Source of the DNA: Methylobacter luteus IMV-B-3098
GTDB taxonomy: Bacteria > Pseudomonadota > Gammaproteobacteria > Methylococcales > Methylomonadaceae
Length of the DNA stretch: 64,000 nt
Direction of reading: 5' to 3'
Assembly: GCF_000427625.1 (NCBI RefSeq)
Contig: NZ_ATYJ01000015.1
Coordinates: 1 to 64,000 of the forward strand
Below, one piece after another: positions 1-64,000 of the stretch. Both the position numbers and the translations under genes were made by a program. Position 1 is the first letter of the stretch; each line of letters begins with the position of its first letter. The notes beneath the pieces are model-generated. The model worked only from the letters and a program-made list of their open reading frames with translations, ran no database searches and was not told the origin of the DNA.

Positions 1-77
1 ACTATGTAAAGTTTCTTGACTGAGGGTTGGTTGAAAGGTCAGTAAAATCAGGGTTTGCCACCAACAGCTAATCACGG

Positions 78-130
78 CTATACATAGTTGGGCCCTATAC
101 ATAGGGGTCGCTATGGATGGCTATACATAG
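78..130. repeat. Three copies of a 10-bp repeat
   Basis: The decamer CTATACATAG occurs exactly at 78-87, 95-104 and 121-130, and related CTATGG words lie between and after them. The rest of 1-470 holds no convincing gene. The repeats could be binding sites or the edge of a mobile element beyond the window, and nothing in the sequence decides between these. Confidence 0.5.
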
Positions 131-477
131 TGGCACATTGCGACCTATCGTAAAACAGTTGTTTTCCGGCGGTTTAGATAAAGCACCATTAATGCCGCTC
201 AAACCACCCCAAAAATATACGGAAAACAGTGTCGCTATGGTATGCCATACGCATATTACGTGCTCAGTGGAAATCAGCGTTGAATATTTTCCACCAACCG
301 GCATGATGATAATTTGATAAATCTATTAAATAACAAATACTTGAATAGTAGGTTGGGGAAAATTGGACGCTCTTTTTATTCAAAAAGTGGCAAAATTTCA
401 ATGCCGATTGACAAGTCTGGCGGAACTGATGAAGGATGCACTGAAGGAATACTTAATCAGAAATTCAACCCCCATTT

Positions 478-720
478 CCTGAGCATCTGGACGACTATGT
501 GACGGAAGACAATCCCGTTCGCGTCGTAGAGGTGTTTGTCGAACAGCTCGATCTGGGCAAATTAGGATTTGCTGGGGTTACTCCCATGAAAACAGGCCGG
601 CCCGCCTATCACCCCGCCGTCCTGCTCAAGCTTTATATCTACGGCTACCTGAACCGCATCCAATCCAGCCGGCGCCTGGAACGCGAAAGCCAGCGTAATT
701 TGGGGTTTAGGGACCGCATC
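478..720 (+). pseudogene. IS1182-like transposase, N-terminal fragment
   Basis: The frame reads LPEHLDDYVTEDNPVR, then a GRPAYHPAVLLKLYIYGYLN segment, then RRLERESQRN. This is the conserved N-terminal part of IS1182-type DDE transposases. The real start is missing, because the open frame begins only at a GTG at 499. Homology stops just after SQRN, near position 703, and the remaining residues to 819 look unrelated, so the rest of the transposase is lost. An IS200/IS605 element follows about 80 bp further on. A second, longer but also decayed IS1182-like copy lies at 21921-23202. Confidence 0.75.
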
Positions 721-781
721 AATCTTCATTCTGCAGCATTAAGTCCACGTTATTCACTACAGCTCGAAGCAGCTAATAGCA

Positions 782-1356
782 CTAAACAACCACCCGCTCA
801 AGCGGGTGGGTTCGAATAACGGACTGAAAGTCCGGATACGCGTCGACTAAACGACGCGTCTTAATCCGGCTCCATTTTAAAATTGTCGTTTGGGTTAGGT
901 TCAAAATGATGCTCCAAATAGTGTTTGATCATCTCATCGGTCATCTGTCCAACGGTGGCGCAAAAAATAGCCACGTGCCCAAAAATGTTTTCCCCAATAC
1001 CGCTTTTTCAAGTGGGGAAACTCCTCAAACAGATAGCTTGAAGTTCGTCCCTTGATTCTCCTCATGATTTCGCTTGGCGCCATATTCGGCGGGGCACTTA
1101 CCAAAATATGGACATGATCTTTACTGACCACGCCTTTTATAATCCGTATCTCAAACGCTTCGCAGGTTTGGCGAACCAAATCTCTTACTCGCTCTGCTAT
1201 TTCACCACTCAGTACTTTGTAACGATACTTGGTTACCCAAACAAAATGGTACTCAATTTGGTAAACCGTATGGCTGCCGTATCTATAGTCCATTGCCACC
1301 TCCTTGGCCAGATTATCGCAGCTAAAGCTGACCGGCTAAAGCCGGTGGTTTAAACC
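782..1356 (-). mobile_element. IS200/IS605-type element
   Basis: A Y1 transposase gene is flanked by the subterminal hairpins of this family. One is the palindrome CACCCGCT-CA-AGCGGGTG at 791-808, downstream of tnpA. The other is ACCGGC-TAAA-GCCGGT at 1331-1346, upstream of tnpA. There is no accessory tnpB, so it is the short IS200 form. The outer limits are estimated from the hairpins, since this family makes no terminal inverted repeats or target duplication. It lies about 100 bp past the end of the large toxin gene. Confidence 0.8.
861..1299 (-). pseudogene. tnpA: IS200/IS605 Y1 transposase, frameshifted
   Basis: HUH-type single-strand transposase of IS200/IS605 elements. The first frame (934-1299, 121 residues) contains the metal-binding HVHIL motif and normal family sequence up to ARGYF, then runs into RHRWTDDR and stops. 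Removing one base from the six-A run at 962-967 (six T on the coding strand) restores the usual tail: CATVGQMTDEMIKHYLEHHF and on to a TAA at 861-863. The catalytic tyrosine (HYLEHH) lies in this second frame, so the product of the first frame alone should be inactive. It is either a decayed gene or one that depends on slippage on the T run. Confidence 0.85.
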
Positions 1357-1453
1357 TTATGATGGAAAATTAATTTTGAATAAATAGCTACAGAATTCTT
1401 CTGGTAAGTCCGATAGATGGGATAATTCTCATGTTGAGCCGTTGATCTACTAA

Positions 1454-4400
1454 CTAATCGCCTACAAACCACATTTCACCGCTATAGGTTGCTCTTGATT
1501 TAGCTGCTTCTAGGGCACCTTGACGGTTCTGACAGGTTAAACAAGATGCCCCACCAAAAGCTCCCGGACTATTTGCATAATTCCGACGTTGGATGTCCGT
1601 CCAACTTCTTGCACCATTTTCGAAAATACTACGTAGAGGAGGGTTATGGTCCGCAACAGGTTGGGTCCGCGTACCAGAAATCATTATCCCGCTGCAATCG
1701 GGGCAGGGCTTACCTTCTGCAGCCGTTTTAATAGCTCTAGCGGCTGGCCCACGGGTCGCCGCTCCCCCAAAATCTGATTGCCGATTGTATTTGGCATAAC
1801 AGGAATTATGAACCCAACTCGCCAAATGACCTACAAAGTAAGTATGCGTACTCTCAACCTCTAAATTATAAACCGTTCGGGTTGCTTCCAGCACATCTAT
1901 TCCGACTACTGATGCCATACCAGATGCTGTGGACACATGCATATTAGGCTCAAGATAGCCCGCACCAGTCCAGCCACGACCATTCACATAGAATGGATGG
2001 TCGACTGTAGCTAAAACCGTATCCACTTGCTGAGCTTGTTTGATTTGTACCTTAACGACTTTTTGCTTTGGAGTGATGAAAGTGCGAACGACTCGACGCT
2101 TGGAAAGTTTACCAGTCACCTCGTCTCGAGAAATTATCAAGTCACCAACCTTAATCGACTCAATAGGTCTAAAGCCATCTGGTGTAGCTACTGGTGTGCC
2201 AGCGGCAAAGCATGGACAGACTCCTCCGGGACAAATATTTCTTGATGCCACTCCTGCTTCTTTTTCCATCGATGCTAATCTACTAACACCACCTGGTCCG
2301 GGCACCAAAGAGGCGGTGACTATCGCCGCCTCAAAATCGATATCATCGCGGTGTTTGATTGGTCCATTAACGTGTGAGTAGTTCATTCCAAAAATACCAG
2401 CGATGATTTCGGCACGTGGCATGATCACGTCCTGAAGTGTCCGTTCGGGATTAGTTGCGACTCCGATGGCAAAAAAGACCGGACTTGCGTTTACAGCTAC
2501 TGCATGAATCTTATCAAAGACCGGAGTACCTGCATCATTTATAGGCCCTCTCTCGAAGAACACCGGATCTCGTATTTCACGCGAAGGCCTTTCAGATTCT
2601 GCATGCCGCACTTCTGGCGGATCATAATTACCCACTTCGAGTTGGCCATTCCCTACGGCGGACCAGCCGCCTGGGTGATATTGTATATCCTTGGCTCCCT
2701 CTGGAATCTTGTCTAACCCATTCGGATCCAAATAAACAATTGGATTACCGCTAACATAGGAATATGGATTCAGATCACTTCCAAGGCCATGAATAGTCAA
2801 GGGGTCAGCACTCATAAACCTTCCCAGGTAAGGCTGATAATATCGAGCGCCGAAGTAAGTCGCCCCAACTTCTATGTCCTCCTCCTTGCCGGTAAACTTA
2901 TAGGGTTCCCGAAAAAACTTCGGTCGATAATCACTTTCGACGGCACCATAAGGTTGGTAAGTTGTACGTTCGACAAGCTCGCTCTTCGCATGATTGATGA
3001 TGACGGCACTCGAGCCAAGATAATCGCCCATGTTCAGATGCATTGTGATCGCAGAACCAGACAACTGATGGGGAAACTGATCCTCTTCATCCCAAAAGAC
3101 GTGTGCCATTCCTCCCAGATAAGCATGTACGTTGTCACGCTTTACTTGGTAGTCTCCATCTGCAGAGTTGAATGGAGCTTGTTGGATCCTTAACGTATCG
3201 AAAACTTCAAGCGTGTGATTCGTAAGGTCATTAGTATTAGTCGAACTTTTACGAATCCGGGACCCTAGCGAATAGACATAGTTTAAATCCCAGCTTGGTT
3301 TTCCAGCCGGAAGAGCATTGGGCGAAGTTTGGGACGGTAGCACATTACCATCGAAATCCCAGCGTCGCGCACGGGCAAGTTGCCCGACTTCGTCCCAGTC
3401 GTAAGCGAACCATTGGGCGCATTGGCTGGAGGCACCGGTCGGGCAGTTACCGGGGCGTTCTATTTTGAGCTCCGCCAGATTACCTGCCTCATCGTAGCGT
3501 ACCTGCAGACCTTCGCCTGAGCGTAGCTGGTTCGGACCATTTTGCGCTGTGCCGTATCCAAGATTAGAGCCCAGCGACCGCTCATAGCGAGCCTTGAGAT
3601 CGTCCTCGGAAGCTGCGATATTGCCTAAGCCGTCATAATCGAAGGTTTGTTGGGTCACTCTTGTTGAAAGCGAACGCAATGGCACTGGGTGGCGATCATT
3701 TGTGTTAATCTCGATCTCAAACGGGGAACGCCATGGAGCGATTCCGCCCGAGACGTTATACGTGTTGTCAATACGTACCAAACGATAGAGATCGTCATAT
3801 TCCATGCTGCGTTTCAGTACGGGCGCTGCATCTGGCGGTAATTTAGCTAATGAGATAGCGTCGATTACACCCTCACTTCGATCTTCAATGACCAATGGAT
3901 TGCCAACCTCATCATACGATGAAAAGTGGTAATCGATGTAAGTAAGATATCTTGGTCCAAATAATGTAGAACGCGGCCTGGAATTAGCGAGATCATAGCG
4001 CGTGAGTCGGCGCCTGGCATCATATTTAAATGCCGCTATCGTCCTGTAAAAGTCCCCATAGACAATACTGTCTGGTGCACCATCAGGCGCATAAAATGCT
4101 CTATTAATAATGCGGCCATAGGAGCTGTCGATACTGAAGGGAAATCCGCGTGAGGAATAAGTATAACGTTCTTCGCTACCTCCATTCATGAGTAGTTTCG
4201 GGATATCCACTCCTGTGGTCCTGCGTGTAAGACGATCGCCAATATCGTAATCCCGCCGTGACCTGTACCAGTGCAGTGCGTAGGCTGAGCCAGTGTTGAA
4301 ACCCTCGGGTTTGGCTATTTGCCGCGAGACACGGCGGATGCGGCCGCGCGCGTCATAGTTGAAGCGCGTGTGGCTGCCACGGTCCCGTACCGCGACGAGA

Positions 4401-7400
4401 TTCCCCATAGCCAGTTTAGGAGCATCAGCAAAATTCGGCTCAGGTCTGACTTGATCATTTTCGTACTCATCGTAACGGTAAAAAGCTTCAAAGCCTTCAC
4501 CCGTCGCAAGATTTAGAGCGGTATAAGCCGCTTGTGAATCAAGACACGGGGAATAGTCCTCACCTATCAAACGACTAAGCCCATCGTAATAGAAATTTTC
4601 ACCGCACCCTCTCGCATCGCTGGTTCCGACCAGACGGCCAGCGTCATCCCACACATAATGCCAATTGTTGCCGGTATTTGGCTCCCGGTTAACCATCAAT
4701 CGCCCGAGACTATCGAATTCCATTGTACGCTGATAAGTACCTCCGGCGTGCGTCCGTGTAATGGTGGCTGGCTCACCTGTTGGGTTATATTTAACGGTCG
4801 TGGTGATATTATCTGGAACCGGATTATTAATGTGCTGAACAGCTTTTACGCTGCGCCCGAACCCGTCATACTCGACTCGTTGGAATGCCTTTTCGTGAGA
4901 TCCTCCGGATTTTAGCTGTTCAGCATCGCGGGTTTCTAGTGCGAGCGGAAAGTAGCTGTAGCGCAAAAGTTCTTTAGAAAAACCAGGGGAGTTTTCTTTT
5001 ATGGAACTCGCTCGCCCAAAATCATCGTAACGTATTTTTAATAACGAATTATCCGTTGGAATTGGGATAAATTTTGCATTAATCGCCGTATCTACTGGAT
5101 CTTCAGTAGATGCCCAGGGACGACGAACTTCTTTGACTTTGCCAGTCAAATCCGTTATTCGCCAACCCTTCACCACCCAGTCGTCGTTGTCTCCTTGGTC
5201 AAAACCAACGACGGATTCACCTAGACCATTGAAAATTGTCACCGATCTAGTACTCTTTCCGGGGCCTACTATATGCCGCACATCAATATAACTTAAAGGC
5301 TTATCGTCTCTGTAGAAGATTTGTCCAGCGAGTATAGGGGGCTGATTTGTAGCGTCTGGGTCTGGCAGGTAAATTTCCTTGGGCCGGCCAAATGGATCAA
5401 ACCTAATTTCGCTGGTGCTGCCGTTGGGCGCTATCGAATTTACGGCTTGCTCGAATCCTCGATCAAATACGCTCCGTGTTTCAAGAGCAGCGCTGCCACA
5501 ACCGTTTTTAAACTGACGCACGACATTGGGTAGGTGTTGATAAGGTTCATCATAAACAGTGGCTATGCAACTGGGAGGCGAGCCTCCGGGAGACTGACCG
5601 CTGGCGGTCTGGATAACGTTACCCCAGGCGTCATAACTTAATGTTGCGAGGTTATGCCAACCGCTGTCGAGTGACTGCCCGGCAGGATTTGGAGCCGTGC
5701 GATTATTACCGGCAGGATGATGACGGCCGAGTGGAATAGACGACTTGTCGAGCCATCCTTGGATAGATTTAACATCTTTAGTCACTGGCTCGTAAGTAAT
5801 ACGAGATTTACGAAGGAGTTTGTCAGGATAACCAGGATCGGGCTGCCAGATGGAAACAAAGTCCGGCAAACATTGCCAATCGGACGTGCAAGGGATAGGG
5901 CCGGGCGTACCAAGCGAGCTATTTTCTGGGCCATTAGGATTAGATGCATCTTTCGACGAAAACAACGTGATTGTTGTTTCGTCAGGGTCTTCTGCCGAAT
6001 CCTCATCTTTGACAACAACACCCTTATCAATGACTCGCTTTATAGTACCCCAGTTGTCATATTCGACTAAGCGGGTTAGATGCTTGCGAATACCTTCCTG
6101 ATGAGGGGCATCATCCTTTGAATCGCCTCCTGTCTCCGAAGGGTAATGAGCGCCTGCTGTCACTGGCTGAGCATCATCATAAAGATAGGTGTCGTTTTTT
6201 GCTGCGTATGAATATGTTACGCGTCGATCACGCTGAGCATTAAGTGGAAAAAGAGTAGTATTTGTGTAATTGAAAATTTTAGTCCACAGGTGGCCAGGTT
6301 TTCCGTCTTCGATACGGCGACCCCATTCAGCAGTTTCGGGGAACAATTTCAGCTTACCCCGATCAATGCGCACAATCCTACCCGTCCATGACTTGTCATC
6401 CTCATCATCGCTTCCTTCGGAGCATAGCGGTGTATCCTCCCTACCCGGAAGCCGAGCATTGAGACCGTTATTCTGGCAGGGTCCAAACCAATAGGTAGTA
6501 GCGGTTTCGGCTGGTTCATCGCCGGAACGCGTAACAACTTTCCGGAATCCGGCTAAAGTCCTGGACCATCGATCATACGCAGGATCTCGGTAAATATACT
6601 GAGCTTTGCGCCTGAATTGGTAAGGTTCCGAAACTTGTTTGGCGTTGGAATCCCCGCCGGCATGATAACTATCCTGAGTGACGGTCTGCGTGACAACGCT
6701 CTCAACCATAGGCGAATGATACTGCCATGCGAGTGGAGTGCCTTTGACTTCCAGGTCGAGAGACTGGATGGTGCGGTAACGGATGTCTGTCGTTGCACCA
6801 TAGCCGTTATGGATCCGTATAAGCAGGCCAGGTCTGGGCGCCTCCCCTCGCTCGGATCCTTGTACTATGACACCTTTCTTCATAAAAGTGCCAACGTAAG
6901 CACCTTGCTTGGCGAGGATTACGACATCATCGATGCCGTCGGCATTCATATCGGCAAACGTGGTCCGATGTACACCAATGTTGCGAGTGGCTGTACGATG
7001 ATCCTGGACAATGCCGGCGATGCATGATTCGATTGGGCAGGCAAACAAATGACCGTCCTGATTTACCCATAACTTTACTTCCCCACTCGCCATATCGTAC
7101 TGAATAATATCTGCCAGGCCATCTCCGGTCACATCGTGGAAAAAGGTATCGTCAGTGAATGGCCATGGCATACGAGACCCCACGGCTTCAATCTCATATA
7201 CCGATGCTGCTTCGGTAGGCAATTCTTTACAAGGCCAAGAAGATGGTTGTTGTGAATCAATGCAGGTAAACTTCCCGTAACCATTACCTGGTCTTACCCG
7301 TGGAATTCCTCCACTGTCTTTTTGATTCTGAGTGACCAAGTCAACTAGACCATCACCGTTGATATCAACATAGAAAAACTTGGTGCCTCTTTTTGAGCCT

Positions 7401-9544
7401 TGTACGCTGGGGGCTAAGCTCCTAGCTTCCGCTTGATTAAAATCAAACACAAAAGGTATTTGAGCTGGGCCTACTCCTCCACCTGGCAGCGGCTCATTTT
7501 GGGCATAGCGTTTTGTAAATTCGGGATAGGCTACCTCGAAGTCACCTGCCTGTTGACCCGTTGAAACGAAACGATCAGTGAGGCCATCTCCGTCTATGTC
7601 AGTAAACCAGCGTGAGATATTAGAGTAAGGTCCATGGCCTCCTGTCACAGTCTGCGATGATATATGATCAGAAATTGAAGGTTTAGCCCAATCCAAAGGT
7701 TGTGTCTTTTCCCATTCCCAGCCGGGATTGAAGTCAGCGAGCTTAAAATGATCGGCATCACAACCGCTTCCGGGTTCGAACTCGTCTGGTTTGGATCCGG
7801 GTAGCCTAGGGCGGGCACGGTAAGGTGCGTAGTCTGCTTTGCTCCAGGCGACCATACCTTCGCCCCATGAACCAACAATAGTAGCTCCTCCGGTATTATT
7901 AAATAATCCTTCCTGAGCGTTAGAGGCCCAATGCATTAGGCCGGACGTATTGCTTTTATCTCCTGCGTCAAAGCACTGATGTTCTAGGGACACGCGAGTT
8001 GCATCAATTCCTCTATTCAGATACCCCATTAGGGGACGTGCAATCTCACACTCATCCCAATCGGGCCAATAGTGAGTTTCACATCTCAACTGCGAGTTCC
8101 AGCCCTGCACGATGTCCGGTAGTCCATCGCGGTTGAAGTCGACGACTCCGACGCTATTGAGGTAAGGCAGCACACGGTTCTCGTCAACGGCTTTAGGCGG
8201 GCCGCCTTGCACTTCTGTGGTCTGTGCTATAACAAATACAGGATTCCCGTCCTCGTACTCGAATGTTGTGGGTGGTAAATAAAATGACGCACTAGGAAAT
8301 CTTCCATATGTATGGATACCAGGAAAAGGGCACTTTTGATCCTCCGGAATCCTACCTTGGTCATCTTCGAACTGATTACAGCGGCCATGCATTCCTATTG
8401 CGGTGAGGAATGAGTGATGCCAAAGCTGAAACACTGGATTGGGCGGTGCAGTTGAGGCTTGACCTTGGGCCGGAGCGTAGTCTAGAAAATAGGCGCGGAT
8501 TACCTCACGCGGCCCTGTACCAGTCCAGGGCATGCTCGCGACCGCGACACGACTTAGACGTAAATCAGGCGTAGCGCGGTATGGATCAGCATAATGAGTT
8601 TGAGGGAAGCCCGGCTTTTGCCAGTCAAGCTGAGTATGATGAGCAAAGTCGGCATCGCTGTGGTGGTTGCTAGCGCGTGGTGTATCATAAATATCAGTCA
8701 GAAACAAAAGCCCGCGTTTGCCGAGCCGTTTCCAGCGATAGTCAATATAGTTAACCGTTCTCCCAACGAGTGTGTGTACGGCGTCGGAGTACCGGACGAG
8801 CCGCCAACGGAGGATGGCATTTTCATTATCCACTGCATGCTCAACTCCTGGAGTTTTGCTGTTTGGCGGCTTACCGAACTCAAGTAGCTCGCCACCTTTG
8901 AGTTGCACCTTCCAATAACGTCGATTTGGAGATAGGTAAAACCTAATAAACGGCCCTTCGACCTGAAGACGGAAATAGCGCCAACCTTTAAGGGAATGCC
9001 ATGTCGGTTGCGGTTCTTTACCACAATTCTGGTCATTATCTAATTTCGAATCCGTCAGGTGGCAAATAAAGACCAATGGCTGTCCATTGTATAAGTATCG
9101 ATCCTCGCTGATCAGAGCACCATTTGCATCTTCTCGCCGCTCTCCACAGGCGATAGGTATCCCTTCTTCTGTAAAGCAAGGGTTGCCAGACAGTGGCTTA
9201 CGCTCGATAACCGGTAAGTCCACCCCCCAACCATACCCGGCCTCGCGATCACGGGAAAAAGAATTGTAACTCAGCGTAAGTTGCGGCTGGGGGCGCCCTC
9301 GTGCTGAGAGGAGGCTGAAAGGGTAGCTGTATGTCATCGCACCCGTTTTATTATCGGGTTCGCCACGCCCTACTGAGGAGCTTTCGCCGAAGACCCCTTC
9401 GGCCGTTGCGCCGAGCACACTGGTTGGATCTGCTCTAGCCGAAGATAATGTTACGACAGCAAAAAAAGCTAGTAATAAAATAACTGCTAGAAATATGAGC
9501 GTTCTACTATCATATCGCGGTGATTGATTTGATAGTCTGATCAT
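1454..9544 (-). CDS. SpvB/RHS-repeat polymorphic toxin with Hint and HNH-like tail
   Basis: A 2696-residue exported protein. It starts at ATG 9544 behind a GGAGG. The N-terminus has a hydrophobic signal segment (about residues 15-36, ending SARA). A SpvB-like region follows (about 45-130, GAMTYSYPFS). Then come five FG-GAP/VCBS calcium-type repeats at about 470-880, such as DFNRDGLPD, DIDGDGLTD and DMNADGIDD. Many YD/RHS repeats follow, and the RHS core (YLGRFMSADPLT to YLDPNG) ends near 2275. A Hint self-processing domain spans about 2443-2578 (CFAAGTPVATPDG to VHN). The last 118 residues form the likely toxin: CPDC, then ADHNPPL, then CLTCQNRQGA, an arrangement typical of zinc-stabilised HNH-like nucleases. 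This follows the TcB/RHS toxin plan of a shell, autocleavage and a variable tip. The nuclease assignment is inferred from the motifs. No candidate immunity gene follows the stop codon. Confidence 0.88.
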   Translation of the reverse strand: MIRLSNQSPRYDSRTLIFLAVILLLAFFAVVTLSSARADPTSVLGATAEGVFGESSSVGRGEPDNKTGAMTYSYPFSLLSARGRPQPQLTLSYNSFSRDREAGYGWGVDLPVIERKPLSGNPCFTEEGIPIACGERREDANGALISEDRYLYNGQPLVFICHLTDSKLDNDQNCGKEPQPTWHSLKGWRYFRLQVEGPFIRFYLSPNRRYWKVQLKGGELLEFGKPPNSKTPGVEHAVDNENAILRWRLVRYSDAVHTLVGRTVNYIDYRWKRLGKRGLLFLTDIYDTPRASNHHSDADFAHHTQLDWQKPGFPQTHYADPYRATPDLRLSRVAVASMPWTGTGPREVIRAYFLDYAPAQGQASTAPPNPVFQLWHHSFLTAIGMHGRCNQFEDDQGRIPEDQKCPFPGIHTYGRFPSASFYLPPTTFEYEDGNPVFVIAQTTEVQGGPPKAVDENRVLPYLNSVGVVDFNRDGLPDIVQGWNSQLRCETHYWPDWDECEIARPLMGYLNRGIDATRVSLEHQCFDAGDKSNTSGLMHWASNAQEGLFNNTGGATIVGSWGEGMVAWSKADYAPYRARPRLPGSKPDEFEPGSGCDADHFKLADFNPGWEWEKTQPLDWAKPSISDHISSQTVTGGHGPYSNISRWFTDIDGDGLTDRFVSTGQQAGDFEVAYPEFTKRYAQNEPLPGGGVGPAQIPFVFDFNQAEARSLAPSVQGSKRGTKFFYVDINGDGLVDLVTQNQKDSGGIPRVRPGNGYGKFTCIDSQQPSSWPCKELPTEAASVYEIEAVGSRMPWPFTDDTFFHDVTGDGLADIIQYDMASGEVKLWVNQDGHLFACPIESCIAGIVQDHRTATRNIGVHRTTFADMNADGIDDVVILAKQGAYVGTFMKKGVIVQGSERGEAPRPGLLIRIHNGYGATTDIRYRTIQSLDLEVKGTPLAWQYHSPMVESVVTQTVTQDSYHAGGDSNAKQVSEPYQFRRKAQYIYRDPAYDRWSRTLAGFRKVVTRSGDEPAETATTYWFGPCQNNGLNARLPGREDTPLCSEGSDDEDDKSWTGRIVRIDRGKLKLFPETAEWGRRIEDGKPGHLWTKIFNYTNTTLFPLNAQRDRRVTYSYAAKNDTYLYDDAQPVTAGAHYPSETGGDSKDDAPHQEGIRKHLTRLVEYDNWGTIKRVIDKGVVVKDEDSAEDPDETTITLFSSKDASNPNGPENSSLGTPGPIPCTSDWQCLPDFVSIWQPDPGYPDKLLRKSRITYEPVTKDVKSIQGWLDKSSIPLGRHHPAGNNRTAPNPAGQSLDSGWHNLATLSYDAWGNVIQTASGQSPGGSPPSCIATVYDEPYQHLPNVVRQFKNGCGSAALETRSVFDRGFEQAVNSIAPNGSTSEIRFDPFGRPKEIYLPDPDATNQPPILAGQIFYRDDKPLSYIDVRHIVGPGKSTRSVTIFNGLGESVVGFDQGDNDDWVVKGWRITDLTGKVKEVRRPWASTEDPVDTAINAKFIPIPTDNSLLKIRYDDFGRASSIKENSPGFSKELLRYSYFPLALETRDAEQLKSGGSHEKAFQRVEYDGFGRSVKAVQHINNPVPDNITTTVKYNPTGEPATITRTHAGGTYQRTMEFDSLGRLMVNREPNTGNNWHYVWDDAGRLVGTSDARGCGENFYYDGLSRLIGEDYSPCLDSQAAYTALNLATGEGFEAFYRYDEYENDQVRPEPNFADAPKLAMGNLVAVRDRGSHTRFNYDARGRIRRVSRQIAKPEGFNTGSAYALHWYRSRRDYDIGDRLTRRTTGVDIPKLLMNGGSEERYTYSSRGFPFSIDSSYGRIINRAFYAPDGAPDSIVYGDFYRTIAAFKYDARRRLTRYDLANSRPRSTLFGPRYLTYIDYHFSSYDEVGNPLVIEDRSEGVIDAISLAKLPPDAAPVLKRSMEYDDLYRLVRIDNTYNVSGGIAPWRSPFEIEINTNDRHPVPLRSLSTRVTQQTFDYDGLGNIAASEDDLKARYERSLGSNLGYGTAQNGPNQLRSGEGLQVRYDEAGNLAELKIERPGNCPTGASSQCAQWFAYDWDEVGQLARARRWDFDGNVLPSQTSPNALPAGKPSWDLNYVYSLGSRIRKSSTNTNDLTNHTLEVFDTLRIQQAPFNSADGDYQVKRDNVHAYLGGMAHVFWDEEDQFPHQLSGSAITMHLNMGDYLGSSAVIINHAKSELVERTTYQPYGAVESDYRPKFFREPYKFTGKEEDIEVGATYFGARYYQPYLGRFMSADPLTIHGLGSDLNPYSYVSGNPIVYLDPNGLDKIPEGAKDIQYHPGGWSAVGNGQLEVGNYDPPEVRHAESERPSREIRDPVFFERGPINDAGTPVFDKIHAVAVNASPVFFAIGVATNPERTLQDVIMPRAEIIAGIFGMNYSHVNGPIKHRDDIDFEAAIVTASLVPGPGGVSRLASMEKEAGVASRNICPGGVCPCFAAGTPVATPDGFRPIESIKVGDLIISRDEVTGKLSKRRVVRTFITPKQKVVKVQIKQAQQVDTVLATVDHPFYVNGRGWTGAGYLEPNMHVSTASGMASVVGIDVLEATRTVYNLEVESTHTYFVGHLASWVHNSCYAKYNRQSDFGGAATRGPAARAIKTAAEGKPCPDCSGIMISGTRTQPVADHNPPLRSIFENGARSWTDIQRRNYANSPGAFGGASCLTCQNRQGALEAAKSRATYSGEMWFVGD

Positions 9545-9590
9545 AGAGCCTCCACTATTAGATTATGCCCTACGGAATTATGATTCAGTT

Positions 9591-10178
9591 CTAAGATGTT
9601 GGTAGCTGTAACAAAGGAAGCATTACTATTTCGAACGGTTCCAATACAGTGAACTTGTCGCTTTTGAGAAATTGTTTTTCTGGTGGTGATATAAAGCGGA
9701 AGCCCCGACCTTGATGTTCCCATCCGACTTGAGCTGCAAAGTTAACTCTGATTCGAGTCGGGTATCCTTGCGGCGTTTCTGCCTTGAAACTAACGCGATA
9801 ATATTCCTCGTCGTCTGGCCCGTCCCATTTCGATGGCTCAGGGTGTGGGGCTAAAATATCTATGAATTTGACTCCTCCTCCCACATATTCCATTACACTT
9901 TGCTGGTGAGAATGTTCGATGACAAAGGCGCTAGCTAGTGTGGGTGAAAAAGGTCGTCCTAATGCTTTTTGCCAGCGAATTTCTCCCCATACAGTACGGG
10001 ATAATATCGTCGCCAAAATTGGCCTATAAAGTTCGTTTTCAGCCAGCCAGTGATTTACCCGATCCACAGTGATCGGCTGTCTTAACACTGTCTGAAAGCT
10101 AGAAAGTGCGCGTTCTAATAAGTCAGGATCAATTTCGTTTAGCTCATCTTCCTGGTGGTTTTTCGTATCAATTGTCAT
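9591..10178 (-). CDS. Unknown protein preceding the RHS toxin
   Basis: About 195 residues, with no recognised domain. The start at ATG 10178 is preferred because AAGGAG lies seven bases upstream; the earlier ATG at 10193 overlaps that ribosome-binding site. The acidic N-terminus (EDELNEIDPDLLERALSSF) is followed by a mixed region with aromatic patches. There is no signal peptide or membrane segment, so it should be cytoplasmic. It ends 46 bp before the toxin gene on the same strand, so the two are probably cotranscribed. It could be a chaperone or adaptor for the toxin, or an immunity protein in an unusual upstream position. Neither role can be shown from sequence. Confidence 0.75.
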   Translation of the reverse strand: MTIDTKNHQEDELNEIDPDLLERALSSFQTVLRQPITVDRVNHWLAENELYRPILATILSRTVWGEIRWQKALGRPFSPTLASAFVIEHSHQQSVMEYVGGGVKFIDILAPHPEPSKWDGPDDEEYYRVSFKAETPQGYPTRIRVNFAAQVGWEHQGRGFRFISPPEKQFLKSDKFTVLEPFEIVMLPLLQLPTS

Positions 10179-10423
10179 AAGGTGCTCCTTCATTTAGAAG
10201 TAAACAATTTGACCACACAAGTCCCTAACTATAGAAACATAGCTTATACGTTAGAATAAATTTGTTTGCAATAATTTTGTTGAAAGTCTTGTGTTTAAAT
10301 GTGAATTAAGAGCTGATTCGTAAAAAATTCCAGAAAAACAGAGCCGCCGCGAGTTTGCCGAAGACGTGCACCATCAGTCCATTGTAAGACCGCACTTTAC
10401 TGGCGCATTCAATGCCTGTCTTT

Positions 10424-10663
10424 GGAGAACCGTAAGGATTCCTTCGTAAATGAGTAACAGGCAGTACAAGAAAATCAAAATCAAGGCATTGAACCTTGTT
10501 TTGATTTTTGCGATGAGTTTTCTTGTGCTATTTTCCGATCAAACGGGCAATTTTTTGACCGCAAGATAAACGCTCGTTTTTCTTGCAGTTGAAATACACA
10601 CCAGTAATACCAAGGGATGCAATGGGATGTTACTCATTTACGAAGCAATCCTTACCGTCCTCC
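10424..10663. repeat. Inverted-repeat-bounded element with internal hairpin
   Basis: A 29-bp arm at 10430-10458 (CGTAAGGATTCCTTCGTAAA onward) is repeated in inverse orientation at 10629-10657 with about two mismatches. Weaker matching extends another 6-8 bp outward on each side. Between the arms, 10472-10508 forms a long A/T hairpin (AAATCAAAATCAAGG against CCTTGTTTTGATTT). There is no coding sequence inside. It resembles a small non-autonomous transposable element or a decayed IS end pair. The right arm ends about 30 bp short of the parE stop codon. Confidence 0.6.
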
Positions 10664-10690
10664 GAATATACTCATAAAGGACATCTATTT

Positions 10691-10993
10691 TTAGATGTGC
10701 CGCGTTATATCCATTCGCTCATGCAGAATACGGGAGACATAAACGGCGTTGTCTCTGACCCGATAAACGATGATATGACAACCCGCTGGAAAAAGACGGT
10801 GCGCAGTCGAAAGTTTGGGCCGGACATGACCGATTTGGGGATATTGCTGAATGGCCAAAAGCGCCTTATCGAGAATAGCCAGATAGGCGTAAGTCTGTGC
10901 TTCGCCCCACGTATCGAGGGTGTATTGCAGAATGTCGGTAAAGTCATCCTCGGCCTGAGGCGAGAGAATTAACGCGACATCAGGACGTAACAT
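10691..10993 (-). CDS. parE: ParE/RelE-family toxin
   Basis: A 100-residue protein of the ParE/RelE superfamily. It shows the early SPQAEDDFTDILQYTLDTWG helix pair and the C-terminal strand pattern HRLFPAGCHIIVYRV then VYVSRILHERMD, which is the usual ParE core. Family members poison DNA gyrase, although some RelE relatives cleave mRNA instead. The ATG at 10993 lies inside the 3' end of the antitoxin gene (14-base overlap), so translation is probably coupled and toxin production depends on antitoxin synthesis. The length is normal and no motif is missing, so the pair looks functional. It probably serves to stabilise the plasmid. Confidence 0.9.
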   Translation of the reverse strand: MLRPDVALILSPQAEDDFTDILQYTLDTWGEAQTYAYLAILDKALLAIQQYPQIGHVRPKLSTAHRLFPAGCHIIVYRVRDNAVYVSRILHERMDITRHI

Positions 10994-11261
10994 CGGGGTT
11001 TACTTTCTTGCCTTGACGGGAATTGGCAAAAGCTTTAGCGGTAATGGCTTCAAGCCGCTCCGGCGTGTACGGAATTCCTTCGCCGCGTTCAATCTGCTCG
11101 TCGCCGACCTGCACGGCCGCACGAAGCGCCGCCAGTTTTTCATCTTCTTCCCGCATCCGACGGATCGCGTCGCGGACTACCTCGGACGCGTTACTGTAAA
11201 AGCCTGTGCCGACCTTGCTTTGAAGGTACTGCTCCATTTCAGCTGATAAGTTGATATGCAT
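10980..11261 (-). CDS. parD: ParD/CC2985-family antitoxin
   Basis: Ribbon-helix-helix antitoxin of about 93 residues. The N-terminal strand-helix-helix (MHINLSAEMEQYLQSKVGTG then SNASEVVRDAIRRMREED) binds operator DNA, and the C-terminal part wraps the toxin. ATG 11261 is chosen because GAGG lies six bases upstream; an earlier ATG at 11273 overlaps that site. It is the first gene of a two-gene operon with parE. The A/T-rich palindrome just upstream is the likely operator through which ParD, and ParD-ParE, repress the pair. Confidence 0.9.
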   Translation of the reverse strand: MHINLSAEMEQYLQSKVGTGFYSNASEVVRDAIRRMREEDEKLAALRAAVQVGDEQIERGEGIPYTPERLEAITAKAFANSRQGKKVNPDVTS

Positions 11262-11300
11262 GGTTAACCTCATATAATATATACGCTATATACATAAAAA

Positions 11301-11315
11301 ATACATGATATGTAT
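11301..11315. promoter_or_regulatory. Candidate parDE operator
   Basis: The palindrome ATACAT-GAT-ATGTAT lies 40 bp upstream of parD, inside an A/T-rich stretch with further TATA/ATAC words at 11277-11293. Ribbon-helix-helix antitoxins usually repress through such short palindromes overlapping the promoter. Confidence 0.5.
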
Positions 11316-11559
11316 AGCTTTTGACAAGGGATTTCTCGATTTGTCCCTTTGACTGCAAAATGGCTTTCAATTTTTCCCCCTATTTGTAGCGGCCAGGCAT
11401 TCAACTTTAGGTAGCTGAAAGCAATTGTTTGCTCAGCATCAGTGCTGACTCCATATTCGCTGAGATGAAAATGTGATTGCTAGGTTAGAACAACAGTTAC
11501 CCAATTAGCACGGGTTACAAAAAATTTAAGTCGATTTCTCTTAATAATTCGCACAGCCG

Positions 11560-11598
11560 CAAATAAAAGCAACCAGCGACGAAAGCCGCCGCTGGTTT
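11560..11598 (-). terminator. Terminator of the secreted nuclease gene
   Basis: On the minus strand, AACCAGCG (11597-11590) pairs with CGCTGGTT (11578-11571) and is followed by a T-rich run (GCTTTTATTTG). It begins about 30 bp after the stop codon at 11627, as expected for a Rho-independent terminator. Confidence 0.7.
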
Positions 11599-11626
11599 CC
11601 AAGCAGATCAAGATGATGCGATAATC

Positions 11627-14218
11627 TTATGGACCAACCAATGTCACACCGATGACGATAGGATCGTGATCCGATGTGCGGTAGGCATCGGGGGAATACA
11701 GACTACTCAACTGGCCTGTGCTTTTGAAGTTGGTGTTGTAATCCAATACGCTGGGCTCATCGGCATTGATATGCCATTCCAGCACATCTTGCACTTGGCT
11801 GACCAGGGTGGACGACGCCAAGGCGTGGTCGAGATACCCCCATTGCCCATTAAACACGTACGAATACCCATTGACGCCGATATGGTTTTCGATCAGGTTA
11901 ACGTAACCGGCGTTTTTGATCGCGGTAATCGGATCTTCCTTGGCGTAGGCATTCAAATCGCCCATGATCAAAATGTCGCTATCGCCGGTGCCGGTCGGGT
12001 CCAGTGCCAGCCACGCAACCAGTTCCTCGGCCGCTGCGGTGCGCGTATGGTTGCAATTGCCTTGACCGTCGCCGGCATCGGCATCGGCCACGACCGAAGT
12101 AGTGGAGTAGGTGCTGGTGACCAAGCCGGTGTTAGTATCGCAAGCGCTGCCTTTGGATTTCAAGTGGTTGCCGACGACGATAAAACGCGAGCCCGTGGCA
12201 TTTTCCTGAAAGGCTTGCGCCAAGGCTGGGCGGTTGCGACTGGTGGTGCCTGAGCTAGTGTAGTATTGACCCAAGGCGCCCGTGTTGAGCACTGCGGTGG
12301 TGCCAACCTTGGCCACCACGCCGGGTTGATAAATAATTCCGACCTTGATCGCATCGGTACCCAGCGAATTGGTGCCGTTATGGGTGTCCGGATTAATGAA
12401 GGCGTAAGTGCCGGCGCCCGCTTTCAGGTTCATTTTGTCAACCAGGAACTGAATCGCGCTGCTGGTGCCATAGCCGTCGTTCTCCATCTCGTTGACGATG
12501 ATGACCGCCGCACCGGTCCCGACCAGATTTTCAACGGTTTTTGGCCATTGCCGATCAAATTCGGTTTGGTTTTCCGCACCACGGCAATTTGCGGTGGATG
12601 TTGCGCCGCCAACGCCCAGCGTACAGTTGGTAAAGGTGTTAAAGAAGTTCAGCAGGTTGGCGCTCGCCACTTTCAACACACCACCGGCCGATGCGGGGAC
12701 TATAGCGCGCGGATTGGCCGCGACAAAGTTGGGCGCACCGCCGCCCAAGGCGTTGATTGGACGTAGCCGGAAAGCATTGCCGCTGGCGGCGTTGCCGGAC
12801 CATGTGTAAGTCATCACGCCAACCAGATTGGTAACGGTATCGCCGCCGCGCAAGGTATTGCTGGCTGTCAGATTGGCGCCGCCGCGACCGAACCGAATGG
12901 GTTCAGGATTTTGGTTTTGGCGCTCATCGTCAACGATAATGCGGTTCAAATCATTCGCCGCTTGTTGCGCCAGCGCATTTGCGCCTGGGGTTGCAATGTT
13001 AGTCGGTTGCGGCAACCGGTCGTTGCCAGACATGACCACTTGACCGAATCGACCGAGCTGATAATGCTCGCTGACATACAAGGTTTGCTGGAAGTTAACT
13101 AACATGCCTTCGAAACGTTCCAAATAATCGACCCCGTCAACGGCAGCCGGAACCGGCAATGTGACGACGTTTGGCACGACAGTATCGGTCAAACCACAAG
13201 ACACGACGGTGGGTGCGTCGATTTCGGTTTGACCTTGATTTTCCGCGACAGTACCGGTGACCTGGACAACTTGCCCCAGGCTAACGGCGTTGCTGCCGGC
13301 GTTATAGACGAAAATCGCATCCGAGGTATTAGGGTCGCCATCGGCGTTGGTCGCGGTGTTTTGCAAGTAGAAGCCAGCCAATGCAGGCGTTGCGCCTTCG
13401 TAGTCGCCGACTACGACGCCTTCAACGGTGCGAGTGCCAGTCAGTGCAGCCGTTGCGCCGCTGCCTTGGATTTGGCCGATGGGGGTATCTGCCGCGGAAC
13501 AGGCCGAAGAAACGCTGCCGTTGGGTGTCAACGAGAAATCGTCTACCGCCAGGCCATCGTCGGCACTGGTGGCGTTGGTGTCGGTCCAGCGTATCCAGAA
13601 TGTCGCGCCGTTGGCGATGTTCAATGCCGAAATAGTCGACGATTTAGCGGCCCGATTGGCGGCGGCATTGCCGTCTTTAGCGCCTACGGTGGTAGTCGTC
13701 GGGGTGGCAAAATCCAGGGCGCTAACGCCGGTCCAAGCCCCGTTGTTCAGCGCGGTTGCGCTGGTGCTGAATTGAAAGTTGATGGCATCGGTGCGCGCTG
13801 CAGTACCCAGGCGCCATTCTTCTCCGGTGTAGTTAACCGCCAGGCTGGTAATTGTTGAGCCGGTGTTGTTGACAAAACAGGCGCCGATGGTAGGTACCAA
13901 CGAACCGCTTTGCAAGCCGCCGAATGCCCGATCTGTGCTGCCGGATGCGCCAAAACTATAGGTGTTGCCAGTAGTAGAACTGCCGATGCCGCTAGCATAG
14001 GTGGTGTTGGCGTTGCTGCCGGTTTCCAGCATCGCCCAACCGCTGATGGCTAAAGTATTAGCCGTACCAGTGTTCGCCAGGCTGTTAAAGTTTTCGCTAT
14101 AAGCACTACCCAATGCGGTCAATGGCACACAGGCCGCTTGGGCGCCAGTCGCCAGAATGAAGGTCGCCGCTATTGCCAGCGCGAGCGGACGCAGTTTATG
14201 TAATCTCAGTTTAAGCAC
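11627..14218 (-). CDS. ExeM/NucH-family extracellular endonuclease
   Basis: An 863-residue secreted DNase/phosphodiesterase. A Sec signal peptide is clear (basic KLRLHKLRPLA, hydrophobic core, cleavage near ATGAQAA). Residues about 30-235 form a beta-rich adhesion-like domain. Residues about 245-370 resemble the OB-fold nucleic-acid-binding domain of YhcR/ExeM proteins (IGQIQGSGATAALTGT onward). Residues about 520-860 are the endonuclease/exonuclease/phosphatase fold, with the catalytic motifs ILIMGDLNAY (about 753) and the terminal SDHDPIVIG (about 848). Relatives such as ExeM and Xds degrade extracellular or biofilm DNA. Many carry a C-terminal sorting tag; here the protein ends just after the SDHDP strand without one, so it is probably released. 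It is monocistronic and has its own terminator. Confidence 0.92.
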   Translation of the reverse strand: MLKLRLHKLRPLALAIAATFILATGAQAACVPLTALGSAYSENFNSLANTGTANTLAISGWAMLETGSNANTTYASGIGSSTTGNTYSFGASGSTDRAFGGLQSGSLVPTIGACFVNNTGSTITSLAVNYTGEEWRLGTAARTDAINFQFSTSATALNNGAWTGVSALDFATPTTTTVGAKDGNAAANRAAKSSTISALNIANGATFWIRWTDTNATSADDGLAVDDFSLTPNGSVSSACSAADTPIGQIQGSGATAALTGTRTVEGVVVGDYEGATPALAGFYLQNTATNADGDPNTSDAIFVYNAGSNAVSLGQVVQVTGTVAENQGQTEIDAPTVVSCGLTDTVVPNVVTLPVPAAVDGVDYLERFEGMLVNFQQTLYVSEHYQLGRFGQVVMSGNDRLPQPTNIATPGANALAQQAANDLNRIIVDDERQNQNPEPIRFGRGGANLTASNTLRGGDTVTNLVGVMTYTWSGNAASGNAFRLRPINALGGGAPNFVAANPRAIVPASAGGVLKVASANLLNFFNTFTNCTLGVGGATSTANCRGAENQTEFDRQWPKTVENLVGTGAAVIIVNEMENDGYGTSSAIQFLVDKMNLKAGAGTYAFINPDTHNGTNSLGTDAIKVGIIYQPGVVAKVGTTAVLNTGALGQYYTSSGTTSRNRPALAQAFQENATGSRFIVVGNHLKSKGSACDTNTGLVTSTYSTTSVVADADAGDGQGNCNHTRTAAAEELVAWLALDPTGTGDSDILIMGDLNAYAKEDPITAIKNAGYVNLIENHIGVNGYSYVFNGQWGYLDHALASSTLVSQVQDVLEWHINADEPSVLDYNTNFKSTGQLSSLYSPDAYRTSDHDPIVIGVTLVGP

Positions 14219-14442
14219 AATTCTTCCCTATGAAATTATTAATAATGATGCGTGATAAGGTTGGTTTTTACACAATGACTTGTTTGTCAGCCTAACGCAG
14301 AAACTAAGTCAACACATTTTAAGTAAAAACCTTTGGAAAAATTGTTAAGGTTTCATGTTATTTTTATGACAATGCTGGTCGGGAATGCGCCGATCCAAAC
14401 ATTGACGGGAAAAGATGCTCAATTCGATTTCCGCCATGTTGG

Positions 14443-14499
14443 ACTAGCGGGCGCATTTGCGCTGAAACCCCTACGGTTTGTGTCAATGCGCCCGCTAGT
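14443..14499. repeat. Perfect 15-bp inverted repeat / stem-loop
   Basis: ACTAGCGGGCGCATT at 14443-14457 is matched perfectly in inverse by 14485-14499. The 27-base loop contains a second small stem (AAACC against GGTTT). The stretch from 14219 to 15038 holds no convincing gene. This stem-loop could be a REP-like element or a processed RNA. No T tract follows it, so it is not an obvious terminator. Confidence 0.55.
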
Positions 14500-14968
14500 G
14501 CAGATTTTAGCCTGACCTTCCCAGTCACAACGGCACCGCTTAATCGTTAACGTACGCTTTTTGCCTTTTTCTGCGTTCTCTCCTATTGAAGCGCTGTTAG
14601 ATGATGCGGAGGCCGGGATAAAAAAATGGGCGGAGAATCGCTGGTAATGATGCCCCAGGGCTATCTTCTTCCACTGCGCTTTCCCCAACATGAATAGATT
14701 GTGGCGAAAATTTCGCGGAAGAAGATCATCACGACGATATCGGTTCGCGTTGTCGAGAGGCATCGCTCACCGAGCCGATACTCGGTTCAGATCTTGACGA
14801 GATGGCGATTGTTACTCGTCTAACGATTTCCATCGCGCTCCGCCAAGCACTAACAACACTGCAAATCGCAATCGGCTGAAACAACAGCCCTCTGTGGAGT
14901 TGGTCTGCCAGTGAGGACCGCTGGACTTTATCCGGGATCAATAAAAAAATATTAAGCGTAAACACTAC

Positions 14969-14996
14969 TGACAGCACGCTGTCAGGATGGCTGTCA
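14969..14996. promoter_or_regulatory. Candidate operator of the VOC-yafY operon
   Basis: The palindrome TGACAG-CACG-CTGTCA lies at 14969-14984 and a further CTGTCA half-site at 14991-14996, about 45 bp upstream of the VOC gene. Its position just before an operon that encodes its own YafY/WYL regulator suggests autoregulation. This is inference from position and symmetry. Confidence 0.5.
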
Positions 14997-15038
14997 TACC
15001 ATGGCTACTCGTTAACACTTAAAACACAGAGGATAAAA

Positions 15039-15410
15039 ATGAATAATGTAGCAACCTGGTTTGAAATTCCGGTCACTGACATGCAACGCGCAAAAGCCTT
15101 TTACCAAAATGTTCTGCAAACCACCTTTAAAGACGAAGCAATGGACAATTATCAACTGGCGATTTTCGCTGGCGATGAAGGAGCCGTTAGCGGCATGCTG
15201 GTATCGGGCGAGCATTACCTGCCCAGCCAAACCGGGGCTGTGGTTTACTTCAACGGCGGCGAGGATTTAAGCGTCCCTTTGGACAAAGCCGTTAAACACG
15301 GTGGCAGTATTCTCCTTGCCAAAACGCCGATTCATGACGGCAACTGCGGATACTTCGCGCTGTTTTTAGATAGCGAAGGCAACCGGGTTGGTTTATATTC
15401 GCCATCCTAA
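15039..15410 (+). CDS. VOC-family (glyoxalase/dioxygenase-fold) protein
   Basis: A 123-residue single-domain protein of the vicinal-oxygen-chelate superfamily. It starts with the typical ATWFEIPVTDMQRAKAFYQN beta-alpha motif and ends with GYFALFLDSEGNRVGLYS, the C-terminal metal-site strand of this fold. It belongs to the small dimeric type. The substrate is unknown; relatives include glyoxalases, antibiotic-binding proteins and uncharacterised stress proteins. The start ATG has GAGG seven bases upstream. The gene is followed 50 bp later by a YafY-type regulator on the same strand, a pairing that suggests a small regulated stress operon. Confidence 0.88.
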   Translation: MNNVATWFEIPVTDMQRAKAFYQNVLQTTFKDEAMDNYQLAIFAGDEGAVSGMLVSGEHYLPSQTGAVVYFNGGEDLSVPLDKAVKHGGSILLAKTPIHDGNCGYFALFLDSEGNRVGLYSPS

Positions 15411-15460
15411 TCATTAATTGACTAACAGGCGACTGAAGCATCAGCCGTCTGCCCTGCACG

Positions 15461-16141
15461 ATGCGACGCGCTGACCGTTTATTTCAAATTGTACAAATTC
15501 TGCGCAACAAGCGCTTGATCACCGCCAAGGCACTTGCCGAGCGCCTGGAGGTGTCCGAGCGCACTATTTATCGGGACATTCAGGATCTCAGTCTGTCCGG
15601 CGTACCGGTTGAGGGCGAAGCCGGTGTCGGCTATAGGCTACGACACGCCATCGACATTCCTCCGATCATGTTTACCTCGGACGAAATCGAGGCATTGGTC
15701 GTCGGTGCGAGGATGGTAAAGGCCTGGGCGGGGACCGAACTGGGTTATTCGGCGCAAACGGCGCTGGACAAAATTACCGCTGTTATTCCCACCGAACTGA
15801 GAACCAAGATCGAAGACAGCAAACTGTTTTCATTGCGCTTCGATCAGCGCCAGGATCTCGATATTAACCTGGATATTTGCCGCAAAGCCATCGATGGCAA
15901 ACATCCGTTACAGATCGTCTATTGCCGAGCCGACGGCGAACAAAGCCTGCGCCGTATCCGGCCGCTGGGCCTTTATTTTTGGGGCAACGTCTGGACCTTG
16001 GTCGGTTGGTGCGAACTGCGTGACGATTTTCGCAATTTCCGGCTGGACCGGATTCAAAGCCTTGAGCCGGAAAGCGCGACATTTACGGATATTGAAGGAC
16101 AAAGCCTACAAGACTTTGTCAAGCGGATGACCTGCATGTAA
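15461..16141 (+). CDS. YafY-family HTH-WYL transcriptional regulator
   Basis: A 226-residue DNA-binding regulator. The N-terminal winged helix (MRRADRLFQIVQILRNKRLI then LAERLEVSERTIYRDIQDLS) is the HTH_11 domain. The centre (IMFTSDEIEALVVGARMV) and the C-terminal WYL-type domain (IRPLGLYFWGNVWTLVGWCE then RNFRLDRIQSL) complete the YafY architecture. WYL domains sense ligands or nucleic acids, and members often repress their own operon. It is cotranscribed with the VOC gene, and the inverted repeat at 14969-14996 is the best candidate target. Confidence 0.9.
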   Translation: MRRADRLFQIVQILRNKRLITAKALAERLEVSERTIYRDIQDLSLSGVPVEGEAGVGYRLRHAIDIPPIMFTSDEIEALVVGARMVKAWAGTELGYSAQTALDKITAVIPTELRTKIEDSKLFSLRFDQRQDLDINLDICRKAIDGKHPLQIVYCRADGEQSLRRIRPLGLYFWGNVWTLVGWCELRDDFRNFRLDRIQSLEPESATFTDIEGQSLQDFVKRMTCM

Positions 16142-16324
16142 CTGATGTTTTAAACTTTAAGCTTCCCTCCTCAAACGCCATCCAGATTGGTTGAAAAACT
16201 TCCACTCTTCAGAAAATGTTCTTTACCGATCTCAACCTTCTGCTGACATCGAAGCGACAGCCGTATAAAGCAGTGCGAATAAAGCGCACCTTCGGTCTTA
16301 AATAAAGTCCTTCTGATCCTCGGC

Positions 16325-16358
16325 TTTAGGTCCTATAATGGCTTTTATAGGACCTAAA
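16325..16358. promoter_or_regulatory. Perfect 14-bp palindrome before the recombinase gene
   Basis: TTTAGGTCCTATAA at 16325-16338 is perfectly repeated in inverse at 16345-16358, with a six-base spacer. It ends 57 bp before the integrase ATG. It could be an operator, a recombination core or a terminator for the preceding yafY gene. The arms carry no long T tract beyond the stem, which weakens the terminator reading. Confidence 0.5.
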
Positions 16359-16414
16359 ATTTCACCCTAAAAACCGCAGCCCCTTTCATCACAATAATTA
16401 AGGCATAAACCGCC

Positions 16415-17380
16415 ATGGCCGATTTGCCGATCCAGAACCCAGAACGTGCTCTCACCGCTGCCGAATTTCATCGGCTGGCCGACGTGCCGGCGGAACTTGA
16501 GTGGCTCGCCAACATCCGTTCCGAGAAAACCCGACGGGCCTATCAAAACGACTTGCGGGATTTTTCGCGTTTTGTCGGCCTCGAACAGCTGGATGAGTTT
16601 CGCATCGTCACCCGGGCCCACATCATCGCCTGGCGTCAAACCCTTGGGCAACGCCGGTTCGCCGAGGCCACAGTGCGCCGCAAGCTGTCAGCCTTGTCGT
16701 CGCTGTTCGACTATCTGTGCGAGAAAAACGCCGTGACCCACAATCCGGTCAAGGGCGTGAAGCGCCCTCTGGCCAATAGTCATGAAGGCAAAACGCCAGC
16801 CCTGAGCAACGAACAGGCCCGGCGGCTGCTGGAAGCGCCGCCTGAGGATACCCTGAAAGGCAAACGCGACCAGGCAATGCTGGCCACCCTGCTCTACCAT
16901 GGCTTGCGACGCCAGGAACTGTGCAATCTGCGGATCAAGGACTACCAGCGGCGCACCGGCGTGATGATGTTCCATGTCCACGGCAAGCGCAGCAAGGAAC
17001 GCTTCGTGCCGGTCGAGCCCCGGACCCAGCGCCTGCTGGCCGCCTATCTGGACGTGGCGGGCCATAGCGGCGAATTGGACGGGGCCTTGTTCCGGCCCGT
17101 GAAAAACAACACCACCGGCGATCTCAGTAAACCGCTCAATCCGCGTTCCGTGTATCGGGCGGTGCTGGGCTACGCCAAGCAGGTCGGCATCACTTTGGAT
17201 ACGCATGGCTTCTGCGTGCATTCGCTGCGAGCCACGGCCGCGACCAACGCGCTGGAGCACCAGGCCGATATTGCCAAGGTCCAGGAATGGCTGGGCCATG
17301 CCAATGTGTCCACGACTCGGCTTTACGATAAGCGCCACAGTCGGCCGGAGGACAGTCCGAGTTTCAAGGTCGCCTATTGA
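16415..17380 (+). CDS. Tyrosine recombinase / phage-type integrase
   Basis: A 321-residue site-specific recombinase of the XerC/XerD-like tyrosine family. An N-terminal SAM-like core-binding domain (about residues 25-115, [20 protein letters not shown]) is followed by the catalytic domain. The expected residues are present: arginine in [13 protein letters not shown] (about 165), HSLRATAAT (about 270), LGHANVSTT (about 292) and the nucleophilic tyrosine in TTRLYDKR (about 302). Length and motifs are complete, so it should be active. It stands alone, with no excisionase beside it. It may catalyse cassette insertion or multimer resolution. Confidence 0.93.
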
Positions 17381-17773
17381 ATGAGGCCACTGTTGAAGCA
17401 TCATACTTTTACTGGGGTGACCAAGGAACACGGAAACAACCATATGCTCAGACCGAATCGATCCGATTGAACCCTCGGAATTTGCGCAGGATTTGTCAGG
17501 GAATATCGGAACAGACCCTATCCTGACGCTAAGTTGCTCGCATCCAAGCCCGGTAGGGATGTACTCCAACTGGACATGGCCGGCCCAGCAGGGAGTCCAA
17601 GCTCGCAAGCGCCGCTTAGCATACGATTTTTTCCGAATGCTGCGGCCACCCCTTACTGGCCAAATTTAAAATATCCGGGCCACGGCCATTTTCAAAGACG
17701 AGCCGCTACAGTTAGTAGCAGACATTTATAAAGCTAATCATTAACTAAACAATTTAGACTAGAAAAAACGAGC
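17381..17773. other. Intergenic stretch without a gene
   Basis: No supported gene or strong repeat was seen between the recombinase and the AT-rich methylase gene. Base composition falls sharply near 17700, which marks the edge of the restriction-modification island. This would be a natural place for an attachment site of the recombinase, but no repeat was found to prove it. Confidence 0.4.
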
Positions 17774-19702
17774 TTACATAACAACTTCTATTTTAGCTTT
17801 TCTTGCGAGTTCGCGAGCTTCTATTCTATCCTCAACAGATTGTTGAACCATTCTTTCAATTTTATTTCGAAGATCCTTGGATTTTGGTATAGGAAGTAGA
17901 AGTTCATTAACTCGTTTACCAAGGCTATCAATAATATCTTGAGTAAAACGCTTTGACTTTATCTGTTGAATCACAGGCTCGCTAGATAAAAGAGCTAATA
18001 ACAAAAATGGAGACATTATATCTTTTCTATGCACTCTAATTTTATAAAGATGACTTTGGTAAACCATTTTTTCATCATATTTAGATACATACGCACATGA
18101 ACCAATAAGATACGTACCATCTTTTACCATTAAAATATCGCCTTCTTTTACGTCTTGTTTTTTTGAAAGGCTTGAGTAAATTTCGTTAGAAACTCCATGC
18201 TTTGGATCTAGCTTTAATTCCCAATTAGAAAGATCTGATGTTCTTACAAATGGTATTGTGCCTGTCCCATAAGCTAATTTGCCAACCTCATCTCCTGTTG
18301 AAAATGAAATCACGCCATCTTTTACAAGTGATTCTATAGAGACAATATCATGTGTTTTTTCAAGAATTTTGAGCTTCTTTAGAGGTTCAGGGTTATAGTA
18401 TCTTGGAGCCAATATATTTTCAGCTATTGAAGCTTCTGATATGTAATACCCAAGATGATCGTAATCCTCTTTCTCTATTTTAGACTTATAATTAGAAAGT
18501 GTCGTCGGAAGATCGTTATAAGGTATTTTGTTACCTCTGCTATCGTGCCCACACCATTTTACTTCTGCCATAAAAATATTCTGATTTTTAACATCTTTTT
18601 GTTTTTTATGGGCAATTAATAAACAAGTTTTAGTGTGTGTTCCACCTTTTCCACTGGTCTTGAAGAGAGACTCAGGCATTCCACAAACAGCCGAAATATC
18701 AGCGTTTTCTCTAATATATTGAACCACATGACTGGTTGATGAATTAGAAATCATGCTTTCAGGGACAACTATACCCATTCTTCCTCCTGGCTTGAGTAGC
18801 TTCAAACATAACTCGATAAACAAGATCTGTGGAGGGGTATTTTTTTGAAGAACTCCTGTCTTGGTGATCTTTCCAGTTTTTTTATCTATTTTCCACGTAT
18901 ATGCCAAGTCAAATTGTTTTCGAGTCGCATCAGAACCCGTTTTGATTTTTGCGCCGAATGGTGGATTCGCTAATACAATGTCATACTGACCTTCAAGTTC
19001 TAAAGATAATGGCTTCCCCTGTAGATCTTTCTTTTCAATTGAATCAGCGCAAAATATATTAGCTTTTCTTAGTGTCGCAAGTGCAATATGTGCATTTGCT
19101 AATTTTGAAAGATACTCATCTTTCTCAATTCCAAATAGACAGCTATTTATTTCTTGCCGATCAATGCCATTACTCAATAAGTACCTTGCTGCATAGCTTA
19201 GAAATCCACCAGGCCCACAAGCCGGATCTATTATTTTTTCTCCAGACTGTGGAGCGATAGCTTCAACAATCCACTCAATAGCTTGATGAGGAGTAAAGAA
19301 TTGACCTTCAGCCATTCTTAGGTCTGAACCTATGAATGCTTGATATAGCTCGCCAAGAGGGTCCTTTTGAGGATTTGATAGATCTAATAGAGATAGCGCC
19401 TGATGGACATAATTAATAGATGTAGGATCTAGTAATATTTCTTCATCATTAGAAAAAATATGATCCAGCTCATTTTTGAGTTGAGAAAAGGCATTTCGAT
19501 AGCATTTTGCAACATCTTCTGCCTCACTGATTGAGTTGAGGCAATTAGACTCAATTAACCTGACATGACAGAAGAGACATTTTACGACCTCATGAAGCAA
19601 TGATTTATCACGAGTAATTCCAATTACTCTTCCTGCAAGATAATTCCTAATTCTACGGTAGACTTCATGGATTTCTGTATCCATTGATAATTCTAGATTC
19701 AT
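17774..19702 (-). CDS. N6-adenine DNA methylase fused to a specificity domain (HsdM-HsdS type)
   Basis: A 642-residue modification protein. Residues about 130-330 carry the SAM-binding motif DPACGPGGFLSYAA and the catalytic motif ANPPFG of type I-like N6 methylases, preceded by a helical HsdM-type N-terminus. Residues about 430-640 form one target-recognition unit of HsdS type (TIPFVRTSDLSNW, then KEGDILMVKDGT) ending in a helical spacer. There is no nuclease motif, so it differs from type IIG enzymes. A single recognition domain suggests it works as a dimer. The start is either ATG 19702 or ATG 19684. It lies downstream of the HNH gene, separated by 231 bp, and is A/T-rich compared with the genes to its left, consistent with transfer as part of an island. 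Confidence 0.88.
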   Translation of the reverse strand: MNLELSMDTEIHEVYRRIRNYLAGRVIGITRDKSLLHEVVKCLFCHVRLIESNCLNSISEAEDVAKCYRNAFSQLKNELDHIFSNDEEILLDPTSINYVHQALSLLDLSNPQKDPLGELYQAFIGSDLRMAEGQFFTPHQAIEWIVEAIAPQSGEKIIDPACGPGGFLSYAARYLLSNGIDRQEINSCLFGIEKDEYLSKLANAHIALATLRKANIFCADSIEKKDLQGKPLSLELEGQYDIVLANPPFGAKIKTGSDATRKQFDLAYTWKIDKKTGKITKTGVLQKNTPPQILFIELCLKLLKPGGRMGIVVPESMISNSSTSHVVQYIRENADISAVCGMPESLFKTSGKGGTHTKTCLLIAHKKQKDVKNQNIFMAEVKWCGHDSRGNKIPYNDLPTTLSNYKSKIEKEDYDHLGYYISEASIAENILAPRYYNPEPLKKLKILEKTHDIVSIESLVKDGVISFSTGDEVGKLAYGTGTIPFVRTSDLSNWELKLDPKHGVSNEIYSSLSKKQDVKEGDILMVKDGTYLIGSCAYVSKYDEKMVYQSHLYKIRVHRKDIMSPFLLLALLSSEPVIQQIKSKRFTQDIIDSLGKRVNELLLPIPKSKDLRNKIERMVQQSVEDRIEARELARKAKIEVVM

Positions 19703-19933
19703 AATATGTATTTTGTATTGTTAAAAACAGAAATTGTTTTTTCATAATGTCATTACAAATTATGAAAATCAAGTTGTTGATTAATTTTGACGCTAAGATT
19801 ATTAAAATTTGTACAGATGGGAGTGAGTGTGGGGTGTAAATGATCAGAAGCAAATGGTGTTCTAAGTACAATTTGCAAGAGACCAAGAGGGCATCTTAGC
19901 CGCTACTTGGTCAATGTTCATAAGATAGAAGCC

Positions 19934-21106
19934 CTAGGCTTCTTGAGCTATTTGTTCTTCAACAATATCAAAGAGGAAATCGCCAAGTTCTTGTTTACGC
20001 TTGATAATATTATTGAATAGTTCAATTGTTTCGTTAATCGTTAAGTCTCCCTGAATACGATTACCATCCGATGACTGCCAGCATACGTTAGTACCTTTAT
20101 GCTTGCCGCCTCTCTTCAGAGGATATAAGTGTCCAACTTGATAATCGGAGCGACCATGCACAACAGGACTTAGAAGAGTATTGAAATTTAAAGATTCCAA
20201 CGTTACTGAGCATCTACTAACATTGAATGATCCAAGTAGCCCTTGATCGTTGAGCTTTTCCTTAATCTCTCTAGGAAATCCTTCAAATCCCACCAGTTCT
20301 GTTAGAAGCTTCCTTTCAACACTCCAACATTCAGTTAAAGTGGCATGTTGGAAATCGTCTGATAAAACTTCCCATCGTTTTGCACGGTTTGTTTTATCTT
20401 TTCCCGTTAACGCCCTATCTGTCTTATAAGTTTTTGTTTGAATTTTATCTTTTAACTGCTTATTAAGAGATGGCCAAATTATAGGTCTAGCTTTAATAAG
20501 CCACTGAATATCATCATTGAGTACCCATCCTATATTTTCAACTTTATGGACTGGATTAATTTTCGGATCAATATAATCAAATACAAATTCATATGGGACA
20601 CTTGTATTCTCTAATAAAGAATTAAGCTCTTGAATTGAAAGTTCATTTTCTGAAACTTTGCATGCCACTGTGTTTAAACAATAGATAAAAATTTCACAAC
20701 ACTCCTCGAAGCTAGATGCACGCGGATCATTCCCAATTTTAAAGGTACCTTGAATAGGTTCAAACGAGCCTTCTTGTGGCATCAGAATTAATCCAGGCAG
20801 CCATCTTGTTTTCATTTTTGTTGAGCCAACCGTTAAATTAGTAAGCTCTATTAAAAAACTAAATCTTAAAAGATTGGCAACTACTTTCTCATGTAAGCGC
20901 TTTGTTGGTAAACATTCTTTAATTTTTTTGAGGGAAGTTCCGACTCGGTCAGTATCATTTAACTCTTGGGCAAATAACCAATCTTTAATTTTGGCAACAG
21001 AATAACTTTTAGTCTTTCCTTCTGCTTTAAGTCCACCAAAAGCATTACTTACAGTATTTCTCTCTTCCAGTTCTAATATTTCTTTTAAATTCTTACTTAG
21101 CGACAT
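19934..21106 (-). CDS. HNH-motif protein, candidate restriction endonuclease
   Basis: A 390-residue protein directly after the controller gene: the controller stop codon at 21107 abuts this start. Only the C-terminal part is recognisable. It reads VGHLYPLKRGG, then TNVCWQSSDGNRIQGDLT at about residues 320-350, an HNH nuclease arrangement with H, N and N/H positions. The N-terminal 300 residues match no family I know. The order controller, HNH protein, methylase-specificity fusion makes it the likely restriction subunit, acting with or beside the fusion methylase. The alternative is an accessory HNH effector. DNA cleavage is inferred from the motif and context. Confidence 0.75.
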   Translation of the reverse strand: MSLSKNLKEILELEERNTVSNAFGGLKAEGKTKSYSVAKIKDWLFAQELNDTDRVGTSLKKIKECLPTKRLHEKVVANLLRFSFLIELTNLTVGSTKMKTRWLPGLILMPQEGSFEPIQGTFKIGNDPRASSFEECCEIFIYCLNTVACKVSENELSIQELNSLLENTSVPYEFVFDYIDPKINPVHKVENIGWVLNDDIQWLIKARPIIWPSLNKQLKDKIQTKTYKTDRALTGKDKTNRAKRWEVLSDDFQHATLTECWSVERKLLTELVGFEGFPREIKEKLNDQGLLGSFNVSRCSVTLESLNFNTLLSPVVHGRSDYQVGHLYPLKRGGKHKGTNVCWQSSDGNRIQGDLTINETIELFNNIIKRKQELGDFLFDIVEEQIAQEA

Positions 21107-21331
21107 TCATTTTCCATAAAAATCAGTTACAAGTTCAGCCAAATCTATTTGAAGTGCTTGAGCAATTTTTTCAGCATTAATAAGGGTTATATTTCTCTCT
21201 CCTCTCTCGACAGCACCGATATAGGTGCGATGAAGCCCACAAATTTCTGCAAGTTTTTCCTGAGAAATGCCTGCTGCGATTCTGTGTTTTTTTAAATTGG
21301 AACCAAATACATGCGTGATGCTCATACACAA
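21107..21331 (-). CDS. Controller (C) protein of a restriction-modification system, XRE-type HTH
   Basis: A 74-residue helix-turn-helix protein typical of restriction-modification C proteins. The recognition region SQEKLAEICGLHRTYIGAVE is followed by RGERNITLINAEKIAQAL. C proteins delay nuclease expression when the system enters a new host by first repressing then activating their own promoter. ATG 21331 is the first start and an in-frame ATG at 21325 is also possible. The gene is fused head to tail with the HNH gene without a gap. Two tandem C-boxes lie 18-43 bp upstream, strong support for this role. Confidence 0.92.
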   Translation of the reverse strand: MCMSITHVFGSNLKKHRIAAGISQEKLAEICGLHRTYIGAVERGERNITLINAEKIAQALQIDLAELVTDFYGK

Positions 21332-21348
21332 GTATTTTCAAGGATGAT

Positions 21349-21374
21349 GACTAAAAGTCGACAGACTATAAGTA
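21349..21374 (-). promoter_or_regulatory. Tandem C-boxes controlling the restriction-modification operon
   Basis: GACTAAAAGTC at 21349-21359 matches the C-box consensus GACTNNNAGTC exactly, and GACTATAAGTA at 21364-21374 matches it except for the last base. They are separated by the tetranucleotide GACA. The paired layout with a four-base spacer is that of C-protein operators such as those of the PvuII and Esp1396I systems. The promoter should overlap or lie just downstream, in front of the start at 21331. Confidence 0.85.
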
Positions 21375-21539
21375 GCTCTAATAATCAACAGAGCGATACA
21401 TGAAACAACAATACTGTTGTTGAGTTTTTGTCAGTGATGATAAGCGTTAAGCAATTAATAGATTTTAATGCTTTAAAAGCAGAGATTTGGTTATTGGCAA
21501 GGCAAGAATAAGACTTTCACAGGACAATATTTTGATTTG

Positions 21540-21880
21540 GCTAAACTAAACCGCACATATGTGGCGGTCACCGATCAGCGCACGGCGACGGACTGGGCGC
21601 ACCAGATTCAACACCTGGTGGACAGGCCGGATATAAAACTGCAGCCTATCTGTTCCAGCACATAAATTTCGTCCTTGGCAAGCGGGAGGCGTTCATATAA
21701 GTCCATATACGAACTGAGTATTCTGTCTCGGCAATGTTTGGATCGGCGCATTCCCGACCAGGAGACATTAACAAGGAAAATCGCCGCCTGGCAAGAAAAA
21801 AGAAATGCCATGGTTCGCCCTATGGACTAATGTGGCTACACTCAAGAGACTGTGAAAGTATTGTCCTTTCCAATCCCTTA
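21540..21880 (+). pseudogene. IS630-family transposase remnant
   Basis: Two separated pieces of an IS630-type transposase survive in different frames. The first, 21540-21663, reads TYVAVTDQRTATDWAHQIQH, matching the segment before the second catalytic Asp region. The second starts at 21711 and reads ELSILSRQCLDRRIPDQETL then AAWQEKRNAM, the conserved C-terminal region. The DDE core between them is lost. No intact element ends were found. Confidence 0.7.
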
Positions 21881-21920
21881 TAATTAAGTCTCATTCAACA
21901 AAGCTACCCGTCATACAGTC

Positions 21921-23202
21921 ATGTCATCTCGTCGCTATCAGCCGGTATTCAATCGGCAGCAAGAAATGCTGTTGCCACCCTCTATTGATGATTATGTCAG
22001 CCCCAACAATCCGGTATGAGCCATTGATGCGTATGTGGGTACGTTGGATTTGCAGGCTTTAGGCTTTAAAAATACGCAGCCAGTTACCCGGGGCTGGGCA
22101 GCCGCCTTACGATCCAGCAACCTTGCTGAAACTGTACTTATATGGCTACCTACGGAGTATCCGCAGCAGCCGGAAATTGGAACGCGAAACCAGTCGCAAC
22201 CTGGAAGTGATGTGGTTGATCGAAGGTTAGCAACCCACGTATAAAACTATCGCCGACTTCCGTAAAAACAACGGTACTGCGTTAAAGGTCGCAAACCGTG
22301 ATTTTCTGCTATTGTGCAAAGAGCTGGCGCTGTTTGGGGGCGAAGAAGTGGCCGTGGACGGTAGCTTTTTCAAAGCCAATGCCAACAAAGCCGGGATTTA
22401 CACCGAGGACAAGCTCAACAAGCAACTGGCGTATCTGGATAAGAAAATCGCCGACTATAACGCGCAAATCGCGGTAGATGGCAAACACAAATTGATTATC
22501 GCTGAAGCAGTGACGCAAGATGGCAATGATGCCCATCAATTAGTGCCAATGCTGGAAAAGGCGCAATATATTTTGCAGTCAGCCGACCTGACGGGATTCA
22601 CCGACAGGGGTTATTACGAAGGCAGCCAGCTGATGGCTTGCGAAGCGCAAAACATGACCGTTTATGCCACGATTCCAGGGACATCAAAAGCCACCTCGGG
22701 GCCAAGCCGCTTTACTCGTGAGCAGTTCAAATACCCCGCCGAACAAGACTGCTATGTTTGTCCGTAAGGCAATGCCTTGACAGTCCGCGGTCAGCCCCTG
22801 CTGAGAAACGGTAAATGGCTCACTTACTATAAAAGTCATGCTGCAGATTGTCGCCACTGCCCATTACGCAAACAGTGTTTGACCGAAAAAGCCAGCCACA
22901 AGCACATGGAACGTTGGGAACATGAAGCCGTGATCGAGCGCCATAAACAGCGGATGGCACAAGCGCCAGACAGTATGAGAAAACGCGGCGCATTGGTTGA
23001 ACATCCCTTTGATACCCTCAAGCATCGTGTCAGCATGCATCATTTTCTGATGCGCGGCCTGGAAAAATGCCTTAGTGAATTCAGCTTAATGGTGCTGGGC
23101 TACAATTTCGCGCGGGTATTGAATATTCTCGGGGCTGACACGTTGAGGGATTATTGCGCCCATTGTTCAGGAAATACCCTAATCAATGAGGCACAGGCAT
23201 AG
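21921..23202 (+). pseudogene. IS1182-family transposase, disrupted copy
   Basis: A nearly full-length IS1182-type transposase with several lesions. ATG 21921 opens MSSRRYQPVFNRQQEML and DDYVSPNNPV, then a TGA occurs at 22018-22020. Frameshifts follow in the IDAYVGTLDLQALGF region. The frame recovers at 22312 (EVAVDGSFFKANANKAG, the first catalytic Asp region), has another in-frame TAA at 22765, and resumes with CRHCPLRKQC and VEHPFDTLKHRVSMHHFLMR to a stop at 23202. It cannot encode an active enzyme without repair. It lies directly after the IS630 remnant, so this spot has accumulated insertions. Confidence 0.85.
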
Positions 23203-23313
23203 ATAAAGGAGGATTTCGTCTCTGTTTGGGCCAAAAATCAGGCTGTCAACAAAAATACATTAGTCTTTATTCAAAATGCTGTCTTAATCGGTTTATAAAC
23301 AGGAGTATGGCCG

Positions 23314-24588
23314 CTATATTGATTTGCCCAGTTGCATTTCACTAAATTCTTGATAAAAACTTTGAAGTTTTGATCTTTGATCAACGGACATAAATCCATA
23401 ATCGCATAATCGAAAACTAGCCGCTTGAGCTCCTTCGGCCATAATGCCAAGTGCATTTGTTTTTGGCATAGATATTAGAGCTGTTGGTACGCTTGATGGT
23501 CTAAAAGATTTAGGTAGGGAACTCTTCAGCCAAGACTCTTCATCGTCAGGAGGACGCCCAATAGATACCCCCACCTCCTTGATTTTCGCATAGTCCTCGA
23601 GCAGGGCCGCGAGTGCATTTACATAAAGCGGTTGAGCTAGATCACCAGTCAATCGGAGTAGGCGGTCTTCTACACCGAGACTTTCGACAGTTTCTGAGTT
23701 GCCTGGTGGAAAATCAAGAGATGAAAGAACAGACAATGGTTTGCCGGCATTTGATAAAAACCAACATGCAACGTTACCAAGGCGATCTCCATGAGGATTA
23801 TGGATTAGAACTTCCAAGAGAGGAAGCAGTGCCAAATTATCAGCGATTCCAGCGTCCTTAAAAAGCCGTCCGTTGAGTCTTAATCCAGTGAACGCGCCGG
23901 GTAACGCGGTCGCTGAAGTTAATGCATCTATCGGGGATAGGCTGATTTCTGGCCAGCTCCTGTGCCGCCTGAAAAACTCGCGATTAGCTATGTATAGAAT
24001 CTTTTCATGAAAGACCCAGAACTTGCCAGAGTAATAATCTAGTACTTCAATCAGAAAGATTGGTGATTCTTTTATTACATCGCCCGTAAATTCATGTCTA
24101 TCCCACCAGCGTTCAATATGACGCCTCCAGCAGTTTTGAGCAAAAAACCAGCCCCCTAACAGTTGCCAATTAAAGCGACCACCCACTATGGGACTAGATT
24201 CGACGAGATCCAACAGGGTAGTTTCTGGCCAAGTTTCTTCTTTACGCCCTTTTTGAGTAGATGTGAATTCACGCCAAATAATTGCTGGTATCGCTCCTCC
24301 AGAGACAGAGTTAACAATAACATTTTCCCTATCAAAAAATTCTGCTGCGTGTAATGCGCGGAGAACGCCTGCATGGTAAAGTGCTGCTCGATAGCCTCCC
24401 CCTGACAAGGAAATAAGATGGTAGTGGAGTTCGGATACTGATGTCAATTGTGTCCCCAAATTACGGTCGGCATGAGTAGGCTCTATGCGCCTAATATCTG
24501 AATTCACCGGACCGGCGCGGCTTTTTGAACAGGTCTGGTAGAATGATGGGTCGAGCGGATTTCTTTGTTCATTGCACAGATCGGTCAA
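23314..24588 (-). CDS. Patatin-like phospholipase
   Basis: A 424-residue patatin-family lipid hydrolase with a Ser-Asp dyad. The oxyanion-loop motif SLSGGGYRAALYHAGVL lies near residue 60, the nucleophile serine in NSVSGGAIPA near 96, and the catalytic aspartate in FKDAGIADN near 245. All three motifs are intact. There is no signal peptide, so it acts in the cytoplasm, probably on membrane lipids. The start appears to be TTG 24588, since no better codon is near. Patatins serve as membrane-degrading effectors in some anti-phage systems, but no cyclase or sensor gene is seen here. A 107-residue unknown gene lies 52 bp upstream on the same strand. Confidence 0.88.
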   Translation of the reverse strand: MTDLCNEQRNPLDPSFYQTCSKSRAGPVNSDIRRIEPTHADRNLGTQLTSVSELHYHLISLSGGGYRAALYHAGVLRALHAAEFFDRENVIVNSVSGGAIPAIIWREFTSTQKGRKEETWPETTLLDLVESSPIVGGRFNWQLLGGWFFAQNCWRRHIERWWDRHEFTGDVIKESPIFLIEVLDYYSGKFWVFHEKILYIANREFFRRHRSWPEISLSPIDALTSATALPGAFTGLRLNGRLFKDAGIADNLALLPLLEVLIHNPHGDRLGNVACWFLSNAGKPLSVLSSLDFPPGNSETVESLGVEDRLLRLTGDLAQPLYVNALAALLEDYAKIKEVGVSIGRPPDDEESWLKSSLPKSFRPSSVPTALISMPKTNALGIMAEGAQAASFRLCDYGFMSVDQRSKLQSFYQEFSEMQLGKSI

Positions 24589-24640
24589 GACCTACTAATG
24601 CAAAAATGCTTTAGCAAAGCAAAAAACACATCAGTATCAA

Positions 24641-24964
24641 TCAGAGTCCCAATTCCGAAATTCCGATTTGGCCGCCAACTAGACTTTTGACAAGCTTAGA
24701 GCCAAGACATTCATTTTTTTCTTTAACAGCAATGAATCCATAACTTTTCAGCAATTTAACTGATTTCAAGTCATAGTATTTATTGTTCTTGATATCTTGA
24801 ATTTTGCGCTGCTTGGGATAAAAGCGCCACCCGTTGTATTCGAAGTAACCAAGATCATTCAGGTTCTTGGTGTATTTAAGAACTCTGTTATCCCAGGATT
24901 TTTGTGAGATCACTGAGAACAGATTTTCAACATGCTCTACGCTACTTAACTTGCTATTCGACAA
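24641..24964 (-). CDS. Small unknown protein, possibly 5'-truncated
   Basis: A 107-residue protein with no recognised domain, rich in Lys, Asn and Ser (LKYTKNLNDLGYFEYNGWRF, VKLLKSYGFIAVKEKNE). The only in-frame start is TTG 24964, eight bases from the end of the MITE-like element at 24972. That placement suggests either that the element removed the original N-terminus or that it supplies the promoter. It precedes the patatin gene on the same strand with a 52-bp gap and could be its partner. Function unknown. Confidence 0.55.
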   Translation of the reverse strand: MSNSKLSSVEHVENLFSVISQKSWDNRVLKYTKNLNDLGYFEYNGWRFYPKQRKIQDIKNNKYYDLKSVKLLKSYGFIAVKEKNECLGSKLVKSLVGGQIGISELGL

Positions 24965-24971
24965 CCAAATT

Positions 24972-25313
24972 GGGGTTCTAAGCCCTAACCACAGAAATAT
25001 TGGAAAGCCATTAAATTCAATGAGCTATTATGAAATATCGAACAATTTGACGCCAAAAACTATAAATAACTCGCTTACGAAACAGTATTCACGGTTTTAG
25101 AACTCAGCATTTCATAACTTTCCGGTTTTCGATGCTTGGTTCTGTGTATTCACCAAGGCTGTAAGTGGCATTTCTATTCATGGCGACATTAAAACTTTCT
25201 GGTTTATGGTCGTTTTACGGAAAGTTGCAAAGCAAAACTCTTTTTCAGATTACCGATAACTTGCTGTATTTATTAACGTTACAAAATTTCTTGGGTTAGG
25301 GCTTAGAACCCCC
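24972..25313. mobile_element. MITE-like element of about 342 bp
   Basis: The left end GGGGTTCTAAGCCCTAACC (from 24972) is repeated in inverse at the right end (to 25313). The 19-base match is essentially perfect and a few further positions (AGAAAT) also match. The interior is A/T-rich and has no gene. Long terminal inverted repeats with no transposase indicate a miniature element moved in trans by a full-length relative. A target-site duplication could not be fixed with confidence. Confidence 0.75.
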
Positions 25314-25394
25314 ATTTGATTAATTTTCAGTCAATTTAACTAAATTCCATATTTTACAAAAAGTTAGAAGATATTGTGACGAATTGTTTACAAG

Positions 25395-25419
25395 GTTATC
25401 CACAGAATTTGTGGATAAC
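25395..25419. other. Inverted pair of DnaA boxes
   Basis: GTTATCCACA at 25395-25404 and its exact inverse TGTGGATAAC at 25410-25419 flank a five-base spacer. Each contains TTATCCACA, a perfect DnaA box. The site lies 30 bp beyond the stop codon of the traC-position gene. It could be a second or relic origin element, or a chance hairpin. No T tract follows on the minus strand, so it does not look like a terminator of that gene. Confidence 0.55.
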
Positions 25420-25448
25420 TTTCACAAAAAGTTAAGCTGATTGGGTTG

Positions 25449-28400
25449 CTATCCCATTTTCATAGCACGACGCGGCCGCTGTTCTTGTTTAACATCCTGC
25501 TTCTGCCCCTGTTCGAGCTGCTGCATATGCTCCTGGCGTTCATCCTTTTCAAGAAGTGCCTTTTTTACAGCCGCTATGGCCTGGCGCTCAACTCCGTCCC
25601 GGCCCAGCTCGCTCTTGGTGGCAAGATCATTGAAATCAGTAAACGCCTTGGGGTTCGCTGCTTGTTCACCAGGCGCAAAGATCGGGAAGATAGCCTTGCC
25701 ACCAACTGCCTTTGCTGCTTCCTCGGCCTTGACGCGGCCGGGATTGATTCCCTGGGTAGCCGCTAGGTGCCGGTCGTCATCGCCAGCAATGATGATCGGC
25801 TTATCCGGGAACTTCTCATGCAGGGCACGGGCGACATGGGACAAGTTACCCGAGTCGAACGCTGCAACGGTAGCATGATCCAAAGCTTCGGATAGACTGG
25901 CGGCGGTGGCATAGCCCTCTGCTATAACAAGCGTCGGCGCTGCCGCAACAGCATCCATGCCGCCGACTGGATGGAAGCAGCCTTCCTTACGGCTGTCCTT
26001 GGCAAAGCGCTTAGTGCCGCCCTCCTGGATGTACTGCATTGTCCATTGCTTTCCTTCTACATCAAAGGCTGGGATGTAGGTCTTTTGCCCCTCCTTATCA
26101 GTTAGCGCCCCAGCGTGCGCCTCGATGCCCTTGGCTTCCAGGTATGCGGTCGGCTTATTCACTGGTATCAATGTTTCCAGTTGCCGACTAACACGCTGCG
26201 CTGTTGCTTCATGCAAGCGGTCTTGCTCGGCTGCCCGTTCAGCCAGCTTGGTTGCGGCCTCGGCTTGCAGTTTTGCTTTCTCTTGTGGATCTAGCGTATA
26301 GCCTTTTGATTTCCATTTCATGTCGATGCCGGTGCGGTTGTTCTTGATATAACCAGCAGGATGACCGTCCAAGTGACCAACATAAAAGCCAGCCTCCTCA
26401 CCCTTTTTGTCGCCTTCGACGCCAATCCGATGCTTCTTGCCGTCCATGATCGGGTGTTCGCCGGTCACGATGCAGCCCAAGGACTGCAATGCCTCGGTAA
26501 ATTCCTCTTTTGGTGTCATCGCCGGACCTTGCTGGTTTCGCATGTTGTCGGGCTTCCAGCGTTCGAGCTTTGTCATGTCAGCATCAGGGCCGGCATACCA
26601 GAACTTCGCCACCTTATCCCACATAGCGCCCGCTACCTTGGCTGCGACACGCTCGCCATAGGGTACGGCCAAATAAGTACGCTGGTCTTGGTCCTGAACT
26701 TCGACCGGTTTTTCTTCCATAGCTATTTGATTAGAACCCTGCGCCCATTTGGCGAAGGGAGCAGTTTCAACACCAGGCGGAATGTACCATGCCTGCTCTT
26801 GTCGGTCCCATCGTGCACCGAGGGCCTTGGCCTCGCCCTTTTCTCTGTAAGGCACATTGATGTATTGCCGTTCGGACTTCTGTTGATCCTGGTCGCCTCT
26901 CTGCGTCTGCTGTTCGCTCTCGATGGCATTGTGTTGTGATGGTTCCATACTGATCTCCTGCACTTGCGTCTGGTTAAAATACTCCGCAACCAGTTCGGGG
27001 TCGGTCGTTTGCTGCTGGTCCTGCTCCTGTACTTGTTCGAAGGCCAATACATAGTTTTGAATTTTTTCGGCATCGGCCGCTGCACGGAATATTTCAAGAG
27101 GATCGTCTTTCAGCGCTCTGATCCATGATCCGACATACGCTGCATGTTGACCTGGGTCATGACCGATACCCAGCTCATCGCCCAAAATCATGCTTGCAAT
27201 CTCGGCCCGCAGTTCTTCTTTTGCGTACCCCTCACTGCCAAAAGGATGTGCAAGATCGCGATCCAGGCGTGACGAATGGCCAGTCCAGTGCCCTAATTCA
27301 TGCAATGCTGTCGAATAATAGCGCTCTGCGCTTGAAAACAGCCCTTTATCAGGTAAGTGAATGCTATCGGTCGATGGTCGATAAAACGCTCTCTCGCCGC
27401 CGTTATGTTGAATATTGGCACCTGAGGCCGCTAAGATATTTTCAACCCGTTCAATCGGGTTCCAGTTCTGTTCTTTTTTCTGGATCGGTGGTAAACCGTC
27501 GATCTGTTCACCGTTGAACACGGTCGCGAAAAATACGCGAGGCCGTTCCAATCGAACGACTACCTTAAGCGGCTTTCCTTCCGTATCTAACACCGGCTTG
27601 CCGTTATCGTCTTTCTTGATCTGTTCTTCCGTGAATTTCCAGTACTGAATACCGGTCCCTTTCTCGCCTTTTCGAACCTGGCCACCGGCGGCCGCCGCTT
27701 GCTTGTAAGTCATCCAGCGTTGATCGTCATGGTTCTGCGACATCAAGTGCAATGCATTGATCCCCTTGTAACGGTTGCCGGTCGTCGGGTTATACGGCAG
27801 GAAGGAGCCTGATGCGCCGGCCTCCCACGGTCGTTGCCACGGCGCAGTTCCGGCTTCAAGCTGTTTGATCAAGTTCTCGGCAACGGTTTCATGATAGGGT
27901 TTCTTTTCATTCTTCTGATTCATTGAAATATCTCCCTGATAACTGGGTACTGCTATGTCATCGCTTACGTTCTTGGTGGTGATGGCCTCGACACTCGCAT
28001 CTTGAGTGGTCTGCTCGTTTGAAACATCAGGAATCCCATGCTCTTGTTCAGCTTCTTCGGCTGCCTGACGCCTGTTCTTCTCGATCAGATCAACGACAGG
28101 TTTCGAAGCGGTGATGCGCTCAAACACCCCTATTCCGCCGCTGTTAGTTGGAATAAAGACCCGCTCGGCCCAGTTGATGCGCTCGATGAATGCGCCTTGC
28201 TCTTTCAGGACACGTTTTTCGGCATCGGTCAGATAACTGCGTCCTTTAATCTCGATCCGATCCTCGTGGTTGACTTTGGCCGTTGTGATTTCCCAGCCGT
28301 TAGAAAGAATGGCCTTGTTGCCATTTTTGATCGCATTGAACAAATCGCTGGCCGTCATATTGGACAAGCCGGAATCCAGCCCCAAATTCTTGAGCGTTTG

Positions 28401-31400
28401 CTTGGCCGCCTTTGGCCCTAACATTCGACCCAGCAACTGCTCGCCGTCATCGGTCTGCAGCCGCTTGATGGTTTCCGATCCCTCGACGCGATCCCAGATC
28501 GGCAGGATCGCCCCGACTATCATCCGCTCGGTTTTGGTCTCGGTTTTCGGCGCACTGGCGACTTGTTCATGCCAAAGCTTTTCGGCCTCGGCCTCATCAA
28601 TCGCCCGGGTCAGCGTCACCTTCTGATAACGGCCTGAAACGCTCCGGTAATCCCAGCCACGACTCATCACATCGGCATTATCGATGTATCGATGATCGTT
28701 CTTTCTGATCGTATGCACGACGCCACGGTGTACCGTATGGCCTTCTGAGTCGAGCCTTTCGCCTATGTCGGAAAGAAAGAAGACCTCCCCCTTGTTTTTA
28801 CCGAACTCAGCGACAAACCAGCCGCTTAAATCATCGGCATTGCGACGAGAGCCCGCCAAGTTCTTGGCGTCGTCCCATGAGTTATATTGAATCTCGTTGG
28901 TGACATCCAGCTCGACATATCGGGTCTGCGCCCCGGTATTCTTATCTTCATAAGCGACATCATCACGCACTTTTTTGATGCTCAATGCCGTCATGGTCTG
29001 CAAGCCAACGTCATACAAACCCTGTTGTTTAGCGTATTCAACGGACTCTATGAGCCGCTTTTCAAACTCGCCAAAAACGGCGTTCTGCATGTCGGTTTTC
29101 AGTGATAGCAGTCGATTCAAAAACTGCGGTATTGCCGGGATTTTGCTTTCATTCAACGAAAGATTGTCATCCAGCAGATTCAACCCCATTTGCTTGGTGA
29201 CATCATGAAACGACAGATCGGTGTTATTGCGATAAAGGTCGCCGAAGAAATTCTTGAGTGCGATAGAGGCATATTCGCTTTCAAGATTGTCTGACGCCGT
29301 GAACATGCCTTGACTGGTCGCCTCGCGCTGGCCGCGTGTCAATGCGCCTAACTGATCCAGTCTGCGGGCAATGGATGATACAAACCGCTTTTGCGCCTTC
29401 AGGTTGGTGGTGGGCAGCACATAATGCGGTTCTTGCGCCTGATTGGTCCTATGGGTGCGCCCAAAGCCCTGTACAGCCGAATCGGCCCGCCAACCCGGCT
29501 GCAAAATGTAATGAATGCGTTTACGCTGATTCTCGGCGGTGTTGTCAGCGTGGAATGAATACCCGGTACCGCCTGCCCCGGAAAATACCAGAATGTCTTT
29601 TTTGTTGTTCTGGAATGCTTCGGCATCTGCTCTGGATGAGTGCTTACCCCGCTTTTCTTCAACGACCTTCAGATTACCCTCATCATCACGAACCTGGACA
29701 AACCGGCGGCTACGGCCAGTGATCTCGGCCACCTTATCAGAGCCGAAGGCATTAATGATGGAATCCAGCGGATTCTCAGGCACCCGGATTTGTTGCAGGG
29801 TTTCCAGCAATGCATCGCGCAGGGCAATCGCTTCACGATCAAAGACCGGGTTCCCTTCCGAATCCCTGACCGGTACATAAATGATATTGCCGTTATCGTC
29901 TTTGGACTCTTCGTAGGCCGCCACCGGAAAACCGTTGCGAACGTAGTCCATCAGCATCTGCCTTGGCGTGAAATCAAGATCCTCGAGCGCCCTGTCATTG
30001 GCCGTTGCATTGGCAATGATGCGTTCCTGGGCAGCCTCATTGGTGTTGACCAGTTGAATAACGGCGACATGGCCGGCTGCAAGTTGTTCACGAATATCGT
30101 CAATCACGCGGGGCGTTTGCATGGCCGTGATGATCTGGTTAAAGAAGCGTTGATGTGCGCCCCAGAACTGCGCCATTGCCGCGCTTTTCGCTGGACCGCT
30201 GCTGCCGGCCTGGGTAATCTCCAGCGCTTCTTCAACATTCTCTAAAACGATCTGCCAGGCACCGGCCAGCTCGTTGTAAATATCTTCCTGCAAGTCGGAA
30301 AGCGTATGTTCCAGCCGTTCGTAGCTCACGCCGTCGTAGGACAAGGACCGGGCGAGATACATGCCCATTGCCTTCATATCGCGGCTGATGAGCTCCATTG
30401 ACGCGATACCGCCCTTTGAGACATCGCTGATAAAGGTATTCACATCGGCGAATGGCGTACCCTCGCCCCACAGACCTAGCCGGTCCGCATAGCTCAGGTT
30501 GCTAATCTCGGTAGCACCGGTGGCCGACACATAGGTAACCCGCGCATTGGGCAATTCTTTTTGCAGGTTGATGCCGGCAATCGCCTGCTGCGAAGGTTTT
30601 TTAACGCCACGTTTGCCTTTGATTGCAATGGCGTTGCCCATGCTATGCGCTTCATCAAACGCAATCACGCCATCGAAATCCTTGCCCAGCCAGTCGATGA
30701 TCTGTTGGGTGCGCGTCTTTCCGCCCTTCTGCCCCAGATCATTGGCCTGTTTTTTCTCGCCGCCCCGCAGTGTGGAATAGGTCGTAAACAAAATGCCATC
30801 TGCTTGGATGATGTCATTACCGGCCTTGGTTTTACCCTGAAAGAAGATCTTGTTGGGATCGCCGCCTACGCCTGCGAAATCCCTTCTCGCATCCTCAATC
30901 AATCCCTCGTTGAACGAAATCCAGACCGCCTTGTTTCGGCCCTGCATCAGGTTATCGAGGATAATGCCGGATATTTCCCGTCCCTTGCCGACACCTGTCC
31001 CGTCGCCAATGAAAAAGCCTTTCCGCGAACCGTTAGGCAGCAACTGAGAATGCGCTTGTCCGGCATAAACTACAGACTCAAGCTGTGCAATGGATAACAA
31101 TCCGTCTTGTATCAGATCCGCAGGCAGCACGGGCGTATAGATTGGCGCTGGCGGCTCTACAGCCGACATCGCCGCTGACTGTACCAGTTTTCCGGGATGT
31201 GGTTTTGCGCCTGGAATGGTGAGACGCTGAGGACTGTAATTGGCGAATACAGAATCAGTAAACTCGCTGACTTCGCCGCTCTTAATCTCTACTGTAACTG
31301 TTCCGGCCTTGTTGCTTTCACTGACGCCACTATTTCCTCCAATATCTGCGCCGCTGCTTCCTCCAGTGTTTCCGACAGCTCCATTTGAAACTCCACTCCC

Positions 31401-32693
31401 GGCTCCGATTCCGTCATTAACGACATCGCCAATGGTGGATTCGCCGCGAGTTTCGCTATCAGTAACAGGGGCTCCTGAATCTCCCCCGTGTCCAATAGAT
31501 TCCGTTCCAGCGCCTCCCGCACCACTACCAAGGCCGCGAGCTCCGTCGCTGGGTTGCAAGGGATCTGGTACTGCTTGAGTATCCGCTGTGACTGCCGGTT
31601 GATTGAATTCTCGTTGAGAGTGCTGACGTTCATTTCTAATGTCCTCTAACAATGCGGGTAAATCGGCGACCGATTCGACTCTACCTGTCAAAACAGGCTG
31701 AGTCGTCGGCCCGGTTTTATCGATAACCAAAATTTGGTTATCGAACGTCGTGCCATACTTCGCATACTCTTTGCCGGCTATGCCGACATTGGCACGGACC
31801 TTATATTTTTTCTCTATTTCCTTCCACCACTTGCTAAATGCCGGTCGGTCCGCCGCCATACCATTGCCGACAACAGCCACCAACCGGCCGCCGTCCTGTA
31901 GCCGTCTCAATGCCTGCTCGATGTGTCTAGCGCCGTTCGATGTGTCGCGTTGCCCCTGCACACGCCCTGCTGTCGATGAAAACGGCGGATTCATGACAAT
32001 GACTGAAGGCTTTATATCGGACGGTAGTACGTTGTCCAATTGCTCCGCGTTCTCCTTGAACAGTCTCGCCTGGGGGAACAGTGAGGAAAGTAACACCTGT
32101 CTGCGTGGCGATAACTCATTCAGAACAATCTCGGCTCCGGCAATCTTTGGCCAGATTGCCAAATCACCAGTGCCGGCAGACGGCTCGCCCATCACATCGC
32201 TGCGTTTGACGTTTGCCACCCAATTAGCCACAAACGCGAGTGCCGGAGGCGTACTGAATTGCTGGAATTCATCCATTTCCTCATCACGACGCGTTTGCGT
32301 GGGCAGTTTCTGAATACGCTTGGTTAGTTCGATTGCTTTGCTATTTGCCCATGCCGCGTCTTGATCAGTCCAGTCGGCTTTCTCAGTATTGCCAAGATGG
32401 ATGTTAAAAGCCGCTTCCATCGCATCATAGGCGTCCTTGGTAGAATAGATGCCTTCCGCCTGAGTGCCGCCGAAAGCGCGATTCGCCTCGTCAGTTAAGA
32501 ACTTGACTGTGATTTCTCCGTCCCTGTCCAGCTTTTCAGCTAAACGTAGCGCGAGAACATAGCGAGACTGATCAAACGATGCGGTTAATGAGTCCGTCTC
32601 TTTTGGTCGAATAACCGGGGATACTGCCGCATTCCCGGCAACCAGCCAATCATCGAATAAATCCCATTGATCCGGGTAAGATTGCTTAGCCAT
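25449..32693 (-). CDS. DarB-like methylase-helicase fused to ArdC/TraC-type antirestriction primase
   Basis: A 2414-residue multidomain protein in the RP4 traC position. Residues about 140-340 are an adenine-methylase-like domain (GEPSAGTGDL, MNPPF). Residues about 370-480 are a Gly/Ser-rich linker. Residues about 500-1350 are a strawberry-notch-type helicase (GDGTGVGKG, FDEAH, SATG, QGFGRTHRT). Residues 1591-1915 are ArdC: an N-terminal DNA-binding part (PWQRPWEAG) plus a zincin motif HELGH. Residues 1916-2414 have two DUF5710 repeats (YINVPYREKGEAKALGARWD and a second copy) and a TOPRIM primase (IAEGYATAASL). Methylase plus helicase is the plan of phage P1 DarB; ArdC plus primase is that of RP4 TraC1. 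ATG codons preceded by AGGGAG (at 27923) and AGGAG (at 26948) mark both inner junctions, so shorter forms are probably made too. Confidence 0.88.
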   Translation of the reverse strand: MAKQSYPDQWDLFDDWLVAGNAAVSPVIRPKETDSLTASFDQSRYVLALRLAEKLDRDGEITVKFLTDEANRAFGGTQAEGIYSTKDAYDAMEAAFNIHLGNTEKADWTDQDAAWANSKAIELTKRIQKLPTQTRRDEEMDEFQQFSTPPALAFVANWVANVKRSDVMGEPSAGTGDLAIWPKIAGAEIVLNELSPRRQVLLSSLFPQARLFKENAEQLDNVLPSDIKPSVIVMNPPFSSTAGRVQGQRDTSNGARHIEQALRRLQDGGRLVAVVGNGMAADRPAFSKWWKEIEKKYKVRANVGIAGKEYAKYGTTFDNQILVIDKTGPTTQPVLTGRVESVADLPALLEDIRNERQHSQREFNQPAVTADTQAVPDPLQPSDGARGLGSGAGGAGTESIGHGGDSGAPVTDSETRGESTIGDVVNDGIGAGSGVSNGAVGNTGGSSGADIGGNSGVSESNKAGTVTVEIKSGEVSEFTDSVFANYSPQRLTIPGAKPHPGKLVQSAAMSAVEPPAPIYTPVLPADLIQDGLLSIAQLESVVYAGQAHSQLLPNGSRKGFFIGDGTGVGKGREISGIILDNLMQGRNKAVWISFNEGLIEDARRDFAGVGGDPNKIFFQGKTKAGNDIIQADGILFTTYSTLRGGEKKQANDLGQKGGKTRTQQIIDWLGKDFDGVIAFDEAHSMGNAIAIKGKRGVKKPSQQAIAGINLQKELPNARVTYVSATGATEISNLSYADRLGLWGEGTPFADVNTFISDVSKGGIASMELISRDMKAMGMYLARSLSYDGVSYERLEHTLSDLQEDIYNELAGAWQIVLENVEEALEITQAGSSGPAKSAAMAQFWGAHQRFFNQIITAMQTPRVIDDIREQLAAGHVAVIQLVNTNEAAQERIIANATANDRALEDLDFTPRQMLMDYVRNGFPVAAYEESKDDNGNIIYVPVRDSEGNPVFDREAIALRDALLETLQQIRVPENPLDSIINAFGSDKVAEITGRSRRFVQVRDDEGNLKVVEEKRGKHSSRADAEAFQNNKKDILVFSGAGGTGYSFHADNTAENQRKRIHYILQPGWRADSAVQGFGRTHRTNQAQEPHYVLPTTNLKAQKRFVSSIARRLDQLGALTRGQREATSQGMFTASDNLESEYASIALKNFFGDLYRNNTDLSFHDVTKQMGLNLLDDNLSLNESKIPAIPQFLNRLLSLKTDMQNAVFGEFEKRLIESVEYAKQQGLYDVGLQTMTALSIKKVRDDVAYEDKNTGAQTRYVELDVTNEIQYNSWDDAKNLAGSRRNADDLSGWFVAEFGKNKGEVFFLSDIGERLDSEGHTVHRGVVHTIRKNDHRYIDNADVMSRGWDYRSVSGRYQKVTLTRAIDEAEAEKLWHEQVASAPKTETKTERMIVGAILPIWDRVEGSETIKRLQTDDGEQLLGRMLGPKAAKQTLKNLGLDSGLSNMTASDLFNAIKNGNKAILSNGWEITTAKVNHEDRIEIKGRSYLTDAEKRVLKEQGAFIERINWAERVFIPTNSGGIGVFERITASKPVVDLIEKNRRQAAEEAEQEHGIPDVSNEQTTQDASVEAITTKNVSDDIAVPSYQGDISMNQKNEKKPYHETVAENLIKQLEAGTAPWQRPWEAGASGSFLPYNPTTGNRYKGINALHLMSQNHDDQRWMTYKQAAAAGGQVRKGEKGTGIQYWKFTEEQIKKDDNGKPVLDTEGKPLKVVVRLERPRVFFATVFNGEQIDGLPPIQKKEQNWNPIERVENILAASGANIQHNGGERAFYRPSTDSIHLPDKGLFSSAERYYSTALHELGHWTGHSSRLDRDLAHPFGSEGYAKEELRAEIASMILGDELGIGHDPGQHAAYVGSWIRALKDDPLEIFRAAADAEKIQNYVLAFEQVQEQDQQQTTDPELVAEYFNQTQVQEISMEPSQHNAIESEQQTQRGDQDQQKSERQYINVPYREKGEAKALGARWDRQEQAWYIPPGVETAPFAKWAQGSNQIAMEEKPVEVQDQDQRTYLAVPYGERVAAKVAGAMWDKVAKFWYAGPDADMTKLERWKPDNMRNQQGPAMTPKEEFTEALQSLGCIVTGEHPIMDGKKHRIGVEGDKKGEEAGFYVGHLDGHPAGYIKNNRTGIDMKWKSKGYTLDPQEKAKLQAEAATKLAERAAEQDRLHEATAQRVSRQLETLIPVNKPTAYLEAKGIEAHAGALTDKEGQKTYIPAFDVEGKQWTMQYIQEGGTKRFAKDSRKEGCFHPVGGMDAVAAAPTLVIAEGYATAASLSEALDHATVAAFDSGNLSHVARALHEKFPDKPIIIAGDDDRHLAATQGINPGRVKAEEAAKAVGGKAIFPIFAPGEQAANPKAFTDFNDLATKSELGRDGVERQAIAAVKKALLEKDERQEHMQQLEQGQKQDVKQEQRPRRAMKMG

Positions 32694-32699
32694 ACTCGA

Positions 32700-32918
32700 C
32701 TACTCAAGGTCTATCAGGTCAGCGCTACTCTCTAACGCATCGGCTTCACTGATGGCGTCCTCTTCAAAGGCGCCGGCTTTCTCGGCCTCGTCTGGATCAA
32801 ACTCTACCTCAAAGCTTGGCGTTGTTTCTGCATCGCTCAACTTTTCAACGAGCACGTCTGCCTCAGACTCGATCCCAACTTCGTTGGCTGAACTGTTATT
32901 ATCTTCACTTTGCATCAT
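32700..32918 (-). CDS. Small acidic protein in the traD position
   Basis: A 72-residue, strongly acidic protein ([40 protein letters not shown]). The start is ATG 32918, preceded by AGGAG; the TTG at 32933 overlaps that site. It sits between the topoisomerase gene (12 bp from its stop codon) and the large traC-position gene (6 bp before its start), exactly where RP4 has traD. RP4 TraD is itself small and of unclear function. No sequence motif supports more than a positional comparison. Confidence 0.65.
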
Positions 32919-32929
32919 GGTTTTACTCC

Positions 32930-34987
32930 TCAATTACTGTCATTGTTACGGCCCTTGCTATAGTCCGGTCGTCCTTTTAGCTCAGGGTAGGTTTGCTTGC
33001 AGGTAGGGAAGTTGCTGCATCCCCACCAGAAATGGCCTTTCTTTTTGCTGGGCCGGCGTGACAAGCCGCTGCCGCATGCCATGCATTTATGCAGCGAGGA
33101 CACCGGAACAACTTCTTTGCCGCCGGCGATGTGCACCGCTCCCTCGTTAGCCTTCTCTACCTGGTCGCGGATGAAAGCTTCCTGCCTGGCAATGAAGGTG
33201 GTCAACTCGGCGGTGCCTTGCTCGATCCCTTTCAACATCCGCTCATATAAGGCGGTCAGAACCGGGCTTTTCACGACTTCTGGAAGAGCGTCGATGACAC
33301 TGCGGCCCAGGATCGTGCTGACGATCTGCTTGCCCTTAAGGGCCAAGAACTCGCGGCGCTTCAATTCGGAAAGAATGGAAGCGCGGGTGGCCGATGTGCC
33401 GATGCCGTCGCCTTCGCGCAGCATCTTCTTGTGTTCGGAATCGGACACGAATTTATGGATGTTCTCCATTGCGCGGGTCAGTGTGCCCTCTGTGAACCGG
33501 GCTGGCGGTTTCGTCTTGGCGTCCCGCCTGATGGCCGCGGTGCAGGTCACGCCGTCGCCTTGTTTCATGGCCGGCAGGTGTTGATTGCTGCCCTCTTCCG
33601 GATCTTTGCTGCCGTCTTCGTCGGACTCATGAAATACCTCCCGCCAACCATTACGGGTGACAACCTTTCCGCTCGCGGTGAAGGTTTCGCCCTCGACTTC
33701 TGCCGCCACGGTAGTTTTCATATACTCGTGCAGCGGGTAGAACTGCGCCAGGTAAGCCCGGACAATCAACTCATAAATATTGCGCTCCTTGTCAGTGAGG
33801 CCCGCCTTACTGCCTTTGTGCATCGTCGGGATGATTCCGTGGTGCGCGGTGATTTTTGAGTCGTCCCATGTTTTGGACTTGATGCGTAGATCTGTGCCGT
33901 CCACTATCCCGTCCAGCTCGGGATTGACGTGTTTGACCGCTTCCAGCACATCGACTGCGTCGGCATGTTGGGATTCCGGCAGATAGGCGCAATCTGTGCG
34001 TGGATACGAGGTCAACTTGTGGGTTTCATAAAGTGTCTGGCAGACGTTCAGCACATCTTCGGCACTGTACCCAAATTTGTTGGAAGCCAGGAGGGTAATA
34101 TCAGACAGTGCGAAAGCCAGCGGCTGGTTCTGTTTCTTGGCTTCTTGCTTATACTCGGCAATGATGCCGGGCTTGCCAGTCACCTTCTCGACAAGCGCAT
34201 CGGCAATGCCCGTATCGACGAGCCGACCTTCGGAATCGAGGCCAACTTGATCTTCTTTAGCCTTCCAGGCAGCGGTAAAGGGGCCGCCGACGTGCTGAAT
34301 ATCGGCCCGAATGGTGTGATAAGGCACCGGCTTGAATCCTTCTATTTCCCGATCCCTAGTAACAACCAAGGCCAATGTGGGCGTCTGCACACGTCCAACA
34401 GTTAAGAGTGCGCGGGAACCACCCCGCTGCGCCCGAAGTGTATATGCGCGACTAAGATTCATGCCGATGAGCCAATCGGCCCGCTGTCTCGCCTTGGCGG
34501 CATCGGCCCAGCCGGCAAAAGTGGTGTTGTCCTTTAAGGCGGCCAGCCCGCGTCTGACTGAAACAGCATCTTGTGCGGATACCCAAAACCGGCGTACCTG
34601 CTTGGTATTGCAGAAGTGTTCAAGGACCTCGTCAACCAGCAATTGCCCTTCCCGGTCGGGATCACCGGCGTTCACAATTACGTCAGCTTCCTTGAGCAGC
34701 TTTCCAATCGTTGCAAGCTGTTTTTTCGCATCTTCCTTGGGCTTGAGAATCCAGTTCGTAGGAATGATGGGCAGTTCATCGATTCGCCAGACCTTCCGGC
34801 CGTTCTGGCCGCGTGGTACGTCATCCGGTGTGTAGTCATCCGGCTCGGCCTGCTCGAGCATGTGGCCAAAGCACCAGGTTATTTTGTCGTTGCCGCACTG
34901 GATGAATCCGTCGCCTTTTCCAGTAATCCCCAATTCGCCCGCAATGGCTTTTGCCACAGACGGTTTTTCTGCAATAAACAAATTCAT
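32930..34987 (-). CDS. traE: Type IA DNA topoisomerase III, TraE-like
   Basis: A 685-residue type IA topoisomerase. The TOPRIM domain opens the protein ([20 protein letters not shown]) and has the metal motif [11 protein letters not shown] (about 107-117). The catalytic tyrosine lies in [14 protein letters not shown] near residue 327. A C-terminal zinc ribbon ([11 protein letters not shown] then WGCSNFPTC) ends the protein. RP4 TraE is the homologous plasmid topoisomerase and lies in the same place, between traD and traF. It probably resolves topological problems of plasmid replication or transfer. TAAGGAG precedes the start. Complete and apparently functional. Confidence 0.95.
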
Positions 34988-34996
34988 TCCCTCTCC

Positions 34997-35533
34997 TTAC
35001 TGTGTAATTACCGGCCGAATCACGGCCTTGATTTGCGACCGATTGACCGGCCCGAAGTAGCGGCCATCGAAGGATGTGTCGCTCACATCGGACATAAGCA
35101 GCAGCTCTGCTTCGCCTAATCTGTAATGGTCAACATGGAATTGCGGCAGCGCTTGGCCGACAGTATCAACCTTGCGCGGAACACTGAGAGGAAGAAGCTC
35201 ACCATTTACCCGTACTCCCTCATCATTAATCGCTACAATGTCGTTTTTAGCCGCTAAAATTCGTTTTATCATGTAGCCAAATCCGCCGGGACAGAAGCCG
35301 GCCCCGATGTATCCTCTTTCCTTCGCCTTCACAAACACGCCGTTTTGCGGTGGACAAAACATCACATAAGCGCCTTTAGCCACTGGCTCATTGCTGATCC
35401 AGTACAGCCCGATCGGGATGCTTTTCGTAGTGTTGATGCGTGCGCCGACGATGTATGCGGCCCCGCTGACGAACATGGCGGCAATACCCGCAACCGCGAC
35501 GCCACTCGTAAAACGTTCCAAGATACGGCTCAT
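34997..35533 (-). CDS. traF: TraF, conjugative transfer signal peptidase (S26 family)
   Basis: A 178-residue inner-membrane protease with one N-terminal membrane segment (VAVAGIAAMFVSGAAYIVGA). The catalytic serine is in TTKSIPIGLYW (about residue 38) and the lysine in YMIKRILAAKNDIV (about 89). The box SFDGRYFGPV near the C-terminus is typical of signal-peptidase-like TraF. In RP4, TraF processes and cyclises the TrbC pilin; a TrbC with suitable features is present at 58655. The ATG overlaps the traG stop codon (ATGA), so translation is coupled. A KorB operator lies inside this gene. Confidence 0.94.
   Translation of the reverse strand: MSRILERFTSGVAVAGIAAMFVSGAAYIVGARINTTKSIPIGLYWISNEPVAKGAYVMFCPPQNGVFVKAKERGYIGAGFCPGGFGYMIKRILAAKNDIVAINDEGVRVNGELLPLSVPRKVDTVGQALPQFHVDHYRLGEAELLLMSDVSDTSFDGRYFGPVNRSQIKAVIRPVITQ
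35246..35258. promoter_or_regulatory. KorB operator inside traF
   Basis: TTTAGCCGCTAAA, an exact match to the RK2 KorB operator TTTAGC(G/C)GCTAAA. Intragenic KorB sites are also known in RK2, where KorB acts at a distance or bridges sites. Confidence 0.85.
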
Positions 35534-37425
35534 ATCTGAATATCCGCTTTGTACACTTGAATAAGCTTGTCACTCAGTTTTGGAGCCGGAATCGAAGCCC
35601 GAGCCTGAAAGACAGGATCTTTGAAATAGAGCGGCTGTTTTCCGTAGATGGCCGGGTAACCGGCAACGTAGATCACCATGTCACCCGCTTTTTCGATTTC
35701 GCCCGATGCGTTCTTGCGCGGCCCCGGCATGCGCAGACATTCATCGGGTGTAAGCAAAGGCCGCTGTACTTCTTGGATCGTGCGTGATACCTGCCCCATC
35801 ATGGCGGCCGTGCGGCGGCCGCTGGTTGTAATCTGTTCCTTAATCACGGTGGTCTGCCCGGTCAGACGCGAAAGATGCTCGGCAGTCTCGACACGGTTAG
35901 GTGGATAAGCATTTTGAACGTGACAATTGGAGGTAATCTGCTCATCATGACCATATCCCGTTTCCCGGCTACGAAGCTGGTTGATATCCTGGCAAATCAG
36001 ATAACACTTGATGCCGTAGCCAGCCACGAAAGCCAGCGACTCCTGCAGGATTTCCAGCTTTCCAAGACTTGGAAACTCATCCAACATCATGAGCAAACGA
36101 TGCTTATAGTGGGCTACGGGCCGGCCATTCTTGAACTCCATCTTGTCGGCCAGCAGACGCACGATCATGTTCACCATCACGCGCACCAAAGGTCTCAGCC
36201 GGGACTTATCGTTCGGTTGAGTGACTATGTATAGGCTTATCGGGTCGTCGTGGTTCATCAGGTCCTTGATGCGAAACTCTGACTTGCTGACATTCCGGGC
36301 CACAACAGGGTCGCGGTACAAGGCTAAGTAAGATTTGGCCGTGGAAAGGACCGAGCCAGCCTCTTCTTCGGGCCGGTCCATCATGTCCCGAGCCGCCGAT
36401 CCGATAGCTGGATGGTTCTGACCGTCCTGGTGGCCGTAAGTTGCCATTTCCATCCAAAGCTCGGCAATGTCACGGTTTGGATCTGCCAACATGGCATCGA
36501 CGGATGGTAAAGTAGCCTCTGTACCTTCGTGTTTGACCTTGTAAAGCGCGTGCAGGATCACGCCGACCAGCAGCGCGAAGGCTGTTTTCTGCCAATGGGA
36601 TTCAAGACCTTTGCCGTCTGGGTCAACAATGAGGGAAGTAAGGTTTTGTACATCGCCTACCTCGTTTTCCGTGCCAATCCGGACTTCATCCAGGGGATTC
36701 CAGCAAACGCCGCCATTGATCGATGCCGGCTCGAAGCTTAATACTCTATTTCTGGCGTACTTTTTTCTCCAGCCAGCGGTCAAGGCCCAAAGCTCGCCTT
36801 TCAGATCGGTGATCACGGCGCTGGCCGGCCATGCAAGCAGGGTCGGAATAACCAAGCCGACACCCTTGCCGGAACGGGTCGGCGCATACGTCAGGACGTG
36901 TTCAGGCCCGTTATGGCGCAGGTAGTAAAATTTACCATTTTTGTCCTCCCATCCGCCGACATACACACCGGCAGCAGTGGGCAACTCCTTGCCTGTCACG
37001 ATTTCAAGAAAAGTTCTCGGCCGTGGCAATAGGCCCGCAGCTTGAATATCCTTTTGCCCGGCCCATCTAGCCGAACCGTGAAGGTACTCGCTTGCTTTGG
37101 ATGAGTTCGAGGAAATAACCTTAGCTACGGCCACGCTAAGCAGCCCAACAGTGGAAACCAACATGCCAATACTTCCTGCCCGCATGATTTCATTCGGATA
37201 CTGGCCGTACCACATCGATCCCCATTGCAAGATCGACCAGGGCGTATAAATATGGCTTACATGGGCGCCAAGGCTATCCTGATAGTTAAATGTGTAGGCG
37301 AAAAACTGAGTGGCCGATTGCAGTCCGGCACCAAGAGAAAGCACTCCCAAAGTCGGTAGCAGTTTATTGCCTTTCTTTTTGTCCCGAACCTGGGGACCAA
37401 CCGCATTATTGTGTTTAGGTTTCAT
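35530..37425 (-). CDS. traG: TraG, VirD4-type coupling ATPase
   Basis: A 631-residue type IV coupling protein that connects the relaxosome to the mating channel. It has N-terminal membrane segments (LLPTLGVLSLGAGLQSATQF and the region around residues 85-110). The P-loop is in YAPTRSGKGVGLVIPTLLAW (about 180-190). Walker B is LMMLDEFPSLGKL (about 447). The C-terminal part includes ICQDINQLRSRETGYG. The length fits RP4 TraG (635 residues). It overlaps the traI stop codon at its start and the traF start at its end, each by four bases. Confidence 0.96.
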   Translation of the reverse strand: MKPKHNNAVGPQVRDKKKGNKLLPTLGVLSLGAGLQSATQFFAYTFNYQDSLGAHVSHIYTPWSILQWGSMWYGQYPNEIMRAGSIGMLVSTVGLLSVAVAKVISSNSSKASEYLHGSARWAGQKDIQAAGLLPRPRTFLEIVTGKELPTAAGVYVGGWEDKNGKFYYLRHNGPEHVLTYAPTRSGKGVGLVIPTLLAWPASAVITDLKGELWALTAGWRKKYARNRVLSFEPASINGGVCWNPLDEVRIGTENEVGDVQNLTSLIVDPDGKGLESHWQKTAFALLVGVILHALYKVKHEGTEATLPSVDAMLADPNRDIAELWMEMATYGHQDGQNHPAIGSAARDMMDRPEEEAGSVLSTAKSYLALYRDPVVARNVSKSEFRIKDLMNHDDPISLYIVTQPNDKSRLRPLVRVMVNMIVRLLADKMEFKNGRPVAHYKHRLLMMLDEFPSLGKLEILQESLAFVAGYGIKCYLICQDINQLRSRETGYGHDEQITSNCHVQNAYPPNRVETAEHLSRLTGQTTVIKEQITTSGRRTAAMMGQVSRTIQEVQRPLLTPDECLRMPGPRKNASGEIEKAGDMVIYVAGYPAIYGKQPLYFKDPVFQARASIPAPKLSDKLIQVYKADIQI

Positions 37426-39626
37426 TGACTCCTTCCTTTCGATGTCCTGAGCGATCCTGTCGGATTGACCGTAACGGGATCGCCTACCCCGATGCGCTTC
37501 AATCGCCTAGTCGTAGCCTGATCGATAGGCAGCACCATGACTTCATCGCCATGTTTCAGTAGCGCCAAAGCATGCCCGTCGACATTTCTGGTACCGCCAT
37601 AAGTGAAGGTGCCATTTTGTCCGTTATATAGAAAATGCTTCGGTATATCGTAAATTTTAAACCTCTTTTGCTCTCTCTCGTCAATATATTTTTCAGCGGC
37701 AACGATTTGTTCCGGTTTCACTCCTGCCCCAAAAACGCCCCGTCGCAGTGTGTTATCTGGTTGGGTTCCTTGCTGCTCCACGTGACCAGGAACATTACGC
37801 GGCAATAGCACTTCACTTCCGCCGGCGATGCGAACCACACCGAGTTCGGACAGTTCTCGCAAACGGTGCTGGCTTTGGGGCGGCGGAACTCGTCCAGGGC
37901 GTCCAATGTTGGGCTTCCCGACGATACCGGCGGAGCGTTCAGATGCTCCGGCTGCTCGGCTGTCGTTAGGCCCGCCTCTAAATCTGATAGCGTGCTGGTC
38001 GGCAGTGGATCCTGGTCCAGCGCGGCCAGTGCCGCGTCGATCAGTTCGTCCTCGGTCGGAAATTGATCCGGTTCGCTCATTTGCTTTCTCCTTCGTTGAA
38101 AGTTCCTGCCGCCGGCGCTCAAGGCCGGGATCGGCAAAGATGATGGGTAATTGTGATTCAACGGCGGCCCACACGACCTGGGCCTTGAACTCGGCCGTTC
38201 CATTGACGGTGATACGCTCGCCGTATCGCTCCATTGCCAGCCTGAGAGCCGCTTGTAGACCCTCGCTGTTGGTCTCGCGTGATACTTGCAGTTTGTCGCC
38301 ATCGTCTCGTATGGCGCTCATGCCGGCACGGTAAATGATGATTCCCTTCTTCGTGATGTTGTCCAGTATGGGTACGTGGCCAGGCCTGGCTTGACCCTCG
38401 CCTTTGACGGTATTGCCTTTGAGGCCTTGGGCGGCCTCGCGGGCACGCAGGGCAGCCAGGGCCTCGCCATTGCCTTGCATGGACTCTTTCTTGAGCCAGT
38501 CAGCCCATGTGAGGCGTCTGTGCTCATCGTAGAATCTCTTCCGCTCCCTTCGATACTGTTCGTTGATTGCCTGGATTTCGTTGCGCAGAGACTTACTGGC
38601 TTGAGCATACAGCAGCTTTTTGGTCAGTCGCCCCTCGCTCAAGATTTTGATGGCCGCCCGCCGCAGTCGGCTCGACCGTTTGGCAGCCTCTATCTGCTCA
38701 TCCTTCCGCTTTTTTGTCTTCTCCAGAGCGGCCGTCCTGGTAGCTGTTAAGGTTTGCTGTTCAGCCTTGTACCTGGCATATAATTCAACAGTGTTGACAC
38801 GCAGACGTACTGGGTACTTCTGATATTGCCGCTTCACATTGATTTGCGCTTGCCGTTCGGACGATGCCTCGAAGGAACCAAGCCTGGCTTCCAGCTTCGG
38901 TTTAGAAAAATCGCGGGCTACTGTACTTGCTTTAACCATCGTTCCGTCGACGGTTTCGATGACCAGACCGTTAGCGCGTTCGCGCAACTCAAGGCCGTTT
39001 GCACGCATAGTTTGATGCAGCTCTGCCCAAGACTGAGCCTCTCGGATTTCATCCAGACACTCCCGTTTGATCCAGCCGATCAGGCTTTCGATACCGGCAT
39101 GGCGTTCCATGTCGACCGCCCGCCCTTCGGCATTCCGCTTGCGCGATTCGTGGTTATCCGGCTCAAGGCCATAGTCTCGTTCAATGATGGTGCATAGCTC
39201 AGCCAAAGCTCGGTGCGGATAATACGGTTCGTGCATCGTGTGCCGTACTGGATGAATCTTGTTGATGGCAATGTGAATGTGCAGATTGTCCGTATCGTGA
39301 TGTACGGCGCTAATCCGTTGATGCTCACCATAGCCAAGACCGGCACAGATCCGCTCTTCAATGGCCTTGATGGTGTCGGCATTGGGCTTCTCGCCCGTTC
39401 TAAAGCTGACGAGCAAGTGATAGGTCTTGTCTCCCTTGGCTCGAGTGTTGATGTGCTGAGTCGCCAGCACTTCATCAATCGCGGCCTGCACCGTTCCTGC
39501 TGCGCAGTTCGTGACCTGAACCTGCCCAAGTCTTTCGGTTTTTCCCTGTGTATCGGTGATGTAATCCGCCAGTCCTGCAAAATCGCTTTTGCCAAGCGAC
39601 CGCATAGGAACATGCTTTGCAATCAA
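37422..39626 (-). CDS. traI: TraI, MOBP-family relaxase
   Basis: A 734-residue DNA relaxase that nicks oriT and leads the strand into the recipient. The start is TTG 39626 behind GGGAGG; the sequence MIAKHVPMRS is that of RP4 TraI. The catalytic tyrosine is at position 22 (LADYITDTQGK), as in RP4. Motif III, HHDTDNLHIHIAINKIHP, lies at about 109-126. The middle is charged, and the C-terminal domain (IYDIPKHFLYN onward) is conserved in the family. The 3' half also encodes traH in another frame. A KorB operator lies 18 bp upstream of the start, between traI and traJ. Confidence 0.96.
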   Translation of the reverse strand: MIAKHVPMRSLGKSDFAGLADYITDTQGKTERLGQVQVTNCAAGTVQAAIDEVLATQHINTRAKGDKTYHLLVSFRTGEKPNADTIKAIEERICAGLGYGEHQRISAVHHDTDNLHIHIAINKIHPVRHTMHEPYYPHRALAELCTIIERDYGLEPDNHESRKRNAEGRAVDMERHAGIESLIGWIKRECLDEIREAQSWAELHQTMRANGLELRERANGLVIETVDGTMVKASTVARDFSKPKLEARLGSFEASSERQAQINVKRQYQKYPVRLRVNTVELYARYKAEQQTLTATRTAALEKTKKRKDEQIEAAKRSSRLRRAAIKILSEGRLTKKLLYAQASKSLRNEIQAINEQYRRERKRFYDEHRRLTWADWLKKESMQGNGEALAALRAREAAQGLKGNTVKGEGQARPGHVPILDNITKKGIIIYRAGMSAIRDDGDKLQVSRETNSEGLQAALRLAMERYGERITVNGTAEFKAQVVWAAVESQLPIIFADPGLERRRQELSTKEKANERTGSISDRGRTDRRGTGRAGPGSTADQHAIRFRGGPNDSRAAGASERSAGIVGKPNIGRPGRVPPPQSQHRLRELSELGVVRIAGGSEVLLPRNVPGHVEQQGTQPDNTLRRGVFGAGVKPEQIVAAEKYIDEREQKRFKIYDIPKHFLYNGQNGTFTYGGTRNVDGHALALLKHGDEVMVLPIDQATTRRLKRIGVGDPVTVNPTGSLRTSKGRSQ
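37718..38080 (-). CDS. traH: TraH, nested within traI in another frame
   Basis: A 120-residue acidic protein wholly contained in traI in a different frame on the same strand. The ATG at 38080 has AAGGAG seven bases upstream, inside traI. The N-terminus is MSEPDQFPTEDELIDAALAA, rich in Asp and Glu, followed by LDQDPLPTSTLSDLEAGLTT. RP4 traH has the same nested position and a similar size (119 residues). RP4 TraH stabilises the TraI-TraJ-oriT complex in the relaxosome. The ribosome-binding site and the acidic start argue that this is a real gene and not a chance frame. Confidence 0.8.
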   Translation of the reverse strand: MSEPDQFPTEDELIDAALAALDQDPLPTSTLSDLEAGLTTAEQPEHLNAPPVSSGSPTLDALDEFRRPKASTVCENCPNSVWFASPAEVKCYCRVMFLVTWSSKEPNQITHCDGAFLGQE

Positions 39627-39643
39627 GTCGCCTCCCTGAGGAT

Positions 39644-39656
39644 TTTAGCCGCTAAA
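39644..39656. promoter_or_regulatory. KorB operator between traI and traJ
   Basis: TTTAGCCGCTAAA matches the KorB operator exactly. It lies between the traJ stop codon (39661) and the traI start (39626), so KorB could reduce expression of the relaxase operon. Confidence 0.85.
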
Positions 39657-39660
39657 AAAT

Positions 39661-40029
39661 TCATGATTCAGCCCTTGGGCGAACCACCGACTTCATAACC
39701 TGCCCCATTTCATCCTGCGTGGACTCGATCCTGCTCAGCAACGCCCGGATTGTGGCCTCGCCAAACTGAGCAGTACGTCTGTCATTTGTCAGCCAAAGCT
39801 TCAGGAGACCGCCCAAACGTCCAAGATCGCCATTGATGCGTGCCAATTCGCGCACTTGTTCGAAGTCTACAATGCCTGTGACTTTATAGCCCCGCCCGAC
39901 AGTCAGCAGAAAAGCAGACAGACTCATGCCCGCTGCCTTGGCGTTTGCCTCGATCTGCAGTCGCTCTTCTGGAAGGCAGTACACCTTGATGGGCGGACTT
40001 TCTTTCCGGGTTTTCTTCTTATCTCTCAT
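39661..40029 (-). CDS. traJ: TraJ, oriT-binding relaxosome protein
   Basis: About 122 residues, closely following RP4 TraJ: the segments SPPIKVYCLPEER, AAGMSLSAFLLTVGRGYKVT and VRELARINGDLGRLGGLLKL are diagnostic. TraJ binds the inverted repeat beside nic and positions TraI. Several ATG codons lie close together; 40029 is preferred because GAGG lies six bases upstream, with 40032 and 40041 as alternatives. It reads away from oriT as the first gene of the leftward relaxase operon. Confidence 0.94.
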   Translation of the reverse strand: MRDKKKTRKESPPIKVYCLPEERLQIEANAKAAGMSLSAFLLTVGRGYKVTGIVDFEQVRELARINGDLGRLGGLLKLWLTNDRRTAQFGEATIRALLSRIESTQDEMGQVMKSVVRPRAES

Positions 40030-40084
40030 CATTTCCCTCATCTAAAGCCGGCGGTAGCCGGCCAGCCTCGCAGAGCAGGATAAC

Positions 40085-40260
40085 CGTTGAGTGCGTAGCG
40101 CGAATAAGGGCTAGTGAAGTAGGACTGCCAAGCTTGCTGGTGGGCCTACTTCACACATCCTGCCCGCCTTACGGCGTTCTTAACGCCATAAAAAGTACCC
40201 ACTAGTCATTTCGATTTATACGCTATTTCCTCGCTGTAATAATACTATTTGATTTACGAT
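40085..40260. other. oriT: Origin of transfer (oriT), RP4-like
   Basis: It lies between divergent traJ and traK, as in RP4. The TraJ-binding inverted repeat is visible as GTGAAGTAGG (40114-40123) and CCTACTTCAC (40145-40154). The nic region follows at once: ACATCCTGCCCGCC (40156-40169), with the expected cleavage after ATCCTG, between 40162 and 40163. The leading GCGCGAATAAGGG (40099-40111) also matches the RP4 oriT flank. The A/T-rich stretch to about 40280, next to traK, is where TraK would wrap DNA. Confidence 0.92.
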
Positions 40261-40401
40261 ATAGCGAAATTATATAAAATCAGCTTATAATGGCCGCTAG
40301 TGGCGCACCGGCAGAGTTACAGCAGTGCACTTATAGCGATGCGGTAGCGGTGTAGTTGCGCTTAAGCAGTGTTCTGATGACACGACAATGGATCGATAAA
40401 G

Positions 40402-40815
40402 ATGGCAAAGAGCTATACCGAAGAACTGGCCGACTGGGTGAAGAAACGAGAGGATTCGAGGCCTCGACAGGACAAAAACATGGTAGCTTTCCTGGCCGTG
40501 CGTGCCGACGTGAAGGCGGCAGTTGAAGCTGGTTATGCGTTCAAGACCATTTGGGAGCATATGCACGAAACGGGAAAGATACCTTACCGATACGAGACAT
40601 TCCTGAAGCACGTCCGTCGGCATATCACTCATGCGCCGGCCAATCAGGCGAAGCAGGCCGCTGTACCTGCTCCAGCCCGAGAAGATGATACAAAGACCGG
40701 CCCGAAGGCTGATGCTACGAGAACTAAGGCGCCTTCGGGACCAAAGAAGAACAAAGCCCGTGCAATGAGCGGCTTTACATTTAACCCAACACCAAATAAA
40801 GAGGATCTATTCTAA
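40402..40815 (+). CDS. traK: TraK, oriT-binding protein
   Basis: A 137-residue basic protein homologous to RP4 TraK. AKSYTEELADWVKKRE, MVAFLAVRADVKAAVEAGYA and TIWEHMHETGKI are family signatures, and the C-terminus ends GFTFNPTPNKEDLF as in RP4. The middle is Ala/Pro/Lys-rich and probably flexible. TraK wraps the A/T-rich side of oriT and helps TraI-TraJ open the nic region. It is the first gene of the rightward operon traK-traL-traM, and its stop codon overlaps the traL start. Confidence 0.94.
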   Translation: MAKSYTEELADWVKKREDSRPRQDKNMVAFLAVRADVKAAVEAGYAFKTIWEHMHETGKIPYRYETFLKHVRRHITHAPANQAKQAAVPAPAREDDTKTGPKADATRTKAPSGPKKNKARAMSGFTFNPTPNKEDLF

Positions 40816-41540
40816 TGGCCAAAATCCATATGGTTTTACAAGGTAAAGGCGGCGTCGGCAAGTCGATGATCGCAGCTGCAATAGCTCAGTACAAGGCAAG
40901 CAAGGGGCAATCTCCTCTATGCATCGACACTGATCCGGTAAATGCAACATTTGAGGGATATAAGGCGCTAAAAGCACGTCGCTTGAACATTATGGATGGC
41001 GATGAAATCAATACCCGCAACTTCGACGCCCTGGTTGAACTGATAGCGCCCAGCGATAGTGATGTAATTATCGACAATGGGGCCAGTTCGTTCGTTGCCT
41101 TGTCTCACTATCTCATCAGTAACGAAGTTCCGGCGCTGCTCCAAGACATGGGGCATGAGCTGATTGTTCATACCGTCGTCACCGGTGGTCAGGCTCTACA
41201 AGACACAGTAAGCGGATTTGCGCAACTCGCCGGCCAGTTCCCGGATGAATGCGTGTTTGTTGTCTGGTTGAACCCTTATTGGGGACCTATCGAGCACGAA
41301 GGAAAAGGGTTTGAACAGATGAAGGCATATAAAGACAATAAAGATCGCGTATCGGCCATTATCCAGATACCGACACTCAAGGAAGAAACCTACGGCCGGG
41401 ACTTCTCGGAAATGCTGCAAGCCCGACTGACCTTCGATGAAGCCCTGGCAATGAAATCGCTGACAATCATGACCAGACAGAGACTCAAGATTGTGCGCAC
41501 ACAAATCTTTGGGTATCTTGAAAACGCGGCGGTGCTGTGA
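40815..41540 (+). CDS. traL: TraL, P-loop ATPase of the conjugation region
   Basis: A 241-residue MinD/ParA-like ATPase homologous to RP4 TraL. The deviant P-loop MVLQGKGGVGKSMIAAAIAQ opens the protein, and CIDTDPVNATFEGY supplies the second signature. RP4 TraL is non-essential or auxiliary for transfer and its mechanism is not settled. The start ATG overlaps the traK stop codon by one base. The stop codon overlaps the traM start, so the three genes are translationally coupled. Confidence 0.92.
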   Translation: MAKIHMVLQGKGGVGKSMIAAAIAQYKASKGQSPLCIDTDPVNATFEGYKALKARRLNIMDGDEINTRNFDALVELIAPSDSDVIIDNGASSFVALSHYLISNEVPALLQDMGHELIVHTVVTGGQALQDTVSGFAQLAGQFPDECVFVVWLNPYWGPIEHEGKGFEQMKAYKDNKDRVSAIIQIPTLKEETYGRDFSEMLQARLTFDEALAMKSLTIMTRQRLKIVRTQIFGYLENAAVL

Positions 41541-41977
41541 TGGCGACTGACAAGATAGAGGAAACCATCAAGGAAATCGCAGCGAAGCACGGCATTGCCG
41601 TTGGCCGGGACGATCCGATCTTGATCTTGCAAACGATCAACGAACGGTTAATGCAGGACAGCGCAACCGCCCAGCAGGAAATACTGGATCGCTTCAAGGA
41701 AGAGATGGAATCCATCGCCCATCGCTGGGGCGATGACGCCAAAAACAAGGCAGAAAGAACACTCAACGCAGCCCTAACAGTCAGCCGTGAGACGATGCTA
41801 ACAACCATGCAGGACGGTGCAAAGGCGGCGGCCGAGTCGTTGCGCCACGAAGTGGAATCAACAACAACCCGGCTCGCTTCCTCGATCCGTGAATCTCGGC
41901 GTGTCGCGATTATGAACTTGATAGCTGCCAGCATGACGTTTTTTGCAGTTGGACTTGCTCTTTGGGCTTTGATGTAA
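41537..41977 (+). CDS. traM: TraM, conjugation accessory membrane protein
   Basis: A 146-residue protein homologous to RP4 TraM. The N-terminal KIEETIKEIAAKHGIAVGRD leads into a long predicted coiled coil (about 35-120: NERLMQDSATAQQEILDRFK, then ETMLTTMQDGAKAAAESLRH). A single C-terminal membrane anchor (LIAASMTFFAVGLALWALM) ends it. Its exact role in transfer is unclear. It is the last gene of the traK operon. Confidence 0.9.
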   Translation: MMATDKIEETIKEIAAKHGIAVGRDDPILILQTINERLMQDSATAQQEILDRFKEEMESIAHRWGDDAKNKAERTLNAALTVSRETMLTTMQDGAKAAAESLRHEVESTTTRLASSIRESRRVAIMNLIAASMTFFAVGLALWALM

Positions 41978-42384
41978 GGCGATCACGTAAAAGTATGGAT
42001 TTAATCTGGCATGATTGAAATAAAATTCAAGGCCATAGGATGATGATATAGCTCTGATACAGCATCCCTGTAAATTCGATGGCAGACCCCGTGCTGCCAA
42101 ACAGGCCGGATGATATTGCGAAACATTATGGTTTCAAGGCTCCGTTTGTTGGTGGATTGCCAAGGCAAATCCGCCTTACAATTCATCCACCATACGGCCA
42201 TGTTGGATTGCAAGACCCCGTTCTTTGTTAATTACCATCTGTTTTTTGTTATTTTTGAACATTGAAAACTCTCTAGATGTCAATATTTATATAAATCAAA
42301 ATCTTAAATCATGCTGATCTGTTAAAGTTTTGTTGATACTTGGAAAGTAGTTGTCGTTGATCTACACCCCATAAGGAACTTGTC
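41978..42384. other. Intergenic stretch before the AAA+ cargo gene
   Basis: No supported gene. Base composition turns A/T-rich after about 42230. The switch marks the left edge of the inserted AAA+ gene. Confidence 0.4.
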
Positions 42385-45240
42385 ATGAAAAGTAATCACC
42401 AAAAATTGGTGCATGTAAAACATATTTTCAAAATCAATTCAATCTCGCCCCCCACTCCTTTACCTTGTTTAATGTTCCTGAAAGATCAAACGCTTTCTAA
42501 CTCAACAACAATCAAGGAAAATCCCATGAATGGCCAAAGCAGTGAGCTAGAAGATCAAATTCCTTTATTACGCGATCTGAACGAGCAAAGGATGCAAATT
42601 ACACAGTTTCTTGATGAAGGGCTTGAGTCCTTGAATGACTGGCTGACTGACGAGAATAAAATAGAACTTATGGATAAGGAGAAAACAGCAACCATAGCTA
42701 TTGTGGTTAAGGCAATTCGAGAAAGATCAGAGGAACCACCTATAGAATATATAGATTATCTAAAGAATTTAACGCTGAATCATATTGTTACATTACCCCA
42801 TACAAAAAAAAATCGGAGTACTGCAGGGATAAAGCCCCGACCACGCCGTCCAGGCACTCCAAATCCTTGTTCGGTTCTGGATGCGGCATTAGTGATGCAA
42901 GCCCTTGTAGCAATACCTGGTTGTGCTTTTACAAAACCAGTGTTTCTCTGCCTTTATTGGATAGCTCGCGAAATTTATTCAGTAGACTATCCTGATTATG
43001 GTATAGGGGGTGCTCGTTCAAGTCCATCCCACAAATTAATATCTGCTTTCACAACAAGTGAGTGTGTAAAAGCAATTACAGACTTTCAGCATATCTTCCT
43101 TAATACTGCCACATTCTTCGAACAGGTCGACAAGTTTAAAACTGCGAGTGATGAGATCAAGATCCTCAATAGTATTTACCCCTCCTTAAAGGATTGGTGT
43201 GATGCAGAAAAGGACCGATTAGCGCACGCTTACCATACGGCCCAACAAAACTTATCAGATGCACTTGCTTTTGATCTCCAGTCATTTCCCTTTAATTATA
43301 AAGATACTGATAATTACTTAAAACTAGTAGTAGAAGAGGTGAGTAAGGTAATACGAAATTCATCAGCGACCGTAGACGCTGCCAAAAAAGAAATAGATAA
43401 GTACCGCAATTATGAAATACGCACAAAACCGTACAGAAATAACAAAGCAAGAAAACTTCAAACAGATCTTTCTCATCGTTATGTATTAGAGGGAATACTC
43501 AAAGACGCTAAATCAAATGCTGATAATGCCTTGAAAGCTATAGATCCTAGCCACTTCCCAGAATGGAAAACACTTAGAGACATATTCAAGATGATAGACT
43601 CTCATGTATATAACATTCTGCATCCGACTCAAAAGAGCTATCTACCATCGGTGCTGGACCGTGAAGTTTCCAAAGTATCGGCAGGTGAAAAACGGCAGTG
43701 GGATCCTTGCGAGATGGTCTGTGCAGCTGCTTCCTATGGAATGTTGACTAATGAATGGAACAATGATCATCGCTTAGAACGTGCAGTTCGACATCTTGCC
43801 GAGACCATTTCTGACCGGGGAATGTTTCTGCGCAGCCGTCCTATACATGTGGGAGATGATAGGATGACTTTTGTATATAACGCCGATATTTTACATGCCT
43901 TTGCTCAGTTATTGAAAAACATGCATCTCACAAATAGTGTTATACAGCCAGAGTTAATTAGCAAAATACTCAACTTCTTCAAAGATACACGTGAGCAGGT
44001 CTCTCCTAGAAAACTAGAAAAAACACCAGGCTGGCATTATGAGTATTTTCCTAGTAATACCTTTAGTTCAGAGGCAACTGCCAAAGCAATCTTAGCCTTA
44101 TCTATGATCCACGAGATGCTCAATGAGCAGATCAACAATCTCGTCTTAGATCATTTTACTGTAAAAGATTCCAAGGATTTAGAAAAAAAACCTGATCTCG
44201 ATGATCTGTTTTATCCGGATTATGGTTTGAGATTATTTATAGATAAAGTCGAGCGCCCTGATAATTTTCAGTTTTCAGAATGGCCAGAACAAGATTCTTT
44301 CAGTCGGGAAGAATCTGTTGCTATTGCACTTCAAAGAATGCGAGCTCACGCAACTTGTCCACAGAAAAGAACAGAAACAAAAAATTCCGATCTTTGTTCT
44401 CTAATTCTTCACGGTCCTCCTGGTACGGGCAAGACGACACTCGTCGAGGCACTTGCCAAAACGTGTAGTATAAACATGGTAGAGGTGACCCCCAGTGATA
44501 TTGTCGTGAAGGGGGAAGAAGCCATCGAAAAGAGAGCACGCGCTGTATTCGAGGCACTCTCCTTGCTGACGCGCACTGTGATACTTTTCGATGAATTTGA
44601 CCCCGTGCTGTGGCATCGCGATCCCAACGATTCTGGCACTAGAAACGTGTTTTCCTTCCTGACGCCAGGCATGCTTCCCAAGCTAAAGATGCTGAACGAG
44701 CGGGCAAAGCATCAATCTGTTGCTTATGTTCTTGTTACCAATATGATTGGCAGCCTTGATGAAGCGGCGACACGAGAAGGAAGGTTCGACAAAAAAATGG
44801 GCATTTATCCGCCAGACGTGCTTTCTCGACTGGGACGTTTTGTAAGCCAATATAAAAAAATGCGCTATCATCCGGAGCCAAAAAACTTTGAGGAGCGCGT
44901 GTTAAATATGGTCAAGAAGACTTCGGGCGCTCCGATGCAGACCTTAAGCAAATCTGGATGGTTTACCAAACCAAAGCAGTACATAACTGTTATGGATCAG
45001 CCCGAGTCTGAGGCTCAGATAAGACAAGTTATTGGGGAAGGTAAGGCGGCTATCAAAGAATATGTCCAGTGGTGGTGGATAACTCAATGGGATGAGAATG
45101 TTAGGAATAATCATGCCATAGTTAAATTTGATCAATTGATAAAACCAATTCCAAAGTTATCAAAAAAAATAGAATATCTTCGGATGTCACTTAAATCGTG
45201 GAAAGAAGGAGAAGAAGAACGAAGAAAACAAAGAAAGTAA
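42385..45240 (+). CDS. Large AAA+ ATPase of unknown role, cargo gene
   Basis: A 951-residue protein with a C-terminal AAA+ module of the Cdc48/FtsH-like type. Walker A is HGPPGTGKTTLVEALAKT (about residue 675), Walker B ILFDEFDPV (about 732), sensor 1 VLVTNM, and the arginine-finger region ATREGRFDKKMG. The first 650 residues are helical and unrecognised; they contain short charged repeats and a helix-rich core. ATG 42385 has AAGGAA upstream; ATG 42525 (MNGQSSELED) also has AAGGA and could be the real start. It is a single gene with A/T-rich codon use, inserted between traM and the control operon. That position and the large unknown N-terminus fit a host-interaction or defence gene, but the function is unknown. 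Confidence 0.8.
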   Translation: MKSNHQKLVHVKHIFKINSISPPTPLPCLMFLKDQTLSNSTTIKENPMNGQSSELEDQIPLLRDLNEQRMQITQFLDEGLESLNDWLTDENKIELMDKEKTATIAIVVKAIRERSEEPPIEYIDYLKNLTLNHIVTLPHTKKNRSTAGIKPRPRRPGTPNPCSVLDAALVMQALVAIPGCAFTKPVFLCLYWIAREIYSVDYPDYGIGGARSSPSHKLISAFTTSECVKAITDFQHIFLNTATFFEQVDKFKTASDEIKILNSIYPSLKDWCDAEKDRLAHAYHTAQQNLSDALAFDLQSFPFNYKDTDNYLKLVVEEVSKVIRNSSATVDAAKKEIDKYRNYEIRTKPYRNNKARKLQTDLSHRYVLEGILKDAKSNADNALKAIDPSHFPEWKTLRDIFKMIDSHVYNILHPTQKSYLPSVLDREVSKVSAGEKRQWDPCEMVCAAASYGMLTNEWNNDHRLERAVRHLAETISDRGMFLRSRPIHVGDDRMTFVYNADILHAFAQLLKNMHLTNSVIQPELISKILNFFKDTREQVSPRKLEKTPGWHYEYFPSNTFSSEATAKAILALSMIHEMLNEQINNLVLDHFTVKDSKDLEKKPDLDDLFYPDYGLRLFIDKVERPDNFQFSEWPEQDSFSREESVAIALQRMRAHATCPQKRTETKNSDLCSLILHGPPGTGKTTLVEALAKTCSINMVEVTPSDIVVKGEEAIEKRARAVFEALSLLTRTVILFDEFDPVLWHRDPNDSGTRNVFSFLTPGMLPKLKMLNERAKHQSVAYVLVTNMIGSLDEAATREGRFDKKMGIYPPDVLSRLGRFVSQYKKMRYHPEPKNFEERVLNMVKKTSGAPMQTLSKSGWFTKPKQYITVMDQPESEAQIRQVIGEGKAAIKEYVQWWWITQWDENVRNNHAIVKFDQLIKPIPKLSKKIEYLRMSLKSWKEGEEERRKQRK

Positions 45241-45641
45241 TAATTGTCGTCGTAATAAACTCAACGCCTAAAATTCTGCTCAACCAAAGCTGTACAGGAT
45301 CACTTTTTGAAGCATTCGTGGGCTGATCTCGATATTACTTTAATTAACATGTTTCAAAATAGAAATTTGATTTACCCATGGTGAATCGAACCTAGTCTTT
45401 CTTAAATAATGCTGTTCGGCCAGAAGCTGAAAGTCGCTAGCGTTTTAGTTTTGCCTTCATTCAATCGCATGTCACTTGCACGCCGTGCCGTAGAGATTCT
45501 ATTTCGAATTTCGTCCATATCGTCCAATTTTACTCACTGATATTCTGACTCATTGTCGCACACCCTTTCGTATATACTTGGGAAAATCATCCTAAAGGTC
45601 ACGATTGCCTATTCCAAACTTATCCAAAGACACTTCCGCTT
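45241..45641. other. Intergenic stretch
   Basis: No gene or strong repeat was seen between the AAA+ gene and the KorB operator beside kfrB. It probably holds the decayed right edge of the cargo insertion. Confidence 0.35.
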
Positions 45642-45654
45642 TTTAGCGGCTAAA
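45642..45654. promoter_or_regulatory. KorB operator beyond kfrB
   Basis: TTTAGCGGCTAAA, an exact KorB operator (G variant), ends three bases before the kfrB stop codon. Confidence 0.85.
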
Positions 45655-45656
45655 AT

Positions 45657-46004
45657 TTATCGAGAGCGCCCTCGGCTAAGTGTGACGGCTTCAACCGAAA
45701 CAACAACTTTGCCTTGATCGTTATAACTGATGCTTTTCGCACTCCCCATAACAGGCACTATATCGAAATCTTTCCGGGAATGCATGACAAATTTCTTGTC
45801 TATTTTCTGGTACACGTTATCGTTATCCGTGTGAACGACTACACCATCATACCGCTTCGACTTGTCCGCCTTTTCCGCCATGTAGATGTTGTATATGCCG
45901 GGCTTTAGTTCGCCTGCTTTGTCCACCTTCTGATTCTTCCACACCCCTTCATGCTCGCTTTGAAGAATGCGCTGCCCATTCATAACTACAAGACGCTGTT
46001 TCAT
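45657..46004 (-). CDS. kfrB: KfrB-like protein
   Basis: A 115-residue protein of the IncP KfrB family. Characteristic runs are MKQRLVVMNGQRILQ, VDKAGELKPGIYNIYMAEKA, GVVVHTDNDNVYQKI and GSAKSISYNDQGKVVV. In IncP plasmids KfrB and its partners assist stable inheritance or plasmid localisation. The kfrA gene expected beside it is not present here. It is separated from korB by a strong bidirectional terminator. Confidence 0.8.
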   Translation of the reverse strand: MKQRLVVMNGQRILQSEHEGVWKNQKVDKAGELKPGIYNIYMAEKADKSKRYDGVVVHTDNDNVYQKIDKKFVMHSRKDFDIVPVMGSAKSISYNDQGKVVVSVEAVTLSRGRSR

Positions 46005-46056
46005 GACCCTCTTCTATGGTTGCAGATTAATAAACATGGTTGAATTTCATCCGGCA

Positions 46057-46096
46057 CAATAAAAAAGCCAGCTTTTAGAGGCTGGCTTTTTTATTG
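46057..46096. terminator. Bidirectional terminator between korB and kfrB
   Basis: AAAAAAGCCAGC pairs with GGCTGGCTTTTTT across a seven-base loop, with symmetrical A and T tracts on both sides. It would end the korA-incC-korB transcript about 130 bp past korB and also work in the other direction. Confidence 0.85.
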
Positions 46097-46229
46097 TTGC
46101 TCCGGTGCTTGTCTGCAATTTTAGATGAAGACCACTAAGTTACCAATAACTTACTAAATAATTAGGTATTTGTACTTATTTCCTTATAAATTAAAAGGTT
46201 ACTTTGAATTCAGAGACTGATCTTATTTG

Positions 46230-47255
46230 TTAGCCTTCCAGGATCGCTACAAGCTGCACATCGCCGAGGTTTGCCTCGAACTCATGGCCGTCATCCTCGT
46301 ATTTCAGCCAGGCGAAGCCATCTTCTGGAGGGCGTCGGTGGAGCACCAGGCGTGCCAGTCGTCCGTCATGCTGGACCCGTACTATGGCTTTTTTCAGCTT
46401 TTCCGGATCGGTCGTCTTCTCTTCCTTTTTGGATTTGGAACCTTCAGAGACTTGGTCGTTGCTGCCAGCTTCAGCATCGGTCTTGCCAGCCAGAGCATCT
46501 ACTGTGTTAGGGTCGCTTTCTTCGTCGCTACCCTGCTCTCCGCTGTGCCGGCGCTTGTCTTCCAGAAATTCGCGCAGCAGCTTGACCGATCCCCGCGTCA
46601 GTTCCTGGCTTTCATCAGCCAGCCATACATCCACTTCATCGGGATTCTTCTTGTATGCCGTCACCAGCTCATTGATAACGGTTACATCATTAGCCCGACC
46701 GCTGTTGAATGCTCCGGCGATCGGCTCTGGCAAATCCAGCAGCGTGACATGCTGCGTCACGAATGCCGGCGATTTGCCGATCTCCTTGGCAATTTCGCCC
46801 TTCTTCTTGCCCTTCGCAAGTTCGCGGCCGATAAAATCGGCAATCTCGCGGGCAGTCAGCTCGTTTCTTTGCAGGTTCTCGATGACCTGATCGGCTTCGT
46901 TGTAGTCGTTGTCCACGAATGCCGGAATAGTTGTCTTGCCGGCAACTTTGGATGCACGGTAACGACGGGCGCCATGATTGATGATGTACCGGCCTTCTAC
47001 CTCTGGATTCTCACGAACGGAAATCGGAGTCTTGACGCCACGAAGAGAGATTGTCGCGGCCAACTCATCCAGGCTTAACTTTGAAAAACCAGGGTTATCC
47101 TTTTTTCTTGGCTGGTTCGGGTCTTCATCAATCAGTTCCAGTGACAGATCCAGTGGACCGAAACTCATGGTGGTTTCCGGCTGATTCAAAAGCCCCGAAA
47201 GATCACCTATGCTATCCAGGCCCAAGCCGGATATCTGTGACTTTTTGGTATTCAT
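46230..47255 (-). CDS. korB: KorB, ParB-family partition protein and global repressor
   Basis: A 341-residue protein very close to RK2 KorB. The ParB N-terminal domain includes DEDPNQPRKKDNPGFS and RYIINHGARRYRASKVAG. The helix-turn-helix region contains NLQRNELTAREIADFIGREL and KEIGKSPAFVTQHVTLLDL. The C-terminal SH3-like dimer domain ends GDVQLVAILEG. KorB binds TTTAGC(G/C)GCTAAA, represses plasmid operons together with KorA or TrbA, and acts as ParB with IncC. Seven exact operators occur in this window. Its start overlaps the incC stop codon by four bases. Confidence 0.96.
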   Translation of the reverse strand: MNTKKSQISGLGLDSIGDLSGLLNQPETTMSFGPLDLSLELIDEDPNQPRKKDNPGFSKLSLDELAATISLRGVKTPISVRENPEVEGRYIINHGARRYRASKVAGKTTIPAFVDNDYNEADQVIENLQRNELTAREIADFIGRELAKGKKKGEIAKEIGKSPAFVTQHVTLLDLPEPIAGAFNSGRANDVTVINELVTAYKKNPDEVDVWLADESQELTRGSVKLLREFLEDKRRHSGEQGSDEESDPNTVDALAGKTDAEAGSNDQVSEGSKSKKEEKTTDPEKLKKAIVRVQHDGRLARLVLHRRPPEDGFAWLKYEDDGHEFEANLGDVQLVAILEG

Positions 47256-48151
47256 TGTGTAATCTCCATCTTCTCAAAAATGTGTGAAGCAAGCGCGCGG
47301 ACTTCCTTCGCGGCTTTACGGGCGGCGGTTTTTTTAATCTTCCAGACGGGCACTCCCGAGGCAAGTGCGTCGGCAATGCTGCTGCGAAGGCCAATGCCGG
47401 TTGGTATCATCAGTTGGGGATAAGCGTTTTCCAGTTCTTTCAAGTGCCGGCCGTGGCGTGGGTTTCGGCCATCGACCTTACTGGGCACCATGCCCAAAAA
47501 TTGCAAACCGGGGTTTGACTTGCGGATGTTTACGATAGTCGTGACCATTTTCTTAATGCCCTGGATACTATAGGCTTCAAGCTCAATAGGCGAAAAAACA
47601 TAATCGGCCGCAAAAAGAGCAGCGGCCATGCTGACGCCAAGAGACGGGGCGGTGTCGATCAGGCATACATCGAAACCGCATTCATCCAGCACTTTGATAT
47701 TCTTCTTAAAGCTCGTCGCCGCTTCTACCATTGTGAGCTTCTCCATGTTCGCCATAGGCGCATCGGAAGCTATCAGACACATGGTTGGTACGTCGGGCAG
47801 GTTGTTGAAGCAAGCGCGTAGCTCGTCGCCCTCCGCCGCAAACATCTGGCTGGCCAGGTAATCGCTCTGAAACTCCTGCAGCGTGTAAGAAGCGTTTGCC
47901 TGTGTATCAAGGTCGATCACAGCAACCTTCATACCACGCTCAAGGAAGTCAAACGCAAGATGCACAAGGGTTGAAGTTTTACCGACGCCCCCCTTTTGGT
48001 TCGCTGTGACCAGTGTTTTCATTTTTTTATCTCCAGTTTTTTTGTTGCGTCCTCTGCCCATTTCTTGACGATAAACGCTTGATGCTCCGGTAGTACCGCT
48101 GTCACTCGCTCGTACCCCTCGGGAAGATTTGCTTTCTGTGCAGCCATCCAT
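47252..48151 (-). CDS. incC: IncC, ParA-family partition ATPase with two starts
   Basis: The long form has 299 residues from 48151. An internal ATG at 48022, preceded by GGAG, gives a 256-residue short form starting MKTLVTANQKGGVGKTSTLV. The long form begins inside korA in another frame. RK2 makes IncC1 and IncC2 in the same way. The Walker-type P-loop is NQKGGVGKTS; later ParA motifs are VAVIDLDTQANASY and CLIDTAPSLGVSM. IncC uses ATP to position plasmid copies with KorB and strengthens KorB repression. The ATG of the short form overlaps the korA stop codon (ATGA). Confidence 0.94.
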   Translation of the reverse strand: MDGCTESKSSRGVRASDSGTTGASSVYRQEMGRGRNKKTGDKKMKTLVTANQKGGVGKTSTLVHLAFDFLERGMKVAVIDLDTQANASYTLQEFQSDYLASQMFAAEGDELRACFNNLPDVPTMCLIASDAPMANMEKLTMVEAATSFKKNIKVLDECGFDVCLIDTAPSLGVSMAAALFAADYVFSPIELEAYSIQGIKKMVTTIVNIRKSNPGLQFLGMVPSKVDGRNPRHGRHLKELENAYPQLMIPTGIGLRSSIADALASGVPVWKIKKTAARKAAKEVRALASHIFEKMEITQ

Positions 48152-48324
48152 ACACGGCTGACAGCTTGTGATACAGCTCCTTTACTCAAGCCCAGTTCGG
48201 CTACAAACTCGGCTTGTGACCTTCCCTCGACTAATACGCCCCGTGCTATTTCGATGGTCTGTTGTCCGATTTCCAGCTTCCTGACGACAGTTTGAAACTG
48301 GGCTTCGGTTAACCGTTTCTTCAT
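48019..48324 (-). CDS. korA: KorA, global transcriptional repressor
   Basis: A 101-residue regulator, the same length as RK2 KorA. It opens MKKRLTEAQFQTVVRKLE, continues GQQTIEIARGVLVEG, has a helix-turn-helix at SQAEFVAELGLSKGAVSQAV, and ends with the dimer domain NLPEGYERVTAVLPEHQAFI. The start is ATG 48324, in line with RK2; a GTG nine bases earlier is less likely. Its own promoter region has a one-mismatch KorA site and an exact KorB site. It targets GTTTAGCTAAAC, present exactly before the rep and trbA genes. Confidence 0.95.
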   Translation of the reverse strand: MKKRLTEAQFQTVVRKLEIGQQTIEIARGVLVEGRSQAEFVAELGLSKGAVSQAVSRVWMAAQKANLPEGYERVTAVLPEHQAFIVKKWAEDATKKLEIKK

Positions 48325-48396
48325 GGATTGCACCCATATACATTCACACCCTGGTTGTTGAACAAAGGCGGTTACAGCCGCCGACCATGCTTAAAA

Positions 48397-48449
48397 GTTA
48401 AGCTAAACTATTATTGTTTGTCAAATTCTTTATCATTTTAGCCGCTAAA
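48397..48449 (-). promoter_or_regulatory. korA promoter region with KorA and KorB operators
   Basis: GTTAAGCTAAAC at 48397-48408 differs from the KorA operator GTTTAGCTAAAC by one base. TTTAGCCGCTAAA at 48437-48449 is an exact KorB operator. The pairing and order relative to korA are those of the RK2 korABF promoter, indicating joint autoregulation of the central operon. Confidence 0.85.
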
Positions 48450-48513
48450 ATTTACACTGCCATTTCCGCCCGCGTAGCTATTTCTTCTTAAAATCAAAGA
48501 ACAGGCGTATTGG

Positions 48514-48837
48514 TTATCTGGCCCCTTTCGGTCTGAAAAACGAAACAAAATAGGTGAGCGTCGTTAGCAATGAGAAATGCAGAAGAAAAGTCCAACCGGC
48601 ATAAACGCCGGGTGTATTCCAGTGGTAGATCATGCGCAGCATTTGAAAAAAAACATCGAGGGAGAGTATCCATTTAAGAATCGGCCAGATTAGTACGACC
48701 ACCACCCAAACAAAGTGCAGCGATCCATCGAGAACAGATTTTTTCTTGGAATCACAGTTTTTAACTGACTTAACCGTCGCGGGATTGGAATTTTCTAGCT
48801 GAGTATTCTTTTGAGGAAACTTGATAATATTCGTCAT
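48514..48837 (-). CDS. kleE: KleE-like small membrane protein
   Basis: About 107 residues from ATG 48837 (GGAG nine bases upstream); a GTG at 48852 is an alternative. The N-terminal MTNIIKFPQKN is followed by a charged stretch, then membrane segments around FVWVVVVLIWPILKWILSLD and GWTFLLHFSLLTTLTYFVSF. RK2 KleE shares the NIIKFP start, two hydrophobic segments and position before korA. Kle proteins are thought to aid stable maintenance, but their mechanism is unknown. Confidence 0.72.
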   Translation of the reverse strand: MTNIIKFPQKNTQLENSNPATVKSVKNCDSKKKSVLDGSLHFVWVVVVLIWPILKWILSLDVFFQMLRMIYHWNTPGVYAGWTFLLHFSLLTTLTYFVSFFRPKGAR

Positions 48838-48926
48838 GACTTGACTCTCCACGCTATAACGTGTCCAATGTTAATCTTATCCCGCCCTGGGAAAGTACGG
48901 CTTAGGTGTTACAGCGCCAAGCCAGG

Positions 48927-48957
48927 GCCCCGGAATTCTCCGGGGCTTTCTTATTTT
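48927..48957 (+). terminator. G/C-rich hairpin with T-rich tail
   Basis: GCCCCGGA (48927-48934) pairs with TCCGGGGC (48939-48946) across a four-base loop and is followed on the + strand by TTTCTTATTTT. It looks like a Rho-independent terminator pointing right, although no + strand gene ends here. It may instead limit antisense transcription into the korC region, or act as a processed hairpin upstream of kleE. Confidence 0.55.
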
Positions 48958-49046
48958 GTGTCGTCTTACTGTCTAACCAGCGTCGTTCCCTATTCAACAA
49001 TCCGGCTGAACCATTATTGTTCAGTTTACTGAATCTAAACAAAAAA

Positions 49047-49059
49047 TTTAGCGGCTAAA
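49047..49059. promoter_or_regulatory. KorB operator before kleE
   Basis: TTTAGCGGCTAAA, an exact KorB operator, lies between korC and kleE, 210 bp upstream of the kleE start and 16 bp beyond the korC stop codon. Confidence 0.85.
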
Positions 49060-49074
49060 ATTCCTTTCTGGCGT

Positions 49075-49338
49075 TCAACCGTCTTTCCAAATTGGACCGA
49101 ATCCAGCGAGATCGCACAGAATCGCCCATGCTGCATAAGGGATAGGCGACTCTTCACTGATCCAGCGTCTTACTGTGCGGTCGCCTTTGGCACCAAGGCC
49201 AAGTGTTTTTGCAGTCTTGCTACCAGTGAGTCCGCCGGCGAGGCGCAGCACCTCACGGATTTCCTCCCCGGTTGGTTGAGTCCATCTTTCGGCCGGGCGC
49301 AGGCATTCGTGTCTAATGGTTGTGTCTGGGCGACTCAA
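49075..49338 (-). CDS. korC: KorC-like repressor
   Basis: An 87-residue helix-turn-helix repressor resembling RK2 KorC. Signature segments are RHECLRPAERWTQPTGEEIR, EVLRLAGGLTG, GAKGDRTVRRWISEESPIPY and AAWAILCDLAGFGPIW. KorC represses kle operons from the operator TAGGGCATAATGCCCTA, and a close match lies at 49910-49926. No in-frame ATG exists; the start is TTG 49338, with AGGAG eight bases upstream. It is followed, across a KorB operator, by kleE on the same strand. Confidence 0.8.
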   Translation of the reverse strand: MSRPDTTIRHECLRPAERWTQPTGEEIREVLRLAGGLTGSKTAKTLGLGAKGDRTVRRWISEESPIPYAAWAILCDLAGFGPIWKDG

Positions 49339-49605
49339 ATTCTATTCTCCTATTATTCCAATATTTTTAGTTGATCAAAGCTGTAACTTAATTTTACACA
49401 TCCGGGATTACAGGTGATCACTTATTAGCCATTTATGTTTATCCGAATTCTCGGTAGTCATGCCATCATGAGCCCAAACTGTACCACTATCAGGTGTTGA
49501 TTTTGTAGTAACCGCCTTATCGCCTATATTGTTTGTAAATATTGAGTGATTCAGACTAATAATTTCGCAGCACTGTTGTCCTATCCTGAAGCCTGTTGCA
49601 TCATC

Positions 49606-49854
49606 TTAATCTTCGTTTGTGGTGTCAAATTGCTCATTCAGTGGGACATTGATCTCTGCTTGAGCCGCCCATTTTCTGGCAATTAACGCCTGATGTGAGG
49701 GTAAGATAACATCAACCAAAACAAACCCAGGCGGTACAATGGAAATGGCCGGCATACGCTGTGCAGATGCCTCCAGTTCATCCATCCCATCAGATGAAAC
49801 TGGTTCAGCAAGTTGATTGGCAATAACGAGCGATAGTTTTTGAGTTTGGTTCAT
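49606..49854 (-). CDS. Small protein with a KorA-type C-terminal segment
   Basis: An 82-residue protein in the position of an RK2 kle gene. The segment PPGFVLVDVILPSHQALIAR resembles the dimer domain of KorA (PEGYERVTAVLPEHQAFIVK) and of TrbA (PPGYERVSVVLPEHKAFIVK). No helix-turn-helix precedes it; the N-terminus is short and acidic. It may be a KleA-like stability protein, or a partner that forms mixed dimers with KorA or TrbA; both are inference. GGAG lies eight bases before the ATG, and a KorC-type operator lies 56 bp upstream. Confidence 0.7.
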   Translation of the reverse strand: MNQTQKLSLVIANQLAEPVSSDGMDELEASAQRMPAISIVPPGFVLVDVILPSHQALIARKWAAQAEINVPLNEQFDTTNED

Positions 49855-49909
49855 CGGGAATTCTCCGGTAATTGACCTGAGCGGAATGCTCGGCCTTCAA
49901 ATGTCAAAA

Positions 49910-49926
49910 TAGGGCATTATGTCCTA
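49910..49926. promoter_or_regulatory. KorC-type operator
   Basis: TAGGGCATTATGTCCTA differs at two positions from the RK2 KorC operator TAGGGCATAATGCCCTA. It sits just upstream of the small gene at 49606-49854 and near korC, as expected for KorC control of a kle-like operon. Confidence 0.75.
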
Positions 49927-50468
49927 TTCTGTCAAGTATTTTGATTGGAGCTTTCTGGTTTATAAAGATAATTCTGATCTTGAAATTAAGTTATCTCAGA
50001 TATAGCCGGAGGTACTCAATTTGAGGCATATATGGTTGAGTAGGCTGAAGATGCAATTTCTTTGAGTGTAAAAGTCTGAGCTTGACCTGGCAGCTTCAAA
50101 CATCAATTTATATTGAACTTAACATTGACGGTCTCAGTTGTGCCAACAAAAGACTGTCACCAATTTTCGACTAATGGCAGCTTTACCGCTATATGCCGCT
50201 ATTTATTACTGGACAGTAATCTAATGTCTTAGCGGCGAACCTAATTATATAATTTGTAACGGAAGATCAAGCCTGAATTGGCAGCTACGATCAACTCTAC
50301 TAAGATGACTCTGTTTATATGGTATGAAGCATCCTATAATTTGCCGCGCTCGGTTATAGAAATTTCATTTCCAGGAGTCAATGGAATTCACTGACCTTTT
50401 AACAAATTTCACTAAATTACCGTACATAATACTAGTCATTAAAAATTATAGGATAGAACAGGTTAAGC
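49927..50468. other. A/T-rich intergenic stretch before the helicase-nuclease gene
   Basis: No supported gene or strong repeat was seen. It marks the left edge of the inserted A/T-rich cargo gene and presumably holds its promoter. Confidence 0.4.
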
Positions 50469-53400
50469 ATGGGAATGAGTTATGAAGAATTAAAAGCATG
50501 GGCTAAAAAGCTTGATGTTCAAGAAATTTATAAAATTTCTCAGAACCAGAATATTTCTGGAACAGATAGAAGCATTGCTTACTCTGTTGCGAACAGACTG
50601 AAAATTGGCGATATGCCAACTTTCAAGCAGTTAAAACAGTTAGAAAGAATCTATGAGGCTACTCGCAGTGCTGGATCTGAGCAGAAATGGCTTGATCATA
50701 ACAACTTTGCACTCTACGCAAGCCAAGAGGCTCAGGATATTGATATCAAGCACCTTTGCCTAAGGACAGCGTGGCATGATAACAGATGGAACGGTAATAT
50801 TTGTAAGGCACCCGAACAAAATGATTTTTGCATTGGTGAATACTCATTGCTATCTGAGCGGATTCGGAGGCGTCGAGAAATATCTGTCGAAAATCAACTG
50901 GATTGTATTGGATGCAAAGCAGACTCGCCAAATCTTGGCGAATATCAGCCACCTTGTTTTTGGTCAATAAATGTCTTCGGCGAATATAACCTTAAGTTTC
51001 ATCATGATAACCCTGTTGCTCCAGATTTTCCGCACATTAATCAACATCTGCCCCCATATTCCTTGATTTCCTGGCCTTTCAAACTGGCGTTCGTCAAAGG
51101 ACCCGAGGAAAAGAAAAAATATGGGGGTAATTACTATCCTAAAGAAATTTTTGAAAACAGAATTAGACTTTTTCAGCGCAATGTAAAACCAAATCAAAGC
51201 GTTGTATTCACCTACTGCAATTATAGTAACCCTATCTCAGGGGAAGATATGAAGTATCTGGTGACCGGGTGTGCTCTTTTAGCAGATCAAGGTACGCCAG
51301 AATATTTTGATATAACAAAGGAACAGCTTGTAAAAAAAGCCAATGAGCTTAAACAGCCCAATTTCCCTTCAATGAACTGGGCTCTTCGCTACACTCTGGG
51401 GTTCGAAAATACAGGAATAAGAATTCCGTATCATGAATACTTGGATAAACTCTCCGATAGTGGTGGTATTTCAGAGGATTTACTCAAAGCGATCGCGGTA
51501 ACTATCGACGAGCCAGAATTAAGAGATGGTTTTACGTACGTTGCCAAGCATATCGATGATGACCAGGCAATCTACCTTTTAATGAAGATTCGTCGTAGCT
51601 TACTAACTGTATTGGAACATGGATTTATTGATCATAATGAAACGGAACTCCAACTTGAAAGGGTTGAGGATTTAATCAAGTTTACTTGGGATAAGCGTGG
51701 CTATTTACCAGGGCTCAAAAACTTGCTTTTAGCTATACCCGGAATTAAAGAGCACTATTTCAAAAAAGTTAATGACCTCATAAATACCATTGATTTAGCA
51801 GATGACGGGGATGTAATTAAGCTCCGCGACACACTTGGTGGGGAATTGGACTCAGTTGATGATGTATTCGATGATCTGGTGGCAGAAGTTCAGGAGTTCA
51901 TGGAGGAACATTCAATCAATAGTGAAAACATTCTTCGTCTTGCGAGTCTTAACCTTACCGCGCATCAATTTAGACGGATTATTAAGAAGAAAGGTATTCG
52001 TCATAAATTGTCCGCTATTTGCCATAACCCATACCTTCTTTATGAGGAGTATGAGTCAGGAAAGGAAACGGAAGAGGAACTTTCTGGAGAAAAAATCGAC
52101 GGGCAGGTCGATCTGTTTAAAATCGACATTAGTTTAATGCCGCTTTTAAAGTATCAGCGGCGAATTAAAGGTTTTCATGACTTTCGCCCAACTGATAGTC
52201 GAAGACTTAGAGCGGTAATTATCCAGATTTTGCGTAATCGGGAATCGACCGGAGACTGCTTTCTCGAGAGTAAGGAAATTATAAATGAGGCAGAATTCTA
52301 CTCGTTATTTTACAAAATGGATACTCCGTATTTGATCGGAGAGCACCTGACTGATCTAGATGAGGATGTGGAACAGTTTTTTTGTGAAAAATTGGTCATC
52401 CGAAAAGTTCATGATCGACACCAGTACTATCTGAAAGAACTCTATGATGACGAAGTTTTCGTAAAAGATTTCATCATGAGTCTTATCAATCGTAATGACC
52501 ATAGCCTATCTGCAAGGTCACTCGAAGCAGGTTTATCGGATTCGAGTGACTCACTTCGTAAAAGAATTGGCGATAGATTTGATGAGGTTCTTTTTCGAAA
52601 CGAGCGTGGGCATTTATACAACAATATTGCTCGTAAATCGTTTTTTGTGATCACGGGATTTCCTGGTGCGGGAAAATCTTATGAGCTTCTAAAGATTATT
52701 GACTTCCTCAGAAATCATAGCGAAACACATGTCGTCCTTTCATTGACAGGCAAGGCTGTCATCCGTCTGAAAAACAATGAAGAAGGCATCCGATCAATTA
52801 ATGCAAAAACTATCGATAAATTTCTAATTGAACAAGAAAATACTAAAGCACAAGCTGCAACTAGTATTATTCACAATCTAATCATTGATGAATCCTCAAT
52901 GGTTGATTTACCAAAGCTTGCAGCAACCCTGCGAAGCGTCGATAGCAAAAACCTAAAGCGGCTAATTCTTGTTGGTGACCCTAATCAGCTTCCACCAATT
53001 GGTTTTGGTAAGCCGTTTTCGGACATCATTGATATGATGGTGGAAAAACCCGAAACTTATAATAACTATAGCGTTCAGCTAGAGGTTAATTGCCGTGCCG
53101 AGATGAGTGAAGAGTTCATTGGATTTACTCGAATATTCTCGAATGAAAGTAAGTTTGCAGAAGGACATCTTGCCAAAATAACGCAAGAAGGTCGTATTTA
53201 CGACGACGCCTTTGAGTTGGTTTTTTGGCATACAAGAGAAAAATTGCAGGATCACTTATCAGTCAAAGTTAAAGAGCTATTAGATGCTGAAGGTTATACT
53301 GACAATTTGCCTAGTTTCCTGGGTATAAAGAGTCCATCGCAAAAGCCGAAAGAACTTGAAAGGTTTCAAGTTCTTTCGCCATATAAAAGTGGATACTATG

Positions 53401-54326
53401 GCGCCTCAGGTATCAACCTCCATTTTCAGGATAAATTGAGGCCAGGTGTGCCTTTTGAGCGGAATAGCGGTGATGTTGTATTCAAGCTATTCGACAAAGT
53501 CATGCATACCCAGAACGAATACAGCGACAACGAACTATTAGTTTCAAATGGCTCACTTGGAGCCATTATGGACAACGGGCGGGTATTTTTTATAGATAAC
53601 GAAAAACCTATTTCTATGGATTCGCTACGAACCAAGAATATGCTGGAGCTCGCTTATGCGATTACCGTGCATAAATCGCAAGGTAGCGGATTCAATCACG
53701 TATTCATTGTGTTACCCGAGAAGGCTCAATATACATCTCGAGAACTTCTCTATACTGCTCTAACGCGAGCTAGGAATCGAGTCACGATCTTTCTTCAACA
53801 AGGTAATGATGTAATCGCAGCTCCAGATTTTCTCAACAAGATAAGGTATAGAAGCGCAGTTGTCGGAAGGCGCACAAGTCTTTTCTCTGATGGAGGGCAA
53901 TTTTATGCGTATGTTCCGGATGAAGGAGCAATAGTAAAGAGCCGGGTCGAATACATTATTTATAGAAAACTATTAGAAGCTAAGGCTAGGTATGGCAATT
54001 TTTCATTTGCTTATGAAGAACTATACGAAGTTAAGGGGAAGACATTTGATATACACCCGGATTTCGTAATTCGTTTTTCAGATGAGCGGGTGATCTATTG
54101 GGAGCATCTGGGACGAGTAACCAGTAAAGCCTATATGAATGACTGGGATAAAAGGCGCAAGATTTATGAAGCTCAAAACGACTTTGATAAAGTATTAACT
54201 ACAGATGAATTGCACGGAATTAGCGACGAAAAAATTGAAAATATTATTGAAAAAATCGTTAATAACACACATGTATCTGAAGATAATTCAAATAGATACT
54301 CAAACATGCATTTTTCATTGCGGTAG
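50469..54326 (+). CDS. Superfamily 1 helicase with C-terminal nuclease-like domain, cargo gene
   Basis: A 1285-residue protein. Residues about 94-150 hold a Cys/Trp/His-rich motif (TAWHDNRWNGNICKAP, then FCIGEYSLLSERI, then CIGC). The middle is unrecognised and helical. Residues about 720-1110 are an SF1B RecD-like helicase: Walker A TGFPGAGKSYELL, Walker B IIDESSMVD, VGDPNQLPPIG, and late motifs ITVHKSQGSGF and LYTALTRARNRV. Residues about 1140-1260 resemble a PD-(D/E)xK or Vsr-like nuclease: FDIHPDFVIRF then VIYWEHLGRV, with an early RVEY helix. Large one-gene helicase-nuclease fusions of this kind are known among anti-phage and anti-plasmid genes, but the nuclease call is from motifs only. 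A/T-rich codon use and the position between control region and origin mark it as cargo. Confidence 0.82.
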   Translation: MGMSYEELKAWAKKLDVQEIYKISQNQNISGTDRSIAYSVANRLKIGDMPTFKQLKQLERIYEATRSAGSEQKWLDHNNFALYASQEAQDIDIKHLCLRTAWHDNRWNGNICKAPEQNDFCIGEYSLLSERIRRRREISVENQLDCIGCKADSPNLGEYQPPCFWSINVFGEYNLKFHHDNPVAPDFPHINQHLPPYSLISWPFKLAFVKGPEEKKKYGGNYYPKEIFENRIRLFQRNVKPNQSVVFTYCNYSNPISGEDMKYLVTGCALLADQGTPEYFDITKEQLVKKANELKQPNFPSMNWALRYTLGFENTGIRIPYHEYLDKLSDSGGISEDLLKAIAVTIDEPELRDGFTYVAKHIDDDQAIYLLMKIRRSLLTVLEHGFIDHNETELQLERVEDLIKFTWDKRGYLPGLKNLLLAIPGIKEHYFKKVNDLINTIDLADDGDVIKLRDTLGGELDSVDDVFDDLVAEVQEFMEEHSINSENILRLASLNLTAHQFRRIIKKKGIRHKLSAICHNPYLLYEEYESGKETEEELSGEKIDGQVDLFKIDISLMPLLKYQRRIKGFHDFRPTDSRRLRAVIIQILRNRESTGDCFLESKEIINEAEFYSLFYKMDTPYLIGEHLTDLDEDVEQFFCEKLVIRKVHDRHQYYLKELYDDEVFVKDFIMSLINRNDHSLSARSLEAGLSDSSDSLRKRIGDRFDEVLFRNERGHLYNNIARKSFFVITGFPGAGKSYELLKIIDFLRNHSETHVVLSLTGKAVIRLKNNEEGIRSINAKTIDKFLIEQENTKAQAATSIIHNLIIDESSMVDLPKLAATLRSVDSKNLKRLILVGDPNQLPPIGFGKPFSDIIDMMVEKPETYNNYSVQLEVNCRAEMSEEFIGFTRIFSNESKFAEGHLAKITQEGRIYDDAFELVFWHTREKLQDHLSVKVKELLDAEGYTDNLPSFLGIKSPSQKPKELERFQVLSPYKSGYYGASGINLHFQDKLRPGVPFERNSGDVVFKLFDKVMHTQNEYSDNELLVSNGSLGAIMDNGRVFFIDNEKPISMDSLRTKNMLELAYAITVHKSQGSGFNHVFIVLPEKAQYTSRELLYTALTRARNRVTIFLQQGNDVIAAPDFLNKIRYRSAVVGRRTSLFSDGGQFYAYVPDEGAIVKSRVEYIIYRKLLEAKARYGNFSFAYEELYEVKGKTFDIHPDFVIRFSDERVIYWEHLGRVTSKAYMNDWDKRRKIYEAQNDFDKVLTTDELHGISDEKIENIIEKIVNNTHVSEDNSNRYSNMHFSLR

Positions 54327-54572
54327 TAACAAGTATCTAGAGAAGTGATAAGAGATTTACCTTGGTGTCTTGAATGACCGTAGTTCAGCGTTCAACGGCC
54401 GATCACGTAATATGCTTCAAAGGCAATTTTGGGTCGAACTGAGACAGTTTATATCTTATACGTTAGCATTTCGGCTATGTGAGATTTTTGGAACAATTAT
54501 TAAATTGAATCTTAAACATAGATGATGAAGTACATTTTCGTAAGGTTGGATTTTAAAGTTCAAAAACGCTTG

Positions 54573-54917
54573 GTGTGTAATGTACGGGTTTTGATTTGGA
54601 TACTTAGGATAAGGTTTTGAGGCTAAGCTTTTTCTTGATAATTTATAGTGCAGATGCAGGATTAATTCTTTTCACGATATTCTTATCATTTTACTAAGTA
54701 ATTTCCTGAAATCGGGTGGCAGTTAATCATTTTGACAAAGGTTTTAAGAGTTTTAATAAGTTTTAATAAGTTTTAGACGTGAAAAAAGGTTAAAACTTGT
54801 TTATTTGCAAACACTTGAGGAAGAGCACGGTGTGTAATGTACGGATTTTAGTGTGTAATGTACGGATTTTGGTGTGTGATACACGGTCCTGAGTGTGTAA
54901 TGTACGGGTTATCCACA
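54573..54917. other. oriV: Origin of replication (oriV) with iterons and DnaA box
   Basis: The 15-mer GTGTGTAATGTACGG occurs at 54573-54587, 54830-54844, 54851-54865 and 54893-54907. A variant copy (GTGTGTGATACACGG) lies at 54872-54886, so the last four copies step exactly 21 bp, two helical turns. TTATCCACA, a perfect DnaA box, follows at 54909-54917. The A/T-rich repeats GTTTTAATAA at 54741-54777 are a likely unwinding region. One inverted copy lies near the rep gene. The iteron sequence is unlike that of RK2. Confidence 0.88.
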
Positions 54918-55065
54918 GGCTTATGAGAGGATTAGCCGCAGAATTCGGAATCTTTTTCTGTCATGGCCAACATGGCATAAGACTTTTTTCCGTTTTCATT
55001 TGAATAGATTCCAGAATGCATTTGTAAATAGCCATTCCGTCAACTAGACTGGCCAATTAACTTAT

Positions 55066-55386
55066 TTGGCACCAAGTATGGATCCGCGCACACTAATCAT
55101 TAATCTTGAGTATCCATATACGGAGCACGATTCTTCCGAAGTGCCAGCGCTAAACGTTGTCCTTGCTGGTCTAGGGTGGGAGACAGAATATTGGCCTAGT
55201 CTAGCCGTTGCTTGGATTGAGCAAGGCGCACCAATTGATAAGGAAGCGAAGGAGGCGCTTGATCTCATTGTAGAAAAAAAGCAGTTCCCTCAGTCATTGC
55301 GTCACAGGGCTTTTGCACTGGTACGCAGGTGGGAGCAGGAGAATGCCTCAAGCGAAGCACTAAGTTTTGTTTCCAAATCTGACTGA
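55066..55386 (+). CDS. Small protein of unknown function between oriV and rep
   Basis: A 106-residue protein (102 if the ATG at 55078 is used rather than the TTG at 55066). The sequence has NVVLAGLGWETEYWPSLAVA and KKQFPQSLRHRAFALVRRWE; the composition and hydrophobic spacing look like a real soluble protein. No domain is recognised. Its position between the iterons and the convergent rep gene suggests either a copy-control or stability gene, or chance cargo. Confidence 0.55.
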   Translation: MAPSMDPRTLIINLEYPYTEHDSSEVPALNVVLAGLGWETEYWPSLAVAWIEQGAPIDKEAKEALDLIVEKKQFPQSLRHRAFALVRRWEQENASSEALSFVSKSD

Positions 55387-55543
55387 TCGGCAAAGAGGAT
55401 TTAAGTCATGTTAGGCGGCTGCGTTGATTGATTGAGCCGTAGAATAGAAGCTAACGTACAATTTTTCCTTTTTCAATGTTGCTACTTTTTTCTTTTTAGA
55501 GATCCCTTTAGGATATTTAAGGCCAAATTTATCCTACCGGCGT

Positions 55544-55559
55544 CCGTACATTACACACC
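55544..55559 (-). repeat. Single inverted iteron beside rep
   Basis: On the minus strand this reads GGTGTGTAATGTACGG, identical to the oriV iteron. It lies 55 bp beyond the rep stop codon. A lone, inverted iteron away from the array could serve copy control by Rep-mediated handcuffing; this is inference. Confidence 0.8.
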
Positions 55560-55613
55560 GGAAACTTGAAAGAGGAATGACGCTTTCGTACTGTGAAAGA
55601 ATGATTAGTAATA

Positions 55614-56705
55614 TTACTTTTGATCGGTTTCTATTTCTGTTGGTTCGTCATCAATGCTATCGTCAGATGAATCAAGGGTTGCGTCTCGATGTCGCATCAC
55701 CAGGATGGGACCGATTTGTCCTTGTTCTTCTTTAAGAAGGTACTCAGGTATTTCGTTGGATTTGATAATGCGGCGAAGGATGCGGCAGAACTCTTTGAAC
55801 GTACCACTGCTTCCACTACGGTCATAGATCGTCTGAAATGCCCACTTAGCTTGTCTTTTGCCAGCTGCGCGGCGAGCCAGGCGATAGACAAAGCGGCCGA
55901 TGCCTGGATCGATCAGGAAATAGTCGGGATGGACTGTTAGCACGTCCGGCCGCTTTCCAGTGGTGACTTCGCGGTAAAGCCAGTTCGGGGCTTCGATTTC
56001 GACAGAAGCGACCTTGCCAGAATCCGTATAGGAAATTACGCGATAGCTGTTTAGCAGGCCCTCGGCCTCGACTTCGAGCATGGCTCGCCCGCTTTTGGCG
56101 GCTGTCCTGTTCCGCACATTCTTGATCGTTGTACCTTTGAGCCTGTCTAGCGCCGCAACTATTTCGTCTGCCTGCTTGCCTCCGTCCCCTTTACGGCAAA
56201 ACTTCAAGATTTCGGAAACATGAGGCCGGAATGTGCGACCGGGTTTTTCGCATTTTCCTTCCCGGTAGAGGTTCATCGATTCAGTGAGATGCGATACCAG
56301 CATCAGCACGATGTCATAGTCCCATACGGACGCCATGCCGTCCGGGCCGGCTTTGACTTCCACATAGCCGTCCGACATCTCGTAGCGGATTGTTTCGCCG
56401 GCACGCTTGTCTTTCTTGGACAAACGGAAAACAGCCACATCCATGATGCTGCGGCTGTCCTTGGTGCCAACGTCATAGAGTGCGGGTACGAAAAAATCTA
56501 GCTGCTCGTCACCCTTTGGCGGTTTACGCATGTCTGATTTGGAAGGTTTGTCACGCGCAGCCCTGGCTTTGTTCTCATTATCCTGACGAAGCCTTGCTGC
56601 AGTCTGTTCATAGGTTTCGCCCGGGTGCGCTTTAGATTCAATATTGCGCCGTTGTGCCGCCTGAGCCGCTTTCAGCTTTTCCATTGTCTCGTTATGACTC
56701 ATCAC
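55614..56705 (-). CDS. Plasmid replication initiator, RPA family
   Basis: A 363-residue initiator that should bind the iterons at oriV. The N-terminus is charged and probably helical. The core starts at about residue 70 (QLDFFVPALYDVGTKDSRSI) and contains SVWDYDIVLMLVSHLTESMN, RTFRPHVSEILKFCRKGDGG, WLYREVTTGKRPDVLTVHPD and IDPGIGRFVYRLARRAAGKR. This pattern is that of replication initiator protein A and not of RK2 TrfA, although the gene sits where trfA would be, divergent from trbA. The start is GTG 56705 or ATG 56702, with GGAG upstream. KorA and KorB sites lie in the divergent promoter region. Confidence 0.85.
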   Translation of the reverse strand: MMSHNETMEKLKAAQAAQRRNIESKAHPGETYEQTAARLRQDNENKARAARDKPSKSDMRKPPKGDEQLDFFVPALYDVGTKDSRSIMDVAVFRLSKKDKRAGETIRYEMSDGYVEVKAGPDGMASVWDYDIVLMLVSHLTESMNLYREGKCEKPGRTFRPHVSEILKFCRKGDGGKQADEIVAALDRLKGTTIKNVRNRTAAKSGRAMLEVEAEGLLNSYRVISYTDSGKVASVEIEAPNWLYREVTTGKRPDVLTVHPDYFLIDPGIGRFVYRLARRAAGKRQAKWAFQTIYDRSGSSGTFKEFCRILRRIIKSNEIPEYLLKEEQGQIGPILVMRHRDATLDSSDDSIDDEPTEIETDQK

Positions 56706-56992
56706 GTTATCGCTCCGTTGGGGTGCTTTCCGCGTTGTTATTATTATCCTGGAGCTTTAGTGTCCAGGTATCCGAATTCCTCGGCAATGATGTTGAAGCC
56801 TTACTCCGTTTTTTCGTCCTTATCATTGCACGTTGGCTCAATGCGTCATATCTCACTAACTGTAGATTGAATACTACACAGTTGCCACTAGAAGAATGAT
56901 TATGACGAATACCGGTATCACAGGTAAGATTACCGATTAAACTGGCACATACTATGACTCATATAAAAATTCCTTTTTATTCTGAGTTTCAA

Positions 56993-57039
56993 GTTTAGCT
57001 AAACATTAACTCATCGTCAACAATATTTTAGCGGCTAAA
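56993..57039. promoter_or_regulatory. Divergent rep/trbA promoter region with KorA and KorB operators
   Basis: GTTTAGCTAAAC at 56993-57004 is an exact KorA operator. TTTAGCGGCTAAA at 57027-57039 is an exact KorB operator. They lie between rep (leftward) and trbA (rightward), matching the RK2 trfA/trbA bidirectional control region. A replicon with a different initiator is therefore still under Kor control. Confidence 0.9.
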
Positions 57040-57078
57040 ATTATTCTGCCGCCCAAACCCAAACAAGGTAAATCCTCA

Positions 57079-57441
57079 GTGTACAACGATATATTCTTTA
57101 CCAATATTTTGCATATTTTGGATGAACGCGGAATGACCAAAAAAGAATTACATGATCTATCTGGTGTATCAAATTCCTTTCTTTCTGATTTAACAACAGG
57201 TAGCGGAAATCCCTCTCTCAAGGTGATGGAAGCAATTGCGAATGCGTTAGAAGTGCCCCTACCAATGCTGCTTGAATCAACAGATCTGGATAAAGAATCC
57301 CTGGATGAGCTGGCGGGTGGCACATTCAGGCAAAGTCTACCTCCTGGATATGAGCGGGTCTCAGTAGTTTTACCAGAGCACAAAGCATTCATCGTCAAAC
57401 GCTGGGGAGAGGAAACAAGTAAAAAGTTAAAATCATATTAA
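57079..57441 (+). CDS. trbA: TrbA, repressor of the mating-pair operon
   Basis: A 120-residue regulator of the RK2 TrbA type. The N-terminal XRE helix-turn-helix (DERGMTKKELHDLSGVSNSF then GNPSLKVMEAIANALEVPLP) is joined to a C-terminal segment shared with KorA (LPPGYERVSVVLPEHKAFIV). TrbA represses trb and tra operons in partnership with KorB. The start is GTG 57079 with AAGG upstream. Its KorB and KorA sites are immediately upstream, so its level is set by the central control operon. Confidence 0.93.
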   Translation: MYNDIFFTNILHILDERGMTKKELHDLSGVSNSFLSDLTTGSGNPSLKVMEAIANALEVPLPMLLESTDLDKESLDELAGGTFRQSLPPGYERVSVVLPEHKAFIVKRWGEETSKKLKSY

Positions 57442-57486
57442 TTAACGCCAGAAGAGTAGGGCGCCAGCATCCGGCAACAAGTAAAT

Positions 57487-57499
57487 TTTAGCCGCTAAA
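57487..57499. promoter_or_regulatory. KorB operator upstream of trbB
   Basis: TTTAGCCGCTAAA, exact, lies 177 bp before the trbB ATG. RK2 has a KorB operator at a similar distance from the trbB promoter, through which KorB and TrbA repress transfer genes cooperatively. Confidence 0.88.
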
Positions 57500-57675
57500 T
57501 AATCATCCGAATTCACTGGGGTTATATAACCCCGGTTCCTCTATATTTACCACTATATCCGATTTTAACATAGTGTAACAGACTGAGTTAATTTCATTAT
57601 AACTGTTGCGTAAATTAATATTTCGTTATATCGTATTTGTCAGCTTATAGGAGATACTAGGCTTAAACAAATAAG

Positions 57676-58644
57676 ATGAATAACACGGATACCAAAGATA
57701 AATACGGAAGCATCAATGATCGAGCTAAACGCAAGCTCGAGCGAGATATGGGGTCAGATCTTTTGGATGCCCTGTATGACCCAAAGACCGTTGAAATCAT
57801 GCTTAATGCCGACGGCAAGCTGTGGCAGGAGCGTCTGGGCGAGCCGATGAAGTGCATCGGCTCGATGCGAGTAGCTCAGGCGCAAGCTATCATCGAAACC
57901 ATCGCCGGCTATCACGGCAAAGAAGTCACCCGTCAGAAGCCAATACTCGAAGGGGAATTGCCCCTTGACGGTTCCCGCTTCGCCGGCCAGCTCCCTCCGG
58001 TTGTACCCGCTCCGACTTTTGCGATCCGTAAAAGGGCCGTCGCTATTTTCACGCTGGATCAATATGTAGAGGGCGGAATTATGACGCCCCAGCAACGCCA
58101 GGTACTTATTGACTCTGTTGCCGCGCACCGCAACATCCTGGTGATCGGCGGCACCGGCTCGGGCAAGACAACTCTGGTGAATGCGATCATCAATGAGATG
58201 GTGGCTAACGACCCGGCTGAGCGGGTCTTCATCATCGAAGATACCGGTGAAATCCAATGTGCCGCTGAGAATTACGTCCAGTATCACACTAGTATTGACG
58301 TCACCATGACGGCGCTGTTGAAAACCACGCTACGTATGCGCCCGGACCGGATTCTGGTCGGTGAAGTGCGCGGCCCGGAAGCACTTGATTTGCTGATGGC
58401 CTGGAATACCGGGCACGAAGGCGGAGCCGCAACATTACACGCCAACAACGCAAAAGCCGGGCTTGATCGGCTGGCCATGCTCATCAGCATGCACCCAGAT
58501 TCACCAAAACCCATTGAACCGCTCATCGGCGAGGCGGTGCATGTCGTCGTACATATCGCCAGAACCCCAGATGGCCGGCGCATCCAGGAGATTCTTGAGG
58601 TTTCCGGATACCACGACGGCCAATACATAACAAAAATACTTTAG
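57676..58644 (+). CDS. trbB: TrbB, VirB11-type secretion ATPase
   Basis: A 322-residue hexameric traffic ATPase that powers pilus assembly and DNA transfer at the inner face of the membrane. The P-loop is [17 protein letters not shown] (about 155-163), the Asp box [10 protein letters not shown], Walker [17 protein letters not shown], and the His box [13 protein letters not shown]. The N-terminal domain (about 1-130) is complete. The length matches RP4 TrbB (320). First structural gene of the operon; TrbC starts 10 bp after its stop codon. Confidence 0.97.
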
Positions 58645-58654
58645 GAGTATATCC

Positions 58655-59077
58655 ATGCAACTCGCATTTCCAACATTTCAGCTCAACCGTAACACTTATC
58701 TCTATCTGGGCATGCTTGCTCTGCTGACCGTCATCTTATTTGCTCCGCAGCCGGCCTTCGCGTCAGAGGGGACCGGCGGATCTCTGCCTTATGAAAGCTG
58801 GTTGACCAATCTGCGTAACTCCGTCACTGGCCCGGTAGCTTTCGCATTATCCCTTATCGGCATTGTGGTTGCTGGTGGCGTCCTGATCTTTGGCGGCGAA
58901 CTCAATGGATTTTTCAGGACATTGATTTTTATTGTATTGGTCATGGCATTGCTGGTCGGGGCACAGAACATGATGAGCACCTTCTTTGGCCGTGGCGCTG
59001 AAATCGCGTCTCTGTCTGATGGGGCAGTCCTGCAAGTGCAAATTGCCGCCTCAGCCGTCAACGAAAGAGCTGTATAG
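58655..59077 (+). CDS. trbC: TrbC, conjugative pilin (VirB2-type)
   Basis: A 140-residue prepilin. A long signal segment ([19 protein letters not shown]) precedes the mature part, which has two hydrophobic helices ([20 protein letters not shown] and [18 protein letters not shown]). In RP4, TrbC is trimmed at both ends and cyclised by TraF; the FGRGAEIAS segment resembles the RP4 C-terminal processing site. TraF is present at 34997. Mature subunits build the transfer pilus. Confidence 0.92.
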
Positions 59078-59078
59078 C

Positions 59079-59390
59079 ATGGCTATCCGTACGATTCCCA
59101 TACGTAGGGCTGGCAATAGAGATAACCTGTTCATGGGCGGAGATCGTGAATTGGTCATGTTCTCTGGTCTCATTGCCGGAGCACTGATTTTCAGCGCTCA
59201 GGAACTGAGGGCTACTGTATTCGGTGTTTGTCTTTGGTTCGGGGCGCTGTTTGTATTCCGTCTCATGGCAAAAAGTGATCCTAAGTTGCGCCATGTTTAT
59301 CTGCGTAGCCGCCGCTACAAGAAATACTATCCGCCACGCAGCACGCCGTTTCGTGAGAATACGCAAAGCCAGGGAGAACAATACAAATGA
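59079..59390 (+). CDS. trbD: TrbD, VirB3-type membrane protein
   Basis: A 103-residue protein starting at ATG 59079, one base after the TrbC stop codon. RTIPIRRAGNRDNLFMGGDR is the usual TrbD opening, followed by two hydrophobic segments (LVMFSGLIAGALIFSA and FGVCLWFGALFVFRLMA) and a basic tail. VirB3-type proteins sit in the inner membrane with the VirB4 ATPase. Its stop codon overlaps the trbE start. Confidence 0.92.
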   Translation: MAIRTIPIRRAGNRDNLFMGGDRELVMFSGLIAGALIFSAQELRATVFGVCLWFGALFVFRLMAKSDPKLRHVYLRSRRYKKYYPPRSTPFRENTQSQGEQYK

Positions 59391-61927
59391 TCCAGGCACT
59401 CGCAATTACAATTGCCGTTCTAGGGGCCGTCCTGTTGCTCGTCCTGTTTGCCCGTATCCGGGCGGTCGATACCGAACTGAAACTCAAAAAGCATCGTTCG
59501 AAAGACGCAGGCCTGGCCGACTTGCTCAACTATGCCGCTGTGGTCGATGACGGCGTGATTGTGGGTAAAAACGGTTCTTTCATGGCCGCATGGCTGTATA
59601 AAGGGGACGACAACGCCAGCAGCACCGATGAACAACGAGAAATGATATCGTTCCGCATCAACCAGGCCCTCGTAGGCTTGGGAAATGGCTGGATGCTGCA
59701 TGTCGATGCTGTACGCCGGCCAGCACCTAACTACTCTGAACAAGGGTTGTCGCAATTCCCTGACCCGGTTTCCGCCGCTATTGATGAAGAGCGCCGCAGA
59801 CTATTCCAACGCCTGGGAACAATGTACGAGGGCTATTTCGTATTAACCCTGACATGGTTCCCGCCTGTGCTGGCACAGAGAAAATTTGTCGAACTCATGT
59901 TCGATGACAACACGCCAACGCCTGACCACAAGGCTCGCACGATGAGCCTAATCGAGCAATTCAAACGGGAAATCGCCAATATCGAAGGGCGATTGTCGGC
60001 TGCTGTGAAGCTGACTCGCTTACATGGCCAGAAGATCGTTAACGAAGACGGAACGATGGCCACTCATGACGATTTTTTGAGCTGGTTACAATTCTGCATA
60101 ACCGGCAAACATCATCCCGTACAATTGCCCAGCAATCCGATGTACCTGGATGCGTTGATAGGTGGGCAAGAATTACGGGGAGGGGTCGTGCCAAAAATCG
60201 GTCGCAACCTCATCCAGGTTGTCGCTATCGAAGGCTTCCCCTTGGAATCTACGCCGGGAATCATGACCGCCCTGGGGGAGCTGCCATGTGAATACCGTTG
60301 GTCATCCCGGTTTATATTCATGGATCAGCACGAGGCGGTGAAGCATCTGGACAAGTTCCGCAAGAAGTGGCGGCAGAAGGTTAGGGGCTTCTTCGACCAG
60401 GTATTCAACACCAATACCGGGCCGATCGATCAGGATGCGCTTTCAATGGTGGAAGACGCGGAAGCGGCCATTGCCGAAGTGAACAGCGGCTTGGTTGCGG
60501 CGGGCTATTACACAAGTGCCGTCATCCTCATGGATGAAGATCGGACTCGTCTGGAGGCGTCTGCACGCCAGGTAGAAAAGGCCATTAACCGCCTGGGCTT
60601 CGCGGCTCGCATCGAGACGACTAACACGATGGATGCCTATCTGGGCAGTTTGCCCGGCCACGGCGTCGAGAACGTGCGTCGTCCGCTCATCAACACGATG
60701 AACCTGGCCGATCTGTTGCCGACATCCACGATTTGGACGGGCAGCGCAAGCGCACCGTGCCCGTTGTATCCTCCGATGTCGCCGGCGCTCATGCACTGCG
60801 TTACTCATGGTGCTACCCCGTTCCGTCTGAATCTGCATGTGCGCGACCTCGGCCATACCTTCATGTTCGGACCGACCGGCGCAGGCAAATCGACGCACCT
60901 GGGCATTATCGCTGCACAACTTCGCCGCTATGCTGGCATGTCGATCTACGCCTTTGATAAAGGTATGTCTATTTATCCGCTTACCAAGGCCGTTGGCGGC
61001 CTGCATTTTTCGGTAGCGGCCGACGATGACAATCTGGCCTTCTGTCCGTTGCAGTTTCTCGAAACCAAAGGTGATCGTGCTTGGGCAATGGAATGGATCG
61101 ACACCATCCTGGCGTTAAACGGGCTAATTACTACGCCATCGCAGCGCAATGAAATTGGCAATGCCATCATGAGCATGCACGCCAGCGGCGCCCGCACTCT
61201 CTCTGAATTCTCTGTAACCATCCAGGACATAGCCATCCGCGATACGATCAGGCAATACACGGTAGACGGTTCGATGGGCCACTTGCTGGATGCCGAAGAG
61301 GACGGGCTGTCACTCTCTGACTTCACAGCGTTCGAAATCGAAGAACTGATGAATTTGGGCGAAAAATTTGCGCTGCCGGTTCTGTTGTACCTGTTCCGCC
61401 GCATTGAGCGATCGCTGCACGGCCAGCCGGCCGTCATCATTATGGATGAAGCGTGGCTGATGCTCGGCCATCCGGTGTTTCGGGCCAAGATCCGGGAATG
61501 GCTGAAAGTCATGAGAAAGGCGAATTGCCTGGTTCTTATGGCAACGCAAAGCCTGTCTGACGCAGCCAATTCGGGCATTCTGGACGTCATCGTTGAATCG
61601 ACCGCGACCAAGATTTTCCTGCCCAACGTTTACGCCCGCGACGAGGATGCGGCTGCCCTATACCGCCGCATGGGCCTCAATGCCCGGCAGATTGAAATTC
61701 TGGCGACCGCCATTCCGAAACAGCAGTATTACTACGTTTCCGAGCATGGCCGCCGGCTCTATGACCTTGCCTTGGGACCTTTAGCCTTGGCCTTTGTCGG
61801 TGCATCAGACAAGGAATCCGTTACAACCATCAAAAACCTGGAAGCCAAATTCGGCAATCAGTGGGTTCATGAATGGCTTGCTGGGCGAGGCCTGAATCTC
61901 AATGACTACCTGGAGTCCATAAGATGA
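59387..61927 (+). CDS. trbE: TrbE, VirB4-type ATPase
   Basis: An 846-residue inner-membrane-associated ATPase of the mating channel. The N-terminus has a membrane segment (AITIAVLGAVLLLVLFARI). The P-loop is FMFGPTGAGKSTHLG (about residue 493), and Walker B is VIIMDEAWLMLGHPV (about 683), followed by LMATQSLSDAANSG. The length is normal for TrbE. Overlaps of four bases with trbD and trbF show translational coupling. TrbE is thought to supply energy for pilin handling and substrate passage. Confidence 0.96.
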   Translation: MIQALAITIAVLGAVLLLVLFARIRAVDTELKLKKHRSKDAGLADLLNYAAVVDDGVIVGKNGSFMAAWLYKGDDNASSTDEQREMISFRINQALVGLGNGWMLHVDAVRRPAPNYSEQGLSQFPDPVSAAIDEERRRLFQRLGTMYEGYFVLTLTWFPPVLAQRKFVELMFDDNTPTPDHKARTMSLIEQFKREIANIEGRLSAAVKLTRLHGQKIVNEDGTMATHDDFLSWLQFCITGKHHPVQLPSNPMYLDALIGGQELRGGVVPKIGRNLIQVVAIEGFPLESTPGIMTALGELPCEYRWSSRFIFMDQHEAVKHLDKFRKKWRQKVRGFFDQVFNTNTGPIDQDALSMVEDAEAAIAEVNSGLVAAGYYTSAVILMDEDRTRLEASARQVEKAINRLGFAARIETTNTMDAYLGSLPGHGVENVRRPLINTMNLADLLPTSTIWTGSASAPCPLYPPMSPALMHCVTHGATPFRLNLHVRDLGHTFMFGPTGAGKSTHLGIIAAQLRRYAGMSIYAFDKGMSIYPLTKAVGGLHFSVAADDDNLAFCPLQFLETKGDRAWAMEWIDTILALNGLITTPSQRNEIGNAIMSMHASGARTLSEFSVTIQDIAIRDTIRQYTVDGSMGHLLDAEEDGLSLSDFTAFEIEELMNLGEKFALPVLLYLFRRIERSLHGQPAVIIMDEAWLMLGHPVFRAKIREWLKVMRKANCLVLMATQSLSDAANSGILDVIVESTATKIFLPNVYARDEDAAALYRRMGLNARQIEILATAIPKQQYYYVSEHGRRLYDLALGPLALAFVGASDKESVTTIKNLEAKFGNQWVHEWLAGRGLNLNDYLESIR

Positions 61928-62652
61928 ATCTTTTCAAGAAAAAACCAGCCGACTCTCAGTCTCTCAAGAAACCGATGAAAGGCGAGGACAATAACCCGTA
62001 TTTAGCCGCCCGGCGCACATGGAACGAGCATGTCGGTTCTGTCGTGTCGTCACTGCAAACCTGGCAGGTGGTCGGCATTCTTTCGCTCTTGATCGCTTTA
62101 GCCGGTGTCGGCGGAGTCATTCATGTAGGCAGTCAATCCAAGTTCATCCCTTATGTCATCGAGGTTGACAAGCACGGCCAGACCGTCGTTGTCGGACCAG
62201 TGGCGGCCAGCTCTAAAGCTGATCCGCGCGTTATTCACGCCTCTGTAGCCGATTTCATCACGTATGCCCGTATGGTCACGCCTGATGTGGCATTACAGCG
62301 AAAAGCGGTATTTCGCGTGTATTCAATGCTATCACCTAATGATGCGGCGACCCAGAAGATGAACGAATGGCTGAACGGCACGCCGGACTCCAGCCCATTC
62401 AAGCGTGCAGTGAAGGAAATGGTTAGCGTCGAAATCAAGTCGGTGCTGCCACAATCACCTGATACTTGGCAGGTTGAATGGGTAGAAACCACTCGTGACC
62501 GTCAAGGCGTCCTGAAAGACAATCCGGTGAACATGCGGGCATTAGTCAATGTTTACACCATCGAACCCACATCACAGACAACAGACGAGCAATTACGCAA
62601 TAACCCGTTAGGTATCTTTGTACGTGATTTCTCCTGGTCAATCATCCCTTGA
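61924..62652 (+). CDS. trbF: TrbF, VirB8-type inner-membrane protein
   Basis: A 242-residue bitopic protein: cytoplasmic N-terminus (NPYLAARRTWNEHVG), one membrane segment (VVGILSLLIALAGVGGVIHV) and a periplasmic NTF2-like domain (KFIPYVIEVDKHGQ, VADFITYARMVTPD, DTWQVEWVETTRDR). VirB8-type proteins are scaffolds of the secretion channel. The start overlaps the trbE stop codon. Confidence 0.94.
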   Translation: MNLFKKKPADSQSLKKPMKGEDNNPYLAARRTWNEHVGSVVSSLQTWQVVGILSLLIALAGVGGVIHVGSQSKFIPYVIEVDKHGQTVVVGPVAASSKADPRVIHASVADFITYARMVTPDVALQRKAVFRVYSMLSPNDAATQKMNEWLNGTPDSSPFKRAVKEMVSVEIKSVLPQSPDTWQVEWVETTRDRQGVLKDNPVNMRALVNVYTIEPTSQTTDEQLRNNPLGIFVRDFSWSIIP

Positions 62653-62670
62653 TTAAAGAGATCATCCACC

Positions 62671-63570
62671 ATGAAAAAACAAATTATCACTAACATCCTG
62701 GCCGCCGCTATGGCCGTGTCGGAGCCGGTCCTGGCCGCCCCTGACGACGATCTGGCCGACAAGTATTTCTCCAAAAACAACCCGACACTGACCGCGCAAG
62801 AAAAGGCGGCAATCGCCATTGCCAAACGATGGGAAGCGGGCGCATCTACCGGCCTGAATCCAGTACCCGGCTCCAACGGGGCAATCCATTTCCTGTACGG
62901 CGCACAGCAGCCCAGCATCGTTTGCGCAGTCCTTCAGGTATGTGACGTGGCGCTACAGGCTGGGGAGCTGGTCAATTCTATCCATCTAGGAGATACGGCC
63001 CGTTGGACAGTGGAGCCGGCCATTACTGGCAGCGGCTCAGCCGAAACGCAACATCTCATCATCAAACCGATGGATGTGGGACTGGAAACCAGCCTGGTCG
63101 TGACTACAAACCGCCGCACTTATCACTTTAAGCTGCGTTCGCATCGCACTCAGTATATGCCACAGGTTGCATTCACATACCCGGAAGATGCTCTGGCAAA
63201 GTGGGATGCGATTCGATCCTACAAAACACAAGAGCGCGAACAAAAAACCATCCCGCAAACCGGCGAGTATCTGGGCGATCTGAACTTCGACTATGATCTG
63301 GACGGTGATGCGGCCTGGATGCCGGTACGTGTCTTTAACGATGGCAGCAAAACTATCCTACAGATGCCGGAGGCGATGGCCCAGACCGAAGCGCCAACCT
63401 TACTGGTCATGCGCAAAGAGGGCGGCCTGTTCACGGATGACGAAACCGTTATGGTCAATTACCGTGTCCAAGGCGACCGCTACATCGTTGATACTGTCTT
63501 TGACAAGGCAATCCTGATTGCCGGCGTTGGCGACGGCCAAGACCGTGTGACCATCACTCGGAGGAAGTAA
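62671..63570 (+). CDS. trbG: TrbG, VirB9-type outer-membrane complex protein
   Basis: A 299-residue exported protein. A signal peptide (KKQIITNILAAAMAVSEPVLA) leads to a mature part with the VirB9/CagX pattern: GAIHFLYGAQQPSIVCAVLQ, then THLIIKP-like and TNRRTYHFKLRSH segments, and LNFDYDLDGDAAWMPVRVFN near the C-terminus. It should form the outer-membrane ring with TrbH and TrbI. It lies 18 bp after trbF and is followed two bases later by trbH. Confidence 0.94.
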   Translation: MKKQIITNILAAAMAVSEPVLAAPDDDLADKYFSKNNPTLTAQEKAAIAIAKRWEAGASTGLNPVPGSNGAIHFLYGAQQPSIVCAVLQVCDVALQAGELVNSIHLGDTARWTVEPAITGSGSAETQHLIIKPMDVGLETSLVVTTNRRTYHFKLRSHRTQYMPQVAFTYPEDALAKWDAIRSYKTQEREQKTIPQTGEYLGDLNFDYDLDGDAAWMPVRVFNDGSKTILQMPEAMAQTEAPTLLVMRKEGGLFTDDETVMVNYRVQGDRYIVDTVFDKAILIAGVGDGQDRVTITRRK

Positions 63571-63572
63571 CT

Positions 63573-64000
63573 ATGCGCAGAATATCTTTCCCGGCGTTGG
63601 CCACGCTTACCATCGTTCTTACAGGATGCGCTACCTCGCCGTATGGCAACTATCTGACATCCGCCTCAGTAGATCAACAGAAACTTGCCAGCGAAGCGGT
63701 AGAGCAACTCGCCACGTTATGGCCGCCGGCAAAAACACGGCTTGAACTGAAACAAGCCACGCAGGATGCGTTCGGTATTGCCCTGACCAAGGGCTTGCGT
63801 GAACGCGGATATGCCGTCATGGAGTTCAGCCCTAAACAAACCGCTCCTTCTCATGCTTCGGATGCGCACGTACTGCCTTTGTGTTATGTGCTCAACCAGG
63901 TAAAGAGCGGCACCTCAAACCTATATCAATTGACGCTATTAGTTGGGACCGAATCAATTACCCGCCCGTATCTAGAGCAAAACGGCACTGTGGTTCCGGG
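63573..64000 (+). CDS. trbH: TrbH lipoprotein, cut by window end
   Basis: Partial gene, 142 codons visible. The start ATG has GAGG upstream. The N-terminus is a lipoprotein signal (MRRISFPALATLTIVLTGC) with the lipobox cysteine at residue 19. The sequence then reads ATSPYGNYLTSASVDQQKLA and LWPPAKTRLELKQATQDAFG, as in the TrbH lipoprotein of RP4 (about 160 residues). It probably helps anchor TrbG in the outer membrane, in the manner of VirB7. Only the last few residues lie outside the window. Confidence 0.88.
   Translation, partial: MRRISFPALATLTIVLTGCATSPYGNYLTSASVDQQKLASEAVEQLATLWPPAKTRLELKQATQDAFGIALTKGLRERGYAVMEFSPKQTAPSHASDAHVLPLCYVLNQVKSGTSNLYQLTLLVGTESITRPYLEQNGTVVP

What the first reader, a model, noticed from the sequence alone, without database searches (positions are those of the whole stretch)
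25449..32693. Three-tier antirestriction/primase fusion: DarB-like methylase-helicase joined to a TraC1/TraC2-like protein, with retained internal starts
The frame is continuous over 2414 residues, yet both domain junctions carry a Shine-Dalgarno plus ATG: AGGGAG before ATG 27923 (start of ArdC) and AGGAG before ATG 26948 (start of DUF5710-primase). Known parallels: RP4 traC makes TraC1 and a shorter TraC2 from an internal start; the TraC1 N-terminus is ArdC-like and TraC1 enters recipients with the DNA; phage P1 DarB is a methylase-helicase antirestriction protein. Inference: one locus encodes three nested products, and the longest could carry DarB-like antirestriction into the recipient during mating.
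Basis: partly seen in the sequence, partly recalled or inferred. Interest (0 to 1): 0.85.

Follow-up and report, generated by a model that had tools for sequence, protein, structure and literature searches.

The report
Fused conjugation protein with built-in starts
A conjugative plasmid, probably of a methane-oxidising bacterium, joins a DNA methylase-helicase to a mating primase in one huge gene, and conserved start signals inside the gene suggest that it also makes the shorter, older protein on its own.

Summary
The 2414-codon frame is real: adenine-methylase motifs, Strawberry-notch (Sno) helicase, ArdC-N, zincin peptidase, two DUF5710, Toprim primase. It sits in the traC place of an IncP-like transfer operon. 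The architecture class is published: "polyvalent proteins", with RP4 TraC1, P1 DarB and a Methylomonas Sno example (PMC5512222). The added point is the nested starts. ATG 27923 lies where free-standing TraC genes begin. Of 19 fused loci, window included, 18 keep an ATG there; 13 of 18 have a Shine-Dalgarno duplex of -8 kcal/mol or better, against 2.4% of 755 other in-frame ATGs. None of 2000 synonymous-codon shuffles reaches that strength, though the linker upstream is hypervariable. ATG 26948 resembles RP4's TraC2 start but is weaker evidence: no ATG in that gap in three relatives, weak ones in others, homology to RP4 not stable. "DarB-like" is half right: methylase related, helicase of another family. 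Delivery and antirestriction are inferred, not shown. Verdict: a new variant of a known kind, with a strongly supported internal start.

The parts
25449..32693 (-). fused gene, 2414 codons, 265.7 kDa (methylase-Sno helicase-ArdC-peptidase-2x DUF5710-Toprim)
32700..32918 (-). small acidic TraD-like ORF (72 codons) whose stop lies 6 nt before the fused gene's ATG
   Evidence: named by its position, as R751 traD; no profile match was sought
31704..32276 (-). N6-adenine-type methylase domain: F-S-TP, EPSAGTGD and NPPF motifs
   Evidence: MTS below its cut-off; PHROG methylases; STP, SAGTGD and NPPF invariant in 16 rows
30270..31202 (-). AAA_34 NTPase (Sno helicase lobe 1; Walker A and DEAH present)
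28998..29774 (-). Helicase_C_4 (C-terminal domain of Strawberry notch homologues)
27932..27937 (-). internal Shine-Dalgarno AGGGAG at the ArdC junction
27921..27923 (-). internal start ATG, codon 1591; predicted TraC1-like product 824 aa, 91.8 kDa
27591..27896 (-). ArdC-N ssDNA-binding domain
   Evidence: R388 ArdC structures 6i89/6sna match 1598-1880 at E 4e-47
27075..27452 (-). zincin-like peptidase MPTase-PolyVal, HELGH
26955..26959 (-). internal Shine-Dalgarno AGGAG before codon 1916
26946..26948 (-). second internal start ATG, codon 1916; possible TraC2-like product 499 aa, 55.2 kDa
   Evidence: moderate support only
26742..26870 (-). first of two DUF5710 domains
25617..25931 (-). Toprim primase domain (EGYATA, DDD)
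   Evidence: Toprim_3 2.3e-8; PHROG DNA primases
32930..40041 (-). upstream transfer genes: topB/traE, traF, traG, traI (MOBP relaxase), traJ

Best explanation
This is the traC gene of an IncP-like conjugative plasmid to whose front a methylase-Sno-helicase gene has been joined in frame without loss of traC's own ribosome binding site. I infer that the cell makes at least two and perhaps three nested products with a common C-terminus. The first is a scarce 266-kDa full-length protein, started from a weak site right behind traD, probably by translational coupling. The second is a more abundant 92-kDa TraC1-like protein from the strong internal start at codon 1591. The third, less surely, is a 55-kDa TraC2-like primase from codon 1916. 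Since the ArdC part is called the 'protein transport' domain of RP4 TraC1 (title of a cited paper, seen), the full-length and TraC1-like forms would enter the recipient with the strand. There ArdC coats ssDNA, the primase starts second-strand synthesis, and the methylase-helicase would track along and modify the new duplex before type I restriction acts. Shown here by sequence: the fusion, its place, the conserved start at codon 1591. Inferred: protein levels, transport, methylation target, antirestriction.
For: The same fusion in one frame in 18 other loci, one of them (MEALZ_p) with an in-frame stop after codon 133, one (L046) a fragment without the front. 17 of 18 loci that hold the front of the gene have TraG and TraF just upstream. 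Codon 1591: ATG in 18 of 19, SD of -8 or better in 13 of 18, against 2.4% of 755 other in-frame and 1.75% of 2226 out-of-frame ATGs. 13 representatives: mean -9.02 against -5.05 for synonymous shuffles, 0 of 2000 as strong. Nucleotide identity 0.55 in the SD stretch against 0.29-0.31 further upstream. Of 23 columns with Met in at least 11 of 13 rows, only this one has SD of -8 or better in most rows (9), and its flanks are variable. Mean RNA structure around it is weaker (-8.4 against -14.4) and the following codons are A-richer (0.47 against 0.25) than at 507 other ATGs. Free-standing genes start 19-22 codons before the same GTAPW anchor (fused: 21-26) with SD -10.8 to -11.1: pYKCG107, L. geestiana plasmid, LR890580, pBS228. 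Motifs: NPPF, EPSAG, Walker A and DEAH in 18 of 19 (L046 lacks that part), HELGH in 18 of 19, EGYATA in 16 of 19.
Against: No protein or ribosome data. L048 has no ATG at the junction (TTG, SD -5.8). Five of 18 have SD weaker than -8 (L004, L033, L047, L051, L052). One representative (L036) has average RNA structure at the site. Codon 1916: L034, L035 and L043 have no ATG in that gap, L046 (-5.4) and L031 (-6.0) only weak ones, L032 only a GTG; the window's own gap is not beyond chance (98 of 300); RP4 Met316 never aligns with it. EGYATA is missing in L034, L035 and L046, so not every fused gene keeps the primase motif as written. R388 ArdC acts when made in recipients, not when supplied from donors.
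Confidence: 0.6

Rival explanations
1. The internal Shine-Dalgarno sites are relics of the pre-fusion traC gene and are no longer used; only the full-length protein is made and is later cut by its own peptidase domain.
For: The site lies where free-standing traC genes begin, so it probably was once a gene start. Iyer et al. propose self-processing of polyvalent proteins by the MPTase domain (PMC5512222, passages of section 8).
Against: Linkers have diverged to about 0.3 nucleotide identity while SD and ATG stay; synonymous shuffles do not reach the SD strength (0 of 2000); the site has on average the low structure and A-rich codons of used starts.
Confidence: 0.2
2. The conserved SD-like stretch at the ArdC junction serves as a translation pause between domains, not as a start.
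For: It lies at a domain junction. That SD-like stretches can slow ribosomes is recalled and debated, not from a call.
Against: A pause needs no ATG, yet ATG is kept in 18 of 19 at start-like spacing (scored 7 in 10 of 18, 4-8 in all 18) while neighbouring residues vary.
Confidence: 0.08
3. The methylase-helicase does not counter restriction but serves plasmid replication, repair or partition after transfer; the fusion only links it to the incoming strand.
For: Methylase-Sno relatives occur in 709 plasmid records; many of the 60 records listed show it as a separate gene beside ParB-like and ArdC-like genes, and the Mesorhizobium cluster adds a Toprim gene, which fits establishment in general.
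Against: Its methylase is related to that of DarB, and ArdC, with antirestriction shown for R388, is its partner.
Confidence: 0.25

Closest known systems
Polyvalent proteins (Iyer et al. 2017, PMC5512222), including the Methylomonas Sno example WP_020485828.1
   Same: Several unrelated enzymatic domains in one chain, ArdC-N + MPTase + Toprim, methylase-helicase dyad, encoded with T4SS transfer genes; a Methylomonas protein with a Sno-type ATPase is named there. I could not fetch that accession; that it is a member of this very family is inferred.
   Different: The main text has no 'internal start', 'alternative start' or 'isoform' (term search; the ftp supplements were not seen). Nested products from one polyvalent gene are the added point.
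TraC1/TraC2 of RP4 and TraC of R751
   Same: Same domains, same place after traE-traD; ArdC starts correspond; strong SD-ATG before the primase part (746-codon product in RP4-type pBS228, 747 in R751). That TraC2 has 746 residues is recalled.
   Different: pBS228 traC lacks the methylase-helicase. R751 has another front of about 219 codons with HEVLGHYG and a strong SD of its own (-10.0), with an ATG kept at the same junction but a weaker SD of -5.0.
DarB of phage P1
   Same: Large methylase-helicase; methylase domains match PHROG 9133 at the same place.
   Different: DarB helicase is SNF2 (PF00176), here AAA_34/Helicase_C_4; DarB is a virion protein with an N-terminal packaging signal (part of the abstract and passages of PMC9024508).
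ArdC of R388
   Same: ArdC-N + peptidase, match 4e-47 to its structures.
   Different: Stand-alone, 297 aa; needed in the recipient.

Membership tests
Polyvalent proteins | several unrelated domains in one polypeptide | tested here: met
   AAA_34, Helicase_C_4, ArdcN, MPTase-PolyVal, DUF5710, Toprim_3
Polyvalent proteins | encoded beside conjugation or virion genes | tested here: met
Polyvalent proteins | delivered into the recipient with DNA | not testable with these tools
   needs a mating experiment
IncP TraC primases | ArdC-N + peptidase + Toprim in one chain | tested here: met
   aligned with R751 and pYKCG107 TraC
IncP TraC primases | place in the operon after traI-traG-traF-traE-traD | tested here: met
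IncP TraC primases | second product (TraC2) from an internal in-frame start before the primase part | tested here: inconclusive
   SD-ATG at 26948 present, but window alone 98 of 300 shuffles and not aligned with RP4 Met316
DarB | gamma-class adenine methylase with TP and NPPF motifs, related to that of DarB | tested here: met
   hhalign probability 55%, E 1.2e-4, over EPSAGTG to N(P)PF
DarB | SNF2-type helicase as in DarB | tested here: not met
   DarB PF00176, window AAA_34/Helicase_C_4 and no PF00176 at E 0.01
DarB | LPD36 domain with GXG(G/A/S) motif before the methylase | tested here: inconclusive
   no such motif seen by eye in residues 1-146; no profile available
DarB | protects DNA in cis from type I restriction | not testable with these tools
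   experiment needed

The most novel reading that the evidence does not exclude
Conjugative plasmids build their delivered proteins by adding modules in front of traC while selection keeps traC's ribosome binding site inside the growing gene. One locus then yields a nested set of products, with few long antirestriction-armed copies and many short primase copies. The same junction has been used at least twice with different fronts: methylase-Sno here, another domain in R751.
Probability: 0.5. Interest if true: 0.65.

Novelty: new variant of a known kind. Interest (0 to 1): 0.52.

Why it matters
It gives a simple, testable rule for how giant multi-domain transfer proteins can evolve without losing the older, essential product: fusion with retained internal initiation. 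It predicts product sizes from sequence. It also links two open questions: whether TraC1-type proteins carry antirestriction into the recipient (called untested in PMC7213743), and why polyvalent proteins are so long when a delivery channel should favour short ones.

Tried and rejected
Direct BLASTP of the fusion against P1 DarB gave nothing significant: the best E, 0.034, is a 15-residue match outside the methylase, and the methylase stretch scored E 0.31; the PHROG route was more telling. NCBIfam gave no family for the fusion and PADLOC none. Of 7 inserts between peptidase and DUF5710 given to Pfam, 6 had no match and L036 a weak FR47 acetyltransferase-like one. Alignment of codon 1916 with RP4 Met316 was tried in three MAFFT modes: R751's ATG aligned with it in 3 of 3, RP4's in none, the fused Methylomonas ones in 1; an earlier full-length alignment put window, L036, L042, L051, L052 and the GTG of L032 in one column. 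A window ATG at 30398 (codon 766) with SD -7.1 is kept in 13 of 13 representatives, SD of -6 or better in 11, but lies in conserved protein sequence (0.84 and 0.99), so I read it as protein constraint. A structure model of codons 1231-1590 had mean pLDDT 41.8 and was not used. One origin of the fusion was neither shown nor ruled out by the tree (26 rows; 15 fused rows form a group at 99/98, the other 4 fused rows lie outside it; the L061, L038 and L007 ArdC rows were dropped because my anchor pattern failed).

How rows were chosen: fused set = window + 13 of the 19 genome-contig loci + L002, L003, L004 + L051, L052 = 19. Left out of the 19 genome-contig loci: L041 and L045 (fragments), L037 (frame stops 77 bases before the contig end, before the ArdC part), L038 and L040 (ArdC upstream of methylase-Sno; L040 shows only its tail), L049 (broken). 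L005 is broken by frame changes and an IS66 and was left out of counts. L010-L023 are genome search copies, by position and identity mostly the same loci as above, and were not counted again. Representatives: 13 of the 18 with ATG, one per close cluster, picked by me. For codon 1591 the last ATG 16-30 codons before the GTAPW-type anchor was taken; for L048, where the anchor pattern fails, 45 codons were read by hand. For the second start I took the best or likeliest site per gene, which is biased; (18 gaps: 15 fused, 3 free-standing) is the unbiased version.

Full report
What was claimed.

The frame is 25449-32693(-), 2414 codons. Pfam finds AAA_34 498-808, Helicase_C_4 974-1232, ArdcN 1600-1701, MPTase-PolyVal 1748-1873, DUF5710 (two stretches, best 1942-1984) and Toprim_3 2255-2359; the methylase is seen by motifs (F-S-TP, EPSAGTGD, NPPF) and by PHROG methylase matches. 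The two ATGs and their SD stretches are as stated. Upstream lie topB/traE, traF, traG, a MOBP traI and traJ, and on the other strand traL, traM, trbB, trbE, trbF, trbG: an IncP-like transfer system on a 96,625-base contig. The gene holds the place that traC holds in R751.

Relatives. The methylase-helicase part alone matches 709 plasmid records; the commonest genera are mostly Alphaproteobacteria. In the one such cluster that I opened (Mesorhizobium), ArdC, ParB-like, methylase-Sno, Toprim and DUF2493 genes are separate and in a row. Of 251 genomes sampled from the window's order (own included), 20 match the front part, 15 of them at E = 0, the other five weakly or in part; a scan of 84,980 species genomes gave 19 loci. 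Together with the window, 19 loci carry methylase-Sno and ArdC in one frame: L034 has a shortened end, L032 is cut by the contig end, L046 is a fragment without the front, and MEALZ_p has an in-frame stop after codon 133. In the Chromatiales loci L005, L038 and L040 an ArdC gene (in L040 only its tail) stands separately just upstream; L005 also has a second, broken ArdC part behind its Sno part.

The start at codon 1591. Free-standing traC genes begin 19-22 codons before a conserved GTAPW anchor, with a strong SD: pYKCG107 -10.8, L. geestiana plasmid -11.1, LR890580 -10.9, pBS228 (RP4-like) -11.1 kcal/mol. The 18 fused loci with an ATG have it 21-26 codons before the same anchor; L048 has none. 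SD duplex energy is -8 or better in 13 of 18; the exceptions are L004 -6.5, L033 -4.9, L047 -5.8, L051 -6.8, L052 -6.8. Among 755 other in-frame ATGs of these genes 2.4% reach -8, among 2226 out-of-frame ATGs 1.75%. For 13 representatives the mean is -9.02; with the same amino acids and each gene's own codons it is -5.05, and 0 of 2000 shuffles reach the observed mean. Mean pairwise nucleotide identity is 0.55 at -16 to -6, 0.29-0.31 further upstream, 0.48 at -6 to 0 and 0.42-0.44 in the codons that follow. Of 23 alignment columns with Met in at least 11 of 13, this one alone has SD of -8 or better in most rows (9), and its protein flanks are hypervariable (0.29 and 0.12); the only Met with a still more variable upstream flank is the true first Met (0.10). 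RNA around it folds more weakly on average (-8.4 against -14.4 for 507 other ATGs; one row, L036, is average) and the next ten codons are A-rich (0.47 against 0.25). These are the marks of a used start, kept by selection rather than left over.

The start at codon 1916. Strong SD-ATGs stand between peptidase and DUF5710 in pBS228 (codon 316, leaving 746 residues, which by recall is TraC2), in R751 (leaving 747), in pYKCG107 and in nine fused loci (-9.3 to -11.7 in L003, L004, L033, L036, L039, L042, L044, L047, L051), with a GTG at -9.5 in L032. But L034, L035 and L043 have no ATG in this gap, and L046, L031 and L052 only weak or middling ones (-5.4, -6.0, -6.6). The window's own site is not beyond chance (98 of 300 shuffles), although the 18 gaps tested together are (0 of 300). 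Alignment puts R751's ATG on the window's codon 1916 in three of three modes, RP4's in none, and the fused Methylomonas ones in one. The gap is a slot of changing inserts (49 to 800 codons), so the third product is likely in some loci and uncertain in this one.

The full-length start. Its SD is weak in the window (-2.2) and between -2.0 and -6.3 in the 18 rows listed (for L002 the restart after its stop, for L033 and L048 the first start codon is TTG or GTG), and it lies 6 nt after the stop of a 72-codon traD-like frame. Inference: the long protein is made by coupling and in smaller amounts than the TraC1-like form.

DarB. DarB and the window's methylase both match PHROG 9133 at the same stretch (148.7 and 54.6 bits), and a profile comparison aligns EPSAGTG to the NPPF region (probability 55%, E 1.2e-4). 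Plain BLASTP finds nothing significant. The helicases differ: SNF2-rel_dom and Helicase_C in DarB, AAA_34 and Helicase_C_4 here. Iyer et al. treat both as SWI2/SNF2-clade ATPases and name a Methylomonas polyvalent protein of the Sno kind (PMC5512222: abstract, sections 14 and 18 read, other passages by term search). So the architecture class is not new. Their main text, searched for 'internal start', 'alternative start' and 'isoform', had none of these.

Function. ArdC of R388 binds ssDNA and protects against HsdRMS, needed in recipients, not supplied from donors, and without need of its peptidase activity (PMC7213743, abstract and passages, Discussion). That paper also says TraC1 is transferred and that its antirestriction is untested. 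The catalytic motifs are mostly kept: NPPF, EPSAG, Walker A and DEAH in 18 of 19 (L046 lacks that part), HELGH in 18 of 19 (L048 has another HExxH), EGYATA in 16 of 19 (not in L034, L035, L046).

A parallel. R751 traC has its own front of about 219 codons with HEVLGHYG, begun from a strong SD (-10.0), and keeps an ATG with SD -5.0 at the ArdC junction; pEG1-1 and a broken copy on a Xanthomonas plasmid are alike. The fusion of the window has no match to that front. Two different fronts joined at one junction suggest a general route; by recall, R751 is known to make several primase polypeptides.

Verdict. The fusion is a known kind (polyvalent protein, TraC family). The conserved internal start that survives inside the fused gene is, as far as my searches reach, not described and is strongly supported by sequence; the third tier and the antirestriction role remain hypotheses.

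Noticed in passing
window 1454-9544 (-): 2696-aa protein with SpvB, FG-GAP, TcdB-middle, RHS and a C-terminal pretoxin-HINT match; described only.
   Followed up: no
window 17774-19702 and 19934-21106 (-): N6-methylase with a specificity-subunit-like C-terminal half (matches MAD2 and type I/II methylases) beside a 390-aa frame without NCBIfam or PADLOC match: a possible defence or modification locus on the same contig.
   Followed up: partly
window 50469-54326 (+): 1285-aa protein with RecD2-like helicase from about residue 571.
   Followed up: no
window 42385-45240 (+): 951-aa protein with a C-terminal AAA ATPase domain, below all listed family cut-offs.
   Followed up: no
L004, L036, L039, L003, L042, L051, L006, L050, L056: The stretch between peptidase and DUF5710 is a slot with inserts; gaps run from 49 to 800 codons over all rows. 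6 of 7 given to Pfam had no match; L036 has a weak acetyltransferase-like match.
   Followed up: partly
L002 (MEALZ_p) 5995-6421: In-frame TAG after codon 133 of the fusion, next ATG 19 bases on; the remaining methylase would begin just before its TP motif.
   Followed up: partly
L050, L057, L058: R751-type traC has a different front of about 219 codons with HEVLGHYG and keeps an ATG at the ArdC junction.
   Followed up: partly
L048 3858-12818: Variant with a RadC-like front of about 600 codons before methylase-Sno-ArdC-primase; TraE/TraF-like genes lie downstream, not upstream; no ATG at the ArdC junction.
   Followed up: partly
L063-L066: Four IMG/VR contigs encode methylase-Sno relatives (37 to 63% identity) without ArdC or TraE/F/G/I matches in the stretches held.
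   Followed up: no
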